Made by a program: the position numbers and the translations under genes | The notes under the pieces: model-generated | Database searches by the model: none | What the model was told of the DNA's origin: nothing | The model's input: only the letters and a program-made list of their open reading frames with translations | Shown here: positions 1-64,000 of the stretch, piece after piece | How positions within the stretch are numbered: the stretch's first letter is position 1 | How the letters are laid out: each line of letters starts with the position of its first letter | Assembly (NCBI RefSeq): GCF_900110025.1 | Contig: NZ_FOCE01000008.1 | Coordinates: 62,001-126,000 of the forward strand | Length of the DNA: 64,000 nucleotides | Direction: 5' to 3' | Source: Gemmobacter aquatilis | GTDB taxonomy: Bacteria; Pseudomonadota; Alphaproteobacteria; Rhodobacterales; Rhodobacteraceae

Positions 1-946
1 CCAGAATGTCAAAGCGGTCTTCGCCGGTGGCTTTCTGCATCGCCTCCAGCGCCGACAGCGGGCCGAGCTTCATGTAATCTTCGAACGACAGTTCGGCATG
101 TTCCTGCGTGGGGTTGACCCAAGAGATCAGGAAGACGCTGTGCCCCTTTTCCAGCATGAAGCGCACGAGGCTGTTTTCGGGCTTCATGTCGAAGATATAG
201 TATTTGTTGATCCATGGCGGCACGAACAGCAGCGGGCGCTTGTGCTGGGTGGGGGTGAGCGGCTCATACTGGATGAGCTGCATCAGGGTGTTCTGGTAGA
301 TGACCTTGCCGGGGGTGATGGCCAGATCCTTGCCCACCACAAAGGCCTGCGGGTCATTGGTGGCGATGTCGAGCCGGCCGTGGCCACGCTCCAGATCCTC
401 GACCAGATTGCGCATCCCGTCGAGCAGGCTGCGGCCTTCGGTTTCGACAAAGCGTTCGCGGGCGGCGGGGTTGAGGAACAGGAAATTGGTGGGGGCAAGC
501 GCGCTGAGCAACTGGCGGGTGTAGAAGCGGACGCGCAGCGATTCCTTGGTCTGGCCGGGCAGCAGGGTCAGGAATTGTTCGGTGGCCTTTTCCAGCGCGA
601 TATGGCTGTCGCGCAACCCGCGCGCCATGGGATCATTGCTCCACCGCCGGTCGCGGAAGCGTTTGTCGGCGGTTTCGGGTGCGGTGCCCGTCCAGGCGGC
701 GTGCCAGGCCTGCGCCCAGTCGATCCACATGCGTTGCGAGCGGGCCAGCGTTTCATAGGGCTGTTCCAGAAACGCGGGCAGGGCCGCCGCATAGGCATCG
801 GTGACCGAACGCAGATCGACGATCGAGAATTCTTCGCCTTTGGCCTTGGAGGCCGCGGTTTCCTGCGCGGATTGCAGCGCGGTTTGGGCGCGCAGCAGCA
901 GTTCCATCATTTCTGACGTTTGTTTCGTGACAGTTTCAACATCCAT
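1..946 (-). CDS. phaC: Class I polyhydroxyalkanoate synthase, N-terminal part (cut by window edge)
   Basis: Polymerises (R)-3-hydroxyacyl-CoA into PHA granules. Only the first 315 codons lie in the window. The frame is open from the ATG at 946 to the left edge, so the usual ~600-residue protein is truncated by the window, not by mutation. The translation shows the class I N-terminal domain and the start of the alpha/beta-hydrolase fold (LLFVPPWINKYYIFDM, then FLISWVNP). The lipase-box Cys lies beyond the edge. GGGAGGG sits about 8 nt before the ATG. It is last in a run of minus-strand acyl-CoA genes, 32 bp after the MaoC/PhaJ hydratase, which could supply its (R)-3-hydroxyacyl-CoA substrate. 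Confidence 0.93.
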   Translation of the reverse strand, partial: MDVETVTKQTSEMMELLLRAQTALQSAQETAASKAKGEEFSIVDLRSVTDAYAAALPAFLEQPYETLARSQRMWIDWAQAWHAAWTGTAPETADKRFRDRRWSNDPMARGLRDSHIALEKATEQFLTLLPGQTKESLRVRFYTRQLLSALAPTNFLFLNPAARERFVETEGRSLLDGMRNLVEDLERGHGRLDIATNDPQAFVVGKDLAITPGKVIYQNTLMQLIQYEPLTPTQHKRPLLFVPPWINKYYIFDMKPENSLVRFMLEKGHSVFLISWVNPTQEHAELSFEDYMKLGPLSALEAMQKATGEDRFDIL

Positions 947-978
947 GTCCGCAGCCCTCCCAGATTGCGCCAGCTCCC

Positions 979-1425
979 TCAGACCGTCGCCTCGCGCCGG
1001 GCGCGCGACGTGGTCCTGACCGTGGCTTCTCCCTCTACCACGACCTTGTCACCCACAGAACAAATTGTCAGCAAAACTGCGCGACTACGTTCACGGGTGA
1101 GTTGTTTTACGGTCACGCGGGCGGTGACGGTATCGCCGGGGCGGACGGGGCCGACAAAGCGCATTTCCTGCGCGATATAGATGGTGCCGGGGCCGGGCAG
1201 CCGGTTGGCAATCGCCGCCGAAATGGTGGAGGCGGTGAGGAAGCCATGGGCGATGCGGCCACCGAACGGGGTGGTGCGGGCGAAATCTTCGTTGATATGG
1301 ATGGCGTTGTTATCGCCCGAGGCACCGGCGAACAGGATGATGTCGGCCTCGGTGATGGTTTTGGAGAAGCTGGCGGTCATGCCGACTTCGAGGTCTTCGA
1401 TGTCATAGCCGTTGAGTTCGTTCAT
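979..1425 (-). CDS. phaJ: MaoC-family (R)-specific enoyl-CoA hydratase, PhaJ-like
   Basis: 148 aa, the usual size for a single hot-dog-fold MaoC/PhaJ hydratase. The hydratase-2 active site is visible as D-N-N-A-I-H (Asp and His four residues on), followed by GGRIAHGFLTAS. Such enzymes convert trans-2-enoyl-CoA to (R)-3-hydroxyacyl-CoA, linking beta-oxidation to PHA synthesis. The position between an acyl-CoA dehydrogenase and PHA synthase fits that role exactly. GGAGAGCGGA precedes the ATG. The symbol follows family and context; substrate chain length cannot be read from the sequence. Confidence 0.88.
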   Translation of the reverse strand: MNELNGYDIEDLEVGMTASFSKTITEADIILFAGASGDNNAIHINEDFARTTPFGGRIAHGFLTASTISAAIANRLPGPGTIYIAQEMRFVGPVRPGDTVTARVTVKQLTRERSRAVLLTICSVGDKVVVEGEATVRTTSRARREATV

Positions 1426-1492
1426 TCCGCTCTCCTTTGCGGGGCGGGCAGGGCCGGGGATCGGCCCTGCGCAGGCGTCAGGCGTTGGCCTG

Positions 1493-3286
1493 TCAGGCCA
1501 CGGCGCCCAGATCTTCGGGCGTCAGGGCCAGCACGGTTTCGGCGCCTTCGGTGGCCATCACGCGCAGCGCCTGGGCCTGCGGAAAGACCTGCGTGCGATA
1601 GAAGGCGGCCAGACGCATCTGGCGGCCGGGCAGGGTGCCTGCATCGCCCCGCGCCTGACGTGCGGCGGCGGCAAGGGCGGCATCGGCCATGGCCCAACCG
1701 CCGAGGCAGATGCCGAACAGCTCCAGCAGCGCCGAGGCGGCGGCGGCGGGCAGTTGGGCGTTTTGTCGGGCAGAGGCGAGCAGCCAGTCGCCCGCCGCCT
1801 CCAGCGTCTCAATCACCTGCGCCAGCATGGCGGCCAGGGCGGCGAAATCGGCGCCCGGTGCGGCGCACAGCCGGGTGCGGCTGGCGCGGATGTCTTCGAC
1901 CAGTTCGGCCAGTGCGGTGCCATTGTCGCGGATCACCTTGCGCCCCACGAGGTCCAGCGCCTGAATGCCGGTGGTGCCTTCGTAGATCGTGGTGATGCGG
2001 GCGTCGCGCAGATGCTGGGCGGCGCCGGTTTCCTCGATATAGCCCATGCCGCCATGCACCTGCACACCGAGCGAGGCCGAAAGGTTGCCGGTTTCGGTGG
2101 ACCAGCCCTTGACCACCGGGATCAGCAGATCGAGCCGCCGTTGCGCGCGGGCGGCAACCGAGGGATCGGGGCAGCGGCTGGCGATGTCTTGCGCCGCCGC
2201 CGCGCGATAGGCGAGGATGCGGGCGGCCTGCGTGCGGGCCTTGATCAGCCCCAGCATCCGGCGCACATCGGGGTGCTGCGCAATGGCGACCGAGCCTTCG
2301 ACCCCCGGCGCCCCGCCCTGTTTGCGGCCTGCGGCATAGGTGGCGGCCACTTGCCCCGCATGTTCGCCGATGCCGATGCCTTGCAGACCCACACCAAGGC
2401 GGGCGCTGTTCATCATGGCGAACATATAGGGCAGGCCCTGATGCGGTGCGCCCACCAGATAGCCGGTGGCCCCGCCATTGTCGCCAAAGGCCAGCGTGCA
2501 GGTCGGGCTGGCATGGATGCCCAGCTTGTGTTCGATCGACACGCAGCGCAGATCGTTCATCGCGCCAAGGCTGCCATCGGCGTTGACGAGGAATTTCGGC
2601 ACGACGAACAGCGAGATCCCCTTCACCCCGGCGGGCGCGTCGGGCAGGCGGGCCAGCACGAGGTGGACGATATTCTCGGCCATGTCATGGTCGCCATAGG
2701 TGATGAAGATCTTTTGCCCCGAGATCAGATAATGATCGCCCTGCGGCACCGCCTTGCTGCGGATCGCCGCCAGATCGGACCCGGCTTGCGGTTCGGTCAG
2801 GTTCATCGTGCCGGTCCAGCGGCCTGCGACGAGATGATCCAGATAGGTGGCTTTCAGATCGTCCGAGGCATAGTGGCTGATCGCCTCGATCGCGCCCTGG
2901 GTCAGCAGCGGGCAAAGCTGGAAGGCCGTGTTGGCGCCGTTGAACATTTCCTGAATGCAGGCGTTGACCACGGCGGGCAGACCCATGCCGCCATGATCGG
3001 GCGCGGCGGTGGGGCTGTTCCAGCCCATGTCCACCAGCGTGGCATAAGCCTCTTTCCAGCCGGGCGGCGTGGTCACCGCCCCGTCGGCAAAGCCCAGGCC
3101 CGCCTGATCGCCGGTCCAGTTCAGCGGGGCCAGAACCTGACCGGCGAATTTGGCGGCCTCGTCCAGAATGGCGGCGACGGTTTCGGGCGACGCTTCCTCC
3201 AGACCGGGCAGGGTGGCGAGGGTGGACAGATCGCACAGATCCTCCAGCACGAAGAGCATGTCCTGAAGCGGGGCTTGATAGGTCAT
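1493..3286 (-). CDS. Acyl-CoA dehydrogenase (long form, DmdC-like)
   Basis: 597 aa FAD-dependent acyl-CoA dehydrogenase of the long subfamily, with an extra C-terminal domain, that includes 3-methylmercaptopropionyl-CoA dehydrogenase (DmdC). Visible family motifs are MNLTEPQAGSDL, the IHASPTCTLAFG segment, the helix motif QVHGGMGY and YEGTTGIQALDLVGRK. It would oxidise an acyl-CoA to the enoyl-CoA taken by the adjacent MaoC hydratase. It lies 42 bp after livM and 67 bp before the hydratase. The long subfamily contains many enzymes of unknown substrate, so a DMSP role is not claimed. Confidence 0.9.
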   Translation of the reverse strand: MTYQAPLQDMLFVLEDLCDLSTLATLPGLEEASPETVAAILDEAAKFAGQVLAPLNWTGDQAGLGFADGAVTTPPGWKEAYATLVDMGWNSPTAAPDHGGMGLPAVVNACIQEMFNGANTAFQLCPLLTQGAIEAISHYASDDLKATYLDHLVAGRWTGTMNLTEPQAGSDLAAIRSKAVPQGDHYLISGQKIFITYGDHDMAENIVHLVLARLPDAPAGVKGISLFVVPKFLVNADGSLGAMNDLRCVSIEHKLGIHASPTCTLAFGDNGGATGYLVGAPHQGLPYMFAMMNSARLGVGLQGIGIGEHAGQVAATYAAGRKQGGAPGVEGSVAIAQHPDVRRMLGLIKARTQAARILAYRAAAAQDIASRCPDPSVAARAQRRLDLLIPVVKGWSTETGNLSASLGVQVHGGMGYIEETGAAQHLRDARITTIYEGTTGIQALDLVGRKVIRDNGTALAELVEDIRASRTRLCAAPGADFAALAAMLAQVIETLEAAGDWLLASARQNAQLPAAAASALLELFGICLGGWAMADAALAAAARQARGDAGTLPGRQMRLAAFYRTQVFPQAQALRVMATEGAETVLALTPEDLGAVA

Positions 3287-3328
3287 CGCGGGGTCCTGCG
3301 GATCAGAGTTTGCGGAAGGGGGCGGGCA

Positions 3329-4252
3329 TCAGAAGGAATTGCGGATCAGGGCGCGCAATTCGCCGACGATGCCGCGGCGGAAGGCCAGAACGCAGATCAC
3401 GAAGATCACCCCCAGCACCACCGGCACCCAGGCCGACAGCGGCCCCGACGCAAGGTAGTTCTGCAGCGTGACGATGACGCCTGCGCCCACGGCGGGGCCT
3501 GCCAGCGTGCCAAGGCCGCCCAGCAGCGTCATCAGCACCACCTCGCCCGACATGTGCCAATGCACATCGGTCAGCGAGGCAAGCTGGAACACCACGGTCT
3601 TGGTGGCACCCGCCAGCCCGGCCAGCCCGGCAGACAGCACGAAGGCTAGAAGCTTGTAGCGTTCGATGTCATAGCCGAGCGAGCGGGCGCGGTTTTCATT
3701 GTCGCGGATCGCGGCCAGCACCTGCCCGAAGGGCGAGCGGACGGTGCGGGCGATCAGCCCGATGCCCAGGGCGCAGATCGCCAGCACGAAGTAGTAGAGC
3801 GTGAGGTTGTTCTGCAGATCGAACAGGCCCAGAGCGGTGCCGCGCGGGATGCCCTGCAGGCCGTTCTCGCCGCCGGTGAAGGAGGAGGTGACGAACAGGA
3901 AATAGGCCATTTGCGCCATGGCCAGCGTGATCATGGCGAAATAGATGCCGTGGCGGCGGATCGCCAGTTGCCCGATGGCCAGCCCCATCAGTGCTGCGCC
4001 CAGTGCGCCGGCCAGAATCCCCAGCTCGGTCGGCAGGCCCCAGACCTTCAGCGCGTGGCCGGTGAAGTACCCCGCCCCGCCAAAGAAGGCGGCATGGCCG
4101 AAGCTGAGCAGCCCGCCATAGCCGAGGATCAGGTTGAAGGCGCTGGCGAACAGCGCGAAGCACAGCAGCTTCATCAGGAAGACGGGATAGACCAGAAAGG
4201 GCGCGACCAGCAGCAGGGCCAGCAGCAGAAGATAGGCGAGTTTGGTCTTCAT
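3329..4252 (-). CDS. livM: Branched-chain amino acid-type ABC transporter permease LivM
   Basis: 307 aa inner-membrane permease with about ten hydrophobic segments and the family motif YGGLLSFGHAAFFGGAGY near residue 50. The ATG at 4252 is preferred because AAGGTG lies 8 nt upstream; a GTG at 4261 would add three residues. The start lies about 10 bp after the livH stop, so the two are co-translated. It forms the heteromeric channel with LivH. In catabolic operons like this one, such transporters often carry amides, aromatic acids or other carboxylates rather than branched-chain amino acids. Confidence 0.9.
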   Translation of the reverse strand: MKTKLAYLLLLALLLVAPFLVYPVFLMKLLCFALFASAFNLILGYGGLLSFGHAAFFGGAGYFTGHALKVWGLPTELGILAGALGAALMGLAIGQLAIRRHGIYFAMITLAMAQMAYFLFVTSSFTGGENGLQGIPRGTALGLFDLQNNLTLYYFVLAICALGIGLIARTVRSPFGQVLAAIRDNENRARSLGYDIERYKLLAFVLSAGLAGLAGATKTVVFQLASLTDVHWHMSGEVVLMTLLGGLGTLAGPAVGAGVIVTLQNYLASGPLSAWVPVVLGVIFVICVLAFRRGIVGELRALIRNSF

Positions 4253-4262
4253 CTGGGGCACC

Positions 4263-5153
4263 TTACGCGGTTTTGCCGAACAGGCCTGCAGGGCGCAGGA
4301 TCAGGACGATGGCCATGACCAGGAAGATCACGGTGGCGGACGCCTCGGGCCAGAAGACCTTGGTCAGCCCTTCGATCATGCCCATGGCCAGCCCGGTGAC
4401 GATGGCGCCGATGATCGAGCCCATGCCGCCGATCACCACCACGGCGAAGACGACGATGATGAGGTTGGAGCCCATCAGCGGGTTGACCTGCGTGATGGGG
4501 GCGGCCAGCACCCCGGCAAAGGCCGCCAGTGCCACGCCATAGCCATAGGCGAGCGTGGTCAGCATCGGCACGTTGACGCCGAAGGCCTGCAACAGTTTCG
4601 GGTTTTCGGTGCCTGCGCGCAGATAGGCGCCGATCTTGGTGCGTTCAAACAGCAGCCAGGTGGCGAGGCAGACCACGACCGAGGCCAGCACGACCCAGGC
4701 GCGATACCAGGGCAGGAACATGAAGCCCAGATTGACGCCACCCGACAGCGCGGCGGGGGCGGCATAGGGGATGCCCGAGGCGCCGAACAGCTTGACGAAG
4801 GTGCCCTCGATCACCAGCGCCAGACCGAAGGTCAGCAGCAGGCCATAAAGGTGATCCACGCCGACCAGACGGCGCAGCAGCAGCCGTTCGATCACGATGC
4901 CCAGCGCGCCGACCATCAGCGGCGCCAGCACCAGCGCGCCCCAGTAGCCGATGCCGAAAAACTGCACCAGCGCCAGCGTGGCAAAGGCGCCCAGCATGTA
5001 CAGCGCGCCATGCGAGAAGTTCACGATGTTGAGCAGGCCGAAGATGACGGCCAGACCGAGCGAAAGCACCGCGTAGAACGCGCCGTTGATGAGACCAAGC
5101 AGAAGCTGGCCGAAAAGCACTTGCGGGGGGATGCCCAGCAGATCCGTCAGCAT
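4263..5153 (-). CDS. livH: Branched-chain amino acid-type ABC transporter permease LivH
   Basis: 296 aa integral-membrane permease. Family signatures include GLINGAFYAVLSLGLAVIFG and IVNFSHGALYMLGA near the N-terminus and VIGGMGSIIGAIVTGLAMG in the C-terminal half. Partner of LivM. A ribosome-binding site AAGGA lies 9 nt before the ATG. It is separated from the upstream substrate-binding-protein gene by 70 bp that hold a strong hairpin with a T-run (5178-5214), so its expression may be lower than that of the binding protein. Confidence 0.9.
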   Translation of the reverse strand: MLTDLLGIPPQVLFGQLLLGLINGAFYAVLSLGLAVIFGLLNIVNFSHGALYMLGAFATLALVQFFGIGYWGALVLAPLMVGALGIVIERLLLRRLVGVDHLYGLLLTFGLALVIEGTFVKLFGASGIPYAAPAALSGGVNLGFMFLPWYRAWVVLASVVVCLATWLLFERTKIGAYLRAGTENPKLLQAFGVNVPMLTTLAYGYGVALAAFAGVLAAPITQVNPLMGSNLIIVVFAVVVIGGMGSIIGAIVTGLAMGMIEGLTKVFWPEASATVIFLVMAIVLILRPAGLFGKTA

Positions 5154-5177
5154 GGCGGGATGTCCTTGTTACCGTCG

Positions 5178-5214
5178 GGGGCAAAAGTCCCCACCGGAGC
5201 GGGCTCCGGTGGGG
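5178..5214 (-). terminator. Intrinsic terminator/attenuator between binding-protein gene and livH
   Basis: Read on the minus strand, an 11-bp GC-rich perfect stem (CCCCACCGGAG at 5189-5199 pairing with 5204-5214, 4-nt loop) is followed by ACTTTTGC. It sits inside a same-strand gene run, so partial termination would keep the periplasmic binding protein in excess over the permeases. Confidence 0.65.
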
Positions 5215-5223
5215 GTACTCGCC

Positions 5224-6429
5224 TTATTTCGTGGGGCAAGTGCTTTCGGACAGCGGTCCGAACGCCTCTTCTCCGGGGATGGTCCGCACGATTTTGAGGT
5301 AGTCCCACGGCTGGGAGGAGTCAGCCGGAGACTTGACCTCGGCGAGATACATGTCGTGCACCATCCGCCCGTCGCTGCGCAGCACGCCGTTTTCGGCGAA
5401 GATGTCGTTCACCGGCAGCTCGCGCATCTTGGCCAGAACGGTGTCGGTGTCATCCGAGCCGGTGGCCTCGATCGCTTTCAGGTAGTGGAGCACGGAGGAA
5501 TAGGTGCCGGCCTGAACGCCCGTGGGCATCTTGCCGGTACGGTCGTAGAACCGCTTCGACCATTCACGGGTCGCATCGGTGCGATCCCAGTAGAAGCTGA
5601 CGGTCATCTGCATGCCCTGCGCGGTTTCAAGGCCGAGCGCGTGGATGTCGGACAGGAAGACCAGCAGGCCCGCGATCTTTTGCCCGGCGTCAACGATGCC
5701 GAATTCCTTGGCGGCCTTGATGGCATTGATCGTGTCGTTGCCGGCATTGGCCAGACCGATCACCTTGGCGCCCGAAGCCTGCGCCTGCAGCATGAAGGAC
5801 GAGAAATCCGACGCGGGGAAGGGGTGCTTGGCCGCGCCGACCACGGTGCCGCCCGCCGCTTCGACGACTTTGGACACGTCTTTCTGCAGCGCCTCGCCAA
5901 AGGCGTAATCGGCGGTGAGGAAATACCAGCTGTCGCCGCCTTCGGCGACGATGGAGGCGCCGGTGCCCACGGCCTGCGCACGGGTGTTGTAGGTCCAGTG
6001 CAGGCCGGTCGGGATGCAGGCGTCATTGGTCAGCGCCGAAGTGGCGGCGCCGGAAACGAGGGCGATCTTGTTCTGTTGCTTGGCCACTTCGAACACGGCC
6101 ATGGCGACCGAGGTGGTCACCAGTTCGGCAAAGGCATCGACCTGGCCGGTATCGCCCCATTCGCGCGCGGTATTGGCGGCGATGTCGGCCTTGTTCTGGT
6201 GATCGGCCGAAACCAGTTCGACCGGCGCCCCGGCAACCTTGCCGCCAAATTCTTCGATCGCCATTTCGGCGGCGGCGATGGTGCCCGGACCGGCGAGATC
6301 GGAATAGGTGCCCGACATGTCGGTCAGCAGGCCGATCTTCACGCTGCCGCCGCTGATTTCGGCGCTGGCGCCCGAGGCCAGCAGGGCAAGCGCCGAGGCG
6401 CTGGCGGCGAGGGTATTGAACAATTTCAT
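5224..6429 (-). CDS. Periplasmic substrate-binding protein of Liv-type ABC transporter
   Basis: 401 aa, with an N-terminal signal peptide (KLFNTLAASASALALLASGASA) and a type I periplasmic binding fold. Motifs GGSVKIGLLTDMSGTYSDLAGPG and WYFLTADYAFGEALQKDV are typical of LivK-like receptors in the group used for amides, aromatic acids or other carboxylates. A perfect GGAGGAGAAAAG ribosome site precedes the ATG. The gene lies between livF and livH. The ligand is unknown; the CoA ligase and dehydrogenase in the same block suggest a carboxylic acid. Confidence 0.9.
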   Translation of the reverse strand: MKLFNTLAASASALALLASGASAEISGGSVKIGLLTDMSGTYSDLAGPGTIAAAEMAIEEFGGKVAGAPVELVSADHQNKADIAANTAREWGDTGQVDAFAELVTTSVAMAVFEVAKQQNKIALVSGAATSALTNDACIPTGLHWTYNTRAQAVGTGASIVAEGGDSWYFLTADYAFGEALQKDVSKVVEAAGGTVVGAAKHPFPASDFSSFMLQAQASGAKVIGLANAGNDTINAIKAAKEFGIVDAGQKIAGLLVFLSDIHALGLETAQGMQMTVSFYWDRTDATREWSKRFYDRTGKMPTGVQAGTYSSVLHYLKAIEATGSDDTDTVLAKMRELPVNDIFAENGVLRSDGRMVHDMYLAEVKSPADSSQPWDYLKIVRTIPGEEAFGPLSESTCPTK

Positions 6430-6463
6430 CTTTTCTCCTCCACAGATGAATCCGGCGGCGTTT

Positions 6464-7216
6464 TCAGACGCTCAGGTATTTGTCGAAAATGTGCTGTTTG
6501 GCGGCCAGTTCGTCTTGCCGGATGGTGGCGACGATCTTGCCGTGATCCATGACGAAATGCCGGTCGGCCAAGGGGGCGGCGAAGCGGAAGTTCTGTTCCA
6601 CCAGCACCACGGTATAGCCGCGGGCCTTCAGCGCGATCAGCACCTCGGTCAGCTTGTCCACGATCACCGGGGCCAGACCTTCGGTGATTTCATCCAGCAA
6701 CAGGATATTGGCGCCGGTGCGCAGGATGCGGGCCATGGCCAGCATCTGCTGTTCGCCCCCCGACAGCCGGGTGCCCTGACTGCGGCGGCGTTCGGCGAGG
6801 TTGGGGAACATGTCATAGAGTTCTTCGACCGACATGCCGCCTGCGGCGACACGGGGCGGCAGCATCAGGTTTTCTTCCACCGACAGGCTGGCGAAGATGC
6901 CGCGTTCCTCGGGGCAGTAGCCGACGCCGAGATGGGCGATGATGTGGGGGGCGGTGTTGATGACCTCGGTGCCCTTGACCATGATCGAGCCGGTGCGCCG
7001 CCCGATCAGCCCGACAATGGCGCGCAGCGTGGTGGTGCGGCCCGCGCCGTTGCGGCCCAGCAGGGTGACCAGTTCGCCCTGACAGACCGTCAGGTCGATG
7101 CCGTGCAGCGCGTGGCTTTCGCCGTAGAAGGCGTGCAGATCCTGAATCCGCAACTCCTCGATGCGTTCCGAGACGTGTTGGCCGCCCAGTTCGTGGTTTT
7201 CGATGATCGCGCTCAT
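6464..7216 (-). CDS. livF: ABC transporter ATPase LivF (Arg in place of Walker A Lys)
   Basis: 250 aa ATPase of the Liv transporter. ABC signature RLSGGEQQM and Walker B ILLLDEITEGL are intact, followed by the Q..FRFAAPLADRHFVMDHG switch region. The P-loop reads GRNGAGRTT, so the normally invariant lysine is arginine at residue 60. The start codon overlaps the livG stop by 4 nt (ATGA). With LivG it forms an ATPase heterodimer, in which LivG carries a normal P-loop. About 12 extra N-terminal residues precede the usual LivF start; an internal start is possible. Confidence 0.9.
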   Translation of the reverse strand: MSAIIENHELGGQHVSERIEELRIQDLHAFYGESHALHGIDLTVCQGELVTLLGRNGAGRTTTLRAIVGLIGRRTGSIMVKGTEVINTAPHIIAHLGVGYCPEERGIFASLSVEENLMLPPRVAAGGMSVEELYDMFPNLAERRRSQGTRLSGGEQQMLAMARILRTGANILLLDEITEGLAPVIVDKLTEVLIALKARGYTVVLVEQNFRFAAPLADRHFVMDHGKIVATIRQDELAAKQHIFDKYLSV

Positions 7217-7971
7217 GCCGCCCGCCCCATATAGGCTTCCTTCACCCGCGGATCGGCCGAAACCTCCGCATAGGTGCCTTCGGTCAGCACCGCCCCGCGT
7301 TGCAGCACGGTGATCGTGTCGCAGAGCGTGGAGACGACGCCGAGATTGTGTTCGACCATCAGGATGGTGCGGTTGGCCGAAACCTTGCGGATGAGCTGGG
7401 TCACCAGTTCCACATCCTCGCGGCCCATGCCCTGCGTGGGTTCATCGAGCAGCATCAGTTCCGGGTCGAGCGCCAGCGTGGTGGCCAGTTCCAGCGCGCG
7501 TTTGCGGCCATAGGGCAGATCGGCGACCACGGCCTCGCGGAAGCGTTCCAGCCCGACCATGGCGAGCAATTCATCGGCGCGGTCGTTCAGCGGCGCCAAG
7601 GCGCGTTCGCCGCGCCAGAAGTGGAACGAGGTGCCCAGCTTGCGCAGCAAGGCCACGCGGACATTTTCGCGCGCGGTCATATGCGGGAACACGGCCGAGA
7701 TCTGGAACGAGCGCACGACGCCCATGCGGGCGATTTCCGCCGGTTTGGCGGGTGTGATGTCGCGGCCATTGAAGGCGATGGTGCCGCGCGTCGGCGTCAG
7801 GAATTTGGTCAGCAGGTTGAAGACGGTGGTCTTGCCCGCGCCATTCGGCCCGATCAGCGCATGGATCGTATGGCGGCGGATGCGCAGATCGACGCCGTTC
7901 ACCGCCGTGAACCCTTTGAATTCCTTGGTAAGCCCCTGCGTTTGCAGGATGAAATCGCCTGTCTCTGTCAT
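7213..7971 (-). CDS. livG: ABC transporter ATPase LivG
   Basis: 252 aa ATPase subunit. Walker A GPNGAGKTTVFNLLTKF, Walker B ELMLLDEPTQGMG, H-loop MVEHNLGVV. The usual LivG insert of the branched-chain family (EARMGVVRSFQISAVFP-type region) is present. It overlaps livF by 4 nt. Upstream, 72 bp separate it from the CoA ligase stop, with no hairpin that looks like a terminator. Confidence 0.92.
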   Translation of the reverse strand: MTETGDFILQTQGLTKEFKGFTAVNGVDLRIRRHTIHALIGPNGAGKTTVFNLLTKFLTPTRGTIAFNGRDITPAKPAEIARMGVVRSFQISAVFPHMTARENVRVALLRKLGTSFHFWRGERALAPLNDRADELLAMVGLERFREAVVADLPYGRKRALELATTLALDPELMLLDEPTQGMGREDVELVTQLIRKVSANRTILMVEHNLGVVSTLCDTITVLQRGAVLTEGTYAEVSADPRVKEAYMGRAA

Positions 7972-8043
7972 GTTGTTGGCTTTCGTACAGGGGGGGCGTG
8001 CCGGTGGGGGCCGCGCGGTGGCGGCGCCCCGGCTGGCGGTGGG

Positions 8044-9687
8044 TCAGGTGGCGTCGTTGAGCGCGCGGGCCCGGTCACGCAGGACGAATTTCTGCACCTT
8101 GCCGGTGGAGGTTTTCGGCAATTCGCCGAAGACGACCGTCTTGGGGGTTTTGAAATGCGCCATGTTCTGGCGGCAGAAGGCGATCAGATCGGCCTCGGTG
8201 ATCGTGGCGCCGGGTTTCAGCTCCACAAAGGCGCAGGGGGTTTCGCCCCATTTTTCGTTCGGGCGGGCCACCACGGCGGCCTCGTTCACGGCGGGGTGCT
8301 TGTACAGCACATCCTCGACCTCGACCGAGGAGATGTTTTCGCCGCCCGAAATGATGATGTCCTTGGACCGGTCTTTCAGCTCGACATAGCCATCGGGGTG
8401 CATGACGCCCAGATCGCCCGAGGCGAACCAGCCGCCGGTGAAGGAATCGTCGGTGGCGGTGGGGTTCTTGAGATAACCCTTCATCACGTTGTTGCCGCGC
8501 ATGAAGATCTCGCCCATCGTCTGGCCATCGGCGGGGCAGGGGACAAGCGTTTCGGGATCGGCGACCATGAGGCCCGCCAGCGCGAGGTTCTTCACCCCTT
8601 GCCGGGCCTTCAGCCGGGCCCGGCGTTCGGGCGTTTCGGCGTTCCAGTCGGATTTCCACGCGCAGACCACCGAGGGGCCGTAGGTTTCGGTCAGGCCGTA
8701 AACATGGGTGACCTCGACGCCCATCGCCTCCATCTTCTCGATCACGGCGGCGGGCGGCGAGGCGCCTGCGGTCATCACCCGCACCTGATGCGAGAAGTCC
8801 TTCAGATGGTCGGGCGCATTGGCCAGCATGTTCAAGACGATGGGCGCGCCGCAGAAATGGGTGGCCTTTTCGTCGCGGATCAGTTGGAAGATCGGTTCGG
8901 CCCGCACGGCGCGCAGGCAGAGACAGACGCCGGCATTGGCGGCGATGGTCCAGGGGAAACACCAGCCGTTGCAATGGAACATCGGCAGCGTCCACAGGTA
9001 GCGCGAATGATGCGCCATGCCCCAGGTGGTGATGTTCGACATGGCGTTCAGTGCGGCCCCGCGATGGTGATAGACCACGCCCTTCGGGTTGCCGGTGGTG
9101 CCCGAGGTGTAGTTGAGGCTGATCGCATCCCATTCATTGTCGGGCAGGATCGGGTCGAAACCGGGGTCGCCCTCGGCCAGCAGGGCGTCATAGGTGGCCT
9201 GACCGACAAGGCGACCGCCGTCGAAGGACGGATCTTCGATGTCGATCACCAGCATGTCGCGGCGGCCGCTGATGCGGATGGCGCGGTCTGTCACCTCGGC
9301 AAATTCGGGATCGACGAAGATGGCCTTCGCTTCGGCATGGGCGAGGATGAAGGCGATCGCCTCGGCATCCAGGCGGGTGTTGATGGTGTTCAGAACGGCG
9401 CCGGCCATTGGCACGCTGAAATGCAGTTCGAACATTTCCGGGATATTGGCGGCGATCACCGAGACGGTATCGTCCTTGCCGATGCCACGCTGCACCAAGG
9501 CCGAAGCGATGCGGCGCATCCGGTCATAGGTTTCGCCCCAGGTGCGACGAATGTCGCCATAGACCACGGCGGGCAGTTCCGGGTAAATCCCGGCTGTGCG
9601 CTCCGCGAAGGACAGCGGTGTCAGGGCGACATGGTTGGCCGCAACCGCATCAAGCCCACTGGCGTAGATGCTTGTCTTGTTCAGCAT
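8044..9687 (-). CDS. Acyl-CoA synthetase (AMP-forming), DmdB/medium-chain ligase type
   Basis: 547 aa AMP-binding ligase, the size of this family. It activates a carboxylic acid to the acyl-adenylate and then to the CoA thioester. Motifs: phosphate loop YTSGTTGNPKG, VYGLTETYGP, SGDLGVMHPDGYVELKDRSKD, and the C-terminal catalytic lysine in LPKTSTGKVQKF. The frame stays open upstream, but the ATG at 9687 has GGGAGGAGATC ideally spaced, so the longer version is rejected. It is the first gene of the minus-strand catabolic run, divergent from the hybrid kinase. It resembles 3-methylmercaptopropionyl-CoA ligase-type enzymes; the substrate cannot be told. Confidence 0.92.
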   Translation of the reverse strand: MLNKTSIYASGLDAVAANHVALTPLSFAERTAGIYPELPAVVYGDIRRTWGETYDRMRRIASALVQRGIGKDDTVSVIAANIPEMFELHFSVPMAGAVLNTINTRLDAEAIAFILAHAEAKAIFVDPEFAEVTDRAIRISGRRDMLVIDIEDPSFDGGRLVGQATYDALLAEGDPGFDPILPDNEWDAISLNYTSGTTGNPKGVVYHHRGAALNAMSNITTWGMAHHSRYLWTLPMFHCNGWCFPWTIAANAGVCLCLRAVRAEPIFQLIRDEKATHFCGAPIVLNMLANAPDHLKDFSHQVRVMTAGASPPAAVIEKMEAMGVEVTHVYGLTETYGPSVVCAWKSDWNAETPERRARLKARQGVKNLALAGLMVADPETLVPCPADGQTMGEIFMRGNNVMKGYLKNPTATDDSFTGGWFASGDLGVMHPDGYVELKDRSKDIIISGGENISSVEVEDVLYKHPAVNEAAVVARPNEKWGETPCAFVELKPGATITEADLIAFCRQNMAHFKTPKTVVFGELPKTSTGKVQKFVLRDRARALNDAT

Positions 9688-9758
9688 TGTGATCTCCTCC
9701 CGAACCGTGCCGAAGTTCCCCCAACCCCGGCGCGACGCAGGCAGATACACATGGCGAT

Positions 9759-9768
9759 GTTGCGCAAC
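9759..9768. promoter_or_regulatory. Palindrome GTTGCGCAAC in divergent promoter region
   Basis: A perfect 10-bp palindrome in the 190-bp region between the acyl-CoA synthetase (minus) and the hybrid kinase (plus). It is followed at once by TTTCCGCGAAA, itself nearly symmetric. It is a candidate operator for the catabolic operon; the binding protein is unknown. Confidence 0.35.
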
Positions 9769-9877
9769 TTTCCGCGAAATGTAGCGAATTGTGACGCGGT
9801 GGCGTTTGGGGTTGGGAAACCCGCGCGGCTGGCGCAGATTGCGCGGCGGAAGCGGGGCTTGCCTGCGAGGGAATGGG

Positions 9878-11836
9878 ATGATGCGTGACAATCCGTTCGG
9901 CCAGCGTCTGCCGCGGCTGGTGATGGAGGGGCTGGGCCATCTGGCGCAGGGCATCACGGTGTTCGATGCCGATCTGCGGCTGGTGGCATGGAACGCGCAG
10001 TTTCTGGAGACGCTGGGCTATCCGCCGGATCTGGCGTTCGAGGGGGCGGATTTCGCCTCTTTCATCCGGTTCAATGCCTTGCGCGGCGAATATGGCCCCG
10101 GCGACCCCGAAGCGCAGGTGGCCGAACGGGTGGCGGTGGCGCGGCGGTTCGAGAAGCATCAGGTGGAGCGGCGGCGGCCGGATGGATCGGTGATTCAGGT
10201 CACGGGAACGCCGCTGCCGAGCGGCGGCTTCGTGACCACCTATACCGATGTGACGGCGGTGCGGCGGCAGGAAGAGCGGCTGCAGGTGATGATCGCGCAG
10301 CGCACGCTGGCCTTGCAGGCCAGCGAGGCCCGGCTGAAGCTGATCGCCGACGAGGTGCCCGCCGGGATTGCGCATATCGACCGGGACATGAAGATCCTCT
10401 ACGCCAACAAGCGCTTTGCCCATGCCTATGGCCTGACGCCCGAGCAGATGATCGGGCTGCGCGCCAGCGATGTGCTGCATCCGCGCACGCTGCGCGAATC
10501 GGCGCGGTTCTTTGAACAGGCGCGGCGCGGGTCTTTGGTGGATTTCGAGATGCGGGTGGAACTGCCGGGCGGGCAGATGAAGGACATCCGCACCCTGCTG
10601 CGCCCCGAGGCGCCCTCGGCGGGCGAGGTGATCGGGTTCTATCTGCTGTCGATCGACGTGACGCGGCGCAAGGCCACGATGTCGGCCTTGATGCGGTCGC
10701 AGAAGATGGATGCGCTGGGGCGGATGGCCAGCGGCATTTCGCATGATTTCAACAATCTGCTGACGATCATTCTGGGCAATCTGGGGCCGTTGCAAGACCA
10801 GTTGGGCGAGGGGGAGCTGTGCGACGAATATCTGCGCCCGGCGATTGCGGCGGCGCGGCGCGGGTCGTCGCTGACGCAGCGGTTGCTGGGGCTGGCGCGG
10901 CGCGAACAGTTCGACCCGCAGCCCACCGATATCGACGCGGCGGTGAGCGAGATCTGCAGCCTGCTGCGGTCTTCCTTGCCGCAGACGCTGGAACTGGTGC
11001 AGCGGCGCCATTCGGACCTGCCGCGCGCGCTGGTCGATCAGGCGCAGTTGGAAATGGCGCTGCTGAATCTGGCGCTGAATGCGCGGGATGCGACGGGCGG
11101 GCGCGGGCGGATCGTGATCGAGGCGGACCCCTATGCGCTGCCGCTGGAAGAGGCGGAAATGCTGCATCTGCCGGTAGGCGATTATGTGCGGCTGCGCTTT
11201 TCCGACGATGGCTGCGGCATGGGCGCCGATCATGCCGAGCGGATTTTCGAGCCGTTCTTCACCTCGAAAGCGGCGGGGGCCGGGTCTGGCCTCGGGCTTT
11301 CCATGGTGTATGGCTTTGTGAAGCAATCCAACGGGGCGATTTCGCTGGAAACGGCGCCGGGGGCGGGGACGGTGTTCACCATCCTGCTGCCGGGCGTGGG
11401 GATCGGCGAGCCGGTTGCGCCGGCGGCACACGAGCCGGAGCCGGTGCAGGAGGGCGGCGAAGTGCTGGTGCTGCTGGTGGAGGATGACGCCGAGGTGCGG
11501 CGCACCATAAGGCGCAAGCTGACCGGGCTGGGCTATCCGCTGATCGAGGCGGCGGATGGCGATGCGGCGCTGAGCCTGTTGCAGCGGCTGGACAGTATCG
11601 GGCTGGTGCTGTCGGATATCGAGATGCCGGGCAGTCTGGATGGGGTGCAACTGGCGCGCCGCATCCGCGACGGGTTTCCGGCGGTGGCGGTGGCACTGAT
11701 GAGCGGCAAGGCCGGCAGCGCAAGGGCGATGGCCGAGGCGGGGTTGGCGGTGCCGTTCCTGCAAAAGCCGTTCAGCCCGACAGAGCTTGCGGCGGCCTTG
11801 ACGCAGGCGCTGGATGCGGTGGAGCGGCGGGGATGA
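9878..11836 (+). CDS. PAS-domain hybrid histidine kinase
   Basis: 652 aa, soluble, no membrane segment. Order: PAS/PAS-7 domain (about 10-130, GITVFDADLRLVAWN), short coiled linker, second PAS (about 155-270), HisKA with phospho-acceptor His289 (ASGISHDFNNLL), HATPase_c (N-box LALNARDAT, GCGMG, GSGLGLSMVYG), then a C-terminal receiver domain with Asp580 (LVLSDIEMPG). The ATG at 9878 is chosen for the GAGGGA before it; a second ATG follows directly. It overlaps the response-regulator gene by 4 nt. Hybrid kinases with this layout signal metabolic cues in alphaproteobacteria; here the divergent catabolic operon is the obvious candidate target. Confidence 0.92.
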   Translation: MMRDNPFGQRLPRLVMEGLGHLAQGITVFDADLRLVAWNAQFLETLGYPPDLAFEGADFASFIRFNALRGEYGPGDPEAQVAERVAVARRFEKHQVERRRPDGSVIQVTGTPLPSGGFVTTYTDVTAVRRQEERLQVMIAQRTLALQASEARLKLIADEVPAGIAHIDRDMKILYANKRFAHAYGLTPEQMIGLRASDVLHPRTLRESARFFEQARRGSLVDFEMRVELPGGQMKDIRTLLRPEAPSAGEVIGFYLLSIDVTRRKATMSALMRSQKMDALGRMASGISHDFNNLLTIILGNLGPLQDQLGEGELCDEYLRPAIAAARRGSSLTQRLLGLARREQFDPQPTDIDAAVSEICSLLRSSLPQTLELVQRRHSDLPRALVDQAQLEMALLNLALNARDATGGRGRIVIEADPYALPLEEAEMLHLPVGDYVRLRFSDDGCGMGADHAERIFEPFFTSKAAGAGSGLGLSMVYGFVKQSNGAISLETAPGAGTVFTILLPGVGIGEPVAPAAHEPEPVQEGGEVLVLLVEDDAEVRRTIRRKLTGLGYPLIEAADGDAALSLLQRLDSIGLVLSDIEMPGSLDGVQLARRIRDGFPAVAVALMSGKAGSARAMAEAGLAVPFLQKPFSPTELAAALTQALDAVERRG

Positions 11837-12549
11837 GCGATCTGATCTATCTGCTGGAAGACGATCTGGATGTGTCGCGGCTGATCGTGCGCACGCTGAC
11901 CCAGCACGGCTTTGCCCCGCGCGCCTTTCGCCGCATGGCCGAGTTTGAACGCGAGGCACGGCGCCAGCCGCCCGATCTGTGCATCATCGACCTGTCGCTG
12001 CCCGATGGCGACGGGTTGTCGCTGCTGAGCGGCGGGGTGTTGCCGGTGACGGTGCCGCGCATCATCGTGACCGGGCGCATCAGCCTGACCGACCGGATCG
12101 TCGGGCTGGAAGTGGGCGCCGATGATTACATCGTCAAACCCTTCGAGCCGCGCGAGCTGGTGGCGCGCATCCGCGCCGTGTTGCGCCGCAGCCGCATCCT
12201 GCAGCGCGAGGCCGAGACGCGCGAGGGGCCGCTGGCGGTGTTCGGCTGCTGGACGGCGGATCTGGAGGCCTGCACGCTGACCCATGAAAGCGGGCGGGTG
12301 GTGGATCTGAGTTCGTCGGAAACCACGCTGCTGGCGGCGTTCCTGAAAGCGCCGGGCCGGGTGTTGAGCCGGTCGAACCTGCTGGATGCCACGATGGGCC
12401 GGGCCTCCGAGCCGTTCGACCGCAGCATGGATGCCCGCATCAGCCGGTTGCGCCGCAAGCTGGATGACGATTCCCGCGCGCCGGAGATCATCCGCACGGT
12501 CTATGGCGCGGGCTATATCTTTGCGCAGCGGGTGGCGTGGAGCGGCTGA
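11833..12549 (+). CDS. OmpR-family response regulator
   Basis: 238 aa: receiver domain (LLEDDLDVSR, phospho-acceptor Asp53 in IIDLSLPDGDG, Thr in IIVTGR, KPFEPRELVARI) and a C-terminal winged helix (RVLSRSNLLDATMG, RSMDARISRLRRKLDDD, VYGAGYIF). The start overlaps the kinase stop (ATGA), so the two are translationally coupled and very likely a cognate pair. It is convergent with the DUF4405 gene 20 bp on. Confidence 0.93.
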   Translation: MSDLIYLLEDDLDVSRLIVRTLTQHGFAPRAFRRMAEFEREARRQPPDLCIIDLSLPDGDGLSLLSGGVLPVTVPRIIVTGRISLTDRIVGLEVGADDYIVKPFEPRELVARIRAVLRRSRILQREAETREGPLAVFGCWTADLEACTLTHESGRVVDLSSSETTLLAAFLKAPGRVLSRSNLLDATMGRASEPFDRSMDARISRLRRKLDDDSRAPEIIRTVYGAGYIFAQRVAWSG

Positions 12550-12568
12550 GCGCCCCACGCCCTGTGGA

Positions 12569-13075
12569 TCAGGGGGCGAGGCTGTTCAGCACCGCCGCAA
12601 GTTCGAAGGCGGATTTGCCCGAAGCGGTGGCGGCTTCGCCAAGGCTGGCCTCCTCGCCTGTCACATTGAACCCCGCGGCGGTCAGCGCGGCGACAATCGC
12701 CTCGGGCGTGCTGCCCAGCAGGGGCGCCAGTTCGGCGGCGGAATGGGCCATCACCCGGTTGGCCAGCACCAGCGGCGGCGGGCCGTCTGCGGTGGCCTCG
12801 CTGCCCCCCAGCGGCACGAGGAAGGCCAGCGCGGCGGCGAGCGAGATCGCCGAGGCAATCGCCATCGGCGCGCGGCGCAGATAGCCCAGCATCGGGCGTC
12901 CGTTCTTCCAGACATGCAGGCCGAAGGGCAGGATCAGCACGAGGCTGAGCCATTCATGCATCCCGTGAAAGCCGGAGGGGCCGATATGGAAGAACAGCGC
13001 AAGGCCAGAGATCAGCGACACGAGAAACAGGCCGGTGATGAACGGGGTGGCGTAACGGTTGAACAGGCTGGGCAT
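12569..13075 (-). CDS. DUF4405-type membrane protein
   Basis: 168 aa. Residues 8-30, 40-58 and 70-92 are hydrophobic helices. His residues in the first two (GPSGFHGMHEWLS and GLHVWKNG) match the DUF4405 group, which resembles a small cytochrome-b-like haem-binding bundle. The C-terminal third (about 100-168) is a soluble part with two SPEAIVAALTAAGFNV-like helical repeats that recall DUF4405 proteins with an added DNA-binding-like motif; its role is unknown. The ATG is chosen because the long upstream open frame has no family match. Confidence 0.75.
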   Translation of the reverse strand: MPSLFNRYATPFITGLFLVSLISGLALFFHIGPSGFHGMHEWLSLVLILPFGLHVWKNGRPMLGYLRRAPMAIASAISLAAALAFLVPLGGSEATADGPPPLVLANRVMAHSAAELAPLLGSTPEAIVAALTAAGFNVTGEEASLGEAATASGKSAFELAAVLNSLAP

Positions 13076-13103
13076 CGAAGATCCTTGGTCTGGCTGGTGC
13101 GGA

Positions 13104-13142
13104 CCCGCATGGGGTTGCCCGCGGCATTTGCATCCATGCGGG
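13104..13142. repeat. Inverted repeat with 9-bp perfect arms
   Basis: CCCGCATGG (13104-13112) and CCATGCGGG (13134-13142) are exact reverse complements, 21 nt apart, in the divergent gap between the DUF4405 gene and lolA. It could fold as a hairpin or be a split operator. Nothing else was seen in this 204-bp gap. Confidence 0.4.
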
Positions 13143-13279
13143 GGACAGGCGTTCAACGCGGCGGGATTCGGGTTCCGTCGCCCCTGGCGGGCCTCACGCG
13201 CGCTCACAGCTTCTACACAATGTCGCAGTCTGGCGCGCCGGGGGCTGTGCAAGCCCGGTGCAGGGCTTATATTCCGCGC

Positions 13280-13879
13280 ATGAACCGCCGCATCCTGCTT
13301 CTTGCCCCGCTCGCCCTTGCCCTGTTTGCGCTGCCCGCGCAGGCGGAAAAGATCTCGCTTTCCGCGATCTCTGGCTATCTCAACGGGTTGAAGACCGCCG
13401 AGGCGGAATTTACCCAGATCAATTCCGATGGCAGCATCGCCACCGGCAAGCTGTTCATCCATCGGCCCGGACGGGTACGGTTTGAATATGCGCCGCCGGA
13501 CAAGAGCCTTGTGCTGGCCAGCGCCGGGACGGTGGCGATTTTCGACACGAAATCCAACCAGCCGCCGGAACAGTATCCGCTGGCCAAGACGCCGCTGAAC
13601 CTGATTCTGGCGCAGAATGTCGATCTGGCGAAGGCCAAGATGGTGATCGGTCACCGCGAGGATGGCACCTCGACCCGGGTGAAGGCCCAAGATCCGCAGC
13701 ACCCGGAATATGGATCGATCGAGATGGTGTTCACCGGAAAGCCAGTGGAGCTGCGTCAATGGGTCATCACCGATGACGCGGGCGGGCAGACCACGGTGAT
13801 TCTGGGCGATATGGCCAAGGGCAAAAGCTACCCCGCCAATCTGTTCAGCATTCAGGTCGAGGCTGAGAAGCGCAACTGA
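13280..13879 (+). CDS. lolA: Outer-membrane lipoprotein carrier protein LolA
   Basis: 199 aa periplasmic protein with a clear signal peptide (LLLAPLALALFALPAQA). It shuttles lipoproteins from LolCDE to the outer membrane. The half-barrel family pattern is visible: LKTAEAEFTQINSDGSIATGKL, HRPGRVRFEYAPPDKSLVLA, then PLNLIL and RQWVITDDAGGQTTVIL. The frame is open far upstream, but the signal peptide fixes the start at this ATG. Convergent with the lytic transglycosylase. Confidence 0.9.
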   Translation: MNRRILLLAPLALALFALPAQAEKISLSAISGYLNGLKTAEAEFTQINSDGSIATGKLFIHRPGRVRFEYAPPDKSLVLASAGTVAIFDTKSNQPPEQYPLAKTPLNLILAQNVDLAKAKMVIGHREDGTSTRVKAQDPQHPEYGSIEMVFTGKPVELRQWVITDDAGGQTTVILGDMAKGKSYPANLFSIQVEAEKRN

Positions 13880-13890
13880 CCGCATGGCAC

Positions 13891-13913
13891 GCGGGCGGCC
13901 GGTGGCGCCGCCC
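13891..13913. terminator. GC hairpin between convergent lolA and lipoprotein gene
   Basis: CGGGCGGC pairs perfectly with GCCGCCCG around a 7-nt loop in the 36-bp gap between two converging genes. No T-run follows on either strand, so termination strength is uncertain. Confidence 0.45.
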
Positions 13914-13915
13914 GT

Positions 13916-14500
13916 TCAGCTGCGCCCGCAGGACGCCAGTTGCGCGGCATAGCGATCCGACCGGCGCTGCACCTTGTCGGCGACATCGACCAGCCAGCTT
14001 TTCGCGTTGTAGCTGCCTTTGGCAAAGCCCGTCCGGCCTTCGTGATAGGCCAGATACTGGCTGCGCGCATCCCATTTGGAAATGCCCAGCCCCTTGGTGC
14101 TGCCATCCATGTACCAACCCATGAAATCGGTGGCATCGGCGATGCGATCCCGCCGCGCGCCGCGATTGCGGGTTTCCTGCTCGTATTCCTCCCAGGTGCC
14201 ATCCAGCGCCTGGCTATAGCCATAGGCGGTGCTTTGGCGGCCCATCGGGATGATGCCCAGCGCAAAGCGATGCGGGGTCTTGGCGTTGCCGACGAATTTG
14301 CTTTCCTGATGGATCGTCGCCATCTGGACATGCACGGGGATGCCCCAGCGACGCTCGGTATCCTTCATGGCGCGCCAATATTCCGGGCGCTCGCTCAGAA
14401 TGGCGCAGGCGTCGTCCAGATTGCGTGGCGCCGAAAACCTGCCCCCACCGCACGAGGCGAGAAGCAAAAGCAGGATCGACGCACGGAGAAGTCTGCTCAT
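13916..14500 (-). CDS. Lipoprotein with lytic transglycosylase (SLT-like) domain
   Basis: 194 aa. A signal with lipobox LLLASC points to lipidation at Cys20 or nearby. The catalytic domain shows the SLT pattern: Glu in IHQESKFVG, then ALGIIPMG and AYGYSQALDGTWEEY (equivalent to GLMQ), and YLAYHEGRTGF near the end. It would cleave peptidoglycan glycan strands with formation of 1,6-anhydroMurNAc. GAGGGG lies before the ATG; upstream extensions lack a signal. Confidence 0.85.
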   Translation of the reverse strand: MSRLLRASILLLLLASCGGGRFSAPRNLDDACAILSERPEYWRAMKDTERRWGIPVHVQMATIHQESKFVGNAKTPHRFALGIIPMGRQSTAYGYSQALDGTWEEYEQETRNRGARRDRIADATDFMGWYMDGSTKGLGISKWDARSQYLAYHEGRTGFAKGSYNAKSWLVDVADKVQRRSDRYAAQLASCGRS

Positions 14501-14721
14501 CTGCCCCTCGTGTGTCTTTATCTTTTGCAGGCAGGATAGGGGAAATCGCCGGGCGGGGAAATGGGGCGCCGCATCCTTTCGCATCAGAAAAACGAGAGGC
14601 GCGGCTTGCAGATCGGCAAAAACTGTCGGATCGCGGGGCACAGACTGTTTCCCTGATTCGCTGTGCGTCATGTGGACCTTTGGCCACCTTGGGAGTATTT
14701 ATGGTGTGGGGGACTGACCGA

Positions 14722-15048
14722 ATGCTGAAAACTCAGGCCAAATATCATCTCGGGCAGGTGTTGCGCCATCGCAAGCACCCCTTTCGCGGGGTTGTCTTCG
14801 ATGTGGACGCGATGTTCTCGAACACCGAGGAATGGTATGCCGCCATTCCCGAGGACAGCCGCCCCGACCGCGACCAGCCGTTCTATCACCTGCTGGCGGA
14901 GAACGACCAAAGCTTCTACGTCGCCTATGTGTCGGAGCAGAATCTGGTGCCCGATGAAACCGGCGAGCCGGTGGAGCATCCGGATGTGCATGACCTGTTT
15001 GGCGATTTTCAGGACGGGCGCTATCCGCTGCAGTTTCAGCTGAACTAG
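14722..15048 (+). CDS. hspQ: Heat-shock protein HspQ
   Basis: 108 aa, the family size. The translation AKYHLGQVLRHRKHPFRGVV and FDVD, then PFYHLLAENDQSFYVAYVSE, match HspQ/YccV. In enterobacteria this protein binds hemimethylated DNA near oriC and acts as a Lon specificity factor. An in-frame ATG at 14701 with GGGAG upstream would add seven residues; the family N-terminus favours 14722. The stop overlaps the stop of the convergent gamma-glutamyltransferase gene by 4 nt. Confidence 0.9.
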   Translation: MLKTQAKYHLGQVLRHRKHPFRGVVFDVDAMFSNTEEWYAAIPEDSRPDRDQPFYHLLAENDQSFYVAYVSEQNLVPDETGEPVEHPDVHDLFGDFQDGRYPLQFQLN

Positions 15049-16622
15049 TATCCCAGCGCGCAGCCGTCCTTGCGCGGGTCTGACGCGCCTTCCAGCACGC
15101 CGCTGTCATGGATATGGATCGCCTGCGCGCCGCCGATCGGCTCTTCCGGGGCGATCACGCTATGGCCCATCGCGGCCAGTGCGGCGCGGGTTTCCGGGGC
15201 ATAGCCGCTTTCCACCTTCATCCCCTCGGGCGCGGCAAAGCAGCGCGGCGCGTCGATGGCGCTTTGCAGATCCATGCCGTAATCGACCAGATTGGTAACG
15301 AAACGCGCATGGCCGCAGGGCTGATAGGCGCCGCCCATCACGCCGAAGGGCAGGGTGACGCGCCCGCCCGCAGCGATCATGCCGGGGATGATGGTGTGCA
15401 TCGGGCGCTTGCCGCCGCCCGCCTCGTTCGGATGGCCGGGGGTCAGGCTGAACCCGGCGCCACGGTTCTGGAAGTTGATCCCGTATTTCTGCGAGGCAAG
15501 CCCCGCGCCGAAGCCCCAGAAGATCGAATAGATCAACGAAACCGCCATGCGATCCCGGTCCACCACGGTGATATAGACGGTGTCACGATGCACCGCCTCG
15601 GTCAGCGGGGTGGCGGCGGGCAGGGCGCGGCGCGGGTCGATCAGCGCGGCCAGACGGGCGGCGGTTTCGGGCGCCAGCATATGGGCCAGGCGGGTGGTGC
15701 GGTCAGGATCGGCGAGGAAACGGTTGCGCGCATCATAGGCCAGCTTGGCGGCCTCGGCCTCCAGATGCGCGCGGGGGGCGCCCAGCGGATCAAGCGCCGT
15801 AAGGTCGAAGTGCTTGAGAATATTGAGCATCAGCAGCGCTGTGGCGCCCTGGCCATTCGGCGGATGCTCGATCAGCTCGATCCCCTTGTAGGCGGTGCTG
15901 ACCGGATCGGTGTAAAAGCTCTGCGTTGCGGCAAGATCGTCCAGCGTGTGCCCGCCGCCAAGGGCGCGCAGCGAGGCGATCATGTCCTCGGCCGCCTCGC
16001 CTTCGTAAAACCCGGCGCGGCCTTCGCGGGCGATGCGGCGCAGCACCTCGGCCTGACCTGGGGCGCGGAAGATCTGCCCGACGCGGGGCACCGCGCCATC
16101 CAGCAGATAAAAGCGCCGGGCATCGCCCTGCAGGATCGATTCATCCTCGCCCCAGTCGCGCGCAACGCGCGGTGCGACCGGCACGCCTTCGTCGGCATAG
16201 CGGATCGCCGGGGCCAGCAGATCGGCCAGCGGCAGGCGGCCCCAATCGGCATTCAGGCGGCAGAAGGCATCCACCGCGCCGGGCAGCGTCACCGTATCAA
16301 TCCCGTGGATCGGCATCGCGGTCAGGCCCCGCGCGCGCAGCGCCTCGGCTGACAGGGCCGCGGGGGCACGGCCCGAGCCGTTGAGGCCGATCACACGCTC
16401 TTCACCGGCGGGTTTCAGCAGGATGAAGCAATCGCCGCCCAGCCCGGTCATCTGCGGTTCGCAAATGCCCAGCAGCACAGCCCCGGCAATGGCGGCATCG
16501 GCGGCGGTGCCGCCCGCCTGCAGCACATCCAGCGCCACTTTGGCGGCCAGCGGGTGCGAGGTGGCGCAGAGGCCATTGGCCGCAAAGACGGCAGAGCGTC
16601 CCGGTTTCTCGAAGTCGCGCAT
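15045..16622 (-). CDS. Gamma-glutamyltransferase family protein
   Basis: 525 aa Ntn-hydrolase made as a proenzyme. The self-cleavage site and nucleophile is Thr348 in RDTVYITVVD, the variant seen in the YwrD-like branch of the family. N-terminal part: FAANGLCATSHPLAAKVALD, GTAADAAIAG, GLGGDCF. No signal peptide, so it is probably cytoplasmic, unlike the classical periplasmic enzyme. It may hydrolyse glutathione, gamma-glutamyl or cephalosporin-like amides. GGAGGACAGG precedes the ATG. Its leader carries a TTTGATCAAA palindrome shared with the aldehyde dehydrogenase promoter region. Confidence 0.9.
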   Translation of the reverse strand: MRDFEKPGRSAVFAANGLCATSHPLAAKVALDVLQAGGTAADAAIAGAVLLGICEPQMTGLGGDCFILLKPAGEERVIGLNGSGRAPAALSAEALRARGLTAMPIHGIDTVTLPGAVDAFCRLNADWGRLPLADLLAPAIRYADEGVPVAPRVARDWGEDESILQGDARRFYLLDGAVPRVGQIFRAPGQAEVLRRIAREGRAGFYEGEAAEDMIASLRALGGGHTLDDLAATQSFYTDPVSTAYKGIELIEHPPNGQGATALLMLNILKHFDLTALDPLGAPRAHLEAEAAKLAYDARNRFLADPDRTTRLAHMLAPETAARLAALIDPRRALPAATPLTEAVHRDTVYITVVDRDRMAVSLIYSIFWGFGAGLASQKYGINFQNRGAGFSLTPGHPNEAGGGKRPMHTIIPGMIAAGGRVTLPFGVMGGAYQPCGHARFVTNLVDYGMDLQSAIDAPRCFAAPEGMKVESGYAPETRAALAAMGHSVIAPEEPIGGAQAIHIHDSGVLEGASDPRKDGCALGY

Positions 16623-16657
16623 CCTGTCCTCCGGCTGTCCGCGGGCAGGCTAGGCTT

Positions 16658-16667
16658 TTTGATCAAA
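16658..16667. promoter_or_regulatory. TTTGATCAAA palindrome upstream of gamma-glutamyltransferase
   Basis: A perfect 10-bp palindrome 36-45 bp before the GGT start codon. The same ten bases form the core of the 28-bp palindrome at 24879-24906. The symmetric TTGATCAA core is typical of sites for FadR-branch GntR regulators; no such regulator gene is in the window. Confidence 0.45.
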
Positions 16668-16678
16668 CTTGGGAAGTG

Positions 16679-16724
16679 CCTCGGCGCCACGATCTGGGTG
16701 GGGGCAAAACTCGCGGCGCCGAGG
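16679..16724. repeat. Inverted repeat, 10-bp perfect arms, in the 16623-16840 gap
   Basis: CCTCGGCGCC (16679-16688) and GGCGCCGAGG (16715-16724) are exact reverse complements, 26 nt apart. They lie between the RsbW-like gene and the gamma-glutamyltransferase, both on the minus strand. Either a transcription terminator for the former without a clear T-run, or a leader structure of the latter. Further on, 16787-16819 resembles a segment upstream of the PKS gene. Confidence 0.4.
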
Positions 16725-16840
16725 GAAGCTTTATGCAGCTACCCGCTAAACCTAGGGGATGTGTCGGGCGGATTTGCGGGGAAAACGTGGCAACTCTGCG
16801 TCACTTTTTCCCGATGTGGAACAGTGCAGCCACTTGCCCC

Positions 16841-17296
16841 TCATTGATCCAGCGGAATGTTGAAGCTGAGCCGGTTTGACGTGCCGTCACGGCTGTATTT
16901 CAGGTCACGGGTGAGACTGCGAATCAGGAACCAGCCAAAGCCGCCCTCGGGAATTTCTCCGCCCAGTTCGGGCAATGTGCCGTCGGGCAGGCACAGGCCC
17001 GGCATCGGCCGCCCATGATCGCGCACCTCGATCCCGACAGCCCCGGCGTCCCGGCACAGATGCACGCTGATCCAGCCGCCATCCCCGGCATAGGCATGTT
17101 CCACCACATTGTTCAGCACTTCGGCCAGAACGATCTCCACCTGCCCGCCCGCCTCGGGGCCAAGGGCGCGGAAACCCGGCTCGGTGCGCAGCAGGCCCAA
17201 CGCGTCGCGCACGGCGAAAGGATCGCTGCGCAGATCCAGCCGGATGTCGGGGCCATCGCGGGCAGCCATCGCCGTCGCCCAGCCCTCAGCCCACAT
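16841..17296 (-). CDS. RsbW-like anti-sigma factor kinase (HATPase)
   Basis: About 151 aa GHKL ATPase of the RsbW/SpoIIAB type: N-box EVLNNVVEHAY, G1 DHGRPMPG, G2 GGFGWFLIRSLT. Such proteins bind a sigma factor or phosphorylate a STAS antagonist. The gene starts inside the end of the STAS gene; ATGs at 17296 and 17269 are both possible, the second with GAGGG upstream. The overlap argues for a stoichiometric pair with the STAS protein. No sigma factor or PP2C phosphatase gene is adjacent. Confidence 0.85.
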   Translation of the reverse strand: MWAEGWATAMAARDGPDIRLDLRSDPFAVRDALGLLRTEPGFRALGPEAGGQVEIVLAEVLNNVVEHAYAGDGGWISVHLCRDAGAVGIEVRDHGRPMPGLCLPDGTLPELGGEIPEGGFGWFLIRSLTRDLKYSRDGTSNRLSFNIPLDQ

Positions 17297-17621
17297 CCCG
17301 CAGGCTTTCGGGCAGGCTGTCATGGATGACGAAGATCGAATCCATCCGGGTCAGCCGGAACACCTTTTCCACCGTGGGGGTCAGCCGCGCCAGCTCCAGC
17401 CGCCGGTCCGGCCCCAGCAGTTTCATCACCGCCACCACCGCGCCCAGCCCCGAACTGTCCAGAAACCGCACGCGCGACAGATCGAGCAGCACCGGCCCCG
17501 CCGACCGCCCGACGATTTCGCGCATCCGGTCCTTGAACGCGATTGCGCCTGCGGCGTCGATCCGTTCTTCCATGACCTCGACCACCAGCCGCTCGGCGGT
17601 CGGTCTTACCAAAAGCTCCAT
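17286..17621 (-). CDS. STAS-domain anti-anti-sigma factor
   Basis: 111 aa single STAS domain. The phosphorylatable serine lies in FLDSSGLGAVVAV, the SpoIIAA/RsbV signature. It would release a sigma factor or other client from the RsbW-like kinase encoded next, with which it overlaps. The full switch would need a phosphatase encoded elsewhere. Confidence 0.88.
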   Translation of the reverse strand: MELLVRPTAERLVVEVMEERIDAAGAIAFKDRMREIVGRSAGPVLLDLSRVRFLDSSGLGAVVAVMKLLGPDRRLELARLTPTVEKVFRLTRMDSIFVIHDSLPESLRDVG

Positions 17622-17712
17622 CTCGGGCCCCCATCGCTATCCTGACCGCCAGCCTAGGTGCCGGAAGTTAGGATTCGGTAACCGCCGCCCGCCTCCGCCC
17701 GCCCCTTTCCTC

Positions 17713-17768
17713 TTCATCCTGGCTCAAATACTCTCAGGGGGTCCGGGGGCAGACTGCCCCCGGGGCTT
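17713..17768 (-). repeat. Compact copy of dispersed intergenic repeat
   Basis: On the minus strand it reads GGGGGCAG-TCTGCCCCC hairpin, then a C-rich stretch and GAGTATTTGAGCCAGGATGA. The right end matches the copies at 33244, 58696 and 63944. It lies between the STAS gene and the GAF-domain gene. Confidence 0.55.
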
Positions 17769-17803
17769 CCCGCTGCCGGACCGCTTCAGTGACAGGACAA
17801 GAC

Positions 17804-18262
17804 ATGACCCTTGATTACCCCCAGCTTGCGCAGCAGATCGACGCGCTCTGCCATGGCGAAACCGATACCGTGGCGCTGATGGCGACGGTGGTCTGCGAAA
17901 TCCATCACGCGCATCCGATGGCCGACTGGACCGGGTTCTACCGCGTCACCGGGCCGGAGATGCTGAAGATCGGGCCGTATCAGGGCGGGCATGGCTGCCT
18001 GGTGATCCCGTTTTCGCGCGGGGTTTGCGGGGCGGCGGCGCGCACGGGGCAGGTGCAACTGGTGCCGGATGTGGAGGCGTTCGCCGATCACATCGCCTGT
18101 TCCTCGACCACGCGGTCGGAACTGGTGCTGCCGGTGTGGAACGGGCAGGGGCGGCTGCTGGGCGTGCTCGATCTGGACAGCAACACCGAAGCCGCCTTTA
18201 CGGAGGACGACGCGCAGCATCTGGCGGCGATTCTGGCAGCGGTGTTCCGCGACGCTGCGTAA
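17804..18262 (+). CDS. msrC: Free methionine-(R)-sulfoxide reductase (GAF domain)
   Basis: 152 aa single GAF domain. It reduces free Met-R-sulfoxide using thioredoxin. The three family cysteines are all present in order: GC in GGHGCLVIPF, VCG in RGVCGAAA and AC in FADHIACSS, followed by SELVLPV and LGVLDLDS. The ATG at 17804 has AGGACA before it; an in-frame GTG at 17789 is the alternative. Confidence 0.92.
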   Translation: MTLDYPQLAQQIDALCHGETDTVALMATVVCEIHHAHPMADWTGFYRVTGPEMLKIGPYQGGHGCLVIPFSRGVCGAAARTGQVQLVPDVEAFADHIACSSTTRSELVLPVWNGQGRLLGVLDLDSNTEAAFTEDDAQHLAAILAAVFRDAA

Positions 18263-18327
18263 CCGAGCGCCGCAAGCCGCAGATGACATTTCTGCCAAGC
18301 TGTGGCACCTGTCGGAAAACGGGGGGC

Positions 18328-19098
18328 ATGACCTTGGCATTGAGTTTCCGGCAAAGCGAGATTCTGGCGATTGCCCGCAGCGAAGGCCGCGTGGTGGTGG
18401 AGGGGCTGGCCGAACGCTTTGGCGTCACCTTGCAGACCATTCGCCGCGATCTGACCGAGCTGGCCGAGGCCGGGCATCTGGACCGGGTGCATGGCGGTGC
18501 GGTGATCCGCACCGGCGTCAGCAATATCGGCTATGAGGAACGGCGCAGCCTGCATGATGCGGCCAAGGCGGCGATTGGCCGGGCCTGCGCGCAGGCGCTG
18601 CCCGACAATTGCTCGATGATCCTGAACCTTGGCACCACGACCGAGGCGGTGGCGCGGGAATTGCTGAATCACCGGCAGATCACGGTGGTGACCAACAACA
18701 TGAATGTGGCCAATATCCTTGTGGCCAACCCGTCTTGCGAGATCATGGTGGCGGGCGGCGCCTTGCGGCGCAGCGATGGCGGGTTGGTGGGCGATCTGAC
18801 CTCGGAGTTCATGGCGCAGTTCAAGGTGGATTACGGGGTGATCGGCATTTCGGCGATCGACCCGGATGGCGATCTGCTGGATTACGATCTGGCCGAGGTG
18901 CGGGTGTCGCGGGCGATCATCCGGCAATCGCGCAAGGTGTATCTGGTGGCCGATGCCTCCAAACTGGCGCGCAGCGCGCCGGTGCGGCTGGCCAGCCTGT
19001 CCGAAGTGGATGCGATCTTCACCGACCGGCCTTTGCCCGAGGCGCTGTTGGCGCGTTGTGCCGAATGGGGCACGGCGGTGCATGTCGCCGAGGGGTGA
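18328..19098 (+). CDS. DeoR/GlpR-family transcriptional regulator
   Basis: 256 aa. N-terminal DeoR helix-turn-helix (VVVEGLAERFGVTLQTIRRD, then HLDRVHGGAV) and C-terminal sugar-phosphate-sensing DeoRC domain (NLGTTTEAVARELL, VTNNMNVANIL, MVAGGALRRSDGGLVG, GISAIDPDG). The pattern is close to glycerol-3-phosphate repressor GlpR, but no glp genes are adjacent. The first convincing start is the ATG at 18328 after GGGGGG; earlier in-frame codons lie in msrC. Confidence 0.87.
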   Translation: MTLALSFRQSEILAIARSEGRVVVEGLAERFGVTLQTIRRDLTELAEAGHLDRVHGGAVIRTGVSNIGYEERRSLHDAAKAAIGRACAQALPDNCSMILNLGTTTEAVARELLNHRQITVVTNNMNVANILVANPSCEIMVAGGALRRSDGGLVGDLTSEFMAQFKVDYGVIGISAIDPDGDLLDYDLAEVRVSRAIIRQSRKVYLVADASKLARSAPVRLASLSEVDAIFTDRPLPEALLARCAEWGTAVHVAEG

Positions 19099-19139
19099 AC
19101 CTGCTTGATCTTTGCCGGGCCGCGGCGGAATGTGCCGCG

Positions 19140-19763
19140 ATGATCGACCTGTTTTCCCTCGTCCCGCTATCGGAGCTTGCGGCCTTTCTGGCGGCGGGCA
19201 TCGTGTTGAATCTGACGCCGGGCGCCGATGTGCTATTCGCCACGGCCAGCGGCATTGCGGGCGGGCCGCGCGTGGGCGCGGTGGCGGGCTTGGGTGTGGG
19301 GCTGGGCGGGCTGTTCCATGTCGGGCTGGCGGCGCTGGGCGTCAGCGCGCTGATCGCGGCGCATCCGGGGGCGCTGTTCGCGCTGAAATGGGCGGGGGCG
19401 GGCTATCTGCTGGTGCTGGCGGTGAAAAGCTGGCGGGCGGCGGGGGAGGCGGGTATCGGCAAGGGCGAGGCGGCGCTGGGGTCGGCTTTGTGGAAGGGCT
19501 TTGTCACCAATGCCTTGAACCCCAAGGTGGCGCTGTTCGTGCTGGCCTTTCTGCCGCAATTCACCGATCCGGCGCGCGGGCCGGTCTGGCAGCAGATCCT
19601 GGTGCTGGGGGCGCTGTTCACCTGCACCGGCACGCTGATCACGGCCAGTTATGGTGCCTTGGCGGGCATGGCGGGCCGGGCGCTGGGCGCACGGATGGGG
19701 GCGCTGAACAAGGTGGCGGCGCTGATGTTTGGCGGGCTGGCGGCCCGTCTGGTGTGGGAGTGA
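19140..19763 (+). CDS. LysE/RhtB-family amino acid exporter
   Basis: 207 aa with six hydrophobic segments. Family motifs: NLTPGADVLFATASG near residue 23 and GFVTNALNPKVALFVLAFLPQF near residue 125. Inner-membrane efflux of amino acids or derivatives; the substrate is not predictable. It is followed directly by the methyltransferase gene. Confidence 0.88.
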   Translation: MIDLFSLVPLSELAAFLAAGIVLNLTPGADVLFATASGIAGGPRVGAVAGLGVGLGGLFHVGLAALGVSALIAAHPGALFALKWAGAGYLLVLAVKSWRAAGEAGIGKGEAALGSALWKGFVTNALNPKVALFVLAFLPQFTDPARGPVWQQILVLGALFTCTGTLITASYGALAGMAGRALGARMGALNKVAALMFGGLAARLVWE

Positions 19764-19768
19764 ACGAA

Positions 19769-20665
19769 ATGGCGCAGATTACCCTTCTGGATGGCGGCAT
19801 GGGGCAGGAACTGGTGGCGCGATCCGGCGATGCGCCGACGCCGCTTTGGGCGACGCGGGTGATGCTGGATCATCCGGGGCTGGTGCGCGCGATCCATGAC
19901 GATTATTTCGCCGCCGGGGCGACGGTGGCCACCACCAACACCTATGCGATCCACCATGACCGGCTGGAACGCTTTGGCTTGGACGGGCAGTTTGCCGCGC
20001 TGCACGCGGCTGCGCTGGCGGCGGCACAGGACGCGCGGGCGGCGCATGGGGCGGGGCGGATTGCAGGCTCCATCGGGCCGCTGGTCGCCACCTACCGCGA
20101 CGATGTGGTGCTGCCGGTGGACGAGGCCGCGCCGAAGGTGGCCGAGATCGCGCATCTGCTGGCGCCGCATGTCGATGTCATCCTGCTGGAAACGCTGTCC
20201 ACCGTGGCGCAGGCGGAAGGGGCGCTGAAAGGCGCGGTGCAGGCGGGCAAACCGGTCTGGCTTTCGGTCTCGGTCCATGACCGGCAGGGGCATCTGCTGC
20301 GCTCGGGCGAGCCGCTGACCGATCTGGCGCGGCTGGTGGCCGAATACCAACCGGCGGCGGTGCTGGCCAATTGCTCGGTCCCCGAGGCGATGGGCGATGC
20401 GCTGGCGGTGCTGGGCACGTTTGGCAAGCCGTTCGGCGCCTATGCCAATGGATTCACGCATATTTCCGACGGGTTTCTGGCGGATGCGCCGACGGTGGCC
20501 GAACTGACCCACCGCCATGACCTGACGCCGGAGAAATATGCCGATTTCGCGCTGGGCTGGGTGGCGCAGGGGGCAACCATCGTGGGGGGCTGCTGCGATG
20601 TGGGGCCCGCGCATATCGCCGCGCTGGCGGCGCGGTTGCGCGATGCGGGGCACGAGATCGTCTGA
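19769..20665 (+). CDS. Homocysteine S-methyltransferase family protein
   Basis: 298 aa Zn-dependent TIM barrel. Zn ligands are visible as Cys in VLANCSVPEAM and the Cys pair in IVGGCCDVGP. N-terminal LLDGGMGQELVARSG and TNTYAIHHDRL are also typical. It transfers a methyl group from S-methylmethionine or a similar donor to homocysteine (MmuM/BHMT group). It starts 6 nt after the LysE stop and overlaps the rluA start by 1 nt. Confidence 0.88.
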   Translation: MAQITLLDGGMGQELVARSGDAPTPLWATRVMLDHPGLVRAIHDDYFAAGATVATTNTYAIHHDRLERFGLDGQFAALHAAALAAAQDARAAHGAGRIAGSIGPLVATYRDDVVLPVDEAAPKVAEIAHLLAPHVDVILLETLSTVAQAEGALKGAVQAGKPVWLSVSVHDRQGHLLRSGEPLTDLARLVAEYQPAAVLANCSVPEAMGDALAVLGTFGKPFGAYANGFTHISDGFLADAPTVAELTHRHDLTPEKYADFALGWVAQGATIVGGCCDVGPAHIAALAARLRDAGHEIV

Positions 20666-21318
20666 TGCCGCCTTATGCCTATAACCCGCCCGACGAGCCG
20701 CTGAAGATTCTGCACCACGATTCGGCGCTGCTGATCGTGGACAAGCCTGCCGGGCTGCTGTCGGTGCCGGGCAAAGACCCGGGCAAGGAAGACTGTCTGA
20801 TTGAACGGTTGAAGCGCGTGTTCCCCGAGGTGTTGCTGGTGCATCGGCTGGATTGCGATACGTCCGGCGTGATGGTGTTCGCGCTGAACAAGGCGGCGCA
20901 GGGCAATCTGGGGCAGCAGTTCGAGAAGCGGCAGACCAAGAAGATCTATGTCGCGCGGCTGTGGGGGCTGCTGGAGCCGAAAGAGGGCACGGTGGACCTG
21001 CCGCTGTGTGTGGATTGGCCGAACCGGCCGCGCCAGCATGTGAACCACGAGATCGGCAAACCGGCGATCACCGATTACCGGGTGATCCGGCATGACGGCA
21101 AGACGACCCGCGTGCGGCTGATGCCGCAGACCGGGCGCAGCCATCAGTTGCGGGTGCATATGCTGGAACTCGGCCATCCGATTCTGGGCGATCTGATCTA
21201 TGCCGAAGGGGCGGCGCGCGATGATTATCCGCGCATGATGCTGCATGCCGAAAGCCTGCGGCTGCGCCACCCGGAAACCGGCAAGAGCATCACGTTCAGC
21301 GCGCCGGTTCCGTTCTAG
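20665..21318 (+). CDS. rluA: RNA pseudouridine synthase RluA
   Basis: 217 aa, close to the E. coli RluA length, with no S4 domain. The catalytic Asp lies in HRLDCDTSG. VDLPLCVDWPNRPRQ, GKPAITDYRV and TGRSHQLRVHMLELGHPILGD match dual-specificity RluA (23S rRNA U746 and tRNA U32). Its start is coupled to the preceding gene (TGATG). It abuts the convergent holin-like gene with no gap. Confidence 0.9.
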   Translation: MPPYAYNPPDEPLKILHHDSALLIVDKPAGLLSVPGKDPGKEDCLIERLKRVFPEVLLVHRLDCDTSGVMVFALNKAAQGNLGQQFEKRQTKKIYVARLWGLLEPKEGTVDLPLCVDWPNRPRQHVNHEIGKPAITDYRVIRHDGKTTRVRLMPQTGRSHQLRVHMLELGHPILGDLIYAEGAARDDYPRMMLHAESLRLRHPETGKSITFSAPVPF

Positions 21319-21732
21319 CTAGCGGCGCAGGCGCAGCGCCAGCAGCAGCCCACCGAGGAAAGCCCCGGCAAGGCTGAGGAACGGCGCTTTGCCGATCGCC
21401 TCGGGGAACTGGTTCAGCAGGGCGGTTGCTTCAGCCTCAAGTGCCTGAATTTCCGCGGCATTCAGGCCGATGGGGCGGGGGCGGCGCCTGCGGGACACCA
21501 GCCAGAGGATCAGCGCCAGCAGCAGAAAGCCCCCGGCGCAGGACAGCGAGGCGAAGATCGGGCCGCACCAGGCGGCCAGCGCTGTCCAGCCTGCGGCGAT
21601 CAGGAAGCCCAGCGCCACAAGGGCGCAGAGCCCCGCCAGCACCAGCAGGGCCGCGCGGCGGGCGCTGGCCCGGGCGCGGTCTGCCGCGCCTTGGGCCAGA
21701 ATACTGATGGCAAGCTGGATCAGCGGGCCCAT
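21319..21732 (-). CDS. Holin-X-like membrane protein
   Basis: 137 aa with two adjacent hydrophobic hairpins (about residues 28-50 and 62-84) and a hydrophobic C-terminus (FLSLAGAFLGGLLLALRLRR). Proteins of this size and layout are annotated as putative Holin-X or phage holin family. Here it is paired with a DUF883 gene 3 bp upstream, a pairing seen in envelope-stress clusters rather than prophages. No phage genes are nearby. Confidence 0.72.
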   Translation of the reverse strand: MGPLIQLAISILAQGAADRARASARRAALLVLAGLCALVALGFLIAAGWTALAAWCGPIFASLSCAGGFLLLALILWLVSRRRRPRPIGLNAAEIQALEAEATALLNQFPEAIGKAPFLSLAGAFLGGLLLALRLRR

Positions 21733-21735
21733 GCC

Positions 21736-22014
21736 TTAGCGCCGACCGAGGATCAGGCCGAACAGCAGGCCCAGCGCGGCGGCGATGCCGACGGCCTTCA
21801 ACGGGTGATCCTTCACCGCGCCTTCAGCCCCGGCCAGCCCGGCGGCGCCCTTGGCGCGCAGGGTTTCGGCCTGTTCGCGGGCAGCGGCGGAGAGGGCTGC
21901 GCCGTCCTGTTTGCCCATGGCAACCATCTGTTCGGCAAGGCGCGACAGTTCGGCCTTCATATGGGCAAGCTGGGTCTCCAGCGTGTCGGCGGCGGTTTCG
22001 ATCTTGTTCGGCAT
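21736..22014 (-). CDS. DUF883 (ElaB/YqjD-type) inner-membrane protein
   Basis: 92 aa. A predicted helical/coiled region (residues 1-60) ends in AVKDHPLKAVGIAAALGLLFG plus LILGRR, the DUF883 C-terminal membrane anchor. The E. coli relatives ElaB and YqjD are stationary-phase, membrane-bound, ribosome-associating proteins. CAGGAGGCATCC precedes the ATG; the longer open frame is rejected for that reason. Co-transcribed with the holin-like gene. Confidence 0.85.
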   Translation of the reverse strand: MPNKIETAADTLETQLAHMKAELSRLAEQMVAMGKQDGAALSAAAREQAETLRAKGAAGLAGAEGAVKDHPLKAVGIAAALGLLFGLILGRR

Positions 22015-22148
22015 GGATGCCTCCTGTGCTGCGGAGATGCGGCAAGGCCCGTGCAGAAGACAGCACGGGCCGCGCGCATCGGTCAAGGGAAAGCGCGCGA
22101 GACGCGAAAAGGTTCCCTGTGGCAGACAAAAAACGACAGGTGACTTGC

Positions 22149-22177
22149 GTACACCGGGCGTACACCCCCCGTACACC
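22149..22177. repeat. Three GTACACC heptamers at 11-bp period
   Basis: GTACACC begins at 22149, 22160 and 22171, an exact 11-bp spacing that places all copies on one helix face. They lie 135-163 bp upstream of the DUF883 gene, between its promoter region and the terC hairpin. A cooperative activator or repressor site is the natural guess. Confidence 0.5.
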
Positions 22178-22188
22178 CGCTGTGCGGC

Positions 22189-22221
22189 GGATTTGAGGGG
22201 CGGGGGCCGCCCCTCAAATCC
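22189..22221 (-). terminator. Hairpin after terC
   Basis: A 13-bp perfect stem: GGATTTGAGGGGC (22189-22201) pairs with GCCCCTCAAATCC (22209-22221) around a 7-nt loop, 4 nt after the terC stop on the minus strand. No T-run follows, so it may stop transcription weakly or protect the mRNA 3' end. Confidence 0.5.
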
Positions 22222-22224
22222 CTG

Positions 22225-23211
22225 TCAGGCGCCGATTTCCTTGGCCGCATCCTGCCGGGTGCGCCACAGGGAATAGGCCACGCCCGCACCAAGGATGGCG
22301 AAGGTGATGCCCAGCGACCAGCTTGCCGGGAACTTCTCCCACCCCATCAGATCGGCGATGAAGATCTTCGATCCGATGAACACCAGCAGCACCGCCAGCG
22401 CCTGTTTCAGATAGTGGAAGCGGTGCAGCACGGCGGCGAGGGCGAAGTAGAGCGCGCGCAGGCCGAGGATGGCGAAGATGTTCGAGGTGTAGACGATATA
22501 GGGGTCGGTGGTGATGGCAAACACGGCGGGCACGCTATCCACCGCGAAGATCAGGTCGGCGATTTCCACCAGGATCAGCGCAAGGAACAGCGGGGTCATG
22601 TAGGTGACGATGCGGCCCGCCTTGTTGGGCTGTTTCACGAAGAAGGCCGGGCCGTGCAGGCTTTCTGTCACGCGGAAGCGTTTGCGCATGAAGCGCAGGA
22701 CGGGGTTCTGCGACAGGTCCATTTCCTTTTCCTCGGTCACCAGCATCTTGATGCCGGTGAAGACGAGGAAGGCGGCGAAGAAATACAGCAGCCAGCCATA
22801 TTGCGCGATCAGCGTGGCGCCGAGGCCGATCATCACCCCGCGCAGCACGATCACGCCAAGGATACCCCAGAACAGCACGCGGTGCTGCAACTGGCGGGGG
22901 ATGGCGAAGAACGAAAAGATCAGCGCGATGACAAACACGTTGTCGAGGGCGAGGGTTTTTTCAACCACGAAGGCCGTCATGTATTCGGCGGCGGCGGTGG
23001 CGCCGAGCTGATACCAGACGAAGCCGCCGAAGCTGACGCCCAGCGTGATATACAGGGCGGACAGGCGCAGGCTTTCGGGCACGCCGATTTCATGGTCTTC
23101 CTTGTGCAGCACGCCAAGGTCGAAGACCAGCAGCGCCAGCACAAGGCCCAGGAAGGTGAACCATAGCCAGAGCGGGGTTCCGAGAAACAGGGTAAAAAGC
23201 AGGGTCTCCAT
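22225..23211 (-). CDS. TerC-family membrane protein (Alx/MeeF-like)
   Basis: 328 aa with about nine membrane segments. Conserved acidic residues lie in EKTLALDNVFVIALIF and LVEIADLIFAVDSVPAVFA, the two TerC signature regions linked to Mn2+ export (Alx/MeeF) and tellurite resistance. GIKMLVTEEKEMD and the C-terminal GSKIFIADL region also match. AGAGGAT precedes the ATG at 23211; the 29 codons upstream look non-coding. No yybP-ykoY riboswitch could be recognised in the 166-bp leader. Confidence 0.88.
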   Translation of the reverse strand: METLLFTLFLGTPLWLWFTFLGLVLALLVFDLGVLHKEDHEIGVPESLRLSALYITLGVSFGGFVWYQLGATAAAEYMTAFVVEKTLALDNVFVIALIFSFFAIPRQLQHRVLFWGILGVIVLRGVMIGLGATLIAQYGWLLYFFAAFLVFTGIKMLVTEEKEMDLSQNPVLRFMRKRFRVTESLHGPAFFVKQPNKAGRIVTYMTPLFLALILVEIADLIFAVDSVPAVFAITTDPYIVYTSNIFAILGLRALYFALAAVLHRFHYLKQALAVLLVFIGSKIFIADLMGWEKFPASWSLGITFAILGAGVAYSLWRTRQDAAKEIGA

Positions 23212-23345
23212 GGCATCCTCTTGTTGTGACAGGAGCATACTGGGAGACAGGCCAAAACCGGGCTGGCACCGAGCATGCTCGATGCGGTCCGACATCACGC
23301 GATTGCGTCAGAGGGGCCCGGTCCGCCTCACAAAGATGTGTGGGG

Positions 23346-23372
23346 GGCGCGGGATTTCAAGCCGCGCCCCGA
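23346..23372 (-). terminator. Hairpin after aldehyde dehydrogenase gene
   Basis: GGGGCGCGG and CCGCGCCCC arms flank a short loop, a few bases after the aldehyde dehydrogenase stop on the minus strand. There is no T-run beyond it. Coordinates are approximate to a few bases. Confidence 0.4.
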
Positions 23373-23377
23373 AGTTT

Positions 23378-24823
23378 TTATTCGGCGTCGCTGTCCCAGC
23401 CGGAAATGGCTTTGACCTCGAGGAATTCCTCGATCCCCCAATGACCGCCTTCGCGGGCGCGGCCCGAGGCCTTGACCCCGCCGAAGGGCGAGCCTGCGGC
23501 GCGGGATTTGCCGTTCATTTCCACCATGCCAGAGCGCAGCTTGCGGGCCAGTCGGTTGCGGCGGGCGCCATCCTGGCTTTGCACATAGTTGGTCAGGCCA
23601 TAGGGCGTATCATTGGCGATGCGCACGGCCTCTTCTTCCGTGTCGAAGGGCAGGATCGACAGGACGGGGCCGAAGATTTCCTCGCGCTCGATGGTCATGC
23701 CCGGCGTCACATCGGCAAAGACGGTGGGCTTGACGTAGAAGCCGCGGTTCAGATGTTCCGGCAGGCCAAGGCCGCCGGCCACAAGCCGGGCGCCTTCGTC
23801 GATGCCCTTCTGGATATAGCCCTGAATCTGTTCCCACTGGCGCTTGTTCACCACCGGGCCGATATGTTTTCCCTCTTCCGAGGCCGGGCCGACGGGGATG
23901 GATTGCGCGACCTCGGCGGCGATTTCCACCGCGCGGTCATAGATCGGCCGTTCCACCAGCATCCGCGAGGGCGCGTTGCAGGATTGGCCGGAGTTCTGCA
24001 TCATGTGGCGCACGCCGCGTTCCACCGCCTTGTCATCGGCATCGGCGAAGATCAGGTTGGCGCCCTTGCCGCCGAGTTCCAGCGTCACGCGTTTCAGCGT
24101 CTGCGCGGCGGCGGCGGAAATCGCGCGCCCGGCGCGGGTCGATCCGGTGAAGGAGATCATCTCGACATCCGGGTGCGCAGACAGGCGGGTGCCCACCCCC
24201 GCGCCGTCGCCATTCACCAGATTGAACACGCCTGGGGGCAGGCCCGCGTCGTGGCAAAATTCGGCAAACAGCATCGAGGAGAGCGGCGATTCCTCGGAGG
24301 GTTTCAGCACGCAGGTGCAACCGGCCAACAGCGCCGGGATCACCTTCAGCGTGACCTGATTCATCGGCCAGTTCCACGGCGTGATCAGGCCGACGACGCC
24401 GATCGGCTCCAGCGCGATGCGGTCGTTGGGGGCGTGGGGGCCAAGCGGGCGGACCCATTCGATGGAATCGAAGGCGGTGAGGAAGTTCTTCAGGTGCCAC
24501 GGCAGGCAGGGCGCCTGACTTTCGCGGGCCAGTTTGATCGGCGCGCCCATCTCGACGCTGATCGCCTGCGCCATTTCTTCGGCCCGCGCCTCGTATTGCG
24601 CGAGGATTGCCGCCACATAAGCGCGGCGCGTTTCGGGCGGGGTGACGGACCAGGTGTCGAAGGCGGATTTGGCGGCGGCGACGGCGTGGTCGCAATCGGC
24701 CTCGGACCCCAGCGAGATCACGGCGCAGGGCTCTTCGGTGGACGGGTCGATCACCGCGCAATCGCGGGGGGATAGCGGCGCGACCCAGGCGCCGTCGATA
24801 TAGAAGTCGCGTTTCTCGATCAT
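23378..24823 (-). CDS. NAD(P)-dependent aldehyde dehydrogenase
   Basis: 481 aa. Catalytic Cys in NSGQSCNAPSR and general-base Glu in TLELGGKGANLIFADAD; cofactor loop PWNWPMNQ and SFTGSTRAGRAI. It oxidises an aldehyde to the carboxylate. Similar proteins are annotated as broad-range aldehyde dehydrogenases. It is monocistronic between terC and the sulfotransferase gene. A perfect 28-bp palindrome lies 56-83 bp upstream of the start. Confidence 0.92.
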   Translation of the reverse strand: MIEKRDFYIDGAWVAPLSPRDCAVIDPSTEEPCAVISLGSEADCDHAVAAAKSAFDTWSVTPPETRRAYVAAILAQYEARAEEMAQAISVEMGAPIKLARESQAPCLPWHLKNFLTAFDSIEWVRPLGPHAPNDRIALEPIGVVGLITPWNWPMNQVTLKVIPALLAGCTCVLKPSEESPLSSMLFAEFCHDAGLPPGVFNLVNGDGAGVGTRLSAHPDVEMISFTGSTRAGRAISAAAAQTLKRVTLELGGKGANLIFADADDKAVERGVRHMMQNSGQSCNAPSRMLVERPIYDRAVEIAAEVAQSIPVGPASEEGKHIGPVVNKRQWEQIQGYIQKGIDEGARLVAGGLGLPEHLNRGFYVKPTVFADVTPGMTIEREEIFGPVLSILPFDTEEEAVRIANDTPYGLTNYVQSQDGARRNRLARKLRSGMVEMNGKSRAAGSPFGGVKASGRAREGGHWGIEEFLEVKAISGWDSDAE

Positions 24824-24878
24824 GGGATCCTCCGGTTTGGGCGGAAAGTGAACCTTTGGCGGCAGGCTTGCAACAGGT

Positions 24879-24906
24879 TTCTGATAATTTGATCAAATTA
24901 TCAGAA
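24879..24906. promoter_or_regulatory. Perfect 28-bp palindrome upstream of aldehyde dehydrogenase
   Basis: The 14-base half TTCTGATAATTTGA is followed directly by its exact reverse complement. It covers the last bases of the upstream sulfotransferase gene and 56-83 bp before the aldehyde dehydrogenase ATG. The core TTTGATCAAA also occurs before the gamma-glutamyltransferase gene. With no loop, an operator for a dimeric repressor (GntR-like) is more likely than a terminator. Confidence 0.6.
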
Positions 24907-25680
24907 GTCGCGCCAGCTTTCGGGATCATAGCCGAAGCGCGTCAGATCCTGACCGATCAGGCCGCGCGCAAGGTCGGCCAGCGCGGGGGTGTAGGTTTCG
25001 GCGGCGCGTTTGCTGCTGTTGGGGCGGCGGTCCATCCGGGCCAGCACCCAATCCTCGGGGAAGCCGAGGCGGCGGCCGAGGGTGAGGAAGCCCTCTTCCT
25101 TTTCTTCCTCGATGCGGAAGATGCGCGCATAGCGCAGCCGGTCGCACATCAGCACGGTGGATTGGCTGTCCCAATGGTGATCGCGCTGGCCTTCGGGTTG
25201 GGATGCGGCGTAGCGCAGGAAGGTTTCGAACGGAATCAGTGTGTTGGGGGCGCCCCCGGGCAGGCCCTGCGCCCGGGCGAAGGCGCGCAGCGGCGGCAGT
25301 TCGTGCTTGCGCATGGAGCGGGCATAGGCGGCGTCGGCGCCATCGGGGCTGCGGTGGTGGCCATCGAGAAACTTGTTCTTCCACGCCGAGGCAAGGCGCC
25401 CGTATGGGTTGCGCACGAAGGCGAAGGTTTCAAACGCGGCGGGATCGCGGATGAAGGCCCAGTAATCGCGCAGCGGTGCCATCGGAAAGCGGCGCGGCAC
25501 CGACAGGAAGCGCAGTCGCCCGTTGGACGGATCGGCAAGGCCGCGATGATCGCGGTAGCCATCGGTCAACCATTGGCGGGTGAAGGTGGTCAGCACCTTG
25601 GGATTGAGCATGAGCGCGGTGCGGCTCTCCCTATCGAGGAAAAGCTTGAACGGACTGAAATGGCGGTTGGGCTTGAGCAT
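24901..25680 (-). CDS. Sulfotransferase family 2 protein
   Basis: 259 aa. The 3'-phosphate binding motif of PAPS-dependent sulfotransferases is visible as AFVRNPYGRLASAWKNKF near residue 88. The 5'-phosphosulfate loop is less clear (ALMLNPKVLTTF region). The protein resembles the carbohydrate-type Sulfotransfer_2 family common in marine alphaproteobacteria. It may sulfate glycan or another surface molecule. The stop codon lies within the 28-bp palindrome. Confidence 0.8.
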   Translation of the reverse strand: MLKPNRHFSPFKLFLDRESRTALMLNPKVLTTFTRQWLTDGYRDHRGLADPSNGRLRFLSVPRRFPMAPLRDYWAFIRDPAAFETFAFVRNPYGRLASAWKNKFLDGHHRSPDGADAAYARSMRKHELPPLRAFARAQGLPGGAPNTLIPFETFLRYAASQPEGQRDHHWDSQSTVLMCDRLRYARIFRIEEEKEEGFLTLGRRLGFPEDWVLARMDRRPNSSKRAAETYTPALADLARGLIGQDLTRFGYDPESWRDF

Positions 25681-25881
25681 GGCATCCCCGGGCTGCGGCT
25701 TCTGGTTAGCAGGGCGGGGGCGGGGCGTCCACCATGGCGGCGGGACTTGGGAAAGCGTTCTGCAGCGGGCGTGGCGCGGGTGATTTTCGACTTATTTCGA
25801 GCAGTTTGCCGCAGTGGGGTGAAACTTCTGTTCCTGATCGTTATCTAGGAAAGCGAACCGATTCCGTTCTGGAGAACACGC

Positions 25882-26538
25882 ATGTCCATCCGCATCAACG
25901 ACGTTGCCCCCGATTTCACCGCCGAGTCGACGGCAGGGACCATCAAGTTCCATGACTGGCTGGGTGACAGCTATGCGATCATTTTCAGCCATCCGCGCGA
26001 TTTCACCCCGGTCTGCACCACGGAATTCGGCGCGGTGGCACAGCTTGCGGGCGAGTTTGCCAAACGCAATACCAAGGTGATCGGCGTGTCGGTCGATGCG
26101 GTGGAAGACCACCTGAAATGGAAGCGCGACATCGAGGCGTTTTCGGGCAGCCCGGCGGATTTTCCGATCATCGACGACACCTCGCTGACCGTGGCCAAGG
26201 CCTATGACATGCTGCCGGCCGAGTTCTATCTGCCGGTCGAGGGCCGCACCCCGGCCAATACCGCCACGGTGCGCACCGTCTATATCATCGGGCCGGACAA
26301 GAAAGTGCGCCTGACCATGACCTATCCGATGTCGGTGGGCCGCAACTTTGCGGAAATCCTGCGGGCGCTGGATGCGGTGCAGGCCACCGATGGCGTGCCG
26401 CTGGCCACCCCGGCCAACTGGGTGCCGGGGCAGGATGTCATCGTGGCGCTGAGCCTGAACAACGAACAGGCCGCCGCGAAATACGGCGATCTGGATATCA
26501 AGCTGCCCTATCTGCGCTTCGCCAAAGCGCCGAAGTAA
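25882..26538 (+). CDS. 1-Cys peroxiredoxin (Prdx6 type)
   Basis: 218 aa. A single cysteine in the whole protein, the peroxidatic one in FTPVCTTEFG, and the long C-terminal domain ending in LPYLRFAKAPK place it in the 1-Cys Prdx6/AhpC-TSA group. It reduces hydrogen peroxide and organic peroxides, with an external thiol resolving the sulfenate. The 201-bp region before it carries its promoter; no clear OxyR box was recognised. A strong terminator follows. Confidence 0.93.
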   Translation: MSIRINDVAPDFTAESTAGTIKFHDWLGDSYAIIFSHPRDFTPVCTTEFGAVAQLAGEFAKRNTKVIGVSVDAVEDHLKWKRDIEAFSGSPADFPIIDDTSLTVAKAYDMLPAEFYLPVEGRTPANTATVRTVYIIGPDKKVRLTMTYPMSVGRNFAEILRALDAVQATDGVPLATPANWVPGQDVIVALSLNNEQAAAKYGDLDIKLPYLRFAKAPK

Positions 26539-26558
26539 GCGGTCTGCCAGACCCGAGA

Positions 26559-26588
26559 ACAGCCCCGGATTCCGGGGCTGTTTGCGTT
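26559..26588 (+). terminator. Intrinsic terminator after peroxiredoxin gene
   Basis: ACAGCCCCGGA pairs with TCCGGGGCTGT (24-nt perfect hairpin with a minimal loop), followed by TTGCGTTTG. It is located 20 bp after the stop. Confidence 0.75.
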
Positions 26589-26733
26589 TGTGGGTCTGGT
26601 CTGCCGCACGAGCCATGCGTCTGGTGCATGGCGGGCTTGGGCAAGCCCGGGATTGTGCAGGTGCAGCATAAGGTCCATTTCAACGGGGAGCGCAGGGCAG
26701 ACCGCTGCCGCGCCTAACCGTATGAGGCATGAC

Positions 26734-26949
26734 ATGGCATATCTTTCTTCGCAGCGTGAGACCGGCTTTTCCCTGTCCGGGATCGCCAGCAACGTCGTGG
26801 CGGGTGTGAAAGCCGCCATCGCGCGTCGCGCCATCTATAACCGCACCCTTGCGGAACTGAACGGGCTGAGCGACCGCGACCTTGCCGACCTTGGCATCCA
26901 TCGTGTGCAGATCGCCGAAGTGGCGTCGCAGGCGGCCTATCACGCCTGA
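26734..26949 (+). CDS. DUF1127 small protein
   Basis: 71 aa, ending with the DUF1127 motif: RTLAELNGLSDRDLADLGIH followed by RVQIAEVASQ. Small arginine-rich proteins of this family are abundant in alphaproteobacteria; in Agrobacterium and Rhodobacter some bind RNA or affect stress and phosphate responses. GAGG lies before the ATG at 26734; an in-frame ATG at 26722 is less likely. Followed by a strong terminator. Confidence 0.88.
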   Translation: MAYLSSQRETGFSLSGIASNVVAGVKAAIARRAIYNRTLAELNGLSDRDLADLGIHRVQIAEVASQAAYHA

Positions 26950-26974
26950 CCGGCGCTGACGGCAAGAGGTACAG

Positions 26975-27008
26975 AGGTCCGTGGCGGTTGCCACGGGCCT
27001 TTTTCTTT
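26975..27008 (+). terminator. Intrinsic terminator after DUF1127 gene
   Basis: AGGTCCGTGGC and GCCACGGGCCT pair around GGTT, followed by TTTTTCTTT. A textbook rho-independent terminator; the converging DUF6525-like gene ends in its T-run. Confidence 0.88.
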
Positions 27009-27279
27009 ACGATCCGCCCAGCGGATAGCCGTTGCCCCAGACCTGCGCCGCTTCGCGCCGCAGGGTGGCGCGTTCGGCGGCGGCCAGCCGGGCGAGCGCT
27101 GCCGTCTCGTTGCCGCCTTCGCGCAGGGTGCGCTGCCACAGCCGCAGGGCGGACTGTGCGCTCCACGGCAGGGCGGCGTGGATCAGCCAGCGGCGCAGGG
27201 CGGGGGGCAGGCGGTCATGGCGCAGCATCGGGCTGCCCTTGCGCCAGCGGGCATGGGGCGAGCGGAGGTTGCGGGTCAT
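27007..27279 (-). CDS. DUF6525-like small protein
   Basis: 90 aa, basic and Ala/Arg-rich, with the segment [20 protein letters not shown] (residues 21-40) that recalls DUF6525 proteins of Rhodobacteraceae. No catalytic motif. The ATG overlaps the CobW stop (ATGA), so it is translated with the zinc-type GTPase and may take part in the same Zur-controlled response. Function unknown. Confidence 0.72.
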
Positions 27280-28493
27280 GCTGCCTGACTGCGCCACTGT
27301 GGAAAGGGATCGGCCAGCCCAGCCCAGGCGGCAGGCGTGAACTGCGCGGCGGCGACAAGCGCCGCATCCAGCCGGGCGCGCAGCGCAGCCTCGTCCATCG
27401 CCGCGCCGATGAACACGATTTCCTGCCGCCGGTCGCCCCAGACCTCGTCCCATTGGGCCGCCAGCTCGGCGCGGGCTTCGGGGTGTTGCGGCCAGCGCGC
27501 CTGTGGCACGGCGGCCCACCAGTGGCCCAGCGGTGCCACCGAAGAGACCGCCCCGGCCAGCGCAAATTCTGCCGCCCAGTCGGGCCGGGTGGCCAGCCAG
27601 AAATGCCCCTTGGCCCGGATGACCCCGGCAAGATCGCCGTTCAGCACCGTGTGGAGCCGCGCCGGATCGAAAGGGCGGCGGGCGCGGTAGACGAAGCTGG
27701 AAATGCCGTATTCCTCGGTTTCCGGCAGGTGATGGGCAAAGCCATACAGCTCTTTCGCCCAAAGCGGATGTTCATGCGCGCGGTCGAAATCGAACAGGCC
27801 GGTGTCGAAGATCGCGCCGGGGGCGACGCTGCCATGATCGGCTTCGATCAGCCGGGCATCGGGGTTCAGCGCGCGGATGATGGTGCGGGCCGTCGCCGCA
27901 CGCTCTGCCCCCGCATCGCTGACCTTGTTCAACACGACGACATCGGCAAATTCGATCTGATCGGTCAGCAGGGCGACAAGGCTGCGGGTGTCGCCGTCGC
28001 CCAGACTTTCGCCCCGGTCGGCGAGAAAGTCGTGGCTGGAAAAATCGCGCAGCAGGTTGATGGCATCGACCACCGTCACCATCGTATCCAGCCGTGCCAC
28101 ATCCGACAGGCTTTGCCCTGCGGCATCGCGGAAATCGAAGGTGGCGGCGACGGGCAGCGGTTCGGCAATGCCGGTGCTTTCGATCAGCAGATAGTCAAAG
28201 CGCTCTTCGGCGGCGAGACGGCGCACCTCGGTCAGCAGATCGTCGCGCAGGGTGCAGCAGATGCAGCCATTGGTCAGTTCCACCAGCTTTTCATCGGTGC
28301 GGGACAGATCGGCGCCGTTGCGGATCAGGCCCGCGTCGATATTCACCTCGGACATATCGTTGACGATCACCGCGACGCGGCGGCCATCGCGGTTGTTGAG
28401 GATGTGGTTGAGCAGGGTGGTCTTGCCTGCCCCGAGGAAGCCGGACAGCACGGTGACGGGAAGGCGGGGATCGGGTCGGCGGTGATCAGGCAT
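27276..28493 (-). CDS. CobW/COG0523 GTPase, probable zinc metallochaperone
   Basis: 405 aa G3E GTPase. Walker [16 protein letters not shown], metal-binding [16 protein letters not shown] (CxCC), Walker B-like [13 protein letters not shown], guanine motif VVLNKVSDA. The C-terminal CobW_C domain includes [18 protein letters not shown] Zur-like palindrome lies 11-36 bp upstream of the start, so a role in zinc starvation (ZigA/ZagA-like) is more likely than cobalamin synthesis; no cob genes are near. Confidence 0.9.
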
Positions 28494-28503
28494 GGGTGAT
28501 TCT

Positions 28504-28529
28504 CGTTATGTTATAAAATAACAATAACG
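28504..28529 (-). promoter_or_regulatory. Zur-like box before cobW-type gene
   Basis: A 26-bp AT-rich, nearly symmetric site with half-sites CGTTATGTTAT and ATAACAATAACG, close to the alphaproteobacterial Zur pattern (GTTATnTTATAACATAAC). It is the only AT-rich stretch in the 67-bp gap and ends 11 bp before the start codon, a position suited to repression. Confidence 0.7.
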
Positions 28530-28560
28530 GGATGAGTCTGGCCCCGCAAGGGGGCGCAGG

Positions 28561-29148
28561 TCAGGCGCTGCGGGGAAACAGGATGATCTGCGCGCCAAGC
28601 TGGGCGCGATCATACAGCAACATGATGTGCTGGTTGGCCAGCCGAACGCAGCCATTGGAGACGGCGGTGCCAATCGTCCAGGGCTCGAACGTGCCGTGGA
28701 TGCGCAGGAACGTGTCGCCGCGCGCCTCGTCGAACAGGTAAAGCGCGCGGGCGCCCAGCGGATTGCCGGGGCCGCCGGGCATCCCATTGGCATATTTCGC
28801 GTAATGGTCCGGGTCGCGGGCGATCATTTCGGGCGTGGGGGTCCAGCTTGGCCATTCTTTCTTGGCGCCAAGGGTGAAATAGCCCGCCTCATACAGCCCG
28901 CCCCGGGCGATGCCGACGGTGAAGCGCAGGGCGAACTGGCTGTCGATCATGTAGTAGAGCGCGAAGGCGTCGGGTACGACCATGATCGTGCCGGGCGGAT
29001 AGGCATCCTGCAGATACAGCGTGTAGGGCTGCTGTTCGGGCGGCACGACCCAGGTTTCGGCATTGCGTTCTTCCTGTGCGACAGCGGGAAGGGCACAACT
29101 GGCCGCCCCCGCGGCGAGGAAGTGGCGGCGGGACAGGGGAGAGGGCAT
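28561..29148 (-). CDS. L,D-transpeptidase (YkuD)
   Basis: 195 aa with a twin-arginine-like signal (PLSRRHFLAAGAASCALPAVA). The YkuD catalytic motif is visible as IHGTFEPWTIG then SNGCVRLAN (HGT...SxGChR), with the nucleophile Cys near residue 175. It makes 3-3 cross-links or anchors proteins in peptidoglycan. The in-frame upstream codons lack a signal and are rejected. Confidence 0.9.
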   Translation of the reverse strand: MPSPLSRRHFLAAGAASCALPAVAQEERNAETWVVPPEQQPYTLYLQDAYPPGTIMVVPDAFALYYMIDSQFALRFTVGIARGGLYEAGYFTLGAKKEWPSWTPTPEMIARDPDHYAKYANGMPGGPGNPLGARALYLFDEARGDTFLRIHGTFEPWTIGTAVSNGCVRLANQHIMLLYDRAQLGAQIILFPRSA

Positions 29149-29240
29149 GGGGCATCCTTCGGCTTGCGGCTTGCACAGAAGAATCGTCCTGAATGGCCTT
29201 CGGTTCCAGAGGAGAATGCCCCGCCTCACGCAGGGTTGAC

Positions 29241-29272
29241 GCAAAAGGCCCCGGATCGCTCCGGGGCCTTGC
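29241..29272 (-). terminator. Intrinsic terminator after pnp
   Basis: On the minus strand AAGGCCCCGG and CCGGGGCCTT pair around six bases, followed by TTGCGTC. It ends the rpsO-pnp unit. Confidence 0.75.
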
Positions 29273-29295
29273 GTTTTCGGTCGAAGCGGCGGGGA

Positions 29296-31446
29296 TCAAC
29301 CCTCGGCGGCTTCTTCCTTTTCTTTCTTGTCGCCAACGATTTCTTCGCCGGTTTCCTGATCGACCATCTTCATGCCAAGGCGCACCTTGCCGCGATCGTC
29401 GAAGCCCAGAAGTTTGACCTTCACTTCCTGGCCTTCCTTGAGGATCTCGTTCGGGTGGTTCAGACGCTTGTTGGCGATCTGCGACACATGGACGAGGCCG
29501 TCACGCTTGCCGAAGAAGTTCACGAAGGCGCCGAAATCGACCAGTTTCACCACTTTGCCGGTGTAGATCTGGCCTTCTTCCGGCTCTGCCACGATCGACC
29601 AGATCATGTCATAGGCCTTCTTGATCGCCTCGGCCGAGTTCGATGCGATCTTGATCATGCCGTCATCGTTGATATCGACCTTGGCGCCCGAAAGCTCCAC
29701 GATCTCGCGGATGACCTTGCCGCCCGACCCGATCACTTCACGGATCTTGTCGGTGGGGATGGTCAGGGTTTCGATCTTCGGCGCGTATTCCGAGAAGCCT
29801 TGCGGCGCGGAAAGGGCCTTGTTCATCTCGGCCAGGATGTGCAGGCGGCCATCTTTGGCCTGTGCCAGCGCCTGTTCCATGATTTCCGGGGTGATCCCGG
29901 CAACCTTGATGTCCATCTGCATGGTGGTGATGCCGTTTTCGGTGCCTGCGACCTTGAAGTCCATGTCGCCGAGGTGATCCTCGTCGCCCAGAATGTCGGT
30001 CAGCACGGCCCAGCGGCCATCGTCTTCGAGGATCAGGCCCATGGCCACGCCCGCCACCGGGGCTTTCAGCGGCACACCGGCATCCATCATCGCCAGCGAC
30101 CCGCCGCAGACGGAGGCCATCGAGGAGGAGCCGTTGGATTCGGTGATCTCGGACACGACGCGGATGGTGTAGGGGAAATCGGTCGCAGCGGGCAGAACGG
30201 CCTGCAGCGCGCGCCAGGCCAGCTTGCCATGGCCGATTTCACGACGACCGGGCGAACCGACGCGGCCCACTTCGCCGACCGAATAGGGCGGGAAGTTGTA
30301 GTGCAGCAGGAAGTTGGAGCGCGAGTTGCCATGCAGCGCGTCGATGATCTGTTCATCTTCGCCGGTGCCGAGCGTGGTCACGACCAGCGCCTGGGTTTCG
30401 CCACGGGTGAACAGGGCCGAGCCATGGGTGCGCGGCAGGATGCCGGTTTCGCCGGTGATGGCACGCACGGTCTTGTTGTCACGCCCGTCGATCCGGGCGC
30501 CACCGCTGATGATGTCGCCGCGCAGGATCGAGCTTTCCAGCTTCTTGATCGCCGAACCGAGGTTGATGTCGGCCAGATCGTCTTCCGACAGCGTGGCCTT
30601 GATGGCGGCGACGGCGGCAGAGATCGCGTTGGTGCGTTCCTGCTTGTCACGCAGCGCGAAGGCGGCGCGCATCTGGGTTTCGCCCGCGGCTTTGACCTTG
30701 GCATACAGGTCCGAATAATCGGGGGCCTGGAAGTCGAAGGGTTCCTTGGCGCTGAGTTCGGCGAAGTCGATGATCAGGTCGATCACCGGCTGCATCGCGG
30801 CATGGCCGAATTTCACGGCGCCCAGCATCTCGGCTTCGGTCAGCTCGTAGGCTTCCGATTCCACCATCATCACGGCATCTTTGGTGCCGGCGATGACCAG
30901 ATCAAGGCGCTGTTCCGGGTTGTCGCGCAGTTTCTGCAGATCTTCGACTTCGGGGTTCAGCACATATTCGCCATTGGCGAAGCCGACGCGCGCGGCGCCG
31001 ATCGGGCCCATGAACGGCACGCCGGAAATGGTGAGCGCGGCGGAGGCGGCGATCATCGCCACGATGTCGGGTTCGTTCACGAGGTCATGCGACAGGACGG
31101 TGCACATCACGAGCACTTCGTTCTTGAAGCCTTCGACGAACAGCGGGCGGCACGGACGGTCGATCAGGCGCGAGGTCAGCGTCTCTTTTTCGGACGGCCG
31201 GGCTTCACGCTTGAAGAAGCCGCCCGGGATCTTGCCGGCGGCGTAGTATTTTTCCTGGTAATGCACGGTCAGCGGGAAGAAGTCCTGGCCCGGCTTCGCC
31301 TGTTTGGCGAAGGTCACGTTGGCCATGACCGAGGTTTCCCCCAGCGTGGCGATCACGGAGCCATCGGCCTGACGCGCGACCTTGCCGGTCTCGAGCGTCA
31401 GGGTCTCGTTGCCCCATTGGATCGACTTTTTGGTAATCTTGAACAT
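29296..31446 (-). CDS. pnp: Polynucleotide phosphorylase
   Basis: 716 aa 3'-5' phosphorolytic exoribonuclease. Two RNase PH-like domains ([20 protein letters not shown] and [20 protein letters not shown]), a KH domain (about 555-615, [15 protein letters not shown]) and an S1 domain (about 620-695, [20 protein letters not shown]). The C-terminus is acidic/basic mixed. AGGAAAACAG lies before the ATG at 31446. Classic position after rpsO. Confidence 0.97.
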
Positions 31447-31599
31447 CTGTTTTCCTATCTTGCCGGGGGACCCTCCACCCGGCGCGGTTTTCGTCATTCG
31501 GTTCGGGCGGGCCAGATGCCCGCGGCGCCTTCTCTTTTCTCTTTCCCGCGCGATGGTGCCCGGTCGCGCTGGACCCTCCTCCCGGATATTCGGGGCTCG

Positions 31600-31630
31600 A
31601 AAAGAAAGACGCGCCCCGCAGGGCGCGCCT
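31600..31630 (-). terminator. Hairpin with T-run between rpsO and pnp
   Basis: On the minus strand GGCGCGCCC and GGGCGCGTC pair around TGCG, followed by TTTCTTTT. It lies just after the rpsO stop, so it is probably the partial terminator known between rpsO and pnp in many bacteria. Confidence 0.75.
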
Positions 31631-31638
31631 TTGTCATG

Positions 31639-31908
31639 TCAGCGACGCAGACCCAGACGCGCGATCAGCGACTGGTAGCGGCCTTCATCCTTGCCCTTCA
31701 GATAGTCGAGCAGTTTGCGGCGCTGGGCCACGAGCATCAGGAGACCACGACGGGAGTGGTTGTCCTTTTTGTGGGTCTTGAAGTGCTCGGTCAGCGTTGC
31801 AATGCGCGAGCTGAGGATCGCAACCTGAACTTCCGGCGAGCCGGTGTCGCCTTCCTTGGTCGCGTAGTCCTTGATCAGACGGGCTTTTTCTTCGACGGTG
31901 ATCGACAT
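31639..31908 (-). CDS. rpsO: 30S ribosomal protein S15
   Basis: 89 aa, exactly family length, with S15 motifs [16 protein letters not shown] and [20 protein letters not shown]. It binds 16S rRNA in the central domain. GGAGATC precedes the ATG. The usual upstream truB is not here: a plus-strand RTX gene begins instead. Confidence 0.97.
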
Positions 31909-32222
31909 CGGGATCTCCTTTTCAGGGTTGAGAGTGACGGCGCAAGCCGGGATGTCGTCCAGCAGGGCCCTTGGGCTCCGCGCGGAATCCCGCAGCGGAT
32001 GCGCGCACATACGCGAAAAGGCCCCAAAAGGGAAGCAGGATTTGCCGGGGCGGGATGCCTGGCATTTTAACCAATTGTTCAATGAATGTCCCCGGCCCAT
32101 GGCCGGATTGCCGGTTTTGTGCCATGATCTGAGGGATGAATGTCATGCAATCCCAAGGGCTTGGTGTGGTTCTTGGTTAATGCGGGCGGCCTGCTTGTGT
32201 GGGCCTGGGTGGAGTGGGTGCA
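31909..32222. other. Intergenic region between rpsO and RTX gene
   Basis: About 314 bp with no convincing gene. It must hold the rpsO promoter (minus) and that of the RTX gene (plus). At 32067-32081 there is TTAA-CCAATTG-TTCA, one mismatch from the CtrA consensus; no other element is clear. Confidence 0.5.
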
Positions 32223-33227
32223 GTGCTGGGTCTGGTTGCGGTTCTGGGAGCCCTGAGCGCGGGGCTGATGCTGGATGCCCTCTTCTCGTCCTCGGACGAG
32301 GGGGGGGAGCATGACGCGGAGGCGCCGAGGGAGGACAGCGACGACTCGTCGGGCGAGACGGGCGATCTGCTGGATCTGGCGCTGGCCGCGCCAGAGCGGG
32401 CGGAAGGCGGCGCCGGGGACGCACTGCAAGAGGGCACTGCGGGCAATGACAAGCTGGCAGGGGGCCGCGCGGATGACGGGTTCGACGGTCTGGGCGGGAT
32501 GGATCAGATCGTGTCGCGCGGCGGCGATGACTGGATCGCGGGCGGTGCGGGCAATGACTATGTGTTCGGCGGCTCTGGCGCGGATACGATCCTGGGCCAG
32601 GGCGGCGATGACGCGCTGACCGGCGAGGGGGGCGCCGATCTACTGGGCGGCGGCGCAGGGAATGACAGTCTGGCCGGGCATGACGGTGACGATCTGCTGG
32701 CGGGCGGCAGCGGGGATGACACGCTGATGGGGGGCAGCGGCGATGATACGCTGCGCGACGGTGCGGGGGATGACTGGCTGGCGGGGGGCTATGACGACGA
32801 TCTGCTGCAGGCCGGGGCGGGCAGCGACACGCTGGACGGCGAGTTCGGCGCGGATACGCTGATCGGCCATACGCCGGGCGAGGCGGACAGCGAGACGGAT
32901 TTCCTGAACGGCGGCACGGGGGATGACCTGCTGGTCGCGGGGGCGGGCGATTATGCCACGGGCGGCGAAGGGGCGGACAGGTTTCAACTGGGCGACTGGC
33001 TGGAGGAGGGCGACGGGGCGCGGCTGATGGATTTTGACGGGGCAGCGGACAAGATCGAGGTGGTCTATGACCCGGAGGTTCACCCCGAGCCGCAGTTGAC
33101 GCTGGAGCCTGCGGGCGCGGGCGGGGACGTGGCAGTCTTTCTGGACGGGCTGCCGCTGGCGGTGGTGGCGGGCGGTCAGGGTCTTGCCGTGTCGGATATC
33201 GTGCTGACCCCGGCGCCGAAGGGTTGA
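32223..33227 (+). CDS. RTX-type calcium-binding repeat protein
   Basis: About 334 aa. The N-terminus is hydrophobic (VLGLVAVLGALSAGLMLDALF), then an acidic linker, then ten or more GGxGxDxLx-type nonapeptides (for example GGAGNDYVFGGSGADTILG) between residues 75 and 270, which form a Ca2+-binding beta-roll. Such proteins are usually secreted by type I systems; none is in the window, and the hydrophobic start suggests an anchored form. Start uncertain: GTG at 32223 has GGTGGAG upstream, GTG at 32199 is possible. Confidence 0.8.
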   Translation: MLGLVAVLGALSAGLMLDALFSSSDEGGEHDAEAPREDSDDSSGETGDLLDLALAAPERAEGGAGDALQEGTAGNDKLAGGRADDGFDGLGGMDQIVSRGGDDWIAGGAGNDYVFGGSGADTILGQGGDDALTGEGGADLLGGGAGNDSLAGHDGDDLLAGGSGDDTLMGGSGDDTLRDGAGDDWLAGGYDDDLLQAGAGSDTLDGEFGADTLIGHTPGEADSETDFLNGGTGDDLLVAGAGDYATGGEGADRFQLGDWLEEGDGARLMDFDGAADKIEVVYDPEVHPEPQLTLEPAGAGGDVAVFLDGLPLAVVAGGQGLAVSDIVLTPAPKG

Positions 33228-33243
33228 GCGGGCGGTGAGGGGA

Positions 33244-33379
33244 GAGGGGGCGCTGCCCCCGTCGCCTTTGGCTGTCCGGCCCGATCCTTGCGGATCGTGC
33301 GTTCGGACCTGACGTGCTTCCACTGGAAGCACGTCAGGGCGGCCCTCACCCCCGAGTATTTTTGCCAGGATGAAGCGGG
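33244..33379 (+). repeat. Long copy of dispersed intergenic repeat with three hairpins
   Basis: Contains GGGGGCG-CTG-CCCCC, then CGATCC-TTGC-GGATCG, then a perfect 14-bp stem (33308-33321 with 33325-33338, CCTGACGTGCTTCC arm), and ends GAGTATTTTTGCCAGGATGA. It is highly similar along its whole length to 58696-58831. The rest of the 33228-33435 gap shows nothing else. It may also end RTX transcription. Confidence 0.75.
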
Positions 33380-33435
33380 GGCTGCGTGCCTGTGGGTCTG
33401 GCCGGATCAGGCTGCCAGGGGGCGGTTCGGGTCGG

Positions 33436-34635
33436 TCAGCTTTCGGCGGCGGCGCGGATCAGCAGGGCGAGTTTGGTCGCCTCGCGGTTGACATCGTGGC
33501 GGGCAAGCACGCGGGCGCGGGCGGCGCGGCCCATTTCTGTCAGGCGGGCGAGGGGGAGGCTGGCGATCTGGTTGATCCCTTCGGCCAGCGCTGTGGCATC
33601 GCCCGCGGGCACCAGCCAGCCGGTTTCGGGGGTGACGAGTTCGGGCAGACCGGCAATCGCGGTGGCCAGCACCGGGCGACCGGCGGCCATCGCCTCCATC
33701 ACCACCATCGGCAGGCCCTCGGCGAAAGAGGGCAGGACCAGCGCCTGCGCGGCAGCGAGTTCGGCGCGGACCTGCGCTTCGGTCAGCCAGCCTGCCAGCG
33801 TGACGTGGCGGCGCAGGGTATGGGTTTCGATCAGCGCCTCGATCTCGCCGCGCAACGGGCCGTCGCCGACGAGGGTCAGGTGCAGGTCGGGATGGTGCCT
33901 GATGGCCTGGGCCACCGCCTCGATCAGCAGGGGGAAGCCCTTCTGTTCGGAAAAGCGGCCAATGGCGACGAGGCGCAGTTTGGCGGGCACGGGGGCCGGG
34001 TCGGGGAAGCGGGCGGGTTCGATGCCGCAATGCACGACTTTCAGGCGCGGCCAGTCGGTGACGGCGGACCAGCGGCAAAGCTGGCTGCGTCCGAAGGACG
34101 AAATGGCGACGGTGAAGGCGGCGTGGCGGATCTTTTCATCCAGCGCGAGGCTGTGCGGCGCGTCAAACTCCTCTGGCCCATGGACGGTGAAGGAGTAGCG
34201 CGGGCCGCCGAGCAGATGCGCCAGCAGGGCCACGCTGGCGGAATTGGTGCCGAAATGGGCGTGGATGTGGTGGATGCCGAGGGTATGGCAGCGGGCGGCG
34301 ACATAGGCTGCCTCTGCCAGATAGACAGCATGGCGGGGGCGGTTGCCCGCGCGTTTGCCCAGGCGCCAGGCGCAGGCCAACGCCCGGGCACTGGCCGCCG
34401 GATGGCGCAGCATCCAGCCAAGCGCGGTGCCCGCCAACCTGCTGCGGCCCAATTCCAGCACATGTTCGGTGCGCAGGTCTTCGGCCTTGTCGGCCTCGTC
34501 CTGCAGGGCGGCGCGGTCGGAGCGCATGGCGAGGCGGTGCACGGCGAACCCCATCCGCTCCAGCGCGTGAATCTCGCGGCGGATGAAGGTGTGCGAGGCA
34601 CGGGGATAGGTGTTGACGAGGCAGGCGATCTTCAC
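33436..34635 (-). CDS. GT4 glycosyltransferase, WcaL/colanic-acid type
   Basis: About 399 aa GT-B glycosyltransferase. C-terminal GT4 motifs: VAIGRFSEQKGFPLLIEA, LVGDGPLRGEI, and the E-x7-E donor site in PSFAEGLPMVVMEAMAAGRP. The N-terminal half (YPRASHTFIRREI, HIHAHFGTNSASVALLA) matches WcaL-like enzymes of exopolysaccharide loci. A GTG at 34635 is the likely start because residues before it look random; an ATG at 34692 is possible. Divergent from the flippase gene. Confidence 0.87.
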   Translation of the reverse strand: MKIACLVNTYPRASHTFIRREIHALERMGFAVHRLAMRSDRAALQDEADKAEDLRTEHVLELGRSRLAGTALGWMLRHPAASARALACAWRLGKRAGNRPRHAVYLAEAAYVAARCHTLGIHHIHAHFGTNSASVALLAHLLGGPRYSFTVHGPEEFDAPHSLALDEKIRHAAFTVAISSFGRSQLCRWSAVTDWPRLKVVHCGIEPARFPDPAPVPAKLRLVAIGRFSEQKGFPLLIEAVAQAIRHHPDLHLTLVGDGPLRGEIEALIETHTLRRHVTLAGWLTEAQVRAELAAAQALVLPSFAEGLPMVVMEAMAAGRPVLATAIAGLPELVTPETGWLVPAGDATALAEGINQIASLPLARLTEMGRAARARVLARHDVNREATKLALLIRAAAES

Positions 34636-34748
34636 GGCATATCCGGTTGCAAGCAAGCTGTTGTAGCAGAGACCCGATCCTTGCTGAAGCATATGGCCGA
34701 AGAATGGCGTGATTGACCCTTTGGCGGGGCGGCCCTAGGGTCCGTGCC

Positions 34749-36083
34749 ATGGAAATGGCCCGCCCCAGCATGTTCCGACGCGCCCTGCACGGCTCTGCCG
34801 TGACGGCGGGCGCCTATGCCGCCTCGCAGATCTTGCGATTGGGGGCGAATCTGATCCTGACGCGGTTGCTGTTCCCCGAGGCCTTCGGGCTGATGGCGCT
34901 GGTGTCGGTCTGCCTCGTGGGGCTGGCGATGTTTTCCGATGTCGGGCTGGGGCCTGCCATTGCGCGCAGCCCGCATGGCGACGAGCCGGAGTTTCTGGAT
35001 ACCGCCTGGACCTTGCAGGCGTTTCGCGGGCTGATGCTGTGCCTTGGCACGGTGGCGCTGGCCTGGCCCGCCGCGTATTTTTACGACGCGCCGGAGTTGC
35101 AGGGACTGCTGCCGGTGGCCGGGCTGGGGATGCTGATCGGCGGGCTGTTTCCGACGCGGATCGAGACGGCGACGCGGCATCTGCTGTTTGGCCGGGTGAC
35201 GGCGCTGGATCTGCTGTCGCAGGTGATCGGCACGGCGGCGATGGTGGCGCTGGCCTTTGCGATGGGCTCGGTCTGGGCGCTGGTGATCGGCACGACGATC
35301 GGCACGCTGTCGAAGCTGGTGCTGATGCATTACGGGCTGCCGGGGCACCGCAACCGCTTTCGCTGGGATGCAAAGGCGGGGAAAGAGCTGATCCATTTCG
35401 GCAAGTGGATCTTCCTGTCCACCGCCTGCGGTTTTGTGCTGTCGCAGGGGGACAAGGCGATTCTGGGGGCGTTTTTGCCGCTGGATGCGCTGGGGGTCTA
35501 TAATATCGGGTATTTCTTGGCCTCTTTCCCGATGCTGCTGGGCGGGGCGATCACCGGGCGGGTGCTGATCCCGCTGTACCGCGACCACCACCCTTCGGCC
35601 AGCGCCGCGAATTTCCGCAAGCTGCGGCGGCTGCGGCTGGGTTTACAGGGCGGGATCATGGCGATGCTGGCGGTGGGGGCCCTTCTGGGCCCTGCGGTGG
35701 TGGAGGTGCTGTATGACAGCCGCTATGCCATGGCGCAGGCGGTGGTCGTGGCGGTGGTGCTGGTGCAATTGCCGCAGGTGATCGGCATGACCTATGACCA
35801 GTCGGCGCTGGCCGCCGGGGATTCGCGCACGTTCTTTGTGGTGATGGCGGTGCGGGCCGGGGTGCAGACGCTGGCCTTTCTGATCGGCGTGTCGCAGGCC
35901 GGGCTGATGGGGGCGCTGCTGGCGCAGTTCCTGTCCTCGGCCTTCATGCATCTTTTGGTGATCTGGATGGCGCGGCGCAACCGGGCCTGGGATGGGGCGC
36001 TGGATGCGGGATTCGCGCTGGCCGGGCTGGCAATCGTGGCGCTGGCGCTGGGTTTGCATGGCGATCTGCTGCGAGCGCTGTAA
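34749..36083 (+). CDS. Oligosaccharide flippase, Wzx/WzxC type
   Basis: 444 aa with about twelve hydrophobic segments of the MATE-like polysaccharide exporter superfamily. N-terminal SQILRLGANLILTRLLFPEAFGLMALV is typical of WzxC-like proteins. It would flip undecaprenyl-linked repeat units. Together with the ExoY-like, Wzz, BY-kinase and Wzy-like genes it makes a Wzx/Wzy-dependent pathway. Confidence 0.88.
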   Translation: MEMARPSMFRRALHGSAVTAGAYAASQILRLGANLILTRLLFPEAFGLMALVSVCLVGLAMFSDVGLGPAIARSPHGDEPEFLDTAWTLQAFRGLMLCLGTVALAWPAAYFYDAPELQGLLPVAGLGMLIGGLFPTRIETATRHLLFGRVTALDLLSQVIGTAAMVALAFAMGSVWALVIGTTIGTLSKLVLMHYGLPGHRNRFRWDAKAGKELIHFGKWIFLSTACGFVLSQGDKAILGAFLPLDALGVYNIGYFLASFPMLLGGAITGRVLIPLYRDHHPSASAANFRKLRRLRLGLQGGIMAMLAVGALLGPAVVEVLYDSRYAMAQAVVVAVVLVQLPQVIGMTYDQSALAAGDSRTFFVVMAVRAGVQTLAFLIGVSQAGLMGALLAQFLSSAFMHLLVIWMARRNRAWDGALDAGFALAGLAIVALALGLHGDLLRAL

Positions 36084-36203
36084 TTGCGGCGGGTTGCCGT
36101 TTTGCTGCTGAACTGCTGCCGTGTTTTTGCCCTAATTCCGTTCTAGCGTTTTTTGGCAGGCCCCGGGTTTCGGCGGTCTGGCCACTAGCGCAGAGGTAGC
36201 GGG

Positions 36204-36425
36204 ATGGTAATCGGCGTGATGCTTTCGGGAATCCTGTCCGGTCTGGTGGCCACGGTTTCGGCGCTGCTGTCCGGTTTCCCGATCTGGCTGTCGCTGCTGC
36301 TGTATCCGATGGGCGGCATGGTGGGGGTGGCGCTGCTGCTTCTGGTCGCCCTGAAAACCCAGGCGCCCCGGGCCGAGTATTCGGCCTCTCTGGACGGGCA
36401 AGCCGATCTGCAGCGCATCGCTTGA
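36204..36425 (+). CDS. Small two-helix membrane protein
   Basis: 73 aa. Two strong hydrophobic segments (about 4-24 and 28-49), then a short polar tail. GAGGT about 8 nt before the ATG supports translation. It follows the flippase gene by 120 bp. No family recognised; a role in exopolysaccharide assembly is only suggested by position. Confidence 0.6.
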   Translation: MVIGVMLSGILSGLVATVSALLSGFPIWLSLLLYPMGGMVGVALLLLVALKTQAPRAEYSASLDGQADLQRIA

Positions 36426-36657
36426 TGCCGCATGGGAAACAGTGCTTTGTGGCTTCAGGGCCGGGGCGCTGAAATCTCTGGCGCGGTATCCTGTCTTTGA
36501 GACGGGTCTGCCGACAGGCGCCATGTGCCCGAGCCCCGCGAATCAGCCAGATTGAATAGAGTGTGCGCAGGGTGAGGCGATCTCCCTTTGGTTGTGTCAG
36601 CTCAATTGCGGCGCGAATATGGCAGCAAGGCGGCAAAATTTCCCCTGAAATTGGGCA

Positions 36658-36672
36658 TTAACTTTTGGTTAA
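36658..36672 (+). promoter_or_regulatory. CtrA-like site TTAA-N7-TTAA
   Basis: TTAACTTTTGGTTAA matches the alphaproteobacterial CtrA consensus exactly in both halves and spacing. It is 188 bp upstream of the ExoY-like gene. A related site lies upstream of the PKS gene. Confidence 0.6.
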
Positions 36673-36783
36673 GTAGTCGGATATCTGTCGCCAAACGAAG
36701 GGCGGAGCGGATAAAATCGTCCTTGGGGGCGTAACTTCCGAGTATGCGCAATGAATTTCTGGCCGACTGAAATCCAAGCGAGT

Positions 36784-36824
36784 TGCAGATCACAAGCGAT
36801 CGGAATCGCTTTGCTTTATCTGCA
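36784..36824 (+). other. Two-part stem-loop in ExoY leader
   Basis: Outer stem TGCAGAT (36784-36790) with ATCTGCA (36818-36824), inner stem AAGCGAT (36794-36800) with ATCGCTT (36805-36811), loop CGGA. An asymmetric internal loop separates the two. It lies 36 bp before the start codon. Possible mRNA element or operator. Confidence 0.5.
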
Positions 36825-36859
36825 CTCTGATCCTTTCCACTGTTAACGGGTGACGGACA

Positions 36860-37582
36860 ATGACCATCAGCTATCCCCGCTTTCAGGCGGATGATGCCCT
36901 TGTGCGTGTCACACCGGCGCAGGTCGTGCCCGGGCTGGCGCTGCCCAGCGCAATTGTGGCGGAAAAAAGGAAATCCGGCGCCTATCGCCGTTTTTTCAAG
37001 CGGGCGCTGGATGTTGGCGCGATACTTCTGGCGGCGCCAATCGTGGTGCCGGTGGTGGCCGTGCTGGCGGTGGCCGTGTCACGCGATGGCGGGCGGGCGT
37101 TCTACACGCAGCAGCGGGTGGGGCAGCAGGGGCGGGCGTTCCGCATGTGGAAGCTGCGCTCGATGGTCAGCGATGCGGATGCGCGGATGGCGGATTATCT
37201 TGCCGCCAATCCCGCCGCGCGGGCGGAATGGGACAGTACCCAGAAGCTGAAGAATGACCCGCGCGTCACGGCGTTCGGTCGGTTCCTGCGGCGCACCTCG
37301 CTGGACGAGCTGCCGCAGCTGTGGAACGTGCTGATCGGCGACATGAGCCTGGTGGGGCCGCGCCCGATGATGCTGAACCAGCAGGCGCTGTATCCGGGGA
37401 CGGCCTATTACGCGCTGCGCCCGGGCATCACCGGGCTGTGGCAGACCGCCGGACGCAACCGTACCACCTTTGAATCGCGGGCCGATTTTGATGCAGCCTA
37501 TGAGGCACAGGTGTCACTGGCCGCAGATATGAAGATCCTGTTTCGCACCGTCGGGGTGGTGATGAACGCGACAGGCTGCTGA
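36860..37582 (+). CDS. Initiating sugar-phosphate transferase, ExoY-like
   Basis: 240 aa. One N-terminal membrane helix (about 55-80, [20 protein letters not shown]), then the bacterial sugar transferase catalytic domain: [28 protein letters not shown] and [26 protein letters not shown]. It transfers hexose-1-phosphate to undecaprenyl phosphate, the first step of exopolysaccharide repeat synthesis. The small single-helix form is the ExoY type rather than the large WbaP/WcaJ type. Confidence 0.93.
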
Positions 37583-37611
37583 ACCGGGCGAGACCGAGAC
37601 CGGCAAGACAA

Positions 37612-37646
37612 AACCCGCGACGCAGGCCAGGCGTCGCGGGTTTTTC
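37612..37646. terminator. Strong terminator between ExoY-like gene and wzz
   Basis: AACCCGCGACGC and GCGTCGCGGGTT pair perfectly (12 bp) around seven bases, followed by TTTCT on the plus strand; on the other strand it ends in TTTGTC. It probably serves both converging genes. Confidence 0.88.
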
Positions 37647-37665
37647 TATGGGGTGCGGAACGCGG

Positions 37666-38946
37666 TCAGTCTTGCGGCTGTGGTGGTGGGGCGCTGCGGC
37701 TTGCCCCCAGCGATTGCCAGAGCCGCTTGAGCAGGCTGTGGCCCGGGCGGCGGCGGGGCAGTTCGGGGATGGTGATCACCGGGCGGATGCCCAGCTGACG
37801 TTCCATCTGGGCGGCACTGCGCAGGACCGGGTTCATCAGGTCCAGCGCAAAGGCCGCCACCAGCGCAAGCATCACACTGGCCATCCCGCCCGCCAGCGCG
37901 ATCTTCTTGCCGCCGCCGCTGGTGGGATAGGCGGGGGCGGTGGCGCGTTCCAGCAGGCTGAAGCGTTCGGAGTGCTGCTCTTCCTCCAGCCGCAGGGCGG
38001 TTTCGGCTTCGGCGCGGCGGGCATTGGTCAGGTCGTACTGGCTTTGCAACTGTTGCAGGCGGCGGTCATAGGCGGACAGTGTGCGTTCCACCTCGGGCGC
38101 TGCGGATTGCCGCTGGTCCAGCGCGTCGCGCTGGACGGTCAGCGCGTCGATCTGCGATTGCAGCACGCCTTCTTGCGCGGACAGGCTTTCGATCTGGCGC
38201 CGGTCGGTTTCGCGCTGACGGGGCTTTGCCTCCAGCGCCTTGCGTTCGGTCTGCAGTGCCAGCAGGTCTTGCTGGGCCTGCCGCAACTCGGTGTCCAGCG
38301 CCACCCGCTCGCCGGTATCCGTGCGGCCGAGGGCGGCAAGATTGGCGTTCTTGTAGGCGGTCAGCTCGTCTTCCAGCACCGAGATTTCCTGGGCGAGCCG
38401 GGCCTCTTCTTCGGTGAAAAACGCCAGCGTGTCCTTGGCGCGGCTGGTCTGGCGGGCGACCGACAGGTCCAGCACGTTTTGGGCCAGGTCATTGGCCACG
38501 CGCGCCGCCTGTTCGGCATTTTCAAACCGGGCAAAGATCACCAGCGCCGAAACCGAGCTTGCCGTGCCATACCCCGCCCCGGCCGCAGCGGCGACGCTTT
38601 CAAAGCGCACCGACTGGCGCAGGGCCCAGATCTTCTGGTCGTCGGTCAGCCCGGGGGCATCGGCGAACAAGCCCTGCCGGTCGATCAGCGCCAACAGGCT
38701 TTCGCGCGTGGTCAGCCGCTGTTCGATCGCCTGCAGCAGCCGCGCGGACTGCGCCCCGGAATTGGGGCCGGCATCCAGCACCACCGGCCCTTCAACCTGG
38801 ATCACGGCGGCGGTTTCATAGACCTTGGGCCGCGAAATCGCCACCATGACCGAGGCGATGCAGCCCAGCAGCACGATCACGCCGATCAGCAGCATCCGCC
38901 GCCGCAGCAGGTTCAGAAGGTCGCTCAGGTTCTGGACGGGGCCCAT
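37666..38946 (-). CDS. Wzz/GNVR polysaccharide co-polymerase (no kinase domain)
   Basis: 426 aa. Wzz domain with first helix (RMLLIGVIVLLGCIASVMVAI, about 17-37), long predicted coiled-coil region (about 160-330), a second helix near the C-terminus (GGMASVMLALVAAFALDLM) and a short proline-rich tail. It controls chain length of Wzy products. The kinase half is encoded by the separate gene just upstream (gap 4 nt), so the Wzc function is split as in Gram-positive CpsC/CpsD and Sinorhizobium-like variants. Confidence 0.88.
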   Translation of the reverse strand: MGPVQNLSDLLNLLRRRMLLIGVIVLLGCIASVMVAISRPKVYETAAVIQVEGPVVLDAGPNSGAQSARLLQAIEQRLTTRESLLALIDRQGLFADAPGLTDDQKIWALRQSVRFESVAAAAGAGYGTASSVSALVIFARFENAEQAARVANDLAQNVLDLSVARQTSRAKDTLAFFTEEEARLAQEISVLEDELTAYKNANLAALGRTDTGERVALDTELRQAQQDLLALQTERKALEAKPRQRETDRRQIESLSAQEGVLQSQIDALTVQRDALDQRQSAAPEVERTLSAYDRRLQQLQSQYDLTNARRAEAETALRLEEEQHSERFSLLERATAPAYPTSGGGKKIALAGGMASVMLALVAAFALDLMNPVLRSAAQMERQLGIRPVITIPELPRRRPGHSLLKRLWQSLGASRSAPPPQPQD

Positions 38947-38950
38947 CGGG

Positions 38951-39886
38951 TCAGGTCTTTCTGTAACGGTAGCGGCGTGCCACCGGATCATGCGCGCGGT
39001 TCAGCACGACACCCAGCAGCGGCACGCGGTCTTCGAACAGGCGTTCGCAGGCGCGGATGTCGTCGGCGGTGGTGCGGGTGGCATCGGCGACCAGCAGCAC
39101 GGCATCGACGCGCGGCAGCATCGAGATCACATCGTCATTGCCCAAGGCATGCGGCAGATCCATCAGGATCACCGCCGGGTCCAGATCGGTTTGCAGGCGG
39201 CGCAGGGTTTCGTCGAGCCTTGGGTTCAGCAGGGTTTCGGCGGCATCCGCGCAGGGCTCACCGTTCAGGGCAAGGGCGAGGTTCGGGCCGAAGCGGCGCA
39301 GATGGGTTTCCATCAGCTCGCCCCCGGTGAGGTAGTCGCGCAGCGATCCGGCCTCGATCCCCAGCGTGTCGGCAAGATCGGGGTGGCGCAGTTCCAGGTC
39401 GATCAGCACGGAGCGGCAACTGGGCAGGCGGGCCAGCGCGAAGGCGAGGTTGGCCGCGACAAGGCTTTTGCCGCAACCATGGGTGGGCGAGGTGATGGCG
39501 ATGCGGCGCCAGCCCCGTTCGGCCATGGCCTGCAGCATCCGGGTGCGCAGGATGTCGAATTGCGCGGTAACGGCGTTTTGTGCCGCATTCAGGAACAGAC
39601 CGTTTCCGGCGAGGTTTTCGCGGTTCAGCATCACCCGGCCCAGCGATTCCCATGCCCGGTCGGGGTTGGGGGTCAGCAGGGCGGGGGCCGAGAAGGGCGT
39701 GATGGTGGCCGGGGGGCCGATGATACGCTTGGGCGTTTCGGCGCGCGGATGGAACAGCCAGACCCCGTTCTGGCGGTTGGCGTTCGGGTCGCCCAGTCGT
39801 TCTTTGAATTCGTCATCAGACAGCATGGGAGACCCCATATCTTCGCTTTCGGAGGACTCGGGCACCAACATCGTGTGTCGCGTCAT
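38951..39886 (-). CDS. BY-kinase-like ATPase, CpsD/CapB type
   Basis: About 311 aa. Walker A SPTHGCGKSLVAANLAFALA, Walker A' SVLIDLELRHPD and Walker B VILMDLPHAL place it with bacterial tyrosine kinases that pair with Wzz. Only two tyrosines lie at the C-terminus (RRYRYRKT), fewer than the usual cluster, and the second Asp of A' is Glu. Start uncertain; ATGs at 39886, 39871 and two further downstream are all in frame. The long upstream frame overlaps the divergent GT2 and is rejected. Confidence 0.82.
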   Translation of the reverse strand: MTRHTMLVPESSESEDMGSPMLSDDEFKERLGDPNANRQNGVWLFHPRAETPKRIIGPPATITPFSAPALLTPNPDRAWESLGRVMLNRENLAGNGLFLNAAQNAVTAQFDILRTRMLQAMAERGWRRIAITSPTHGCGKSLVAANLAFALARLPSCRSVLIDLELRHPDLADTLGIEAGSLRDYLTGGELMETHLRRFGPNLALALNGEPCADAAETLLNPRLDETLRRLQTDLDPAVILMDLPHALGNDDVISMLPRVDAVLLVADATRTTADDIRACERLFEDRVPLLGVVLNRAHDPVARRYRYRKT

Positions 39887-39919
39887 CTGCAAGACAGGCT
39901 CCAGAAACGGTGCGGCAGC

Positions 39920-39953
39920 GCCGCAGGGGTCACATAAACGCCTGCCCTGCGGC
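39920..39953. repeat. Inverted repeat, 9-bp perfect arms, divergent gap
   Basis: GCCGCAGGG (39920-39928) and CCCTGCGGC (39945-39953), 16 nt apart, just upstream of the BY-kinase gene. Candidate operator or leader hairpin. Confidence 0.4.
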
Positions 39954-40135
39954 AAGCCACTATCGGGATCTGATCTGCGCGGCATCGCAGGATGCGCACG
40001 GTGTTCAGGATTCGCCCGGCCCCCGCCCAGCCTTTTCCAACTAACAGATTTCGCATGAAAATGGAAGGGCGGGGGGAGTGGTTGCGGCGTGACAAGGCCG
40101 CTAGGATGAGGGCGAATCCGGGGCAGGAGGGGCGT

Positions 40136-41098
40136 GTGACCGAAGCGGCGAACGGGCGGATCGACGCGGTGGTCATCGGCCGCAACGAAGGGGCGCGGTT
40201 GCTGGTCTGCATCGCGTCGTTGCGGGGGCAGGTGCGGCGCGTGGTTTATGTCGATAGCGGTTCGACCGATGGCAGTGTGGCGGCGGCGGCGGCGCTGGGG
40301 GCCGAGGTGGTGGCGCTGGATCTGGCGGTGCCGTTCACCGCAGCGCGGGCGCGCAATGCCGGGCTGGACCGGCTGGCCACCGATCCACCCGATCTGGTGC
40401 AACTGGTGGATGGCGATTGCGAGGTGCAACCGGCATGGGTGGCCGAGGCGGCGGGATTTCTGGCAGCACATCCCGAGGTGGTGGTGGTCTGCGGGCGGCG
40501 GCGCGAGCGCTATCCCGAAGCCTCGGTCTATAACCGGCTGTGTGATCGGGAATGGGATACGCCGGTGGGCGCGGCAGCGGCCTGTGGCGGCGATGCGCTG
40601 ATGCGCTATGCCGCCGTGCGGGCGGTGGGCGGCTATGACCCGACGCTGATCGCGGGCGAGGAGCCGGATCTCTGTCTGCGGCTGCGGCGCGCGGGGGGCA
40701 AGATCTGGCGGCTGGAGGCCGAGATGACGCTGCACGATGCCGCCATGCGGCGCTTTGGCCAGTGGTGGCAGCGCACGCGGCGGGCGGGCCATGCCTTTGC
40801 CGAGGGGGCGCATCGCCATGGCGCGGGGCCAGAGCGGCATTGGGTGCGGGAAACCCGGCGGGCGCTGCTCTGGGGGGCGGGGGTGCCACTGGCGGCGCTG
40901 ATTGCCGGGGCGGTGCATCCGGCGGGGCTGGGGCTGCTGCTGGTCTGGCCCGCGCAGGTGCTGCGGCTGGCACCGCGTCTGGGGCTGGAGGCGGCGTTCT
41001 TTACCGTGCTGGGCAAGCTGCCCGAGGCGCAGGGGGGGATCGGCTATCATCTGGCGCGGCTGCGCGGGCAGCGGCGCGGCTTGATCGAATACAAGTGA
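40136..41098 (+). CDS. GT2 glycosyltransferase with C-terminal membrane segments
   Basis: 320 aa GT-A enzyme: nucleotide-sugar motif VVYVDSGSTDGSVAAA, metal-binding DGDCEVQPAWV, acceptor region GGYDPTLIAGEEPDLCLRL (ED motif), then QWWQRTRRAGHAF. Two hydrophobic segments follow (about 245-290). The GTG at 40136 has AGGAGG at ideal distance; earlier in-frame starts lack a ribosome site. Part of exopolysaccharide repeat-unit assembly. Confidence 0.88.
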   Translation: MTEAANGRIDAVVIGRNEGARLLVCIASLRGQVRRVVYVDSGSTDGSVAAAAALGAEVVALDLAVPFTAARARNAGLDRLATDPPDLVQLVDGDCEVQPAWVAEAAGFLAAHPEVVVVCGRRRERYPEASVYNRLCDREWDTPVGAAAACGGDALMRYAAVRAVGGYDPTLIAGEEPDLCLRLRRAGGKIWRLEAEMTLHDAAMRRFGQWWQRTRRAGHAFAEGAHRHGAGPERHWVRETRRALLWGAGVPLAALIAGAVHPAGLGLLLVWPAQVLRLAPRLGLEAAFFTVLGKLPEAQGGIGYHLARLRGQRRGLIEYK

Positions 41099-41114
41099 TC
41101 TGATGCCGCCGGGA

Positions 41115-41873
41115 TCAGCCGCGTTGCGCCAGGGCGCGCAGCGCCTCGCCCGGCAGAAGCTTCAGGCAGGCCCAATAGCGCGGCACCAGACGGCGCGGGC
41201 TGGACAGCATCCGCCAGACCCATTCCATCGCGATGCGCTGCACCCAGTCCGGCGCGCGGTTCTGCGTGCCGGCCAGAAAATCCAAGCCCGCCCCGATCGA
41301 GGCAAAGCCGACATGCGGGGCAAGGTGGCGGCCGCGCGCGGCAAAGATTTCCTGCTTGGGGGCGCCCAGCGCGATCAGGCAGAGGCCGATGTCCGACGCC
41401 TCCATCAGCCGCAGAAAACGCGCGGCTTCTTCCCCTTCGGGGTCGAAGCCCATGGGCGGGGCGATCTGCAGCGCGATGTCCAGCCCCGGCAAGCGGCTGC
41501 GCAGCCGTTCTGCCGCCCCTTCCAGCGCCGCTTCGGTGGCGCCGAACAGGGCGACCCTGACCCCGGCCTGCGCCGCCAGCCGCGCCAGCGGCAGCACCAT
41601 TTCAGATCCGGGCACAAGGCCCACCGGCTGTCCGGCCAGACGCGACAGCCAGACGATGGGATTGCCATCCGCCACCACCAGATCCTGCGCCGCATAGGCG
41701 CGCAGGAAGGTAGGGCTGGAATGTAGCTTTACCAGATGGTCCAGATTGATCGTGGCCAGTGCGAAGCCCTGCCGATCTTGCAGCCGTACCCGCACCTCGG
41801 CCAGCAGGGCGGCGGCATGGGGCACGTTGACGGAAATCGTCGTGTCGTGAAAACGGAACTGCACGGCGGACAC
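41115..41873 (-). CDS. WecG/TagA/CpsF-family glycosyltransferase
   Basis: About 252 aa GT26. Motifs ATINLDHLVKLHSSPTF, VVADGNPIVWL, VALFGATEAALEGAAERL, CLIALGAPKQEIFAARGRH and ASIGAGLDFLAGTQNRAPDW are characteristic (Asp in the NxDH and GAPKQE regions). Such enzymes add ManNAcA, ManNAc or glucose to a lipid-linked sugar. The start is unclear: GTG at 41873 fits the family; GTG at 41960 would add 29 basic residues. Confidence 0.87.
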   Translation of the reverse strand: MSAVQFRFHDTTISVNVPHAAALLAEVRVRLQDRQGFALATINLDHLVKLHSSPTFLRAYAAQDLVVADGNPIVWLSRLAGQPVGLVPGSEMVLPLARLAAQAGVRVALFGATEAALEGAAERLRSRLPGLDIALQIAPPMGFDPEGEEAARFLRLMEASDIGLCLIALGAPKQEIFAARGRHLAPHVGFASIGAGLDFLAGTQNRAPDWVQRIAMEWVWRMLSSPRRLVPRYWACLKLLPGEALRALAQRG

Positions 41874-42036
41874 CTTACTGTTTAAGGCCTGCTGCGTAAC
41901 ACGAATTGCCGGGCAAATCAGCAAGCGCCGCCGTTTCACCCGTGACGGCGCGGTGGACACTCTGTTTCCAATCGGCGGGGTGGGTCAAGCGCAGATCGCG
42001 TTGGCCGACTCGGGCCCAAGGCGTTAGCGGTGGGGC

Positions 42037-42936
42037 ATGTCAGCGCAGGCCCGTCAGCATCGCCAGTCCATCGACCTTGCGCGCACGCTGGCGGCGTTCG
42101 GGGTGGTGGCGGTGCATATCCATGCTTCGGTCAATGATTGGTTCGGGCATGTCGCGCTGGCGCTGTTTCTGGTGCTGTCGGCCTTTCTGACGGCGCGCGC
42201 GGCAGATCGCAATGGCGGGCGGCCCGACTGGCCGGTGCGGGTGCGGCGCATCCTGCTGCCCTGGGTGTTCTGGTCGGCCGCTTATTGGCTGCTCAACGCC
42301 CTCACCGCCGAAGGGGCGAGCCTCGACGTGTTGCCGCGCGAGCCGCTGTCGTTGCTGGTCGGGGCGTCGATCCATCTGTGGTTTCTGCCTTTTGTGCTGC
42401 TGGCGGGGTTGGTGGTGCGGCCCGTGCTGGCCTTTACCCGGACGGTGCCGCGTCTGGCGCTGGCCGCGCTGGGGCTGGGGCTGGTGGGGGTGCCGCTGTT
42501 CTGGGTGCATACGGTTTTTCCCTTTGCGCCGGAGCCGCTGCCGCAATGGGCCTATGCCGTGCCGCCCTTCCTGTGCGGCGTGTTGCTGGTGCCCGCCCAC
42601 CGGATGCAGCGGATTGTGTTGCCGCTGGCCGCACTGGGGGGGCTGAACCTCGTGGCGCTGGTGATGTCGCATGGGGCACCCTGGGCCTGGACGACCCTTG
42701 CCGGGGCGCTGGCCTTCGAGACATTCTGGAACCTGCCGGTGGAACATCCGGTGTTGCCGGTGCTGGGCCGATCCTGTTTCGGGGTCTATCTGCTGCACCC
42801 GTTCTTCATGCTGGTGGGCTACAAGCTGTTCGGGACCGGGGTGCCATGGCCGCTGTTTTCGCTGCTGGTCTTTGCGCTTTCGGCCTTGACGGCCTTGGGG
42901 TTGCAGCGCCTGCCACTGATCCGGGCCGTGGTCTGA
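42037..42936 (+). CDS. Acyltransferase-3 family membrane protein
   Basis: 299 aa with about ten hydrophobic helices. N-terminal SIDLARTLAAFGVVAVHIHA is the Acyl_transf_3 signature with the catalytic His; a second family feature is LPVLGRSCFGVYLLHPFFML near the end. It would O-acetylate or otherwise acylate a glycan unit. First gene of a plus-strand run with the Wzy-like gene. Confidence 0.87.
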   Translation: MSAQARQHRQSIDLARTLAAFGVVAVHIHASVNDWFGHVALALFLVLSAFLTARAADRNGGRPDWPVRVRRILLPWVFWSAAYWLLNALTAEGASLDVLPREPLSLLVGASIHLWFLPFVLLAGLVVRPVLAFTRTVPRLALAALGLGLVGVPLFWVHTVFPFAPEPLPQWAYAVPPFLCGVLLVPAHRMQRIVLPLAALGGLNLVALVMSHGAPWAWTTLAGALAFETFWNLPVEHPVLPVLGRSCFGVYLLHPFFMLVGYKLFGTGVPWPLFSLLVFALSALTALGLQRLPLIRAVV

Positions 42937-42945
42937 CAGGGGCGT

Positions 42946-44394
42946 GTGTGTTATGACTATGATCGCGCGTGCCGCGCAAGGAGTGTCCCGCTGATCTCTG
43001 CCAACCCCCTCGCATGGTTCATGCTGGCGATCTGGCCGGTGGTCGTGATCGTGCTGTTTCAGCGCCTGCCGCCGGACAGGGCGCTGATCTGGACCATTCT
43101 GGGCGCCTATCTGGTGCTGCCGCCGGTCATCGCGCTGAATTTGCCGGTCGTTCCGGATCTGGGCAAGAATTCCATCCCGGCCTTGATGGCGCTGGCGATG
43201 GTGCTGTTTGCGCGGCACGAGAAGATCTCGTTCCTGCCGGACAGCGCGGTGGGCCGGGCGCTGATCGCGGTATTCGTGCTGTCGCCCTTTGCCACGGTGC
43301 TGACCAATGGCGAAGCGGTGCAGGCGGGGCCGACGCAGCTTCAGGGCATGGCGATCTATGACAGTGTGGCGGCCGTGGCCAATCAGGCGATTGCCGTGCT
43401 GCCCTATTTCCTTGCCCGCCGCTATCTGGGCACGGATGAGGCGATGCGCAACATGCTGCGGGCGCTGGTGGCTGGCGGGCTGGCCTATTCGCTGCCGATG
43501 CTGATCGAGCTGCGCATGTCGCCGCAGATGAACGTCTGGGTTTACGGCTTCATGCAGCATGATTTCACGCAGACGATCCGCTTTGGTGGCTACCGTCCGA
43601 TGGTGTTTCTGCCGCACGGGTTGTGGCTGGCGTTTTTCGTGCTGATGACCTCGGTTTCCGCGCTGCTGCTGTTGCGCGAGGCGCCGGTGCAGGAGCGGGG
43701 GAAGCGGCTGATGATCTGGCTGTACCTGACGGCGATGCTGGTGCTGGCCAAAAGCGCCGGGCCGCTGGTGTACGGGGTCGGGTTGTCACTGCTGATCCTG
43801 CTGGCGCCGCGCCGGATGCAGGTGCTGGTGGCGGCGGTGCTGGCGGTGATGGTCATCACCTATCCGCTGCTGCGCGGGCTGCATCTGGTGCCGCTGGATG
43901 CGATCCTGAACCTTGCCGGAAGCGCCTCGGCGGAACGGGCGGATTCGCTGCAGTTCCGCATCGAGAACGAAGAGGCGCTGCTGGCCCATGCAAGCCTGAA
44001 GCCCTGGTTCGGCTGGGGCGGCTATGGGCGCAATCTGCTGTATGATCCGGTGACGGGCGAGATGGCCTCGGTGTCGGATGGCGGCTGGATCATCGTGCTG
44101 GGGATCTATGGCTGGCTAGGCTATATCGTGCAGTTTGGCCTGCTGATCCTGCCGCTGCTGCTGCTGGCAGGGCAGGCGATGCGGCGCGGGGTGACGGTTG
44201 CGGCGCCGGTGGCGGGGGTGGCGTTGCTGCTGGCGGCCAATCTGGTGGATCTGTTGCCCAATGCGACGCTGATCCCCTTCACCTGGCTGATGGCCGGGGC
44301 GGTGCTGGGGCGGGCCGAGGCAATGGCGCGCGAACGGGCCGGCACGAGCCGGACTGCGAGGTCTGGTATTCCCCGAACGCGGACGATTCTATGA
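42946..44394 (+). CDS. O-antigen ligase/polymerase-like (Wzy/WaaL) membrane protein
   Basis: About 482 aa, eleven to twelve hydrophobic segments, with the large periplasmic loop and the ligase/polymerase-type region RIENEEALLAHASLKPWFGW followed by GGYGRNLLYDPVTGE. It most likely polymerises exopolysaccharide repeat units. Start unclear: the GTG at 42946 has CAGGGGC upstream, but a perfect AAGGAG lies seven bases before an in-frame CTG at 42991, which would remove 15 polar residues. Confidence 0.83.
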   Translation: MCYDYDRACRARSVPLISANPLAWFMLAIWPVVVIVLFQRLPPDRALIWTILGAYLVLPPVIALNLPVVPDLGKNSIPALMALAMVLFARHEKISFLPDSAVGRALIAVFVLSPFATVLTNGEAVQAGPTQLQGMAIYDSVAAVANQAIAVLPYFLARRYLGTDEAMRNMLRALVAGGLAYSLPMLIELRMSPQMNVWVYGFMQHDFTQTIRFGGYRPMVFLPHGLWLAFFVLMTSVSALLLLREAPVQERGKRLMIWLYLTAMLVLAKSAGPLVYGVGLSLLILLAPRRMQVLVAAVLAVMVITYPLLRGLHLVPLDAILNLAGSASAERADSLQFRIENEEALLAHASLKPWFGWGGYGRNLLYDPVTGEMASVSDGGWIIVLGIYGWLGYIVQFGLLILPLLLLAGQAMRRGVTVAAPVAGVALLLAANLVDLLPNATLIPFTWLMAGAVLGRAEAMARERAGTSRTARSGIPRTRTIL

Positions 44395-44952
44395 GGGAGG
44401 CCTCTGCGACGGCTGCCCGTCGCAAGGTGGTTTGGCCGTGTTTTCGCAACAATTCTGCCGCCGCCGAAGCGGGCGTGCAGGCCGCTGCGGCTGCGGGTGC
44501 AGGGGCGGGGCTGGCGGCGTGGCAGGGGTGGGGCGCCTTGGGAGGCACTGTTCCAGCGCCGGGCCGCGAAACGGGGCAGGATGGGCACATGGGGCCTGAT
44601 CACACGGCGAGAATCGTCCGTTTCCAACCCGCCGGGAGCCGCCGAGACCGGCAGGTGTGGCCCCCGCGATTGTGGAGCAGGGCGCATGAATGAGAGCCGC
44701 GCCAAGGGCCATATGGGCATTGCGGAGGCAGGTTTTCACGGTTCCGCCTGTAAACCGGCCTGAAATGCGGCGGCATTGTGGCGACATTGCGGCATTGTTC
44801 CCGATGTGGCGACGCTGCCGGAGCGCGCTTTCGCCCGCTATCGCCAAGTCTATGTTTACGATAGGTTAAGTAGATGTGGTGTGGCACGCATCCGCTCCGT
44901 TGCCGGGGGGCTCTGGCGGGGGGAATGGCGTTGCGTGAGGTGAGGACAACGA
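44395..44952 (+). promoter_or_regulatory. Control region of the PKS-NRPS operon
   Basis: 558 bp without a convincing gene; short frames on both strands show biased, low-complexity translations. The last 190 bp hold direct repeats GGCATTGT (44772, 44791) and GTGGCGAC (44778, 44806), a 12-mer TTCCCGATGTGG (44798-44809) shared with 16808-16819, and a CtrA-like TTTA-N7-TTAA site (44855-44869). Confidence 0.55.
44855..44869 (+). promoter_or_regulatory. CtrA-like site before the PKS gene
   Basis: TTTA-CGATAGG-TTAA, one mismatch from TTAA-N7-TTAA. The segment GGTTAAGTAG (44864-44873) is identical to 36667-36676 at the ExoY-like promoter. It lies 84 bp before the start codon. Confidence 0.5.
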
Positions 44953-47900
44953 GTGACCATGGCTGATCAGACCCTGTTGTCGGACCCCGTGTCCGAGACC
45001 GATATTGCCATTGTCGGCATGGCGGCGCATCTACCCGGAGCCCCTTCGATTGTTGACTATTGGGAAAACCTGCGCGCCGGGATCGAAAGCATCCGCCACC
45101 TGACCGAGGCGGAACTGCTGGCCAATGGCGAAAGCCCCGCGAAGATGCGGCACCCCAATTATGTGCCCGCCGCGGCCCCGCTGGACAAGTTTGCCGAGTT
45201 CGATGCGGAGTTCTTCGGTTTCAGCCCGAAAGAGGCGGCGATCCTTGACCCGCAGCACCGCCAGTTTCTGGAGGTGGCTTGGGAGGCGCTGGAGAACGCG
45301 GCACATGTGCCCGAACGCTTCAACGGGTCCATCGGGGTTTATGCCGGCTGCGGCATGGGCAGCTATTTCTATTTCAACCTGTGTTCCAACCCCGATCTGG
45401 TGGAAAACACCGGCATGTTCTTGCTGCGGCACACCGGCAACGACAAGGATTTCCTGTCCACCCGGGTAAGCCATATCTTCGACCTCAAGGGGCCGAGCAT
45501 CAATATCCAGACCGCCTGTTCCACATCATTGGTGGCGGTGCATTTCGCGTCGCAGGCGCTGCTGAACGGCGAATGTGATATGGCGCTGGCGGGCGGGGTG
45601 ACCATCGAGTTGCCGCAGGGCCGGGGCTATGTGTTCAACGAGGGCGAGATCCTGTCGCCCGACGGGCATTGCCATGCCTTCGATCACCGCGCGCAGGGCA
45701 CGGTGTTCGGGTCTGGCGCGGGCTGTGTGGTGCTGCGCCGCGCGGTGGATGCGATCCGCGACGGCGATCACATCTGGGCGATCATCAAGGGCAGCGCCAT
45801 CAACAATGACGGCGCGGCGAAGGCGGGCTATCTGGCGCCTTCGGTCGATGGGCAGGCGCGCTGCATCGCCGAGGCGCAGGCAATTGCCGGGGTGCCTTCG
45901 GACACGGTGGATTATGTGGAATGTCACGGCACCGGCACCTTTCTGGGCGACCCGATCGAGGTGGCGGCGCTGACCGCAGGCTTCCGCGAAAGCGCCGACA
46001 GCGTGGGGACATGCAGGATCGGTTCGGTGAAAACCAATATCGGGCATCTGGATACGGCGGCGGGGGTGGCGAGCCTGATCAAGGTGGCGCTGCAACTGCA
46101 TCACCGGGAAATGGCGCCCTCGCTGGGATACGAGGCGCCGAACCCGGCGATTGATTTTGAAACCTCGCCCTTCAAGGTGAATGACCGGCTGACTGCGTGG
46201 GAGGCGAAGGCCCACCCGCGCCGCGCCGGGGTGAACAGTCTCGGCGTCGGGGGCACAAATGCACACGCCGTACTGCAGGAGGCGCCCGTTCGCGGCGCCT
46301 CCGACGAAAGTGACTGGCCGTTTCAGCCGCTGGTGATTTCGGCCAGATCGAAAGGCGCGCTGGACGATGCGGCGCGCAATCTTGCGGCGCATCTGCGGGC
46401 GCATCCGGAACAGAAGCTGGCCGATGTGGCCTGGACGCTGAAAGAGGGCCGCCGGGCGTTTGAAAAGCGCCGGGTGCTGGTGGCCGGCAGTCCCGACGAG
46501 GCGGCGGACCTGCTGGAGGGCAAGGACGCGCGGCGCGTGTTCAGCCATGACCATCTGGGCGACAACCCCGAGGTGGTGTTCATGTTCCCCGGTGGCGGCG
46601 CGCAATATGCGGGCATGGCGCGCGGGCTGTATGACACCGAGCCGGAGTTCCGCGACTGGATGGACAAGGGTCTGGCGATCCTGCAGCCCAAGCTGGATTA
46701 CGACATCCGCGCGCTGTGGCTGCCCGAACCGGGGCAAGAGGCGGCGGCGGATGCCCGGTTGAAGCGGCCTTCGGTGCAACTGCCGCTGATCCTGATCACC
46801 GAATATGCGCTGGCGAAGCTGTATCAAAGCTGGGGCGTGACGCCTGCGGCGCTGATCGGGCACAGCATGGGGGAAAATACCGCTGCCTGTCTGGCCGGGG
46901 TGATGAGCTTTGAGGATTGCATCGGGCTGGTGCATCTGCGCGGGCAATTGTTCGATACCGTGCCGCCGGGCGGGATGCTGTCTGTGCCGCTGGCCGAGGC
47001 CGATCTGCGCCCGCGCCTGACCGGCGATCTGGATATGGCCAGCGTGAACGCGCCGGGGCTGTGTGTGGTGTCCGGTTCCGATGCGGCACTGGCGGCGCTG
47101 GCGGCAGGGTTGGCGGCGGAAGGGGTGGAGACGCAGCGCATCGCCATCGACATCGCGGCGCATAGCCGGATGCTGGAGCCTATCCTGGGGCGGTTTGGCG
47201 AATATCTGCGCGCGATCCGGCTGCACGCGCCGCAGATCCCGATCATTTCCAACCGCACGGGGTTGCCGCTGTCGGCTGATCTGGCGCGCAGCCCGGAATA
47301 TTGGGTGCAGCATCTGCGCAATACCGTGCTGTTCCAGCAGGGGCTGGCGCAACTGACCGCAACGCCGGGGCGTGTCTACATGGAAATGGGGCCGGGGCGG
47401 GCGCTGTCCTCGCTGGCGCAGGCCAATGGGGTTGCGGCGGGGCAGGTAATCCCGGCGCTGCGCCACCCGGAACAGAAGATCTCCGATGACCAATGGCATA
47501 TCGCCAGCATCGCCCGGCTTTGGGCTTGCGGTGTGGCGGTGGATTGGGAGCCGATCTGGGGCGGCGCGCGGCGCTTGCGGCTGCCGCTGCCGGGCTATGC
47601 CTTCCAGCGCAAACCCTATTTCATCGAACCGGGCAAGGCTGGGGTGGTGGAGGCCGAGGCGCTGCCGATGCGCCTTGCCGATGTGGCAGACTGGGGCTGG
47701 CAGCCGGTCTGGCGCCAGCACGCGGCGGCGGTGGAGTTTGATGAACCCGCCGAGGCGCCAAAGCATAGCTGGCTGGTGTTCGTTGATGAGGCGGGGCTGG
47801 GCGCGCAGGTCGTGGCGCAGTTGCGTGCGGCAGGGCAATCGGTGGTCACGGTGCGGGCGGGCGATGCCTATGCGCGCGATGGTGAAGGCGGGTTCATCCT

Positions 47901-50900
47901 GAACCCCGAACGCGGGCGCGAGGGCTATGACGCGTTGATCCGCGATCTGGTGGCGGCGGGCCGCGCGCCGGACCGGATCGCGCATTTCTGGCTGGTGACG
48001 GCGCGCGAAAGCTTCCGCCCGGGGTCCAGCTTCTTTCACCGCAATATCGAGCAGGGCTTTTATGCGCTGATGTTCCTGGGCCAGGCGATGGCCGAGGAAA
48101 ACCTGCCCCGGCCGATCCATCTGTCGGTGGTGACGACGGGGGCGGCGCAGCTGAAGGACGAGGGTCTGCCCTACCCGGAAAAGGCCGCGATTGCCGGGCC
48201 GGCCAAGGTGATGCCGCATGAGCTGCCGGGGGTGAGTTGCGCCACGCTGGACGTGCAGCTTCCCGCCGCGCCGAAGGGGCGCTGGGCCAAGGCCGACCCG
48301 CAGGCGATGGCGGTGCTGGCCGGGCAGGTGGTGGAGGATCTGCTGGCCGCGCCCTCCAGCCACGCGGCGCTGCGCCGGGGCGAAAAACGCTATGAACGGG
48401 CGTTGAAGCGGCTGGCGCTGCCCGAGGCGGCGATGGGCCTGCCGGAGGGTGCGCCGGTGCTGATCACCGGCGGGTTTGGTGGCATCGGGCTGACGCTGGC
48501 CGAAAAGCTGGCGGTGGAGGCGCGGGCCAAGATCGTGCTGATCGCCCGCAGCGCCCTGCCCGCGCGGGCGGATTGGCCGCAGCATCTGGCGCAGGGCGAT
48601 GCGGTGGCACGGCGGATTCTGGCGGTGCAGCGGCTGGAAAGTCTGGGCGCCGAGGTGCTGGTGGCGCGGGCCGACGTGTGCAACGCCGAAGAGATGCGCG
48701 CGGCGGTGGCCGAGGCCGAGGGGCGGTTTGGCCCGCTGCGCGCGGTGATCCATGCGGCGGGCGTGGTGGATGACGCGCCGCTGCTGGCCAAGACCCCGGC
48801 GCAGGTGGAAGGCGTCTTTGCGCCGAAACTGCACGGCACGCATGTGCTGGATGCGCTTTTCCCCGATGGGCGCCTTGATCTGCTGGTGCTGTTTTCCTCC
48901 ACCTCGACCGTCACGGGGCCGGTGGGGCAGGTGGATTATGTGGCGGCGAATGAATACCTCAACGCCTATGCGCAGGGGCGGCGGGGCGGCAAGACGCGGG
49001 TTCTGGCGCTGAACTGGGGCATCTGGGCCGATGTCGGCATGGCGGCCGAGGCACTGGCCGAACGCACCGGCGCCAGACCGCTGGCGCCGCGCGTGCCGGT
49101 GAAGCGCCCGCTGCTGGACGAGGCCGGGTATGACCGGGCGGGCAACCGCATCTTCGCCACGCGGCTGACGACCGAGCGCTGGATATTGGACGGGCACCGC
49201 ACCAAGGGTGGCACGGCGCTGATCCCCGGCACCGGCTATCTGGAGATGGCCGCCGAGGTGGCGCGGGAAGAGGGCTTTGGTGCCTTCGAGTTGCGCGACC
49301 TGACCTTCTTCCGCGCGCTGGACGTGGCCGATGGCGCCAGCCGCGAGATGCGGGTCAAACTGCTGCGGTCCGATGAGGGCTTTGGCTTCGAGGTGCGGTC
49401 TGGCGTGGACCATCGCGGGCGCACCGGCTTTGCGCTGAATGCGCAGGGGCGGCTGATGCCGTTGCGCGCCAAGCCGGGGCAGATTGATCCGGCGGCGATT
49501 GCGGCGCGCTGTGGCGTGGCGCGCGAGGATATTCGCGGCTTGCGCTCGCCGCAGGAGGAGCATCTGAACTTCGGGCCGCGCTGGCGGGTGCTGCACCGGA
49601 TGGCGCTGGGGCAGGGCGAGGGCATCGCCTCGCTGACCCTGCCGCTGGCGGCGCAGCCCGATCTGGCGCAGGGCTGGCTGCTGCATCCGGCGCTGATGGA
49701 TCTGGCGACGGGTTGGGCGATGGAGCTGATTTCCGGCTATCAGCCGACGCATCTGTGGGTGCCGGTCAGCTATGCCCGGTTGCGCGCCCATGCGCCGCTG
49801 CCGGCGCGGGTGATCAGTTGGGTGCGCAATGCGGCGGTGAACCGGGGCGAAGGGCCGGTGGCGGTGTTCGACGTGACGCTGGCCACCGAGACCGGCGAAG
49901 TGCTGGTGGAGATTGAAGGCTTCACGATCCGCAAGCTGGAGGGGGCCTTTGCGACGAAAGCGCCCGAGTTGCGCGATCTGGAATTTGACGATGCGCAGGC
50001 GCAGAAAGCCGCCTCGCCGCAAGAGGAACGGCTGATCCACAACCTTGGCCAAGGCATCCGCGCCGCCGAGGGGGCCGATGCCTTTGCCCGCGCGCTGGCC
50101 ACCGGGCAGGCGCAGGTGATCGTGTCGTCGCTGGATCTGCCGGCGCTGGTCCGTCAGGCCGATGCGGTGGAGGCCGAGCGGCCCGAGGGGCAAAGTTTCG
50201 CGCGTCCCGATCTCGACAGCGCCTATATCGAGCCGCGCAATGACATCGAACGCACGCTGACCGGCTTCTGGCAGGAACTGCTGGGGGTGGGGCAGGTCGG
50301 GGTGGAGGATGACTTCTTCGCGCTGGGCGGCCATAGCCTGATCGCGGTGCGGCTGTTTTCCATGGTGCGCAAGGCGTTCCGGGTGGATTTCCCGATCTCG
50401 GTCCTGTTCGAAGCACCGACGATTGCCGCCTGTGCGGCGTTGATCGAGGAACGCATCGGGCCGCAGGATGGCACTGCGCCGAAGGCAGAGGCCCCAACGC
50501 GCCGCTTCACCCATCTGGTGGCTATGCACGAAGGGGCAGGGGGGCCGAAGCAGCCGTTCTTCCTTGTGGCGGGCATGTTCGGCAATGTGCTGAACCTGCG
50601 GCATCTGGCGCAGCTTCTGGGCGGGGACCGGCCGTTCTACGGGATGCAGGCACGCGGGCTTTACGGCGATGCCGAACCGCACCGCACCTTGCCCGAGGCC
50701 GCGCGCGATTACATCGCCGAGTTGCGGCAGGTGCAGCCGCAGGGGCCCTATCTGCTGGGCGGTTTTTCGGGCGGCGGGTTGACCGCCTGGGAAATGGCGC
50801 GGCAGTTGGAGGCGGCGGGGGAACAGGTTTCGCTGCTGGTGCTGCTGGATACGCCCTTGCCGATGCGCCCGCCGCTGTCGCGTCTGGACAAGGCGCTGAT

Positions 50901-51354
50901 CAAGGCGGCCGAGATGAAGGCGCGCGGGCCGGGCTTCGTGGCCGATTGGGCCAGGCGCCGCGTGGCATGGGAGATCGAGAAGCGCCGCCCGAAACAGGCG
51001 ACCGACACCGCGCATCAGTTCCACAATACCGAGATCGAGGCCGCGTTCCGCGCCGCTTTGCCGATCTATGCCTTGCCGCTGCGCAAGGGGCCGACGGCGC
51101 TGTTCCGCCCGCCGCTGGATCGGCGCTGGGCGGTGTCGAACGGGCAATGGGTGTCTGCCGCGCGGGAATATGTGTTCCCCGACAATGACCTGACCCGCTT
51201 TGCCCCGGCCTTGCAGGTGGTCGAGGTGCCGGGCGACCATGACAGCATGGTGCTGGAGCCGAATGTGCGGGTTCTGGCGGCGCGGTTGCGCGAGGCCATT
51301 GCCGGTGCAGAGGAAAAGCCGCCAGCCCCGACGCTGCGCGAGGCGGCGGAGTGA
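44953..51354 (+). CDS. Type I polyketide synthase, one module: KS-AT-KR-DH-ACP-TE
   Basis: 2133 aa. Ketosynthase (about 15-430) with Cys189 (TACSTSL), His325 (ECHGTGT) and His365 (NIGHLD). Acyltransferase (about 520-810) with Ser638 in GHSMGEN. Ketoreductase (structural half from about 910, GGFGGIG at 1173, Tyr1329 and Asn1333). Dehydratase (about 1385-1680) with His1415 (DGHRTKGG) and Asp1583 (HPALMD). ACP Ser1795 (GGHSL). Thioesterase Ser1939 (GFSGGG). All catalytic residues are present, so it should extend an acyl group once, reduce and dehydrate it, and release the product. The KR precedes the DH, the reverse of textbook order. GTG at 44953 is favoured by GAGG; ATG at 44959 is possible. 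Overlaps the GT2 gene. Confidence 0.95.
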   Translation: MTMADQTLLSDPVSETDIAIVGMAAHLPGAPSIVDYWENLRAGIESIRHLTEAELLANGESPAKMRHPNYVPAAAPLDKFAEFDAEFFGFSPKEAAILDPQHRQFLEVAWEALENAAHVPERFNGSIGVYAGCGMGSYFYFNLCSNPDLVENTGMFLLRHTGNDKDFLSTRVSHIFDLKGPSINIQTACSTSLVAVHFASQALLNGECDMALAGGVTIELPQGRGYVFNEGEILSPDGHCHAFDHRAQGTVFGSGAGCVVLRRAVDAIRDGDHIWAIIKGSAINNDGAAKAGYLAPSVDGQARCIAEAQAIAGVPSDTVDYVECHGTGTFLGDPIEVAALTAGFRESADSVGTCRIGSVKTNIGHLDTAAGVASLIKVALQLHHREMAPSLGYEAPNPAIDFETSPFKVNDRLTAWEAKAHPRRAGVNSLGVGGTNAHAVLQEAPVRGASDESDWPFQPLVISARSKGALDDAARNLAAHLRAHPEQKLADVAWTLKEGRRAFEKRRVLVAGSPDEAADLLEGKDARRVFSHDHLGDNPEVVFMFPGGGAQYAGMARGLYDTEPEFRDWMDKGLAILQPKLDYDIRALWLPEPGQEAAADARLKRPSVQLPLILITEYALAKLYQSWGVTPAALIGHSMGENTAACLAGVMSFEDCIGLVHLRGQLFDTVPPGGMLSVPLAEADLRPRLTGDLDMASVNAPGLCVVSGSDAALAALAAGLAAEGVETQRIAIDIAAHSRMLEPILGRFGEYLRAIRLHAPQIPIISNRTGLPLSADLARSPEYWVQHLRNTVLFQQGLAQLTATPGRVYMEMGPGRALSSLAQANGVAAGQVIPALRHPEQKISDDQWHIASIARLWACGVAVDWEPIWGGARRLRLPLPGYAFQRKPYFIEPGKAGVVEAEALPMRLADVADWGWQPVWRQHAAAVEFDEPAEAPKHSWLVFVDEAGLGAQVVAQLRAAGQSVVTVRAGDAYARDGEGGFILNPERGREGYDALIRDLVAAGRAPDRIAHFWLVTARESFRPGSSFFHRNIEQGFYALMFLGQAMAEENLPRPIHLSVVTTGAAQLKDEGLPYPEKAAIAGPAKVMPHELPGVSCATLDVQLPAAPKGRWAKADPQAMAVLAGQVVEDLLAAPSSHAALRRGEKRYERALKRLALPEAAMGLPEGAPVLITGGFGGIGLTLAEKLAVEARAKIVLIARSALPARADWPQHLAQGDAVARRILAVQRLESLGAEVLVARADVCNAEEMRAAVAEAEGRFGPLRAVIHAAGVVDDAPLLAKTPAQVEGVFAPKLHGTHVLDALFPDGRLDLLVLFSSTSTVTGPVGQVDYVAANEYLNAYAQGRRGGKTRVLALNWGIWADVGMAAEALAERTGARPLAPRVPVKRPLLDEAGYDRAGNRIFATRLTTERWILDGHRTKGGTALIPGTGYLEMAAEVAREEGFGAFELRDLTFFRALDVADGASREMRVKLLRSDEGFGFEVRSGVDHRGRTGFALNAQGRLMPLRAKPGQIDPAAIAARCGVAREDIRGLRSPQEEHLNFGPRWRVLHRMALGQGEGIASLTLPLAAQPDLAQGWLLHPALMDLATGWAMELISGYQPTHLWVPVSYARLRAHAPLPARVISWVRNAAVNRGEGPVAVFDVTLATETGEVLVEIEGFTIRKLEGAFATKAPELRDLEFDDAQAQKAASPQEERLIHNLGQGIRAAEGADAFARALATGQAQVIVSSLDLPALVRQADAVEAERPEGQSFARPDLDSAYIEPRNDIERTLTGFWQELLGVGQVGVEDDFFALGGHSLIAVRLFSMVRKAFRVDFPISVLFEAPTIAACAALIEERIGPQDGTAPKAEAPTRRFTHLVAMHEGAGGPKQPFFLVAGMFGNVLNLRHLAQLLGGDRPFYGMQARGLYGDAEPHRTLPEAARDYIAELRQVQPQGPYLLGGFSGGGLTAWEMARQLEAAGEQVSLLVLLDTPLPMRPPLSRLDKALIKAAEMKARGPGFVADWARRRVAWEIEKRRPKQATDTAHQFHNTEIEAAFRAALPIYALPLRKGPTALFRPPLDRRWAVSNGQWVSAAREYVFPDNDLTRFAPALQVVEVPGDHDSMVLEPNVRVLAARLREAIAGAEEKPPAPTLREAAE

Positions 51355-52358
51355 TGGCGCAGGTTCTGACCGTCATCCTCAACTGGCGCACCGCGCCGAT
51401 GACCCTGCAAGCGACCGAGGCGGCGTTGCGGGCGATGCAGGGGATGGCGGGCGCGATCACCATCGTGGACAACGACTCGGGCGATGGCAGTTTCGAGGCG
51501 CTGGTCGCCGAGGTTGCGGCGCGCGGTTGGGATCGCGGGGCGGTGCCGGTGCGGGTGCTGCAATCGGGCTGGAACGGCGGTTTTGGCGCGGGCAACAATG
51601 TCGGCATCCGTGCCGGATTGCCGGGGGGCGCGCGGCCCGATTACGTCTATATCCTCAATTCCGATGCCTTTCCGGCACCTGGCGCCATTCGTGCGCTGCT
51701 GGACCATCTGCAGGCGCATCCCGACACCGGCTTTGCGGGCAGCTATATCCATGGCGAGGATGGGGTGGCCCATCGCACCGCCTTTCGCTTTCCCTCCATC
51801 GCGTCGGAACTGGAGGGGGCGGCGCGCACCGGCCCGGTGTCGCGGTTGCTGCGCGCGCATATCGTGGCGCTGCCGATCCCGCAGACCACCACGCGGGTGG
51901 ATTGGCTGGCGGGTGCCAGCCTGATGATGCGGCAGGATGTGCTGGACCGGATCGGATTGTTTGACGAAACCTTCTTTCTGTATTTCGAGGAAACCGATCT
52001 GTGCCTGCGTGCCGCGCGGGCGGGCTTTCCCACCGATTACGTCCGCGAATCGGAGGTGATGCATATCGGTTCGGTGTCCACCGGCATGAAGACATGGCGC
52101 CGTATTCCTGCCTTCTGGCTGGACAGCCGCAGCCATTATTTCACCAAGAATTACGGGCATCTCTATGCCGCAGCTGCCACGCTGGCCCATGTGGCCGGGG
52201 GAGTCTTGTGGCGGGTGCGGCGTTTCGTCCAGCGGCGGGATCACCTTGATCCACCGCATTTCCTGCGCGATCTGATCGTGCATTCTGTGACGCGGGCGGG
52301 GCGGCAACAGCGGGCGGGGGCACCCTCGCCCAAGGATATGGCCCGCCCCGCGGCATAG
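51354..52358 (+). CDS. GT2 glycosyltransferase within PKS-NRPS operon
   Basis: 334 aa. GT2 motifs: VILNWRTAPMTLQATEA, IVDNDSGDGSFEALV, NGGFGAGNNVGIRAG, YVYILNSDAFPAPGAIRA, and DETFFLYFEETDLCLRAARA. The group includes rhamnosyl- and related transferases of surface glycans. The ATG overlaps the PKS stop by 1 nt (TGATG), so the two are translated together. One hydrophobic stretch near the C-terminus (LYAAAATLAHVAGGVLW). It may glycosylate the PKS-NRPS product or a lipid carrier. Confidence 0.9.
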   Translation: MAQVLTVILNWRTAPMTLQATEAALRAMQGMAGAITIVDNDSGDGSFEALVAEVAARGWDRGAVPVRVLQSGWNGGFGAGNNVGIRAGLPGGARPDYVYILNSDAFPAPGAIRALLDHLQAHPDTGFAGSYIHGEDGVAHRTAFRFPSIASELEGAARTGPVSRLLRAHIVALPIPQTTTRVDWLAGASLMMRQDVLDRIGLFDETFFLYFEETDLCLRAARAGFPTDYVRESEVMHIGSVSTGMKTWRRIPAFWLDSRSHYFTKNYGHLYAAAATLAHVAGGVLWRVRRFVQRRDHLDPPHFLRDLIVHSVTRAGRQQRAGAPSPKDMARPAA

Positions 52359-52395
52359 GGGCATCGCCGCCCTGCCGGGGCGGAAGGAGTGTAGG

Positions 52396-55300
52396 ATGAA
52401 CCCGTTTTCCTGTTACCTGATCGGCAATGAAAGCCTGACCCGCGAATGTGGCGAGATGCTGCTGGCGCGCGGCCATGCCATCGCGGCGCTGATCACGCGC
52501 AACCCGGATGTCCGGGCCTGGGGGCAGGCAAAGGGCCTGAGCGTGCTGGCGCAGGATCGGGGATGGGACGCGGCGCTGCCGGGGCAGGTGGATTGGTTGC
52601 TGTCGATCGCCAACCTGTCGCTGGTGCCCGAAGCCGCGCTGGCTTTGGCGCGGCAGGGCGGGGTGAACTTCCATGACGGGCCGTTGCCGCGCCATGCCGG
52701 GCTGAATGCGCCGGTCTGGGCCATTCTGGCGCAGGAACCGCAGCATGGCATCACCTGGCACATGATCACCGCAGGGGTGGACGAGGGCGAAATCCTTGAT
52801 CAGCGGCTGTTCCCGGTGCTGCCGAGTGATACCGCGCTGACGCTGAACACCCGGTGTTTTGAAGCGGCGATTGACAGTTTCCCGGCCTTGATCGAGGCGC
52901 TGGCCCTGGGCGCGCCGCACCGCCGGGCACAGGATTTCACGCAACGCACGGTTCATACGCGGGCGGATCGGCCTGCGGCGGCGGGGCGGCTGGATTTCAC
53001 CCGGACGGCGGCAGAGGTCGCGGCGCTGGTGCGCGCGCTGGATCATGGCACCTATTGGAACCCGCTGACCTGCGCCAAACTGTGGGATGGCGGGCGCTAT
53101 GTCGTGGTGGGCGGGGCGGAGGTTGTGGCCGGTGCAGGCGTGCCGGGGCAGGTGCTGGCCGCCACAGAAGATGACGTGACGGTGGCTTGCGGCGCGGGGG
53201 CGGTGCGGCTGACGCGGCTGACCTGCCAGAAGGGGTTTCCGGTTTCGGGCCTGTCGCTGCCCAACCCGCTGGCCTCGGCCAGCCCGGCAGAGGCTGCGGC
53301 GCTGACGGCGGCGCTGGCGCGGGTGGCGCCGCAGGAACCGGCGCAGCGCAAGGCCTTGCTGGCGCTGGACCCGGCAGAGGTTGCGGGCGCTGCGGCGGCC
53401 ACTGCCCCGGCCTTCTGGCAAAGCGTGCCGGTGGCGCTGCCCTCGCTGGCGCTGGGGGCCTTGGCGGCGGTGCGGCTGTCGGGCAAGCCGGTGGCCGATC
53501 TGGCCTTTGGCGCGGCTCATGCGGCCGAAGGCATCCTGTCGGACTGGGTGCCGCTGCGCGTGGCGGCAGAAGGCGCGCTGCCCGAGGCGCTGGCCCGGGT
53601 GACGACGGCGCTGGACGCTGCTGCCGCGCATCCGGGGTTTGCGCTGGATCTGCTGGCGCGGGATCGCAAGCTGTTCGGCCTGCAACCGCCCGCCTTCGGG
53701 CTGGGCCTTGCGCCGGTGCCCGGCACGGTGGTCACGCTGGCCCCCGATGCGCTGCACTACGATGCCAGCCGGTTGACCGCCGCGCAGGCCGAGGCGATGG
53801 CGGCCCGCATCGCCGCCTTTGCCGCAGCGGCGCAGGGGGATGCGCGGGTGGAAACCCTGCCGGTTCTGACGCCCGCGGAACTGGACGAGGTGCTGTATCA
53901 GCACAACCGCACCGCCACCCCCTATGACGCCAGCCTGTGCGTGCATCAGGCGTTCGAGGCGCAGGTGGCGCGCAGCCCCGATGCGGTGGCCGTGGTGTTC
54001 GAGGGCGAAAGCCTGACCTATGCGCAGCTCAATGCCCGCGCCAACCGGGCGGCGCAGGTGCTGATCGGCATGGGGGTGCGGCCCGGCACGCTGGTCGGCC
54101 TGCATCTGCGCCGGTCGCTGAACCTGCTGATCGGGGCGCTGGCGATCCAGAAGGCGGGCGGGGCTTATGTGCCGATGGACCCGGCCTATCCCGCCGACCG
54201 CACGGCGCTGTATATCGAAGACAGCGCCTGCCCGGTGATCGTGACGCAGGCGGCGCTGGAACCGGCGCTGCCCGCGCATCAGGCGCAGGTGCTGTGCCTT
54301 GATACCGACGGGCGGCTGGGGCTGGCGGATGCGGCGAACCCGGCTTCGGGCGTTACCTCTGCCGATCTGGCCTATATGATCTACACCTCCGGCTCTACCG
54401 GGCGGCCCAAGGGGGTGATGGTCGAACATCGCAACGTCGCCAACTTCTTTGCCGGGATGGATGGGCGGATCGACCATGCCTCGGGCTCTGTCTGGCTGGC
54501 CGTCACCTCGCTGTCCTTCGACATTTCGGTGCTGGAGCTGTTCTGGACGCTGGCGCGCGGGTTCAAGCTGGTGCTAACCTCGGATGAAAACCGGGCGCTG
54601 GTGTCGAATGGCACCATCGCCTCGGCGCAGGGGATGGAGTTTTCGCTGTATTACTGGGGCAATGACGATGGCGTCGGCCCGAAGAAATACGAGTTGCTGC
54701 TGAACGGTGCCCGCTTTGCCGATGAGCATGGGTTCTGCGCCGTCTGGACACCGGAACGCCATTTCCACGCCTTTGGCGGCCCCTATCCGAACCCGAGCGT
54801 GACCGGCGCGGCGGTGGCGGCGGTGACGAAGAATATCGGCGTGCGGGCCGGGTCTGTCGTGCTGCCGTTGCACCATCCGGCGCGGGTGGCCGAGGATTGG
54901 GCGGTGATCGACAACCTGACCAACGGGCGGGCCGGGCTGGCGATTGCCAGCGGCTGGCAGCCCGATGATTTCGTGCTGCGGCCCGAGAATACCCCGCCGA
55001 ACAACCGCGCCGCGATGTTCGACGGCATCGCCCAGTTGCGCCGCCTGTGGCGGGGCGAGGCGGTGGAGTTTCCGACGAAAACCGGCACATTCGGCGTGGT
55101 GACGCAACCGCGCCCGGTGTCGCAGGATCTGCCGATCTGGGTGACCACCGCCGGCAACCCCGCCACATGGCGCGAGGCGGGCGAGATTGGCGCGAATGTG
55201 CTGACCCACCTTCTGGGCCAGAGCATTGACGAGGTGGCGGGCAAGATCGCCATCTATCACGACGCGCTGCGCAAGGCGGGGCATGATCCGGCGCAGTTCA

Positions 55301-56943
55301 AGGTGACGCTGATGCTGCACACCTATGTCTGCCGCGACCGCGAACAGGCCCGGCGCGTGGCGGAAAAGCCGATGAAGGATTACCTCGCCGCCGCCGTGGG
55401 GTTGGTGAAGCAGTATGCCTGGGCCTTCCCGGCGTTCAAGAAACCGCAGGGCATTGAAAACCCGATGGATATCGACCTGCGCACCCTGTCGGCGGAAGAA
55501 AACGAGGCGATCCTCGATTTCGCCTTCCAGCGGTATTTCGAGGATTCCGGCCTGTTCGGCACGGTGGAAGACGCGCTGGCGCGGGTGGAAAGCCTGAAGC
55601 GCATCGGGGTGACCGAAGTCGCCTGCCTGATCGACTATGGTATCGCCCCCGAAGCGGTGATGGAGGGGCTTTATCCGCTGGCCGAGGTGCTGCGCCGCGC
55701 CAATGCCGGGGCGGGGCCTGCCGCCGACGATTACTCGATCGCGGCGCAGATCATCCGCCATAAGGTGACGCATCTGCAATGCACGCCCTCGATGGCGCGG
55801 ATGATCATGCTGAATGACGAGGCGCAGATGGCGCTGGCCGGGGTGAAAACCCTGATGCTGGGCGGCGAGGCGCTGCCGGGGGCCTTTGTCAGCGATCTGC
55901 GCCGGGTGACGCAGGCGAAGATCGAAAACATGTATGGGCCGACCGAAACCACGATCTGGTCCACCACGGAAACCGCGCAGGGTGGCGAAGGGGTGGTGAA
56001 TATCGGCACGCCCATCGCCAACACGCAGCTTTATGTGCTGGACGACCGGCAACAGCCGGTGCCGCCCGGCACGGCGGGCGAGTTGTGGATCGGCGGCGAT
56101 GGCGTGACGCGCGGCTATTGGCAGCGGCCTGATCTGACGGCGGAACGCTTTCTGCCCGACCCGTTCATCCGCGAAAATGCCTGCGTCTGGGGCGCGCGGA
56201 TGTATCGGACCGGCGATCTGGTGCGGCTGCGCGCCGATGGCAAGCTCGATTACCTCGGGCGGGCGGATTATCAGGTGAAGCTGCGCGGTTACCGGATCGA
56301 GCTGGGCGAGATCGAAAGCACGCTGGAGGCGCAGCCGGGGGTGTCTCAGGCCGTGGTTCTGGCGCGCGAGGATCAGCCGGGCGATCTGCGGCTGGTGGCC
56401 TATGTCACCGGCACGGCCAGTGCCGAGACGCTGAAACCCGCGCTGGCGGCGCTGTTGCCCGATCATATGATCCCGGCACATTTTGTGCGGCTGGACAGTT
56501 TCCCGCTGACCCCCAACCGCAAGGTGGACCGCAAGGCGCTGCCCGCGCCGCAGGCACAGGTGGAACAGGCCGCCCATGTCGCGCCCGAAGCCGGGTTGGA
56601 GGCGCAGATCGCCGCGATCTGGCAAAAGGTGCTGGGCGTGCCCAAGGTGGGGGCGAAGGACAATTTCTTTGCGCTGGGGGGCCATTCGCTGCTGGCGGTG
56701 CAGGCGCATCGTGAATTGCGCGACGGGCTGGGGCTGACCAAGCTGTCGATCACCGACATCTTCCGCTTTCCCACGCTGTCGGCGCTGGCCGCGCATCTGG
56801 AGGGGGCACCGAAGCCTGCGACGCCTGCGGCGGCCCCGGCCAATACCGCAGCACAGCCGCAAGGGCTGGCTGATCGGGCCGAGGCGCGGGCGGATGCCAT
56901 GGCGCGGCGGCGTGCCTTGCGCGGTGGCCGGGTGGATGGCTGA
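52396..56943 (+). CDS. NRPS: formyltransferase, adenylation domain with luciferase-like monooxygenase insert, PCP
   Basis: 1515 aa. Residues 1-290: formyltransferase fold with Asn91, His93 and Asp129 (NFHDGPLPRHAG, AGVDEGEIL). Residues 290-505: remnant like the end of a condensation domain, without an HHxxxDG motif. Adenylation part 1 from about 510 (YTSGSTGRPKG at 663-673, FDISVLELF). At about 740-1110 a luciferase-like FMN monooxygenase is inserted (VWTPERHFHAFGGPYPNPSV, AGSVVLPLHHPARVAEDW), the MupA/Atu3671-type family. Adenylation part 2 about 1112-1400 (MYGPTETTIW, YRTGDLVRLR, Lys1376 in NRKVDRKALP). PCP Ser1431. No condensation or TE domain, so it looks like a loading module. GGAAGGAG precedes the ATG. 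Confidence 0.93.
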   Translation: MNPFSCYLIGNESLTRECGEMLLARGHAIAALITRNPDVRAWGQAKGLSVLAQDRGWDAALPGQVDWLLSIANLSLVPEAALALARQGGVNFHDGPLPRHAGLNAPVWAILAQEPQHGITWHMITAGVDEGEILDQRLFPVLPSDTALTLNTRCFEAAIDSFPALIEALALGAPHRRAQDFTQRTVHTRADRPAAAGRLDFTRTAAEVAALVRALDHGTYWNPLTCAKLWDGGRYVVVGGAEVVAGAGVPGQVLAATEDDVTVACGAGAVRLTRLTCQKGFPVSGLSLPNPLASASPAEAAALTAALARVAPQEPAQRKALLALDPAEVAGAAAATAPAFWQSVPVALPSLALGALAAVRLSGKPVADLAFGAAHAAEGILSDWVPLRVAAEGALPEALARVTTALDAAAAHPGFALDLLARDRKLFGLQPPAFGLGLAPVPGTVVTLAPDALHYDASRLTAAQAEAMAARIAAFAAAAQGDARVETLPVLTPAELDEVLYQHNRTATPYDASLCVHQAFEAQVARSPDAVAVVFEGESLTYAQLNARANRAAQVLIGMGVRPGTLVGLHLRRSLNLLIGALAIQKAGGAYVPMDPAYPADRTALYIEDSACPVIVTQAALEPALPAHQAQVLCLDTDGRLGLADAANPASGVTSADLAYMIYTSGSTGRPKGVMVEHRNVANFFAGMDGRIDHASGSVWLAVTSLSFDISVLELFWTLARGFKLVLTSDENRALVSNGTIASAQGMEFSLYYWGNDDGVGPKKYELLLNGARFADEHGFCAVWTPERHFHAFGGPYPNPSVTGAAVAAVTKNIGVRAGSVVLPLHHPARVAEDWAVIDNLTNGRAGLAIASGWQPDDFVLRPENTPPNNRAAMFDGIAQLRRLWRGEAVEFPTKTGTFGVVTQPRPVSQDLPIWVTTAGNPATWREAGEIGANVLTHLLGQSIDEVAGKIAIYHDALRKAGHDPAQFKVTLMLHTYVCRDREQARRVAEKPMKDYLAAAVGLVKQYAWAFPAFKKPQGIENPMDIDLRTLSAEENEAILDFAFQRYFEDSGLFGTVEDALARVESLKRIGVTEVACLIDYGIAPEAVMEGLYPLAEVLRRANAGAGPAADDYSIAAQIIRHKVTHLQCTPSMARMIMLNDEAQMALAGVKTLMLGGEALPGAFVSDLRRVTQAKIENMYGPTETTIWSTTETAQGGEGVVNIGTPIANTQLYVLDDRQQPVPPGTAGELWIGGDGVTRGYWQRPDLTAERFLPDPFIRENACVWGARMYRTGDLVRLRADGKLDYLGRADYQVKLRGYRIELGEIESTLEAQPGVSQAVVLAREDQPGDLRLVAYVTGTASAETLKPALAALLPDHMIPAHFVRLDSFPLTPNRKVDRKALPAPQAQVEQAAHVAPEAGLEAQIAAIWQKVLGVPKVGAKDNFFALGGHSLLAVQAHRELRDGLGLTKLSITDIFRFPTLSALAAHLEGAPKPATPAAAPANTAAQPQGLADRAEARADAMARRRALRGGRVDG

Positions 56944-57559
56944 TCTGACGGCCTTGCAGGCGGCGGCGCGCGGGCTGTTGCCGCCCGGCTGCGGCGTGGG
57001 CGTGGCCGATCCGGGGATGCCGCGCCCGGGCTTTCCGGGCGAGGAGATTGCCGCCGTCGCCACGCGTCTGGCCGAGTTTCGCGCCGGGCGTGTGGCGGCA
57101 CGGCTGGCCATGGCCGAACTGGGCTTGCCGCCAGTGCCGGTGCCGATGCAGCGCGACCGCGCGCCGCTGTGGCCGATGGGGCTGTGCGGCTCGATCAGCC
57201 ATAGCGGCACGCTCTGCCTTGCGGCGGTGGCGCGGCACCCGTTGCGCGGGTTGGGGTTGGATCTGGAGCCTGCCACGCCGCTGGACGATGACCTGCGCGA
57301 CATCGTGTTGCGCCCGGAAGAACGCAGTGTGGCGCCCGATCTGGCCAAGCTGATCTTTTGCGCCAAGGAAGCGGCCTACAAGGCGCAATATCCGATCTCG
57401 CGCCGCCTGTTCGATTTTCAGGCGCTGGCGGTGCAGATCGAGGGCGGGCAGTTCACCGCCACCTTTGCCGAGGATATTCCGCCCTTCCCGCGCGGCACGC
57501 AGTTGCAGGGCCGCCATGCCCAGGTGGACGGGCATTTCCTCTGCACTGTCACGCTCTGA
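56936..57559 (+). CDS. 4'-phosphopantetheinyl transferase, EntD/Sfp type
   Basis: 207 aa. Motifs LCGSISHSG, LGLDLEPATPL (Mg-binding Asp and Glu) and FCAKEAAYKAQYP define the EntD-like family. It converts apo-ACP/PCP to the holo form with CoA, as needed by the PKS and NRPS upstream. The ATG at 56936 overlaps the NRPS end by 8 nt. It closes the operon. Confidence 0.92.
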   Translation: MADLTALQAAARGLLPPGCGVGVADPGMPRPGFPGEEIAAVATRLAEFRAGRVAARLAMAELGLPPVPVPMQRDRAPLWPMGLCGSISHSGTLCLAAVARHPLRGLGLDLEPATPLDDDLRDIVLRPEERSVAPDLAKLIFCAKEAAYKAQYPISRRLFDFQALAVQIEGGQFTATFAEDIPPFPRGTQLQGRHAQVDGHFLCTVTL

Positions 57560-57595
57560 CCTTTTCTCGCAAGCGCAGCGACGGTATACAGGGGT

Positions 57596-58678
57596 ATGCG
57601 ACAGACCCTGACCGAGATTTACGAGGCCCGCGTGGCCGAGGGCCGCCTGCGGGCGGACCCGGCGCAACATGCGGTGCTGCCTGTGCTGGAAAGCCTGCGG
57701 CTTTGGCTGGAGACCACACCGCCGCGCAAGACCGGCCTGCTGGCCGGGCTGTTCGCGCGCCCGGTGGCGCCGCCGAAGGGGCTTTACCTTTGGGGCGGGG
57801 TGGGGCGCGGCAAGTCCATGGTGATGGACCTGTTCGTGGAACATCTGGCGATTGCCGGCAAGCGCCGGGTGCATTTCCATGCCTTCATGCAGGAGATCCA
57901 CAAGGGGATGCATGCCGCCCGGCAAAAGGGGGTCGATGATGCGCTGGCCCCGGTGGCCGATGCGGTGGCGCGCGAGTTGCGGCTGCTGGCCTTTGACGAG
58001 ATGCAGATCACCGACATCACCGATGCGATGATCGTCGGGCGGCTGTTCCAGTTGCTGATGGATCAGGGCGTGGTGATCGTGACCACCTCGAACCGCCCGC
58101 CCGAGGATCTGTACAAGAACGGCCTCAACCGCGCGCTGTTTGTGCCCTTCATCGCCTATCTGAACGACAAGCTGCTGGTGCAGGAGCTGGAAAGCCCGAA
58201 CGATTACCGCCAGCACCGGTTGCAGGGCGCGCAGGTCTATTTCCATCCGGCAGGCCAGTCGGGGGCGGCGATCGGGGCGATCTGGTCTGATCTGTCGGGC
58301 GGCACGCCGGGCGAGGTGCTGCGCCTGCCGGTGAACGGGCGCGAGGTGGAAGTGCCGCATTTCGCCAATGGCGTGGCGCGGGCGACGTTCTGGGATCTGT
58401 GCGCCAAGCCCTTGGGGGCGGCGGATTATCTGGCGATTGCCGCCGCGGTGCGGGTGCTGATCCTTGAAGATGTGCCGCAGCTATCAGCCTCCAACTACAA
58501 CGAGGCGAAGCGGTTCGTGACGCTGATCGACGCGCTGTATGAGGCGAAGGTCAAGCTGATCTGCTCTGCCGCCGATGTGCCGGAGCGGCTGTATGTCGAA
58601 GGCGCCGGGGCGTTCGAGTTTGAGCGCACGGCCAGCCGGTTGCGCGAGATGCAGGGCGCGCAATGGGGCAAGGTTTAG
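57596..58678 (+). CDS. zapE: Cell division ATPase ZapE (AFG1 family)
   Basis: 360 aa AAA-like ATPase. Walker A LWGGVGRGKSMVMDLF, then HFHAFMQEIHKGMH, Walker B LLAFDEMQITDITDAMI, and TTSNRPPEDLYKNGLNR. ZapE destabilises FtsZ polymers in E. coli; the eukaryotic relative AFG1 acts in mitochondrial protein quality control. It is 36 bp after the PPTase stop. Confidence 0.92.
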   Translation: MRQTLTEIYEARVAEGRLRADPAQHAVLPVLESLRLWLETTPPRKTGLLAGLFARPVAPPKGLYLWGGVGRGKSMVMDLFVEHLAIAGKRRVHFHAFMQEIHKGMHAARQKGVDDALAPVADAVARELRLLAFDEMQITDITDAMIVGRLFQLLMDQGVVIVTTSNRPPEDLYKNGLNRALFVPFIAYLNDKLLVQELESPNDYRQHRLQGAQVYFHPAGQSGAAIGAIWSDLSGGTPGEVLRLPVNGREVEVPHFANGVARATFWDLCAKPLGAADYLAIAAAVRVLILEDVPQLSASNYNEAKRFVTLIDALYEAKVKLICSAADVPERLYVEGAGAFEFERTASRLREMQGAQWGKV

Positions 58679-58695
58679 CCGTTTGACGGGCGCAA

Positions 58696-58831
58696 GAGGG
58701 GGCGCTGCCCCGTCGCCTGCGGCTGCCCCGCCCGATCCTTGCGGATCGTGCGTTCGGGCCTGACGTGCTTCCCCCGGAAGCCCGTCCGGGCGGCCCTCAC
58801 CCCCCGGAGTATTTTTGCCAGGATGAAGCGG
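58696..58831 (+). repeat. Second long copy of dispersed intergenic repeat
   Basis: Same order as 33244-33379: GGGGGCGCTGCCCC, GATCC-TTGC-GGATC hairpin, a degraded third stem (CCTGACGTGCTTCC arm kept, partner changed) and GGAGTATTTTTGCCAGGATG. It fills most of the 219 bp between zapE and the MuiA-like gene. Confidence 0.75.
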
Positions 58832-58897
58832 GAGGCAGAGGCTTGCCAAGGCCGGGGCGGGCGCGCATCCTGCGGCCATTCTGTCCGGGGGTTTTGG

Positions 58898-60496
58898 ATG
58901 CGTTTGTTTCTGACTTTGGTGTTTTTGCCGCTGCCGGTGCTGGCGGATACGATTTCCGTCGGATCGACCGTCACCGAGGTGGTGCTGTATCCGCAAGGCG
59001 CGCGGGTGACGCGCGAGGTGGCGTTTTCGGCGCCGGCCGGGCGGCACGATCTGCGCATCGCCGATCTGCCCGAAGGGATCGCGCCGGGGATGATCCGGGT
59101 TGCGGGGGCGGAGGGGACGCAGGCGGGCGGGTTCAGCCTGCAGGAGGCCGGGCTGGCCCCGGCGGTGCCGCTGCCCTTGCCGGAACTGGAGGCGGCGATT
59201 GGGGCGGCACAGGCGGCGCGCGATGCGGCGCTGCTGGATCTGGCCCGGATTGACGCGCGGATCGAGGCAGCCGAGGCGCAGGTCGGCTTTCTGCGGGGTG
59301 CGAAAGCCGAGGTGACGACCCAAGCGCCTGCCGATCTGGCGGCGATGGGGCGGATGATCGCGCAAGAGGTGCTGGCAGTGCGCGAATCGCTGTTGGCGGC
59401 GCAGGGCGCGCGGGCCGAAGCGGGGCGTGTGGTGCAGCAGGCCGAAGTTGCGCTGGCCGAGGCGATTGCCGCCCGTGATGCGCGCCGCGCCGCGCAGGCC
59501 GGGAAGGCGCTGTTGTCGGTGGCCATTGCGCAGGTGGCGGACGGGCCGGGGCATCTGACCGTGACGCATTTCATCGAGGAGGCCAGTTGGCGCCCGGTCT
59601 ATGATGCCGCGCTGACCCGCAAGCCCGCGCCGTCCCTGGTACTGGCGCGCGGCGCGCTGGTGTCGCAAGCCTCGGGCGAGGATTGGGCGGGGGTGGCGCT
59701 GACGCTTTCCACCGCGCGGCCCACGGAACAGGCGGCGCCGTCGGAGCTGTGGCCCGATCTGCGCCGCATCGCCGACCCCGAGCAGGAGCGAGCCTATGCC
59801 AAGGGCATGGCGAGCGAGGATGCGGTGATGGCGGCAGCCCCGGTGATGGAGGCGATGATGGAGCCCGCCATGGCCGAGCTTGACGGCGACGTGGTGGTGT
59901 ATCGGGCGCCCGGCACTGTCGATGTGGCCAGTGGTGTCGAGGATCTGCGCGTGGCCTTGGGCGAATTGACCTTCACCCCCGAGATCGAGGCCCGCGCCGT
60001 GCCGCGGCTTGACCGCACGGCCTTTGCGTTGGCGCGGTTCACCAATGGCGACGAGCCGCTGCTGCCGGGCGAAGTGCTGCTGATGCGCGAAGGCACGCTG
60101 ATCGGCGCGACGGAACTGGAGCTGATCCCGGCTGGGGCCGAGGCAGAACTGCCGTTCGGTGCGATTGACGGGCTTCGCCTGACACGCGAGATGCCGCAGA
60201 ATTCCGAAGGTGATGCCGGTATCCTGACCTCGGACACCGCGCGGGTGGAAAAGGCGCTGCTGCGGGTGGAAAACCTGACGCAGGACAGTTGGCCGCTGCA
60301 TGTGATCGACCAGATCCCCTATTCGGAACAAGAGGATCTGGAGGTTGTCTACAGCGCCACCCCCAAACCCGACGAGACCGACCCTGAGGGGCAGCGCGGG
60401 TTGCTGGGCTGGCATTTCGATCTGGCACCGGGGGCCAAGCGCGAGATTCTGCTGGAGGCGAAACTGCGCTGGCCCGCCGGGATGGAGCTGCGATGA
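58898..60496 (+). CDS. MuiA-like DUF4139/DUF4140 protein
   Basis: 532 aa with a signal peptide (RLFLTLVFLPLPVLA). N-terminal DUF4140 (VTEVVLYPQGARVTREV) and coiled region about 100-215, then DUF4139 (HFIEEASWRPVYDAALTRKP, FARGALVSQASGEDWAGV-type region, LPGEVLLMREGTLIG). The family is named after mucoidy inhibitor A; a biochemical role is not established. Converges on the carbonic anhydrase gene with no gap. Confidence 0.85.
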   Translation: MRLFLTLVFLPLPVLADTISVGSTVTEVVLYPQGARVTREVAFSAPAGRHDLRIADLPEGIAPGMIRVAGAEGTQAGGFSLQEAGLAPAVPLPLPELEAAIGAAQAARDAALLDLARIDARIEAAEAQVGFLRGAKAEVTTQAPADLAAMGRMIAQEVLAVRESLLAAQGARAEAGRVVQQAEVALAEAIAARDARRAAQAGKALLSVAIAQVADGPGHLTVTHFIEEASWRPVYDAALTRKPAPSLVLARGALVSQASGEDWAGVALTLSTARPTEQAAPSELWPDLRRIADPEQERAYAKGMASEDAVMAAAPVMEAMMEPAMAELDGDVVVYRAPGTVDVASGVEDLRVALGELTFTPEIEARAVPRLDRTAFALARFTNGDEPLLPGEVLLMREGTLIGATELELIPAGAEAELPFGAIDGLRLTREMPQNSEGDAGILTSDTARVEKALLRVENLTQDSWPLHVIDQIPYSEQEDLEVVYSATPKPDETDPEGQRGLLGWHFDLAPGAKREILLEAKLRWPAGMELR

Positions 60497-61144
60497 TCAG
60501 ATCGCGACGAAGGCTTTCTGCGCCGGATCGTAATGTTCCAGCCCGCCTTCGCCGATATCGTTCCACAGCCCGTGCAGGGTCAGCACCTCGGCCTCGACCG
60601 CTTCTTTCACGAAGGGGAAGGTCATCAGGTTTTCAAGGCTGATCAGCACGGCCTCTTTTTCCAGCGCGCGGGTGCGCTCGGCCTCGGGCAGATGGGTGAT
60701 GCGCTCGTAGCCGGGGCGCAGGATGTCCATCCAGCGACCGACGAAGCTGGATTTTTCCAGCAATTCCGGGGCTTTGCCCGAACACATGTCGTGGCAACCC
60801 TTGACGCCGCCACAATTGGAATGGCCGATCACGATCACATGCGCCACTTTCAGCGCCGTTACCGCATATTCCACCGTGGCCGAGGTGCCATGATTGCCGC
60901 CATCGGGGCAATAGGTCGGCACCAGGCCGGCGATATTGCGGTGGATGAAGAATTCGCCCTCGTCCGCGCCGAAGATCGAGGTCACATGCTGGCGGGAATC
61001 GCAGCAGGAAATGATCATCGCGCGGGGGTGCTGGCCCAGTTCGGCAAGGCGGCGATACCACGCCTTGTTGTCCTGGAATGTCGTTGCCCGCCAGCCCTGA
61101 TAGCGGCTGATCAGGTAGCTGGGCAGCGGTCTGGCGTCGTCCAT
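60497..61144 (-). CDS. Beta-carbonic anhydrase
   Basis: 215 aa. Zn ligands Cys (ISCCDSR), Asp/Arg dyad in CCDSR, His and Cys in GHSNCGGVKG. It interconverts CO2 and bicarbonate in the cytoplasm. The ATG at 61144 has GGAGG five nt upstream; the ATG at 61147 would be too close. Confidence 0.93.
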   Translation of the reverse strand: MDDARPLPSYLISRYQGWRATTFQDNKAWYRRLAELGQHPRAMIISCCDSRQHVTSIFGADEGEFFIHRNIAGLVPTYCPDGGNHGTSATVEYAVTALKVAHVIVIGHSNCGGVKGCHDMCSGKAPELLEKSSFVGRWMDILRPGYERITHLPEAERTRALEKEAVLISLENLMTFPFVKEAVEAEVLTLHGLWNDIGEGGLEHYDPAQKAFVAI

Positions 61145-61289
61145 CATGTCCTCCGTCAGGCAGGTTGTGGCGCCCTGATTATGCTGCAATTGCAGAAAAT
61201 TCGAGAGGTTTCTTGGGGCGGGGTCAACCTTTTGTTCAGCCTGCCGGGCGAAGATCGGTCTGGGTGTGATCCAAGGGGTTGGGTTCGAC

Positions 61290-61673
61290 ATGACAGGGAA
61301 TGTGACGGTCTTGCGACCGAAGGACAGTATCCGGCAGGATTCCGCGCCGGTGGTGGCGATCTATCGCGATCTGGGCACGGCACAGGCCGAACAGGTGGTG
61401 ACCCGTGCTTTGGGGGAGCTTGCGCTCACCATGTCGGGGTTGGCGGCGCAGGTGCGGGCGCATGATCTGAACGATCTGTCGCGCCAGTTGCGCAGATTGC
61501 AGCGCATGGCGGGGCAATTGGGCATGATCAGCCTTGGTGCTGTGGCGGGTGATGTGCGGCTGTGTCTGGAACAGGGGGATGTGACGGCGTTTTCCGCTGT
61601 CTGGGCCCGGCTGATTCGGGTGGCGGAACGCTCGTTGGCGCCGGATCGCAGCCTGCTGGATCAGATGCTGTAA
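61290..61673 (+). CDS. Hpt-like small protein lacking the phospho-histidine
   Basis: 127 aa, mostly helical. The segment LRRLQRMAGQLGMISLGAVA aligns with the Hpt motif H-x-L-K-G-x-A-x-x-L-G, but His is Arg and Lys is Gln, so phosphotransfer is not possible by this motif. It may be a pseudo-Hpt adaptor or merely resemble one. AAGGGG precedes the ATG. 64 bp before the aminopeptidase gene. Confidence 0.6.
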   Translation: MTGNVTVLRPKDSIRQDSAPVVAIYRDLGTAQAEQVVTRALGELALTMSGLAAQVRAHDLNDLSRQLRRLQRMAGQLGMISLGAVAGDVRLCLEQGDVTAFSAVWARLIRVAERSLAPDRSLLDQML

Positions 61674-61736
61674 GCGGGCTTGCAGGCGGCGCGCGAAAGA
61701 TTAGGCTCCGGTCAAACCAAAGCCTGAGGATTGCGC

Positions 61737-63113
61737 ATGACCCCGACCTTCGCCGACCCCGCCGCCCCCTCCCGTCCGCTGCATGTGGTGGCGGCGGATG
61801 CGCTGGACCGCTGGATCGAGGCGCAGCCGGTGGAAACCGCGGTCTGGCTGCGCGATGCGGGCTTTCGCGCGGGATTGGGCGAGGTGGCGCTGCTCCCCGG
61901 CGCGGGCGGCAAGGTGGCGGGCGCGGTGGTCGGCTTTGGCACGGCGAAAACCCGGGCGCGCAGCCGCTTTGGCCTTGCCCGCGCCGTGGCGGTGTTGCCA
62001 GCGGGGGATTGGCATTTTACCGGGCTGGCCCCGGAACACCGGGCCGAGGCGGCGCTGGGATGGCTGCTCGCGCAATACCGCTTTGACCGTTACAAACCGG
62101 CCAGCACCGTGCTGCCCGGCCTGAAATGCCCCGAAGGGGTGGACGAGGGGCGCATCCTTGCGATGGCAGCCGGGGAATGTCTGACCCGCGATCTGATCAA
62201 CACCCCCGCGCAGGATATGGGCCCGGCAGAGCTGGAGGTGGCCTTTCTGGCGCTGGCCGAACGCTTTGGCGCGGCGACCGAGGTTGTCGCGGGCGCCGAT
62301 CTGGAGCGTGGCTTCCCGATGATCCATGCCGTCGGCAAGGGATCGGACCGTGCGCCGCGCCTGCTGGCGCTGCGCTGGGGCCAGCGCGGGCCAAGCGTGA
62401 CACTGGTCGGCAAGGGGGTGTGCTTCGATACCGGGGGGCTGAACCTCAAGCCCTCCTCCGGGATGCAGTTGATGAAGAAAGACATGGGCGGGGCGGCCAC
62501 CGTGATGGGGCTGGCGCAGATGATCATGCAGTTGAACCTGCCGCTGCGCCTGCGGGTCATCGTGCCAGCGGTGGAAAATTCGGTGTCTGGGCGGGCGATG
62601 CGCCCGAAAGACATCCTGACCTCGCGCAAGGGGCTGACGGTCGAGGTGAATGATACCGATGCCGAAGGCCGCCTTGTGCTGGGCGATGCGCTGGCCTGGG
62701 CCGCCGAGGAAAACCCGGAACTGCTGATCTCGATGGCGACGCTGACGGGGGCTGCGCGGGTGGCGGTCGGCCCCGACCTTGCACCCTATTACACCGATGA
62801 CGAAAGCCTTGCTGCGGCGCTGGAGGCCGGGGCGAAACAGGGCGCCGATCCGGTCTGGCGCCTGCCGTTCCACGATGCCTATGAAAGCGTCATCGAGCCG
62901 GGCATTGCCGATCTCGACAACGCGCCGGGCTTCGGCTTCGCAGGTTCGATCACCGCCGCGCTGTTCCTGCGCCGCTTCGCCGATCACCCGCGCTACATCC
63001 ATTTCGACATTTACGGCCACACGCCCAGCGATGCCCCGGCCCGGCCCAAGGGGGGCGTGGGGCAGGGCGCGCGGGCCATTCTGCAAGGTCTGCCGGACAT
63101 GCTGGGGCTGTGA
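61737..63113 (+). CDS. M17 leucyl aminopeptidase family protein
   Basis: 458 aa. Metal and catalytic motifs GKGVCFDTGGLNLKPSSGMQ, KKDMGGAATVMG and VNDTDAEGRLVLGDAL (NTDAEGRL signature). It releases N-terminal residues from peptides. Shorter N-terminal domain than PepA. TGAGGA lies seven nt before the ATG. It overlaps the next gene by one base. Confidence 0.92.
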   Translation: MTPTFADPAAPSRPLHVVAADALDRWIEAQPVETAVWLRDAGFRAGLGEVALLPGAGGKVAGAVVGFGTAKTRARSRFGLARAVAVLPAGDWHFTGLAPEHRAEAALGWLLAQYRFDRYKPASTVLPGLKCPEGVDEGRILAMAAGECLTRDLINTPAQDMGPAELEVAFLALAERFGAATEVVAGADLERGFPMIHAVGKGSDRAPRLLALRWGQRGPSVTLVGKGVCFDTGGLNLKPSSGMQLMKKDMGGAATVMGLAQMIMQLNLPLRLRVIVPAVENSVSGRAMRPKDILTSRKGLTVEVNDTDAEGRLVLGDALAWAAEENPELLISMATLTGAARVAVGPDLAPYYTDDESLAAALEAGAKQGADPVWRLPFHDAYESVIEPGIADLDNAPGFGFAGSITAALFLRRFADHPRYIHFDIYGHTPSDAPARPKGGVGQGARAILQGLPDMLGL

Positions 63114-63934
63114 TGGATCGCCGCTTGACCCCCGCCAATGGCCGCGCCGCGCTGGAAACCCTGCGCGGCCTCGTTGACGCCCCCCTTTACACGAAGGGCG
63201 AACCGGCCCGCGTCGCCTTGCCGGTGGCCGATCTGCTGAAAGCCCCCGATGGCGCCCGCGACCGCCAGCTTCTGTGGGGCGAGGCGGTGACGGTGATCGA
63301 CCGGCACGCAGGCTGGGCCTTCCTGCAAGCGGCGAAAGACGGCTATTGCGGCTACCTGCCCGAAGCCGCCCTTGCCGCGCCGCAAGAGTCCAGCCATTGG
63401 GTCGCCACGCCCGGCACGCATCTTTACGACGGCCCGAAAGTCCAGCACCGCGAGCGTGCCGCGCTCAGCCTCGGTGCGCGGGTGCAGGTCATCGGCCAGA
63501 CCGGCACATGGGCCGAAACGCCGGATGGGTTCGTGCCCGCCCAGCATCTGCGTGCCTTGGGCGACTGGCTGGCGGATCCGGCCACGGTCGCACAAAGCCT
63601 GCTGCATACCCCCTACCTCTGGGGCGGCAATTCCCGCGCCGGGATCGACTGTTCCGGCCTTGCGCAACTGGCCTTTCAGGCCTGCGGCCTCGCGCTGCCC
63701 GGCGACAGCGATCTGCAAGCCGCCTGCGGCACCGCCATCCCTGCGGGTGCCCCCTTGCAGCGCAATGACCTGATCTTCTGGAAGGGTCATGTCGCCCTCG
63801 CCCTGTCGCCGGACCGGATGATCCACGCCACCGCCGCCGTCATGGCGGTAACCGAGGAAGACATCCCCGCCGCCATCGCCCGCATCCGTGCTGCCGGGGA
63901 AGGCGAGCCTACCCATTTCCGCCGTATCCTGTAA
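63113..63934 (+). CDS. C40 (NlpC/P60) peptidase with N-terminal SH3-like domains
   Basis: 273 aa. Two SH3-like segments (about 40-95 and 100-150, WGEAVTVIDRHAGWAFLQAA and LGARVQVIGQTGTWAET) precede the NlpC/P60 domain: Cys in GIDCSGLAQLAFQACG, His in KGHVALALSPDRMIHA. It cleaves peptidoglycan stem peptides. No signal peptide, so it likely acts on recycled muropeptides in the cytoplasm, next to the aminopeptidase with which it is translationally coupled (TGATG). Confidence 0.9.
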   Translation: MDRRLTPANGRAALETLRGLVDAPLYTKGEPARVALPVADLLKAPDGARDRQLLWGEAVTVIDRHAGWAFLQAAKDGYCGYLPEAALAAPQESSHWVATPGTHLYDGPKVQHRERAALSLGARVQVIGQTGTWAETPDGFVPAQHLRALGDWLADPATVAQSLLHTPYLWGGNSRAGIDCSGLAQLAFQACGLALPGDSDLQAACGTAIPAGAPLQRNDLIFWKGHVALALSPDRMIHATAAVMAVTEEDIPAAIARIRAAGEGEPTHFRRIL

Positions 63935-63943
63935 CCGGCCCCC

Positions 63944-63991
63944 TTCATCCTGGTAAAAATACTCCGGGGGTGAGGGGGCAGCGCCCCCTCT
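63944..63991 (-). repeat. Compact copy of dispersed intergenic repeat
   Basis: On the minus strand: GAGGGGGCGCTGCCCC, C-rich spacer, GGAGTATTTTTACCAGGATG. It is the long copy without the two central hairpins, in inverse orientation, just after the NlpC/P60 gene. Confidence 0.65.
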
Positions 63992-64000
63992 GCTTCGGCC

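Follow-up and report, generated by a model that had tools for sequence, protein, structure and literature searches.

Glycine-activating adenylation (A) domains that carry an inserted monooxygenase are presumably of the MtaG/MelG type. All four known examples share the code DILQLGMIWK in an A-domain survey, and they are associated with terminal amide formation (PMC12283262). In conglobatin and oxazolomycin biosynthesis (CongA/OzmO), a formylating F-A(Gly)-PCP unit delivers its product to a PKS (PMC4504003). These systems have multimodular PKSs, give oxazole polyketides and lie outside polysaccharide loci, and the loading units are not known to carry a monooxygenase. Linear gramicidin synthetase LgrA also initiates by formylation on an F-A-PCP unit. 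For the one-module type I PKSs WcbR and RkpA, we know of no NRPS, formyltransferase or monooxygenase partner. Both are found inside polysaccharide loci (PMC3908369). In addition, Roseibaca domitiana has an orphan NRPS-like/T1PKS cluster, with an NRPS gene of 4527 nt and a PKS gene of 6333 nt located 992 nt apart (PMC10584327). Such hybrids occur in 18 of 37 related species, are orphan with very low similarity to known clusters, and form the commonest new cluster type of biotechnological interest in the group; an antibiotic or antitumour role was considered possible (PMC10584327).

The window analysed here, a 64,000-nt stretch of Gemmobacter aquatilis DNA, harbors at 44953-57559 a cassette of four genes, all on the plus strand, encoding a PKS, a family 2 glycosyltransferase (GT2), an NRPS and a 4'-phosphopantetheinyl transferase (PPTase) (Table 1). 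The cassette resembles CongA/OzmO in a formyltransferase-A(Gly)-PCP unit feeding a PKS (PMC4504003), and resembles WcbR and RkpA in having a one-module type I PKS among polysaccharide genes (PMC3908369), the latter likeness being one of architecture and context only. Its gene sizes match those of the R. domitiana cluster, in which the 992-nt space leaves room for a GT2 gene (PMC10584327). We propose that the four genes rather probably form an assembly line dedicated to one specific exopolysaccharide (EPS) of the Wzx/Wzy type, and would supply a substituent of this polymer.

Table 1. Genes of the cassette and of the EPS region upstream of it; positions refer to the window.
Feature	Position	Strand	Domains, matches and occurrence
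GT4 glycosyltransferase	33436..34692	-	PF13692, E 1e-35
Wzx flippase, cassette type	34713..36083	+	PF13440
Initiating sugar-phosphate transferase, ExoY/WbaP-like	36860..37582	+	PF02397, E 1.7e-59
Wzz chain-length determinant	37666..38991	-	PF02706
BY-kinase-like protein (polysaccharide tyrosine autokinase)	38951..39871	-	TIGR03018, E 4e-21, below cut-off
GT2 glycosyltransferase (second, upstream)	~39992..41098	+	PF00535; matched in 62/80 loci
WecG/TagA/CpsF glycosyltransferase	41115..41960	-	PF03808, E 9e-45
Acyltransferase-3 family protein	42037..42936	+	PF01757; matched in only 5/80 loci
Wzy-like polymerase / O-antigen ligase-like	42946..44394	+	PF04932, 25 bits, below Pfam cut-off; matched in 33/80 loci
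Type I PKS, 2133 aa	44953..51354	+	KS(16-393)-AT(542-814)-KR(1169-1360)-DH(1386-1664)-ACP(1768-1831)-TE(1870-); Pfam
GT2, family 2 glycosyltransferase, GT-A fold	51354..52358	+	Pfam; structure model
NRPS, 1515 aa	52396..56943	+	Formyltransferase, ~190-aa unassigned linker, A domain interrupted by FMN luciferase-like monooxygenase (749-1098), PCP; Pfam/NCBIfam
PPTase, Sfp-type	56936..57559	+	PF17837, PF01648

The PKS stop codon overlaps the GT2 start codon (ATG at 51354) by 1 nt in the sequence TGATG, and a gap of 37 nt separates the GT2 and NRPS genes. The best start of the PPTase gene is the ATG at 56936, resulting in an 8-nt overlap with the NRPS gene, while its longest open reading frame begins at 56894. 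These spacings agree with the original prediction, except that its figure of 8 nt represents an overlap and not a gap. The genes and domains that it had assigned to the cassette were confirmed with Pfam and NCBIfam, and the upstream genes were likewise confirmed. The closest relatives of the NRPS are Gemmobacter proteins of 80-85% identity.

The NRPS displays the features of an intact loading unit. Residues N91, H93 and D129 of the formyltransferase (PF00551/PF02911) are invariant in all 101 NRPS sequences compared, as are the core lysines of the A domain and the carrier serine of the PCP. The two halves of the A domain (520-733 and from ~1087) flank the inserted monooxygenase, which scores 473 bits with TIGR04020 (cut-off 244). 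A formylating, monooxygenase-bearing F-A-PCP loading unit, as had been predicted, is therefore supported. The specificity positions of the A domain, assigned by motif, read D-I-L-Q-(M/L/F/Y/A)-G-M-I-W-K over the 101 sequences, with nine of the ten positions invariant and one variable. This pattern, DILQ-x-GMIWK, is also that of the known monooxygenase-bearing Gly A domains, whose DILQLGMIWK differs only at the variable position (PMC12283262); the glycine code of DhbF is DILQVGLIWK (PMC4169593). Because of this agreement, glycine is the best predicted substrate and most likely the amino acid loaded.

The predicted glycine shifts the closest precedent for the start of the line. The original prediction had invoked linear gramicidin synthetase LgrA, which shares a formylating F-A-PCP start with the present line, uses a different amino acid and gives a weak formyltransferase match (25 bits). 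The F-A(Gly)-PCP units of conglobatin and oxazolomycin (PMC4504003) are the closer models. Compared with the known monooxygenase-bearing Gly A domains, which serve terminal amide formation (PMC12283262), the present unit is a formylating loading unit. It is not a terminal amide-releasing module, since it opens the assembly line, and the PKS and TE are encoded by a neighbouring gene. The unusual chemistry predicted from these domains is the combination of a termination-type monooxygenase insert with a formylating start unit. No condensation domain was found upstream of the A domain by Pfam (PF00668). A half condensation domain between the formyltransferase and the A domain, suggested by eye, was not supported by Pfam, and the linker gave no hhalign match against two C domains, which were weak templates. 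Monooxygenases inserted in Gly A domains have been associated with breakage of the glycine backbone (PMC12283262), and alpha-hydroxyglycine might accordingly collapse to a glyoxylyl starter for the PKS, giving a reactive 4-oxo C4 acyl product without nitrogen. This would render a formyltransferase with invariant N-H-D residues pointless, and we consider it highly improbable.

The catalytic residues of the PKS are invariant over 98 sequences, namely C-H-H of the KS, Ser of the AT, Ser/Tyr/Asn of the KR, His/Asp of the DH, Ser of the ACP and Ser/Asp/His of the TE. The DH is positioned after the KR, which is an unusual order. In addition, the second DH motif is D-xxx-G in all 98 sequences, whereas the usual motif is D-xxx-Q/H. 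A simple dehydration to a 2-enoate is less certain because of this motif. The original prediction of one extension followed by reduction, dehydration and release thus fits a one-module PKS adjoining a loading unit, but its 2-enoate is weakened. Among solved structures, 8xju/8xjz gave the best match to the PKS and a high match to the NRPS, and a literature search gave no paper on either entry.

The genes upstream of the cassette include the components of a Wzx/Wzy-dependent EPS locus, of which the Wzy-like and BY-kinase matches are below the curated cut-offs. The plus-strand reading frames at 33370-34716 and at 37648, and much of the one at 41103, were dismissed as antisense shadows, the first of the GT4 gene and the others of real minus-strand genes. 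A gene for an RTX-like protein with calcium-binding repeats (32223-33227, plus strand) separates the PNPase gene from the EPS locus. The acyltransferase-3 family protein (42037-42936) was rejected as a general attachment enzyme for its rarity (Table 1), and no acyltransferase fit to attach the product was conserved across the loci compared.

Homologs of the NRPS, full-length or partial, were found in 89 of 248 family genomes (E <= 1e-100). The cassette is present across about one third of the family genera sampled, and its arrangement is kept in dozens of genera, which excludes a chance arrangement. A class-wide sample yielded one NRPS match outside the family, and a plasmid collection added Ruegeria, Parasedimentitalea, Paracoccus, Aminobacter, Shinella and Rhizobium. 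The comparison of operon architecture across the family that the original prediction had suggested revealed the PKS gene adjoining the NRPS gene in 61 of 61 genomes checked, and EPS genes at the 80 named loci: at least one other EPS family within ~10 kb in 77 by clustering, and in the other three by tblastn. The order PKS-GT2-NRPS is kept in 76 of these 80 loci, and the PPTase gene lies within 3 kb of the NRPS gene in 70. In 35 of 62 loci, an initiating sugar transferase is located no more than 25 kb away, compared with ~3% expected at a random position; the remaining 27 have none within this distance.

Several individual loci deviate from the common pattern. The PKS is in pieces in one genome (G009, C3:516565-522688) and in two tblastn segments in another (G135, C8:87057-93473), and the NRPS match has single in-frame stops in G213, G044 and G138; these represent decay or sequencing errors. 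On a plasmid of Aliiroseovarius sp. M344 (L046:13465-27204), a 3-kaa NRPS/PKS takes the place of the usual PKS-GT2 after a paralogous NRPS whose annotation is MupA/Atu3671-type, with xrtD and a VPLPA-CTERM gene ~4 kb away. On a Paracoccus marcusii plasmid (L045:1-3043), a second adenylation-domain protein, possibly from another assembly-line gene of the same EPS locus, is encoded 8 kb upstream of the cassette PKS and adjoins a WecB/TagA/CpsF gene.

On its own, linkage might reflect shared regulation, for instance in biofilms, as would be the case if the cassette made a stand-alone antibiotic, signal or chelator whose free form the GT2 may glycosylate. Therefore, co-occurrence was tested genome by genome, in raw counts that ignore kinship. 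At a threshold of 380 bits, the cassette-type Wzx is present in 79 NRPS-positive genomes and in 0 of 159 NRPS-negative genomes; this cut was set after the scores had been seen, the best NRPS-negative match being 379 bits against 385 bits. Lowering the cut to 330 bits gave 80 NRPS-positive and three NRPS-negative genomes. In two genomes, both assembled in long contigs, the Wzx gene is far from the NRPS gene, by 1.49 Mb (G034) and 1.87 Mb (G055), and both proteins belong to the cassette-type Wzx clade. Similarly, a large protein termed F16, with an SGNH-like N-terminal domain (GHSL ... DxxH) and a C-terminal part without a Pfam match, was found in 79 of 89 NRPS-positive and 6 of 159 NRPS-negative genomes, again with kinship ignored. 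It occurs, for instance, at L165:16375-18915; the copy in the genome of the window is on a different contig (C10:675873-678374), unlinked to the cassette. A further SGNH-type protein, F15, membrane-anchored or lipoprotein-like, is encoded in 21 of 80 loci, usually directly after the PPTase gene. Its structure model (pLDDT 85) matched GDSL-type hydrolases weakly, with the GHSL and DxxH residues conserved. Extracytoplasmic ester chemistry would be compatible with an O-acyl substituent, a hint at most.

The tracking of the cassette by Wzx, GT2 and the SGNH-domain protein from genome to genome, partly without linkage, argues against a stand-alone metabolite, as does the presence of the NRPS-PKS pair in EPS loci of separate lineages with differing gene content; nor was a transporter or resistance gene seen inside the four-gene cassette. 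A free product would agree with the complete TE, with the two genomes G217 and G185, which keep PKS-NRPS without the GT2 and apart from EPS genes, and with the literature reading of the orphan NRPS-like/T1PKS clusters of this family (PMC10584327). We regard this explanation as unlikely, and a decoration of the polymer rather than a free antibiotic as the most likely product. In G217 and G185 (L081/L082, L175/L176), the pair shares a neighbour that appears by eye to be glutamine synthetase-like, near housekeeping genes.

The structure model of the cassette GT2 (pLDDT 88) gave GT-A matches, and GT2 orthologs of more than 50% identity were found in 81 genomes, all NRPS-positive. Related EPS gene sets without PKS-NRPS are present in genomes G137, G092, G080 and G174 and as second loci of G185 and G126, with the exception that G126 has a divergent PKS-NRPS copy near its second locus. 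These sister loci contain Wzx (40-46%), GT2 (32-35%), a Wzy-like protein, WecG or other glycosyltransferases, and often the exosortase XrtD. Because its homologs sit in such loci, the cassette GT2 is probably a glycosyltransferase of polysaccharide synthesis, which became coupled to the cassette. The original prediction had the product glycosylated or attached to a surface glycan; the link to a surface polysaccharide now extends beyond adjacency, whereas the GT2 as glycosylator of the product is weakened by these homologs.

In a tree of a subset of sequences, the cassette GT2s cluster together, separate from the sister GT2s, the sister Wzx proteins form an adjacent grade, and the Tateyamaria loci have a sister-type Wzx; in the full trees, sister Wzx and GT2 sequences were not all cleanly separated from the cassette types. 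Since related EPS loci without the cassette exist, the PKS-NRPS would most simply be an addition to an older EPS pathway. In the NRPS tree, a clade of Aminobacter, Shinella and Rhizobium stands beside the Rhodobacterales clade, with the distant alphaproteobacterium G528 outside. The NRPS-PKS pair of Aminobacter, Shinella and G528 lies in polysaccharide loci of differing gene content, and Rhizobium BG6 also has the cassette in a polysaccharide locus by tblastn clustering. The NRPS of G217, a genome in which the EPS context and the GT2 were lost, falls within the EPS-linked NRPSs of Rhodobacterales, with weak local support.

Domain architecture, intact active sites, the glycine-type code, gene order, EPS linkage and co-occurrence were all computed directly. 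From these we infer the formylation and hydroxylation steps, how many extensions occur, what the DH does, and where, when and by which enzyme the product is attached, and propose the following pathway. The PPTase would arm both carrier domains, and the A domain would load glycine onto the PCP. The formyltransferase would then cap the amine, and the inserted FMN monooxygenase would probably hydroxylate the alpha-carbon. The KS would accept the unit from the PCP for addition of one malonyl unit, to be processed by the KR and perhaps the DH. The TE would release a C4 N-formylamino acyl product, either as a free acid or onto a sugar. This acyl group would become a substituent of the lipid-linked repeat unit, with the dedicated GT2 helping in its assembly, and the matched Wzx would flip the decorated unit. 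Type I PKS genes are known in the capsule loci wcb and rkp (PMC3908369), and the PKS-NRPS might instead make a lipid or acyl anchor or primer of the polysaccharide, as thought for RkpA and WcbR. This is very unlikely for a chain begun on a formylated NRPS unit of the glycine type and built by a single module with no enoyl reductase and a TE at its end. For the favoured polymer decoration, a more specific version is possible, if doubtful: the NRPS-PKS would be the obligatory supplier of a widespread Rhodobacterales EPS whose repeat unit bears a C4 acyl group derived from N-formyl-alpha-hydroxyglycine, a masked electrophile possibly able to cross-link or anchor the matrix, served by its own matched flippase and an SGNH-domain enzyme.

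The original prediction had left open whether this architecture was already characterised. It had been detected before, as the orphan cluster of Roseibaca, with no polysaccharide link noted: the cluster was treated as bioactive, and the words polysaccharide and glycosyltransferase are absent from that paper (PMC10584327). No prior polysaccharide link for this cluster was found in the open-licence literature. If the decoration of a polysaccharide is true, it would change the mining of such clusters, add natural-product chemistry to bacterial glycans, and offer a direct test of the matching of a Wzx flippase to an unusual substituent.

What the first reader, a model, noticed from the sequence alone, without database searches (positions are those of the whole stretch)
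52396..56943. Adenylation domain interrupted by a luciferase-like monooxygenase and fronted by a formyltransferase
Seen: formyltransferase triad Asn91-His93-Asp129; adenylation motifs before residue 735 and after 1112; about 370 residues of flavin monooxygenase between them; PCP; no HHxxxDG and no TE. The monooxygenase belongs to the MupA/Atu3671 type that is known inserted in adenylation domains. Combining it with an N-terminal formyltransferase in a stand-alone protein suggests that N-formylation and oxidation occur on the tethered amino acid. The code positions near D235-I236-L239 do not match a substrate I know.
Basis: partly seen in the sequence, partly recalled or inferred. Interest (0 to 1): 0.75.

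Follow-up and report, generated by a model that had tools for sequence, protein, structure and literature searches.

The report
Formylglycine starter module in polysaccharide locus

Summary
ORF 52396-56943(+) is formyltransferase (FT), adenylation domain split between motifs A4 and A5 by a MupA/Atu3671-type luciferase-like monooxygenase (LLM), and carrier protein (PCP). (1) The specificity code reads DILQMGMIWK, a glycine-type code. (2) About 215 residues between FT and A look like the C-terminal half of a condensation domain. (3) The protein is not stand-alone: it sits in an operon PKS (KS-AT-KR-DH-ACP-TE), GT2, NRPS, PPTase. (4) The operon is conserved in the 80 Rhodobacterales loci examined, and 79 of 80 have exopolysaccharide genes within 10 kb. 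In a second clade (Methylobacterium, Aliiroseovarius) the same FT-A(LLM)-PCP lies directly before a PKS without those genes. Deinococcus has FT as a separate gene beside A(LLM)-PCP and a PKS. Best reading: an initiation module makes N-formylglycyl-S-PCP, the LLM hydroxylates its alpha carbon (as in myxothiazol, melithiazol and solanimycin B), and the PKS extends it to a short unsaturated acid, perhaps used on the exopolysaccharide. The chemistry is inferred. Each half is known; the fusion and its polysaccharide setting are, as far as I could search, undescribed.

The parts
52396..53265 (+). Formyltransferase domain (residues 1-290), triad N91-H93-D129
   Evidence: Pfam PF00551/PF02911; model Z 27.1 to ArnA FT 2bln; triad invariant 85/85
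53266..53910 (+). Linker (residues 291-505) resembling the C-terminal half of a condensation domain
   Evidence: hhalign probability 91%, E 1e-6, 213 columns, to the C-terminal lobe of C domains; no PDB sequence match; poorly conserved, 35% mean identity
53911..54600 (+). Adenylation domain, N-terminal part (residues 506-735, through A4 FDISVLE)
   Evidence: Pfam PF00501 520-733
54631..55710 (+). Inserted luciferase-like monooxygenase, MupA/Atu3671 type (residues 746-1105)
   Evidence: TIGR04020 473 bits; PuwE 6ket E 2.9e-105
55729..56565 (+). Adenylation domain, C-terminal part (residues 1112-1390); with the N part gives code DILQMGMIWK
56593..56805 (+). Carrier protein (PCP), phosphopantetheine Ser1431
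   Evidence: PF00550; Ser conserved
56806..56940 (+). C-terminal tail with RR-x-[ML]-R motif, possible docking element towards the PKS
   Evidence: motif near the C-terminus in 77 of 85 sequences; docking is inference
44953..51354 (+). Type I PKS KS-AT-KR-DH-ACP-TE (2133 aa)
   Evidence: Pfam; KS, AT, KR, DH, ACP and TE catalytic residues invariant in 77 sequences
51351..52358 (+). GT2 glycosyltransferase, weakly rhamnosyltransferase-like, between PKS and NRPS
   Evidence: PF13641/PF00535, TIGR01556 and TIGR03965 below cut-off; present in 79/80 loci
56894..57559 (+). 4'-phosphopantetheinyl transferase overlapping the NRPS 3' end (true start may be further downstream)
   Evidence: PF17837/PF01648; 70/80 loci
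42946..44394 (+). Wzy-like polymerase / O-antigen ligase family protein of the exopolysaccharide locus
   Evidence: PF04932 weak, 25.0 bits, below cut-off; relatives in 33/80 loci
42037..42936 (+). Acyltransferase 3 family
   Evidence: PF01757; relatives in 5/80 loci
41115..41960 (-). WecG/TagA/CpsF (EpsA-like) glycosyltransferase
39992..41098 (+). GT2 glycosyltransferase
   Evidence: PF00535; relatives in 59/80 loci
37666..38991 (-). Wzz-type chain length determinant
   Evidence: PF02706, TIGR03007 below cut-off; relatives in 51/80 loci
36860..37582 (+). Bacterial sugar transferase (priming)
   Evidence: PF02397
34713..36083 (+). Wzx flippase
   Evidence: PF13440; the only above-cut-off PF13440 match in the genome
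33436..34692 (-). GT4 glycosyltransferase (EpsE-like)

Best explanation
This is a loading (initiation) module for a hybrid NRPS-PKS. The A domain activates glycine and loads it on the PCP. The N-terminal FT formylates the amine from 10-formyl-tetrahydrofolate. The LLM inserted in the A domain, using FMNH2 and O2, hydroxylates the alpha carbon of the N-formylglycyl thioester. The starter passes to the KS of the partner PKS, is extended with malonate (probably once), reduced (KR) and dehydrated (DH), and released or transferred by the TE: a 4-formamido-4-hydroxy-but-2-enoyl unit or a derivative. In Rhodobacterales and rhizobia the product is possibly used in or on the exopolysaccharide encoded next door. 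Shown here: domain order, intact catalytic residues, glycine-type code, conservation, gene context. Inferred: that each domain is active, order of reactions, site of oxidation, single extension, destination of the product.
For: Domains and models. Catalytic residues invariant in NRPS and PKS. Code DILQ[MFLY]GMIWK in 83 of 85, one-residue variants in the other two; other A(LLM) proteins, with a C domain or with FT, read mostly DILQ-type codes, and two Streptomyces read DMVQLGMVWK. Literature: MOx domains sit in glycine-recruiting A domains of myxothiazol/melithiazol and hydroxylate C-alpha (PMC11342130); there the insert lies between a4 and a5, as here, and solanimycin B keeps an alpha-hydroxyglycine (PMC10204066); the PuwE monooxygenase is assigned to a 3-amino-2-hydroxy-acyl chain (PMC4219810). 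NRPS-to-PKS order: no C or TE on the NRPS, TE on the PKS; NRPS gene directly before the PKS in L113, L116, L132, L133; in Deinococcus L128 a separate FT gene, then A(LLM)-PCP, then PKS. Exopolysaccharide context: 79/80 loci have at least one and 75/80 at least two such genes, while this genome has one above-cut-off Wzx, about 18 kb from the NRPS.
Against: No product or mutant is known. The glycine code is compared with a code recalled from the literature, not with a predictor run here (one search found no paper with the string). The second clade (L113, L116, L132, L133) has no relatives of the window's exopolysaccharide genes nearby, so that link is not part of the core chemistry; and proximity does not prove the product goes onto the polysaccharide. 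The PKS could work iteratively. The AT carries AAHS, not the HAFH-type motif I associate with malonyl specificity.
Confidence: 0.6

Rival explanations
1. Hydroxylation is followed by cleavage, as in myxothiazol/melithiazol: N-formyl-alpha-hydroxyglycyl-S-PCP falls apart to formamide and glyoxylyl-S-PCP, so formylation is a throw-away cap and the PKS is primed with a two-carbon glyoxylyl starter, giving a 4-oxo-butenoyl (aldehyde) product.
For: Same a4/a5 insertion site and glycine-type code as the cleaving myxothiazol/melithiazol MOx modules described in PMC10204066 and PMC11342130.
Against: Solanimycin B keeps the hydroxyglycine. FT is present in every full-length homologue, which is costly if the formyl group is always lost.
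Confidence: 0.2
2. The LLM oxidises nitrogen: the product contains N-formyl-N-hydroxyglycine, a metal-binding hydroxamate.
For: The oxidation site is not shown by sequence; formyl hydroxamates are known siderophore groups (own knowledge).
Against: All precedents found for this LLM type in assembly lines act on carbon; the conserved neighbours are exopolysaccharide genes.
Confidence: 0.08
3. The module works without the PKS: it makes a formylated, oxidised aminoacyl-PCP that another enzyme (for example the GT2 or an acyltransferase) transfers directly to a sugar.
For: In Rhodobacterales the PKS gene lies upstream and is separated from the NRPS by the GT2 gene.
Against: PKS present in 78/80 loci and directly after the NRPS in the other clade; PKS catalytic residues invariant.
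Confidence: 0.07
4. One of the extra domains (FT or LLM) is a fossil without activity.
For: FT is less conserved (54%) than the LLM (77%).
Against: FT triad invariant 85/85 and LLM the most conserved segment; Deinococcus keeps FT as a separate gene.
Confidence: 0.05

Closest known systems
LgrA initiation module (linear gramicidin), FT-A-PCP
   Same: N-terminal folate-type FT fused to A and PCP at the start of an assembly line; best-scoring PDB protein overall
   Different: No LLM insert; feeds a condensation domain, not a KS; no half-C-like segment of about 215 residues between FT and A
MOx-interrupted glycine A domains of myxothiazol and melithiazol
   Same: Monooxygenase inserted between a4 and a5 of a glycine A domain (PMC10204066, PMC11342130)
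   Different: Those modules act on an upstream chain and end with its release as an amide; here the module initiates and FT would supply the N-acyl group
PuwE monooxygenase domain (puwainaphycin; PDB 6ket)
   Same: Closest solved relative of the LLM, E 2.9e-105
   Different: Lies between PKS and NRPS modules and is assigned to act on a 3-amino-acyl chain, not inside an A domain (PMC4219810)
FT-A(Gly)-PCP starters of oxazolomycin/conglobatin (own knowledge)
   Same: N-formylglycine starter handed to a PKS
   Different: There the formylglycine becomes an oxazole; I know of no LLM in those A domains
Hybrid NRPS-like/T1PKS cluster of Rhodobacteraceae (PMC10584327)
   Same: NRPS of 4527 nt and T1PKS of 6333 nt with room for one gene between; this cluster type found in 18 of 37 genomes; probably this operon, judging from sizes and layout
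   Different: Reported only as an orphan class; FT, luciferase-like domain and exopolysaccharide context are not mentioned

Membership tests
FT-A-PCP initiation module | Formyltransferase domain with N-H-D triad fused N-terminal to A-PCP | tested here: met
FT-A-PCP initiation module | No functional condensation domain upstream of A | tested here: met
   no Pfam Condensation match; only a half-C-like remnant
FT-A-PCP initiation module | Formylates the loaded aminoacyl group | not testable with these tools
   needs in vitro assay
MOx-interrupted A domain (myxothiazol/melithiazol type) | LLM inserted between A4 and A5 | tested here: met
   FDIS at 708, LLM 749-1098, A resumes at 1114
MOx-interrupted A domain (myxothiazol/melithiazol type) | Glycine specificity | tested here: inconclusive
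   code DILQMGMIWK matches the glycine code I recall, but no predictor or assay was run and the literature string search was empty
MOx-interrupted A domain (myxothiazol/melithiazol type) | Terminal module that releases an amide | tested here: not met
   initiation-type module without C domain or TE on this protein, paired with a PKS
TIGR04020 MupA/Atu3671 LLM | Score above curated cut-off | tested here: met
   473 vs 244.45 bits
TIGR04020 MupA/Atu3671 LLM | Flavin binding and oxygenase activity | not testable with these tools
   homology to the PuwE structure only
Oxazole-forming FT-A(Gly)-PCP systems | Cyclodehydratase making the oxazole | not tested
   no dedicated search

The most novel reading that the evidence does not exclude
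A conserved FT-A(LLM)-PCP/PKS assembly line of Rhodobacterales and rhizobia that makes a reactive formamido-hydroxy-crotonyl (or aldehyde) group dedicated to decorating an exopolysaccharide, which would link modular NRPS-PKS chemistry to surface polysaccharide assembly.
Probability: 0.35. Interest if true: 0.8.

Novelty: new variant of a known kind. Interest (0 to 1): 0.55.

Why it matters
It predicts a defined starter unit (N-formyl-alpha-hydroxyglycine) for a common orphan hybrid cluster of Rhodobacterales, an abundant marine bacterial group, and ties it to an exopolysaccharide locus. That makes the product and its role directly testable with one knockout and one in vitro assay. If the product ends up on the polysaccharide, modular NRPS-PKS lines would have a role in surface chemistry.

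Tried and rejected
Unknown substrate: rejected after reading the code in 85 sequences. Stand-alone enzyme: rejected by operon conservation. tblastn against plasmids at E 1e-100 seemed to show homologues without FT; that came from the E-value limit, FT is there in those re-read. A full C domain between FT and A: no Pfam match, only a half-C-like profile match; phmmer of that segment found nothing in the PDB, and VIA-align on the FT+linker model tested mainly residues 1-291, so the half-C reading rests on hhalign with a small template set of five C domains. Literature: no paper holds LLM, adenylation domain and formyltransferase together; none holds the string DILQLGLIWK; the 2020 review of interrupted A domains is not held; other roseobacter papers gave only general PKS/NRPS mentions or nothing. 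Several '+' ORFs in the polysaccharide region (for example 37648-39330, 33370-34716) are shadows of '-' strand genes; early counts that used 33370-34716 are superseded. LLM tree: the FT label needs two changes, so a single origin of the fusion is neither shown nor excluded. A first regular expression for the C-terminal tail motif was wrong and was corrected.

Full report
Observation. The ORF at 52396-56943(+) exists as described. HMM libraries place FT (64-284), a split A domain, the LLM (749-1098) and a PCP (1404-1468). The A domain is interrupted between motif A4 (FDIS at 708) and A5; the two halves reassemble in the AlphaFold model into one A domain (GrsA 1amu Z 51.8, rmsd 2.1, 496 residues). 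The FT part models with mean pLDDT 94.7 and matches the ArnA FT, including a folate-bound structure (2bln, Z 27.1, rmsd 2.5, 280 residues). The LLM is a close relative of the PuwE monooxygenase (6ket, E 2.9e-105).

The ten-residue code reads DILQMGMIWK; across 85 sequences it is DILQMGMIWK 55, DILQFGMIWK 11, DILQLGMIWK 10, DILQYGMIWK 7, DILQMGMVWK 1 and DILQAGMIWK 1. From my own knowledge the glycine code is DILQLGLIWK; I could not find that string in the paper library. Of the other A(LLM) proteins sampled, most read DILQ-type codes; two Streptomyces proteins read DMVQLGMVWK. Residues 291-505 are poorly conserved (35% mean identity) but align by profile with the C-terminal lobe of condensation domains (hhalign probability 91%, E 1e-6); I read them as a half-C remnant, with moderate confidence.

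Operon and context. Upstream lie a PKS (KS-AT-KR-DH-ACP-TE) and a GT2; downstream a PPTase. In 80 Rhodobacterales loci the set is conserved: PKS 78, GT2 79, NRPS 80, PPTase 70 (some loci end at contig edges). The search that gave them kept the best 80 of 109 relatives, so more exist. PKS catalytic residues are invariant in 77 sequences. Within about 10 kb, 79 of 80 loci have at least one and 75 at least two relatives of the window's exopolysaccharide genes (Wzx 51, Wzz 51, GT2 59, GT4 44, WecG 35, Wzy 33). This genome has one above-cut-off Wzx gene, about 18 kb from the NRPS. Plasmid homologues in Ruegeria, Paracoccus, Aminobacter and Rhizobium show the same FT-A(LLM)-PCP with PKS, PPTase and polysaccharide genes.

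A second clade. In Methylobacterium (L113), Aliiroseovarius (L116) and two further alphaproteobacterial genomes (L132, L133) the same FT-A(LLM)-PCP lies directly before a PKS, without relatives of the window's exopolysaccharide genes in the stretches read. In Aliiroseovarius the partner is one protein with KS, AT, KR, DH, carrier, C, A, carrier and TE domains. In a Deinococcus plasmid (L128) an FT is a separate gene next to A(LLM)-PCP and a PKS. This supports FT, A(LLM) and PKS acting together, in the order NRPS then PKS. The LLM tree puts the FT-bearing rows in two groups and does not settle whether the fusion arose once.

Mechanism. Literature places this kind of MOx in glycine-recruiting A domains and assigns C-alpha hydroxylation: myxothiazol and melithiazol (inserted a4/a5, followed by cleavage to an amide and a glyoxylyl thioester) and solanimycin B (a8/a9, hydroxyglycine retained) (PMC11342130; PMC10204066). 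In those cases the glycine is N-acylated by the growing chain; here, in the first module, FT would supply the N-acyl group. I therefore propose: glycine loading, N-formylation, C-alpha hydroxylation, transfer to the KS, one malonyl extension, KR and DH, TE release. The hydroxylation site, retention of the hydroxyl, single extension and the fate of the product are inferences. The main rival is cleavage to a glyoxylyl starter.

Known and new. Each half is known (LgrA-type FT-A-PCP; MOx-interrupted glycine A domains). I found no description of the combination, in a library that lacks most subscription journals. A 2023 survey lists what is probably this operon only as an orphan NRPS-like/T1PKS hybrid in 18 of 37 genomes (PMC10584327), and the Phaeobacter inhibens genome paper lists a PKS and an NRPS one gene number apart (Inhi_1972, Inhi_1974; PMC4062626), which may be the same operon. 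I file it as a new variant of a known kind, interest 0.55, higher if the polysaccharide link is proven.

Noticed in passing
L128:1785-2696 (+), Deinococcus actinosclerus plasmid: Stand-alone FT gene beside A(LLM)-PCP and PKS, with a FemAB/GNAT-like gene and a polysaccharide biosynthesis gene nearby: a trans version of the fusion in another phylum.
   Followed up: partly
L116:12956-22201 (+), Aliiroseovarius sp. M344 plasmid: The same starter module is followed by a PKS-NRPS with an extra C-A-PCP module and TE, so the formylglycine starter may also lead to a peptide-containing product.
   Followed up: partly
L114:11846-12367 and L127:7855-8376, Streptomyces plasmids: Flavin reductase gene directly after a C-A(LLM)-PCP-TE gene, a likely FMNH2 supplier; none is annotated next to the Rhodobacterales operons whose annotation I read.
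   Followed up: no
L134 and L136 (genomes of about 1.5 Mb, same family f107): Small alphaproteobacterial genomes with long PKS genes that carry an LLM of the same family outside an A domain.
   Followed up: no
L027 (G010:C27:12415-13458): A same-genus genome carries a second LLM above the TIGR04020 cut-off in a 431-aa frame, in addition to the NRPS copy.
   Followed up: no
L112:15564-16350: In Ruegeria sp. SCSIO 43209 the PPTase position holds only a 234-nt gene followed by a transposase: the PPTase looks truncated.
   Followed up: no
window 44953-51354, PKS residues 735-738: The AT has AAHS (nearly invariant in 77 sequences) where I would expect a HAFH-type malonyl motif; extender specificity should be checked.
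   Followed up: partly
window 24901-25680 (-): Sulfotransferase family gene about 8 kb from the polysaccharide locus.
   Followed up: no
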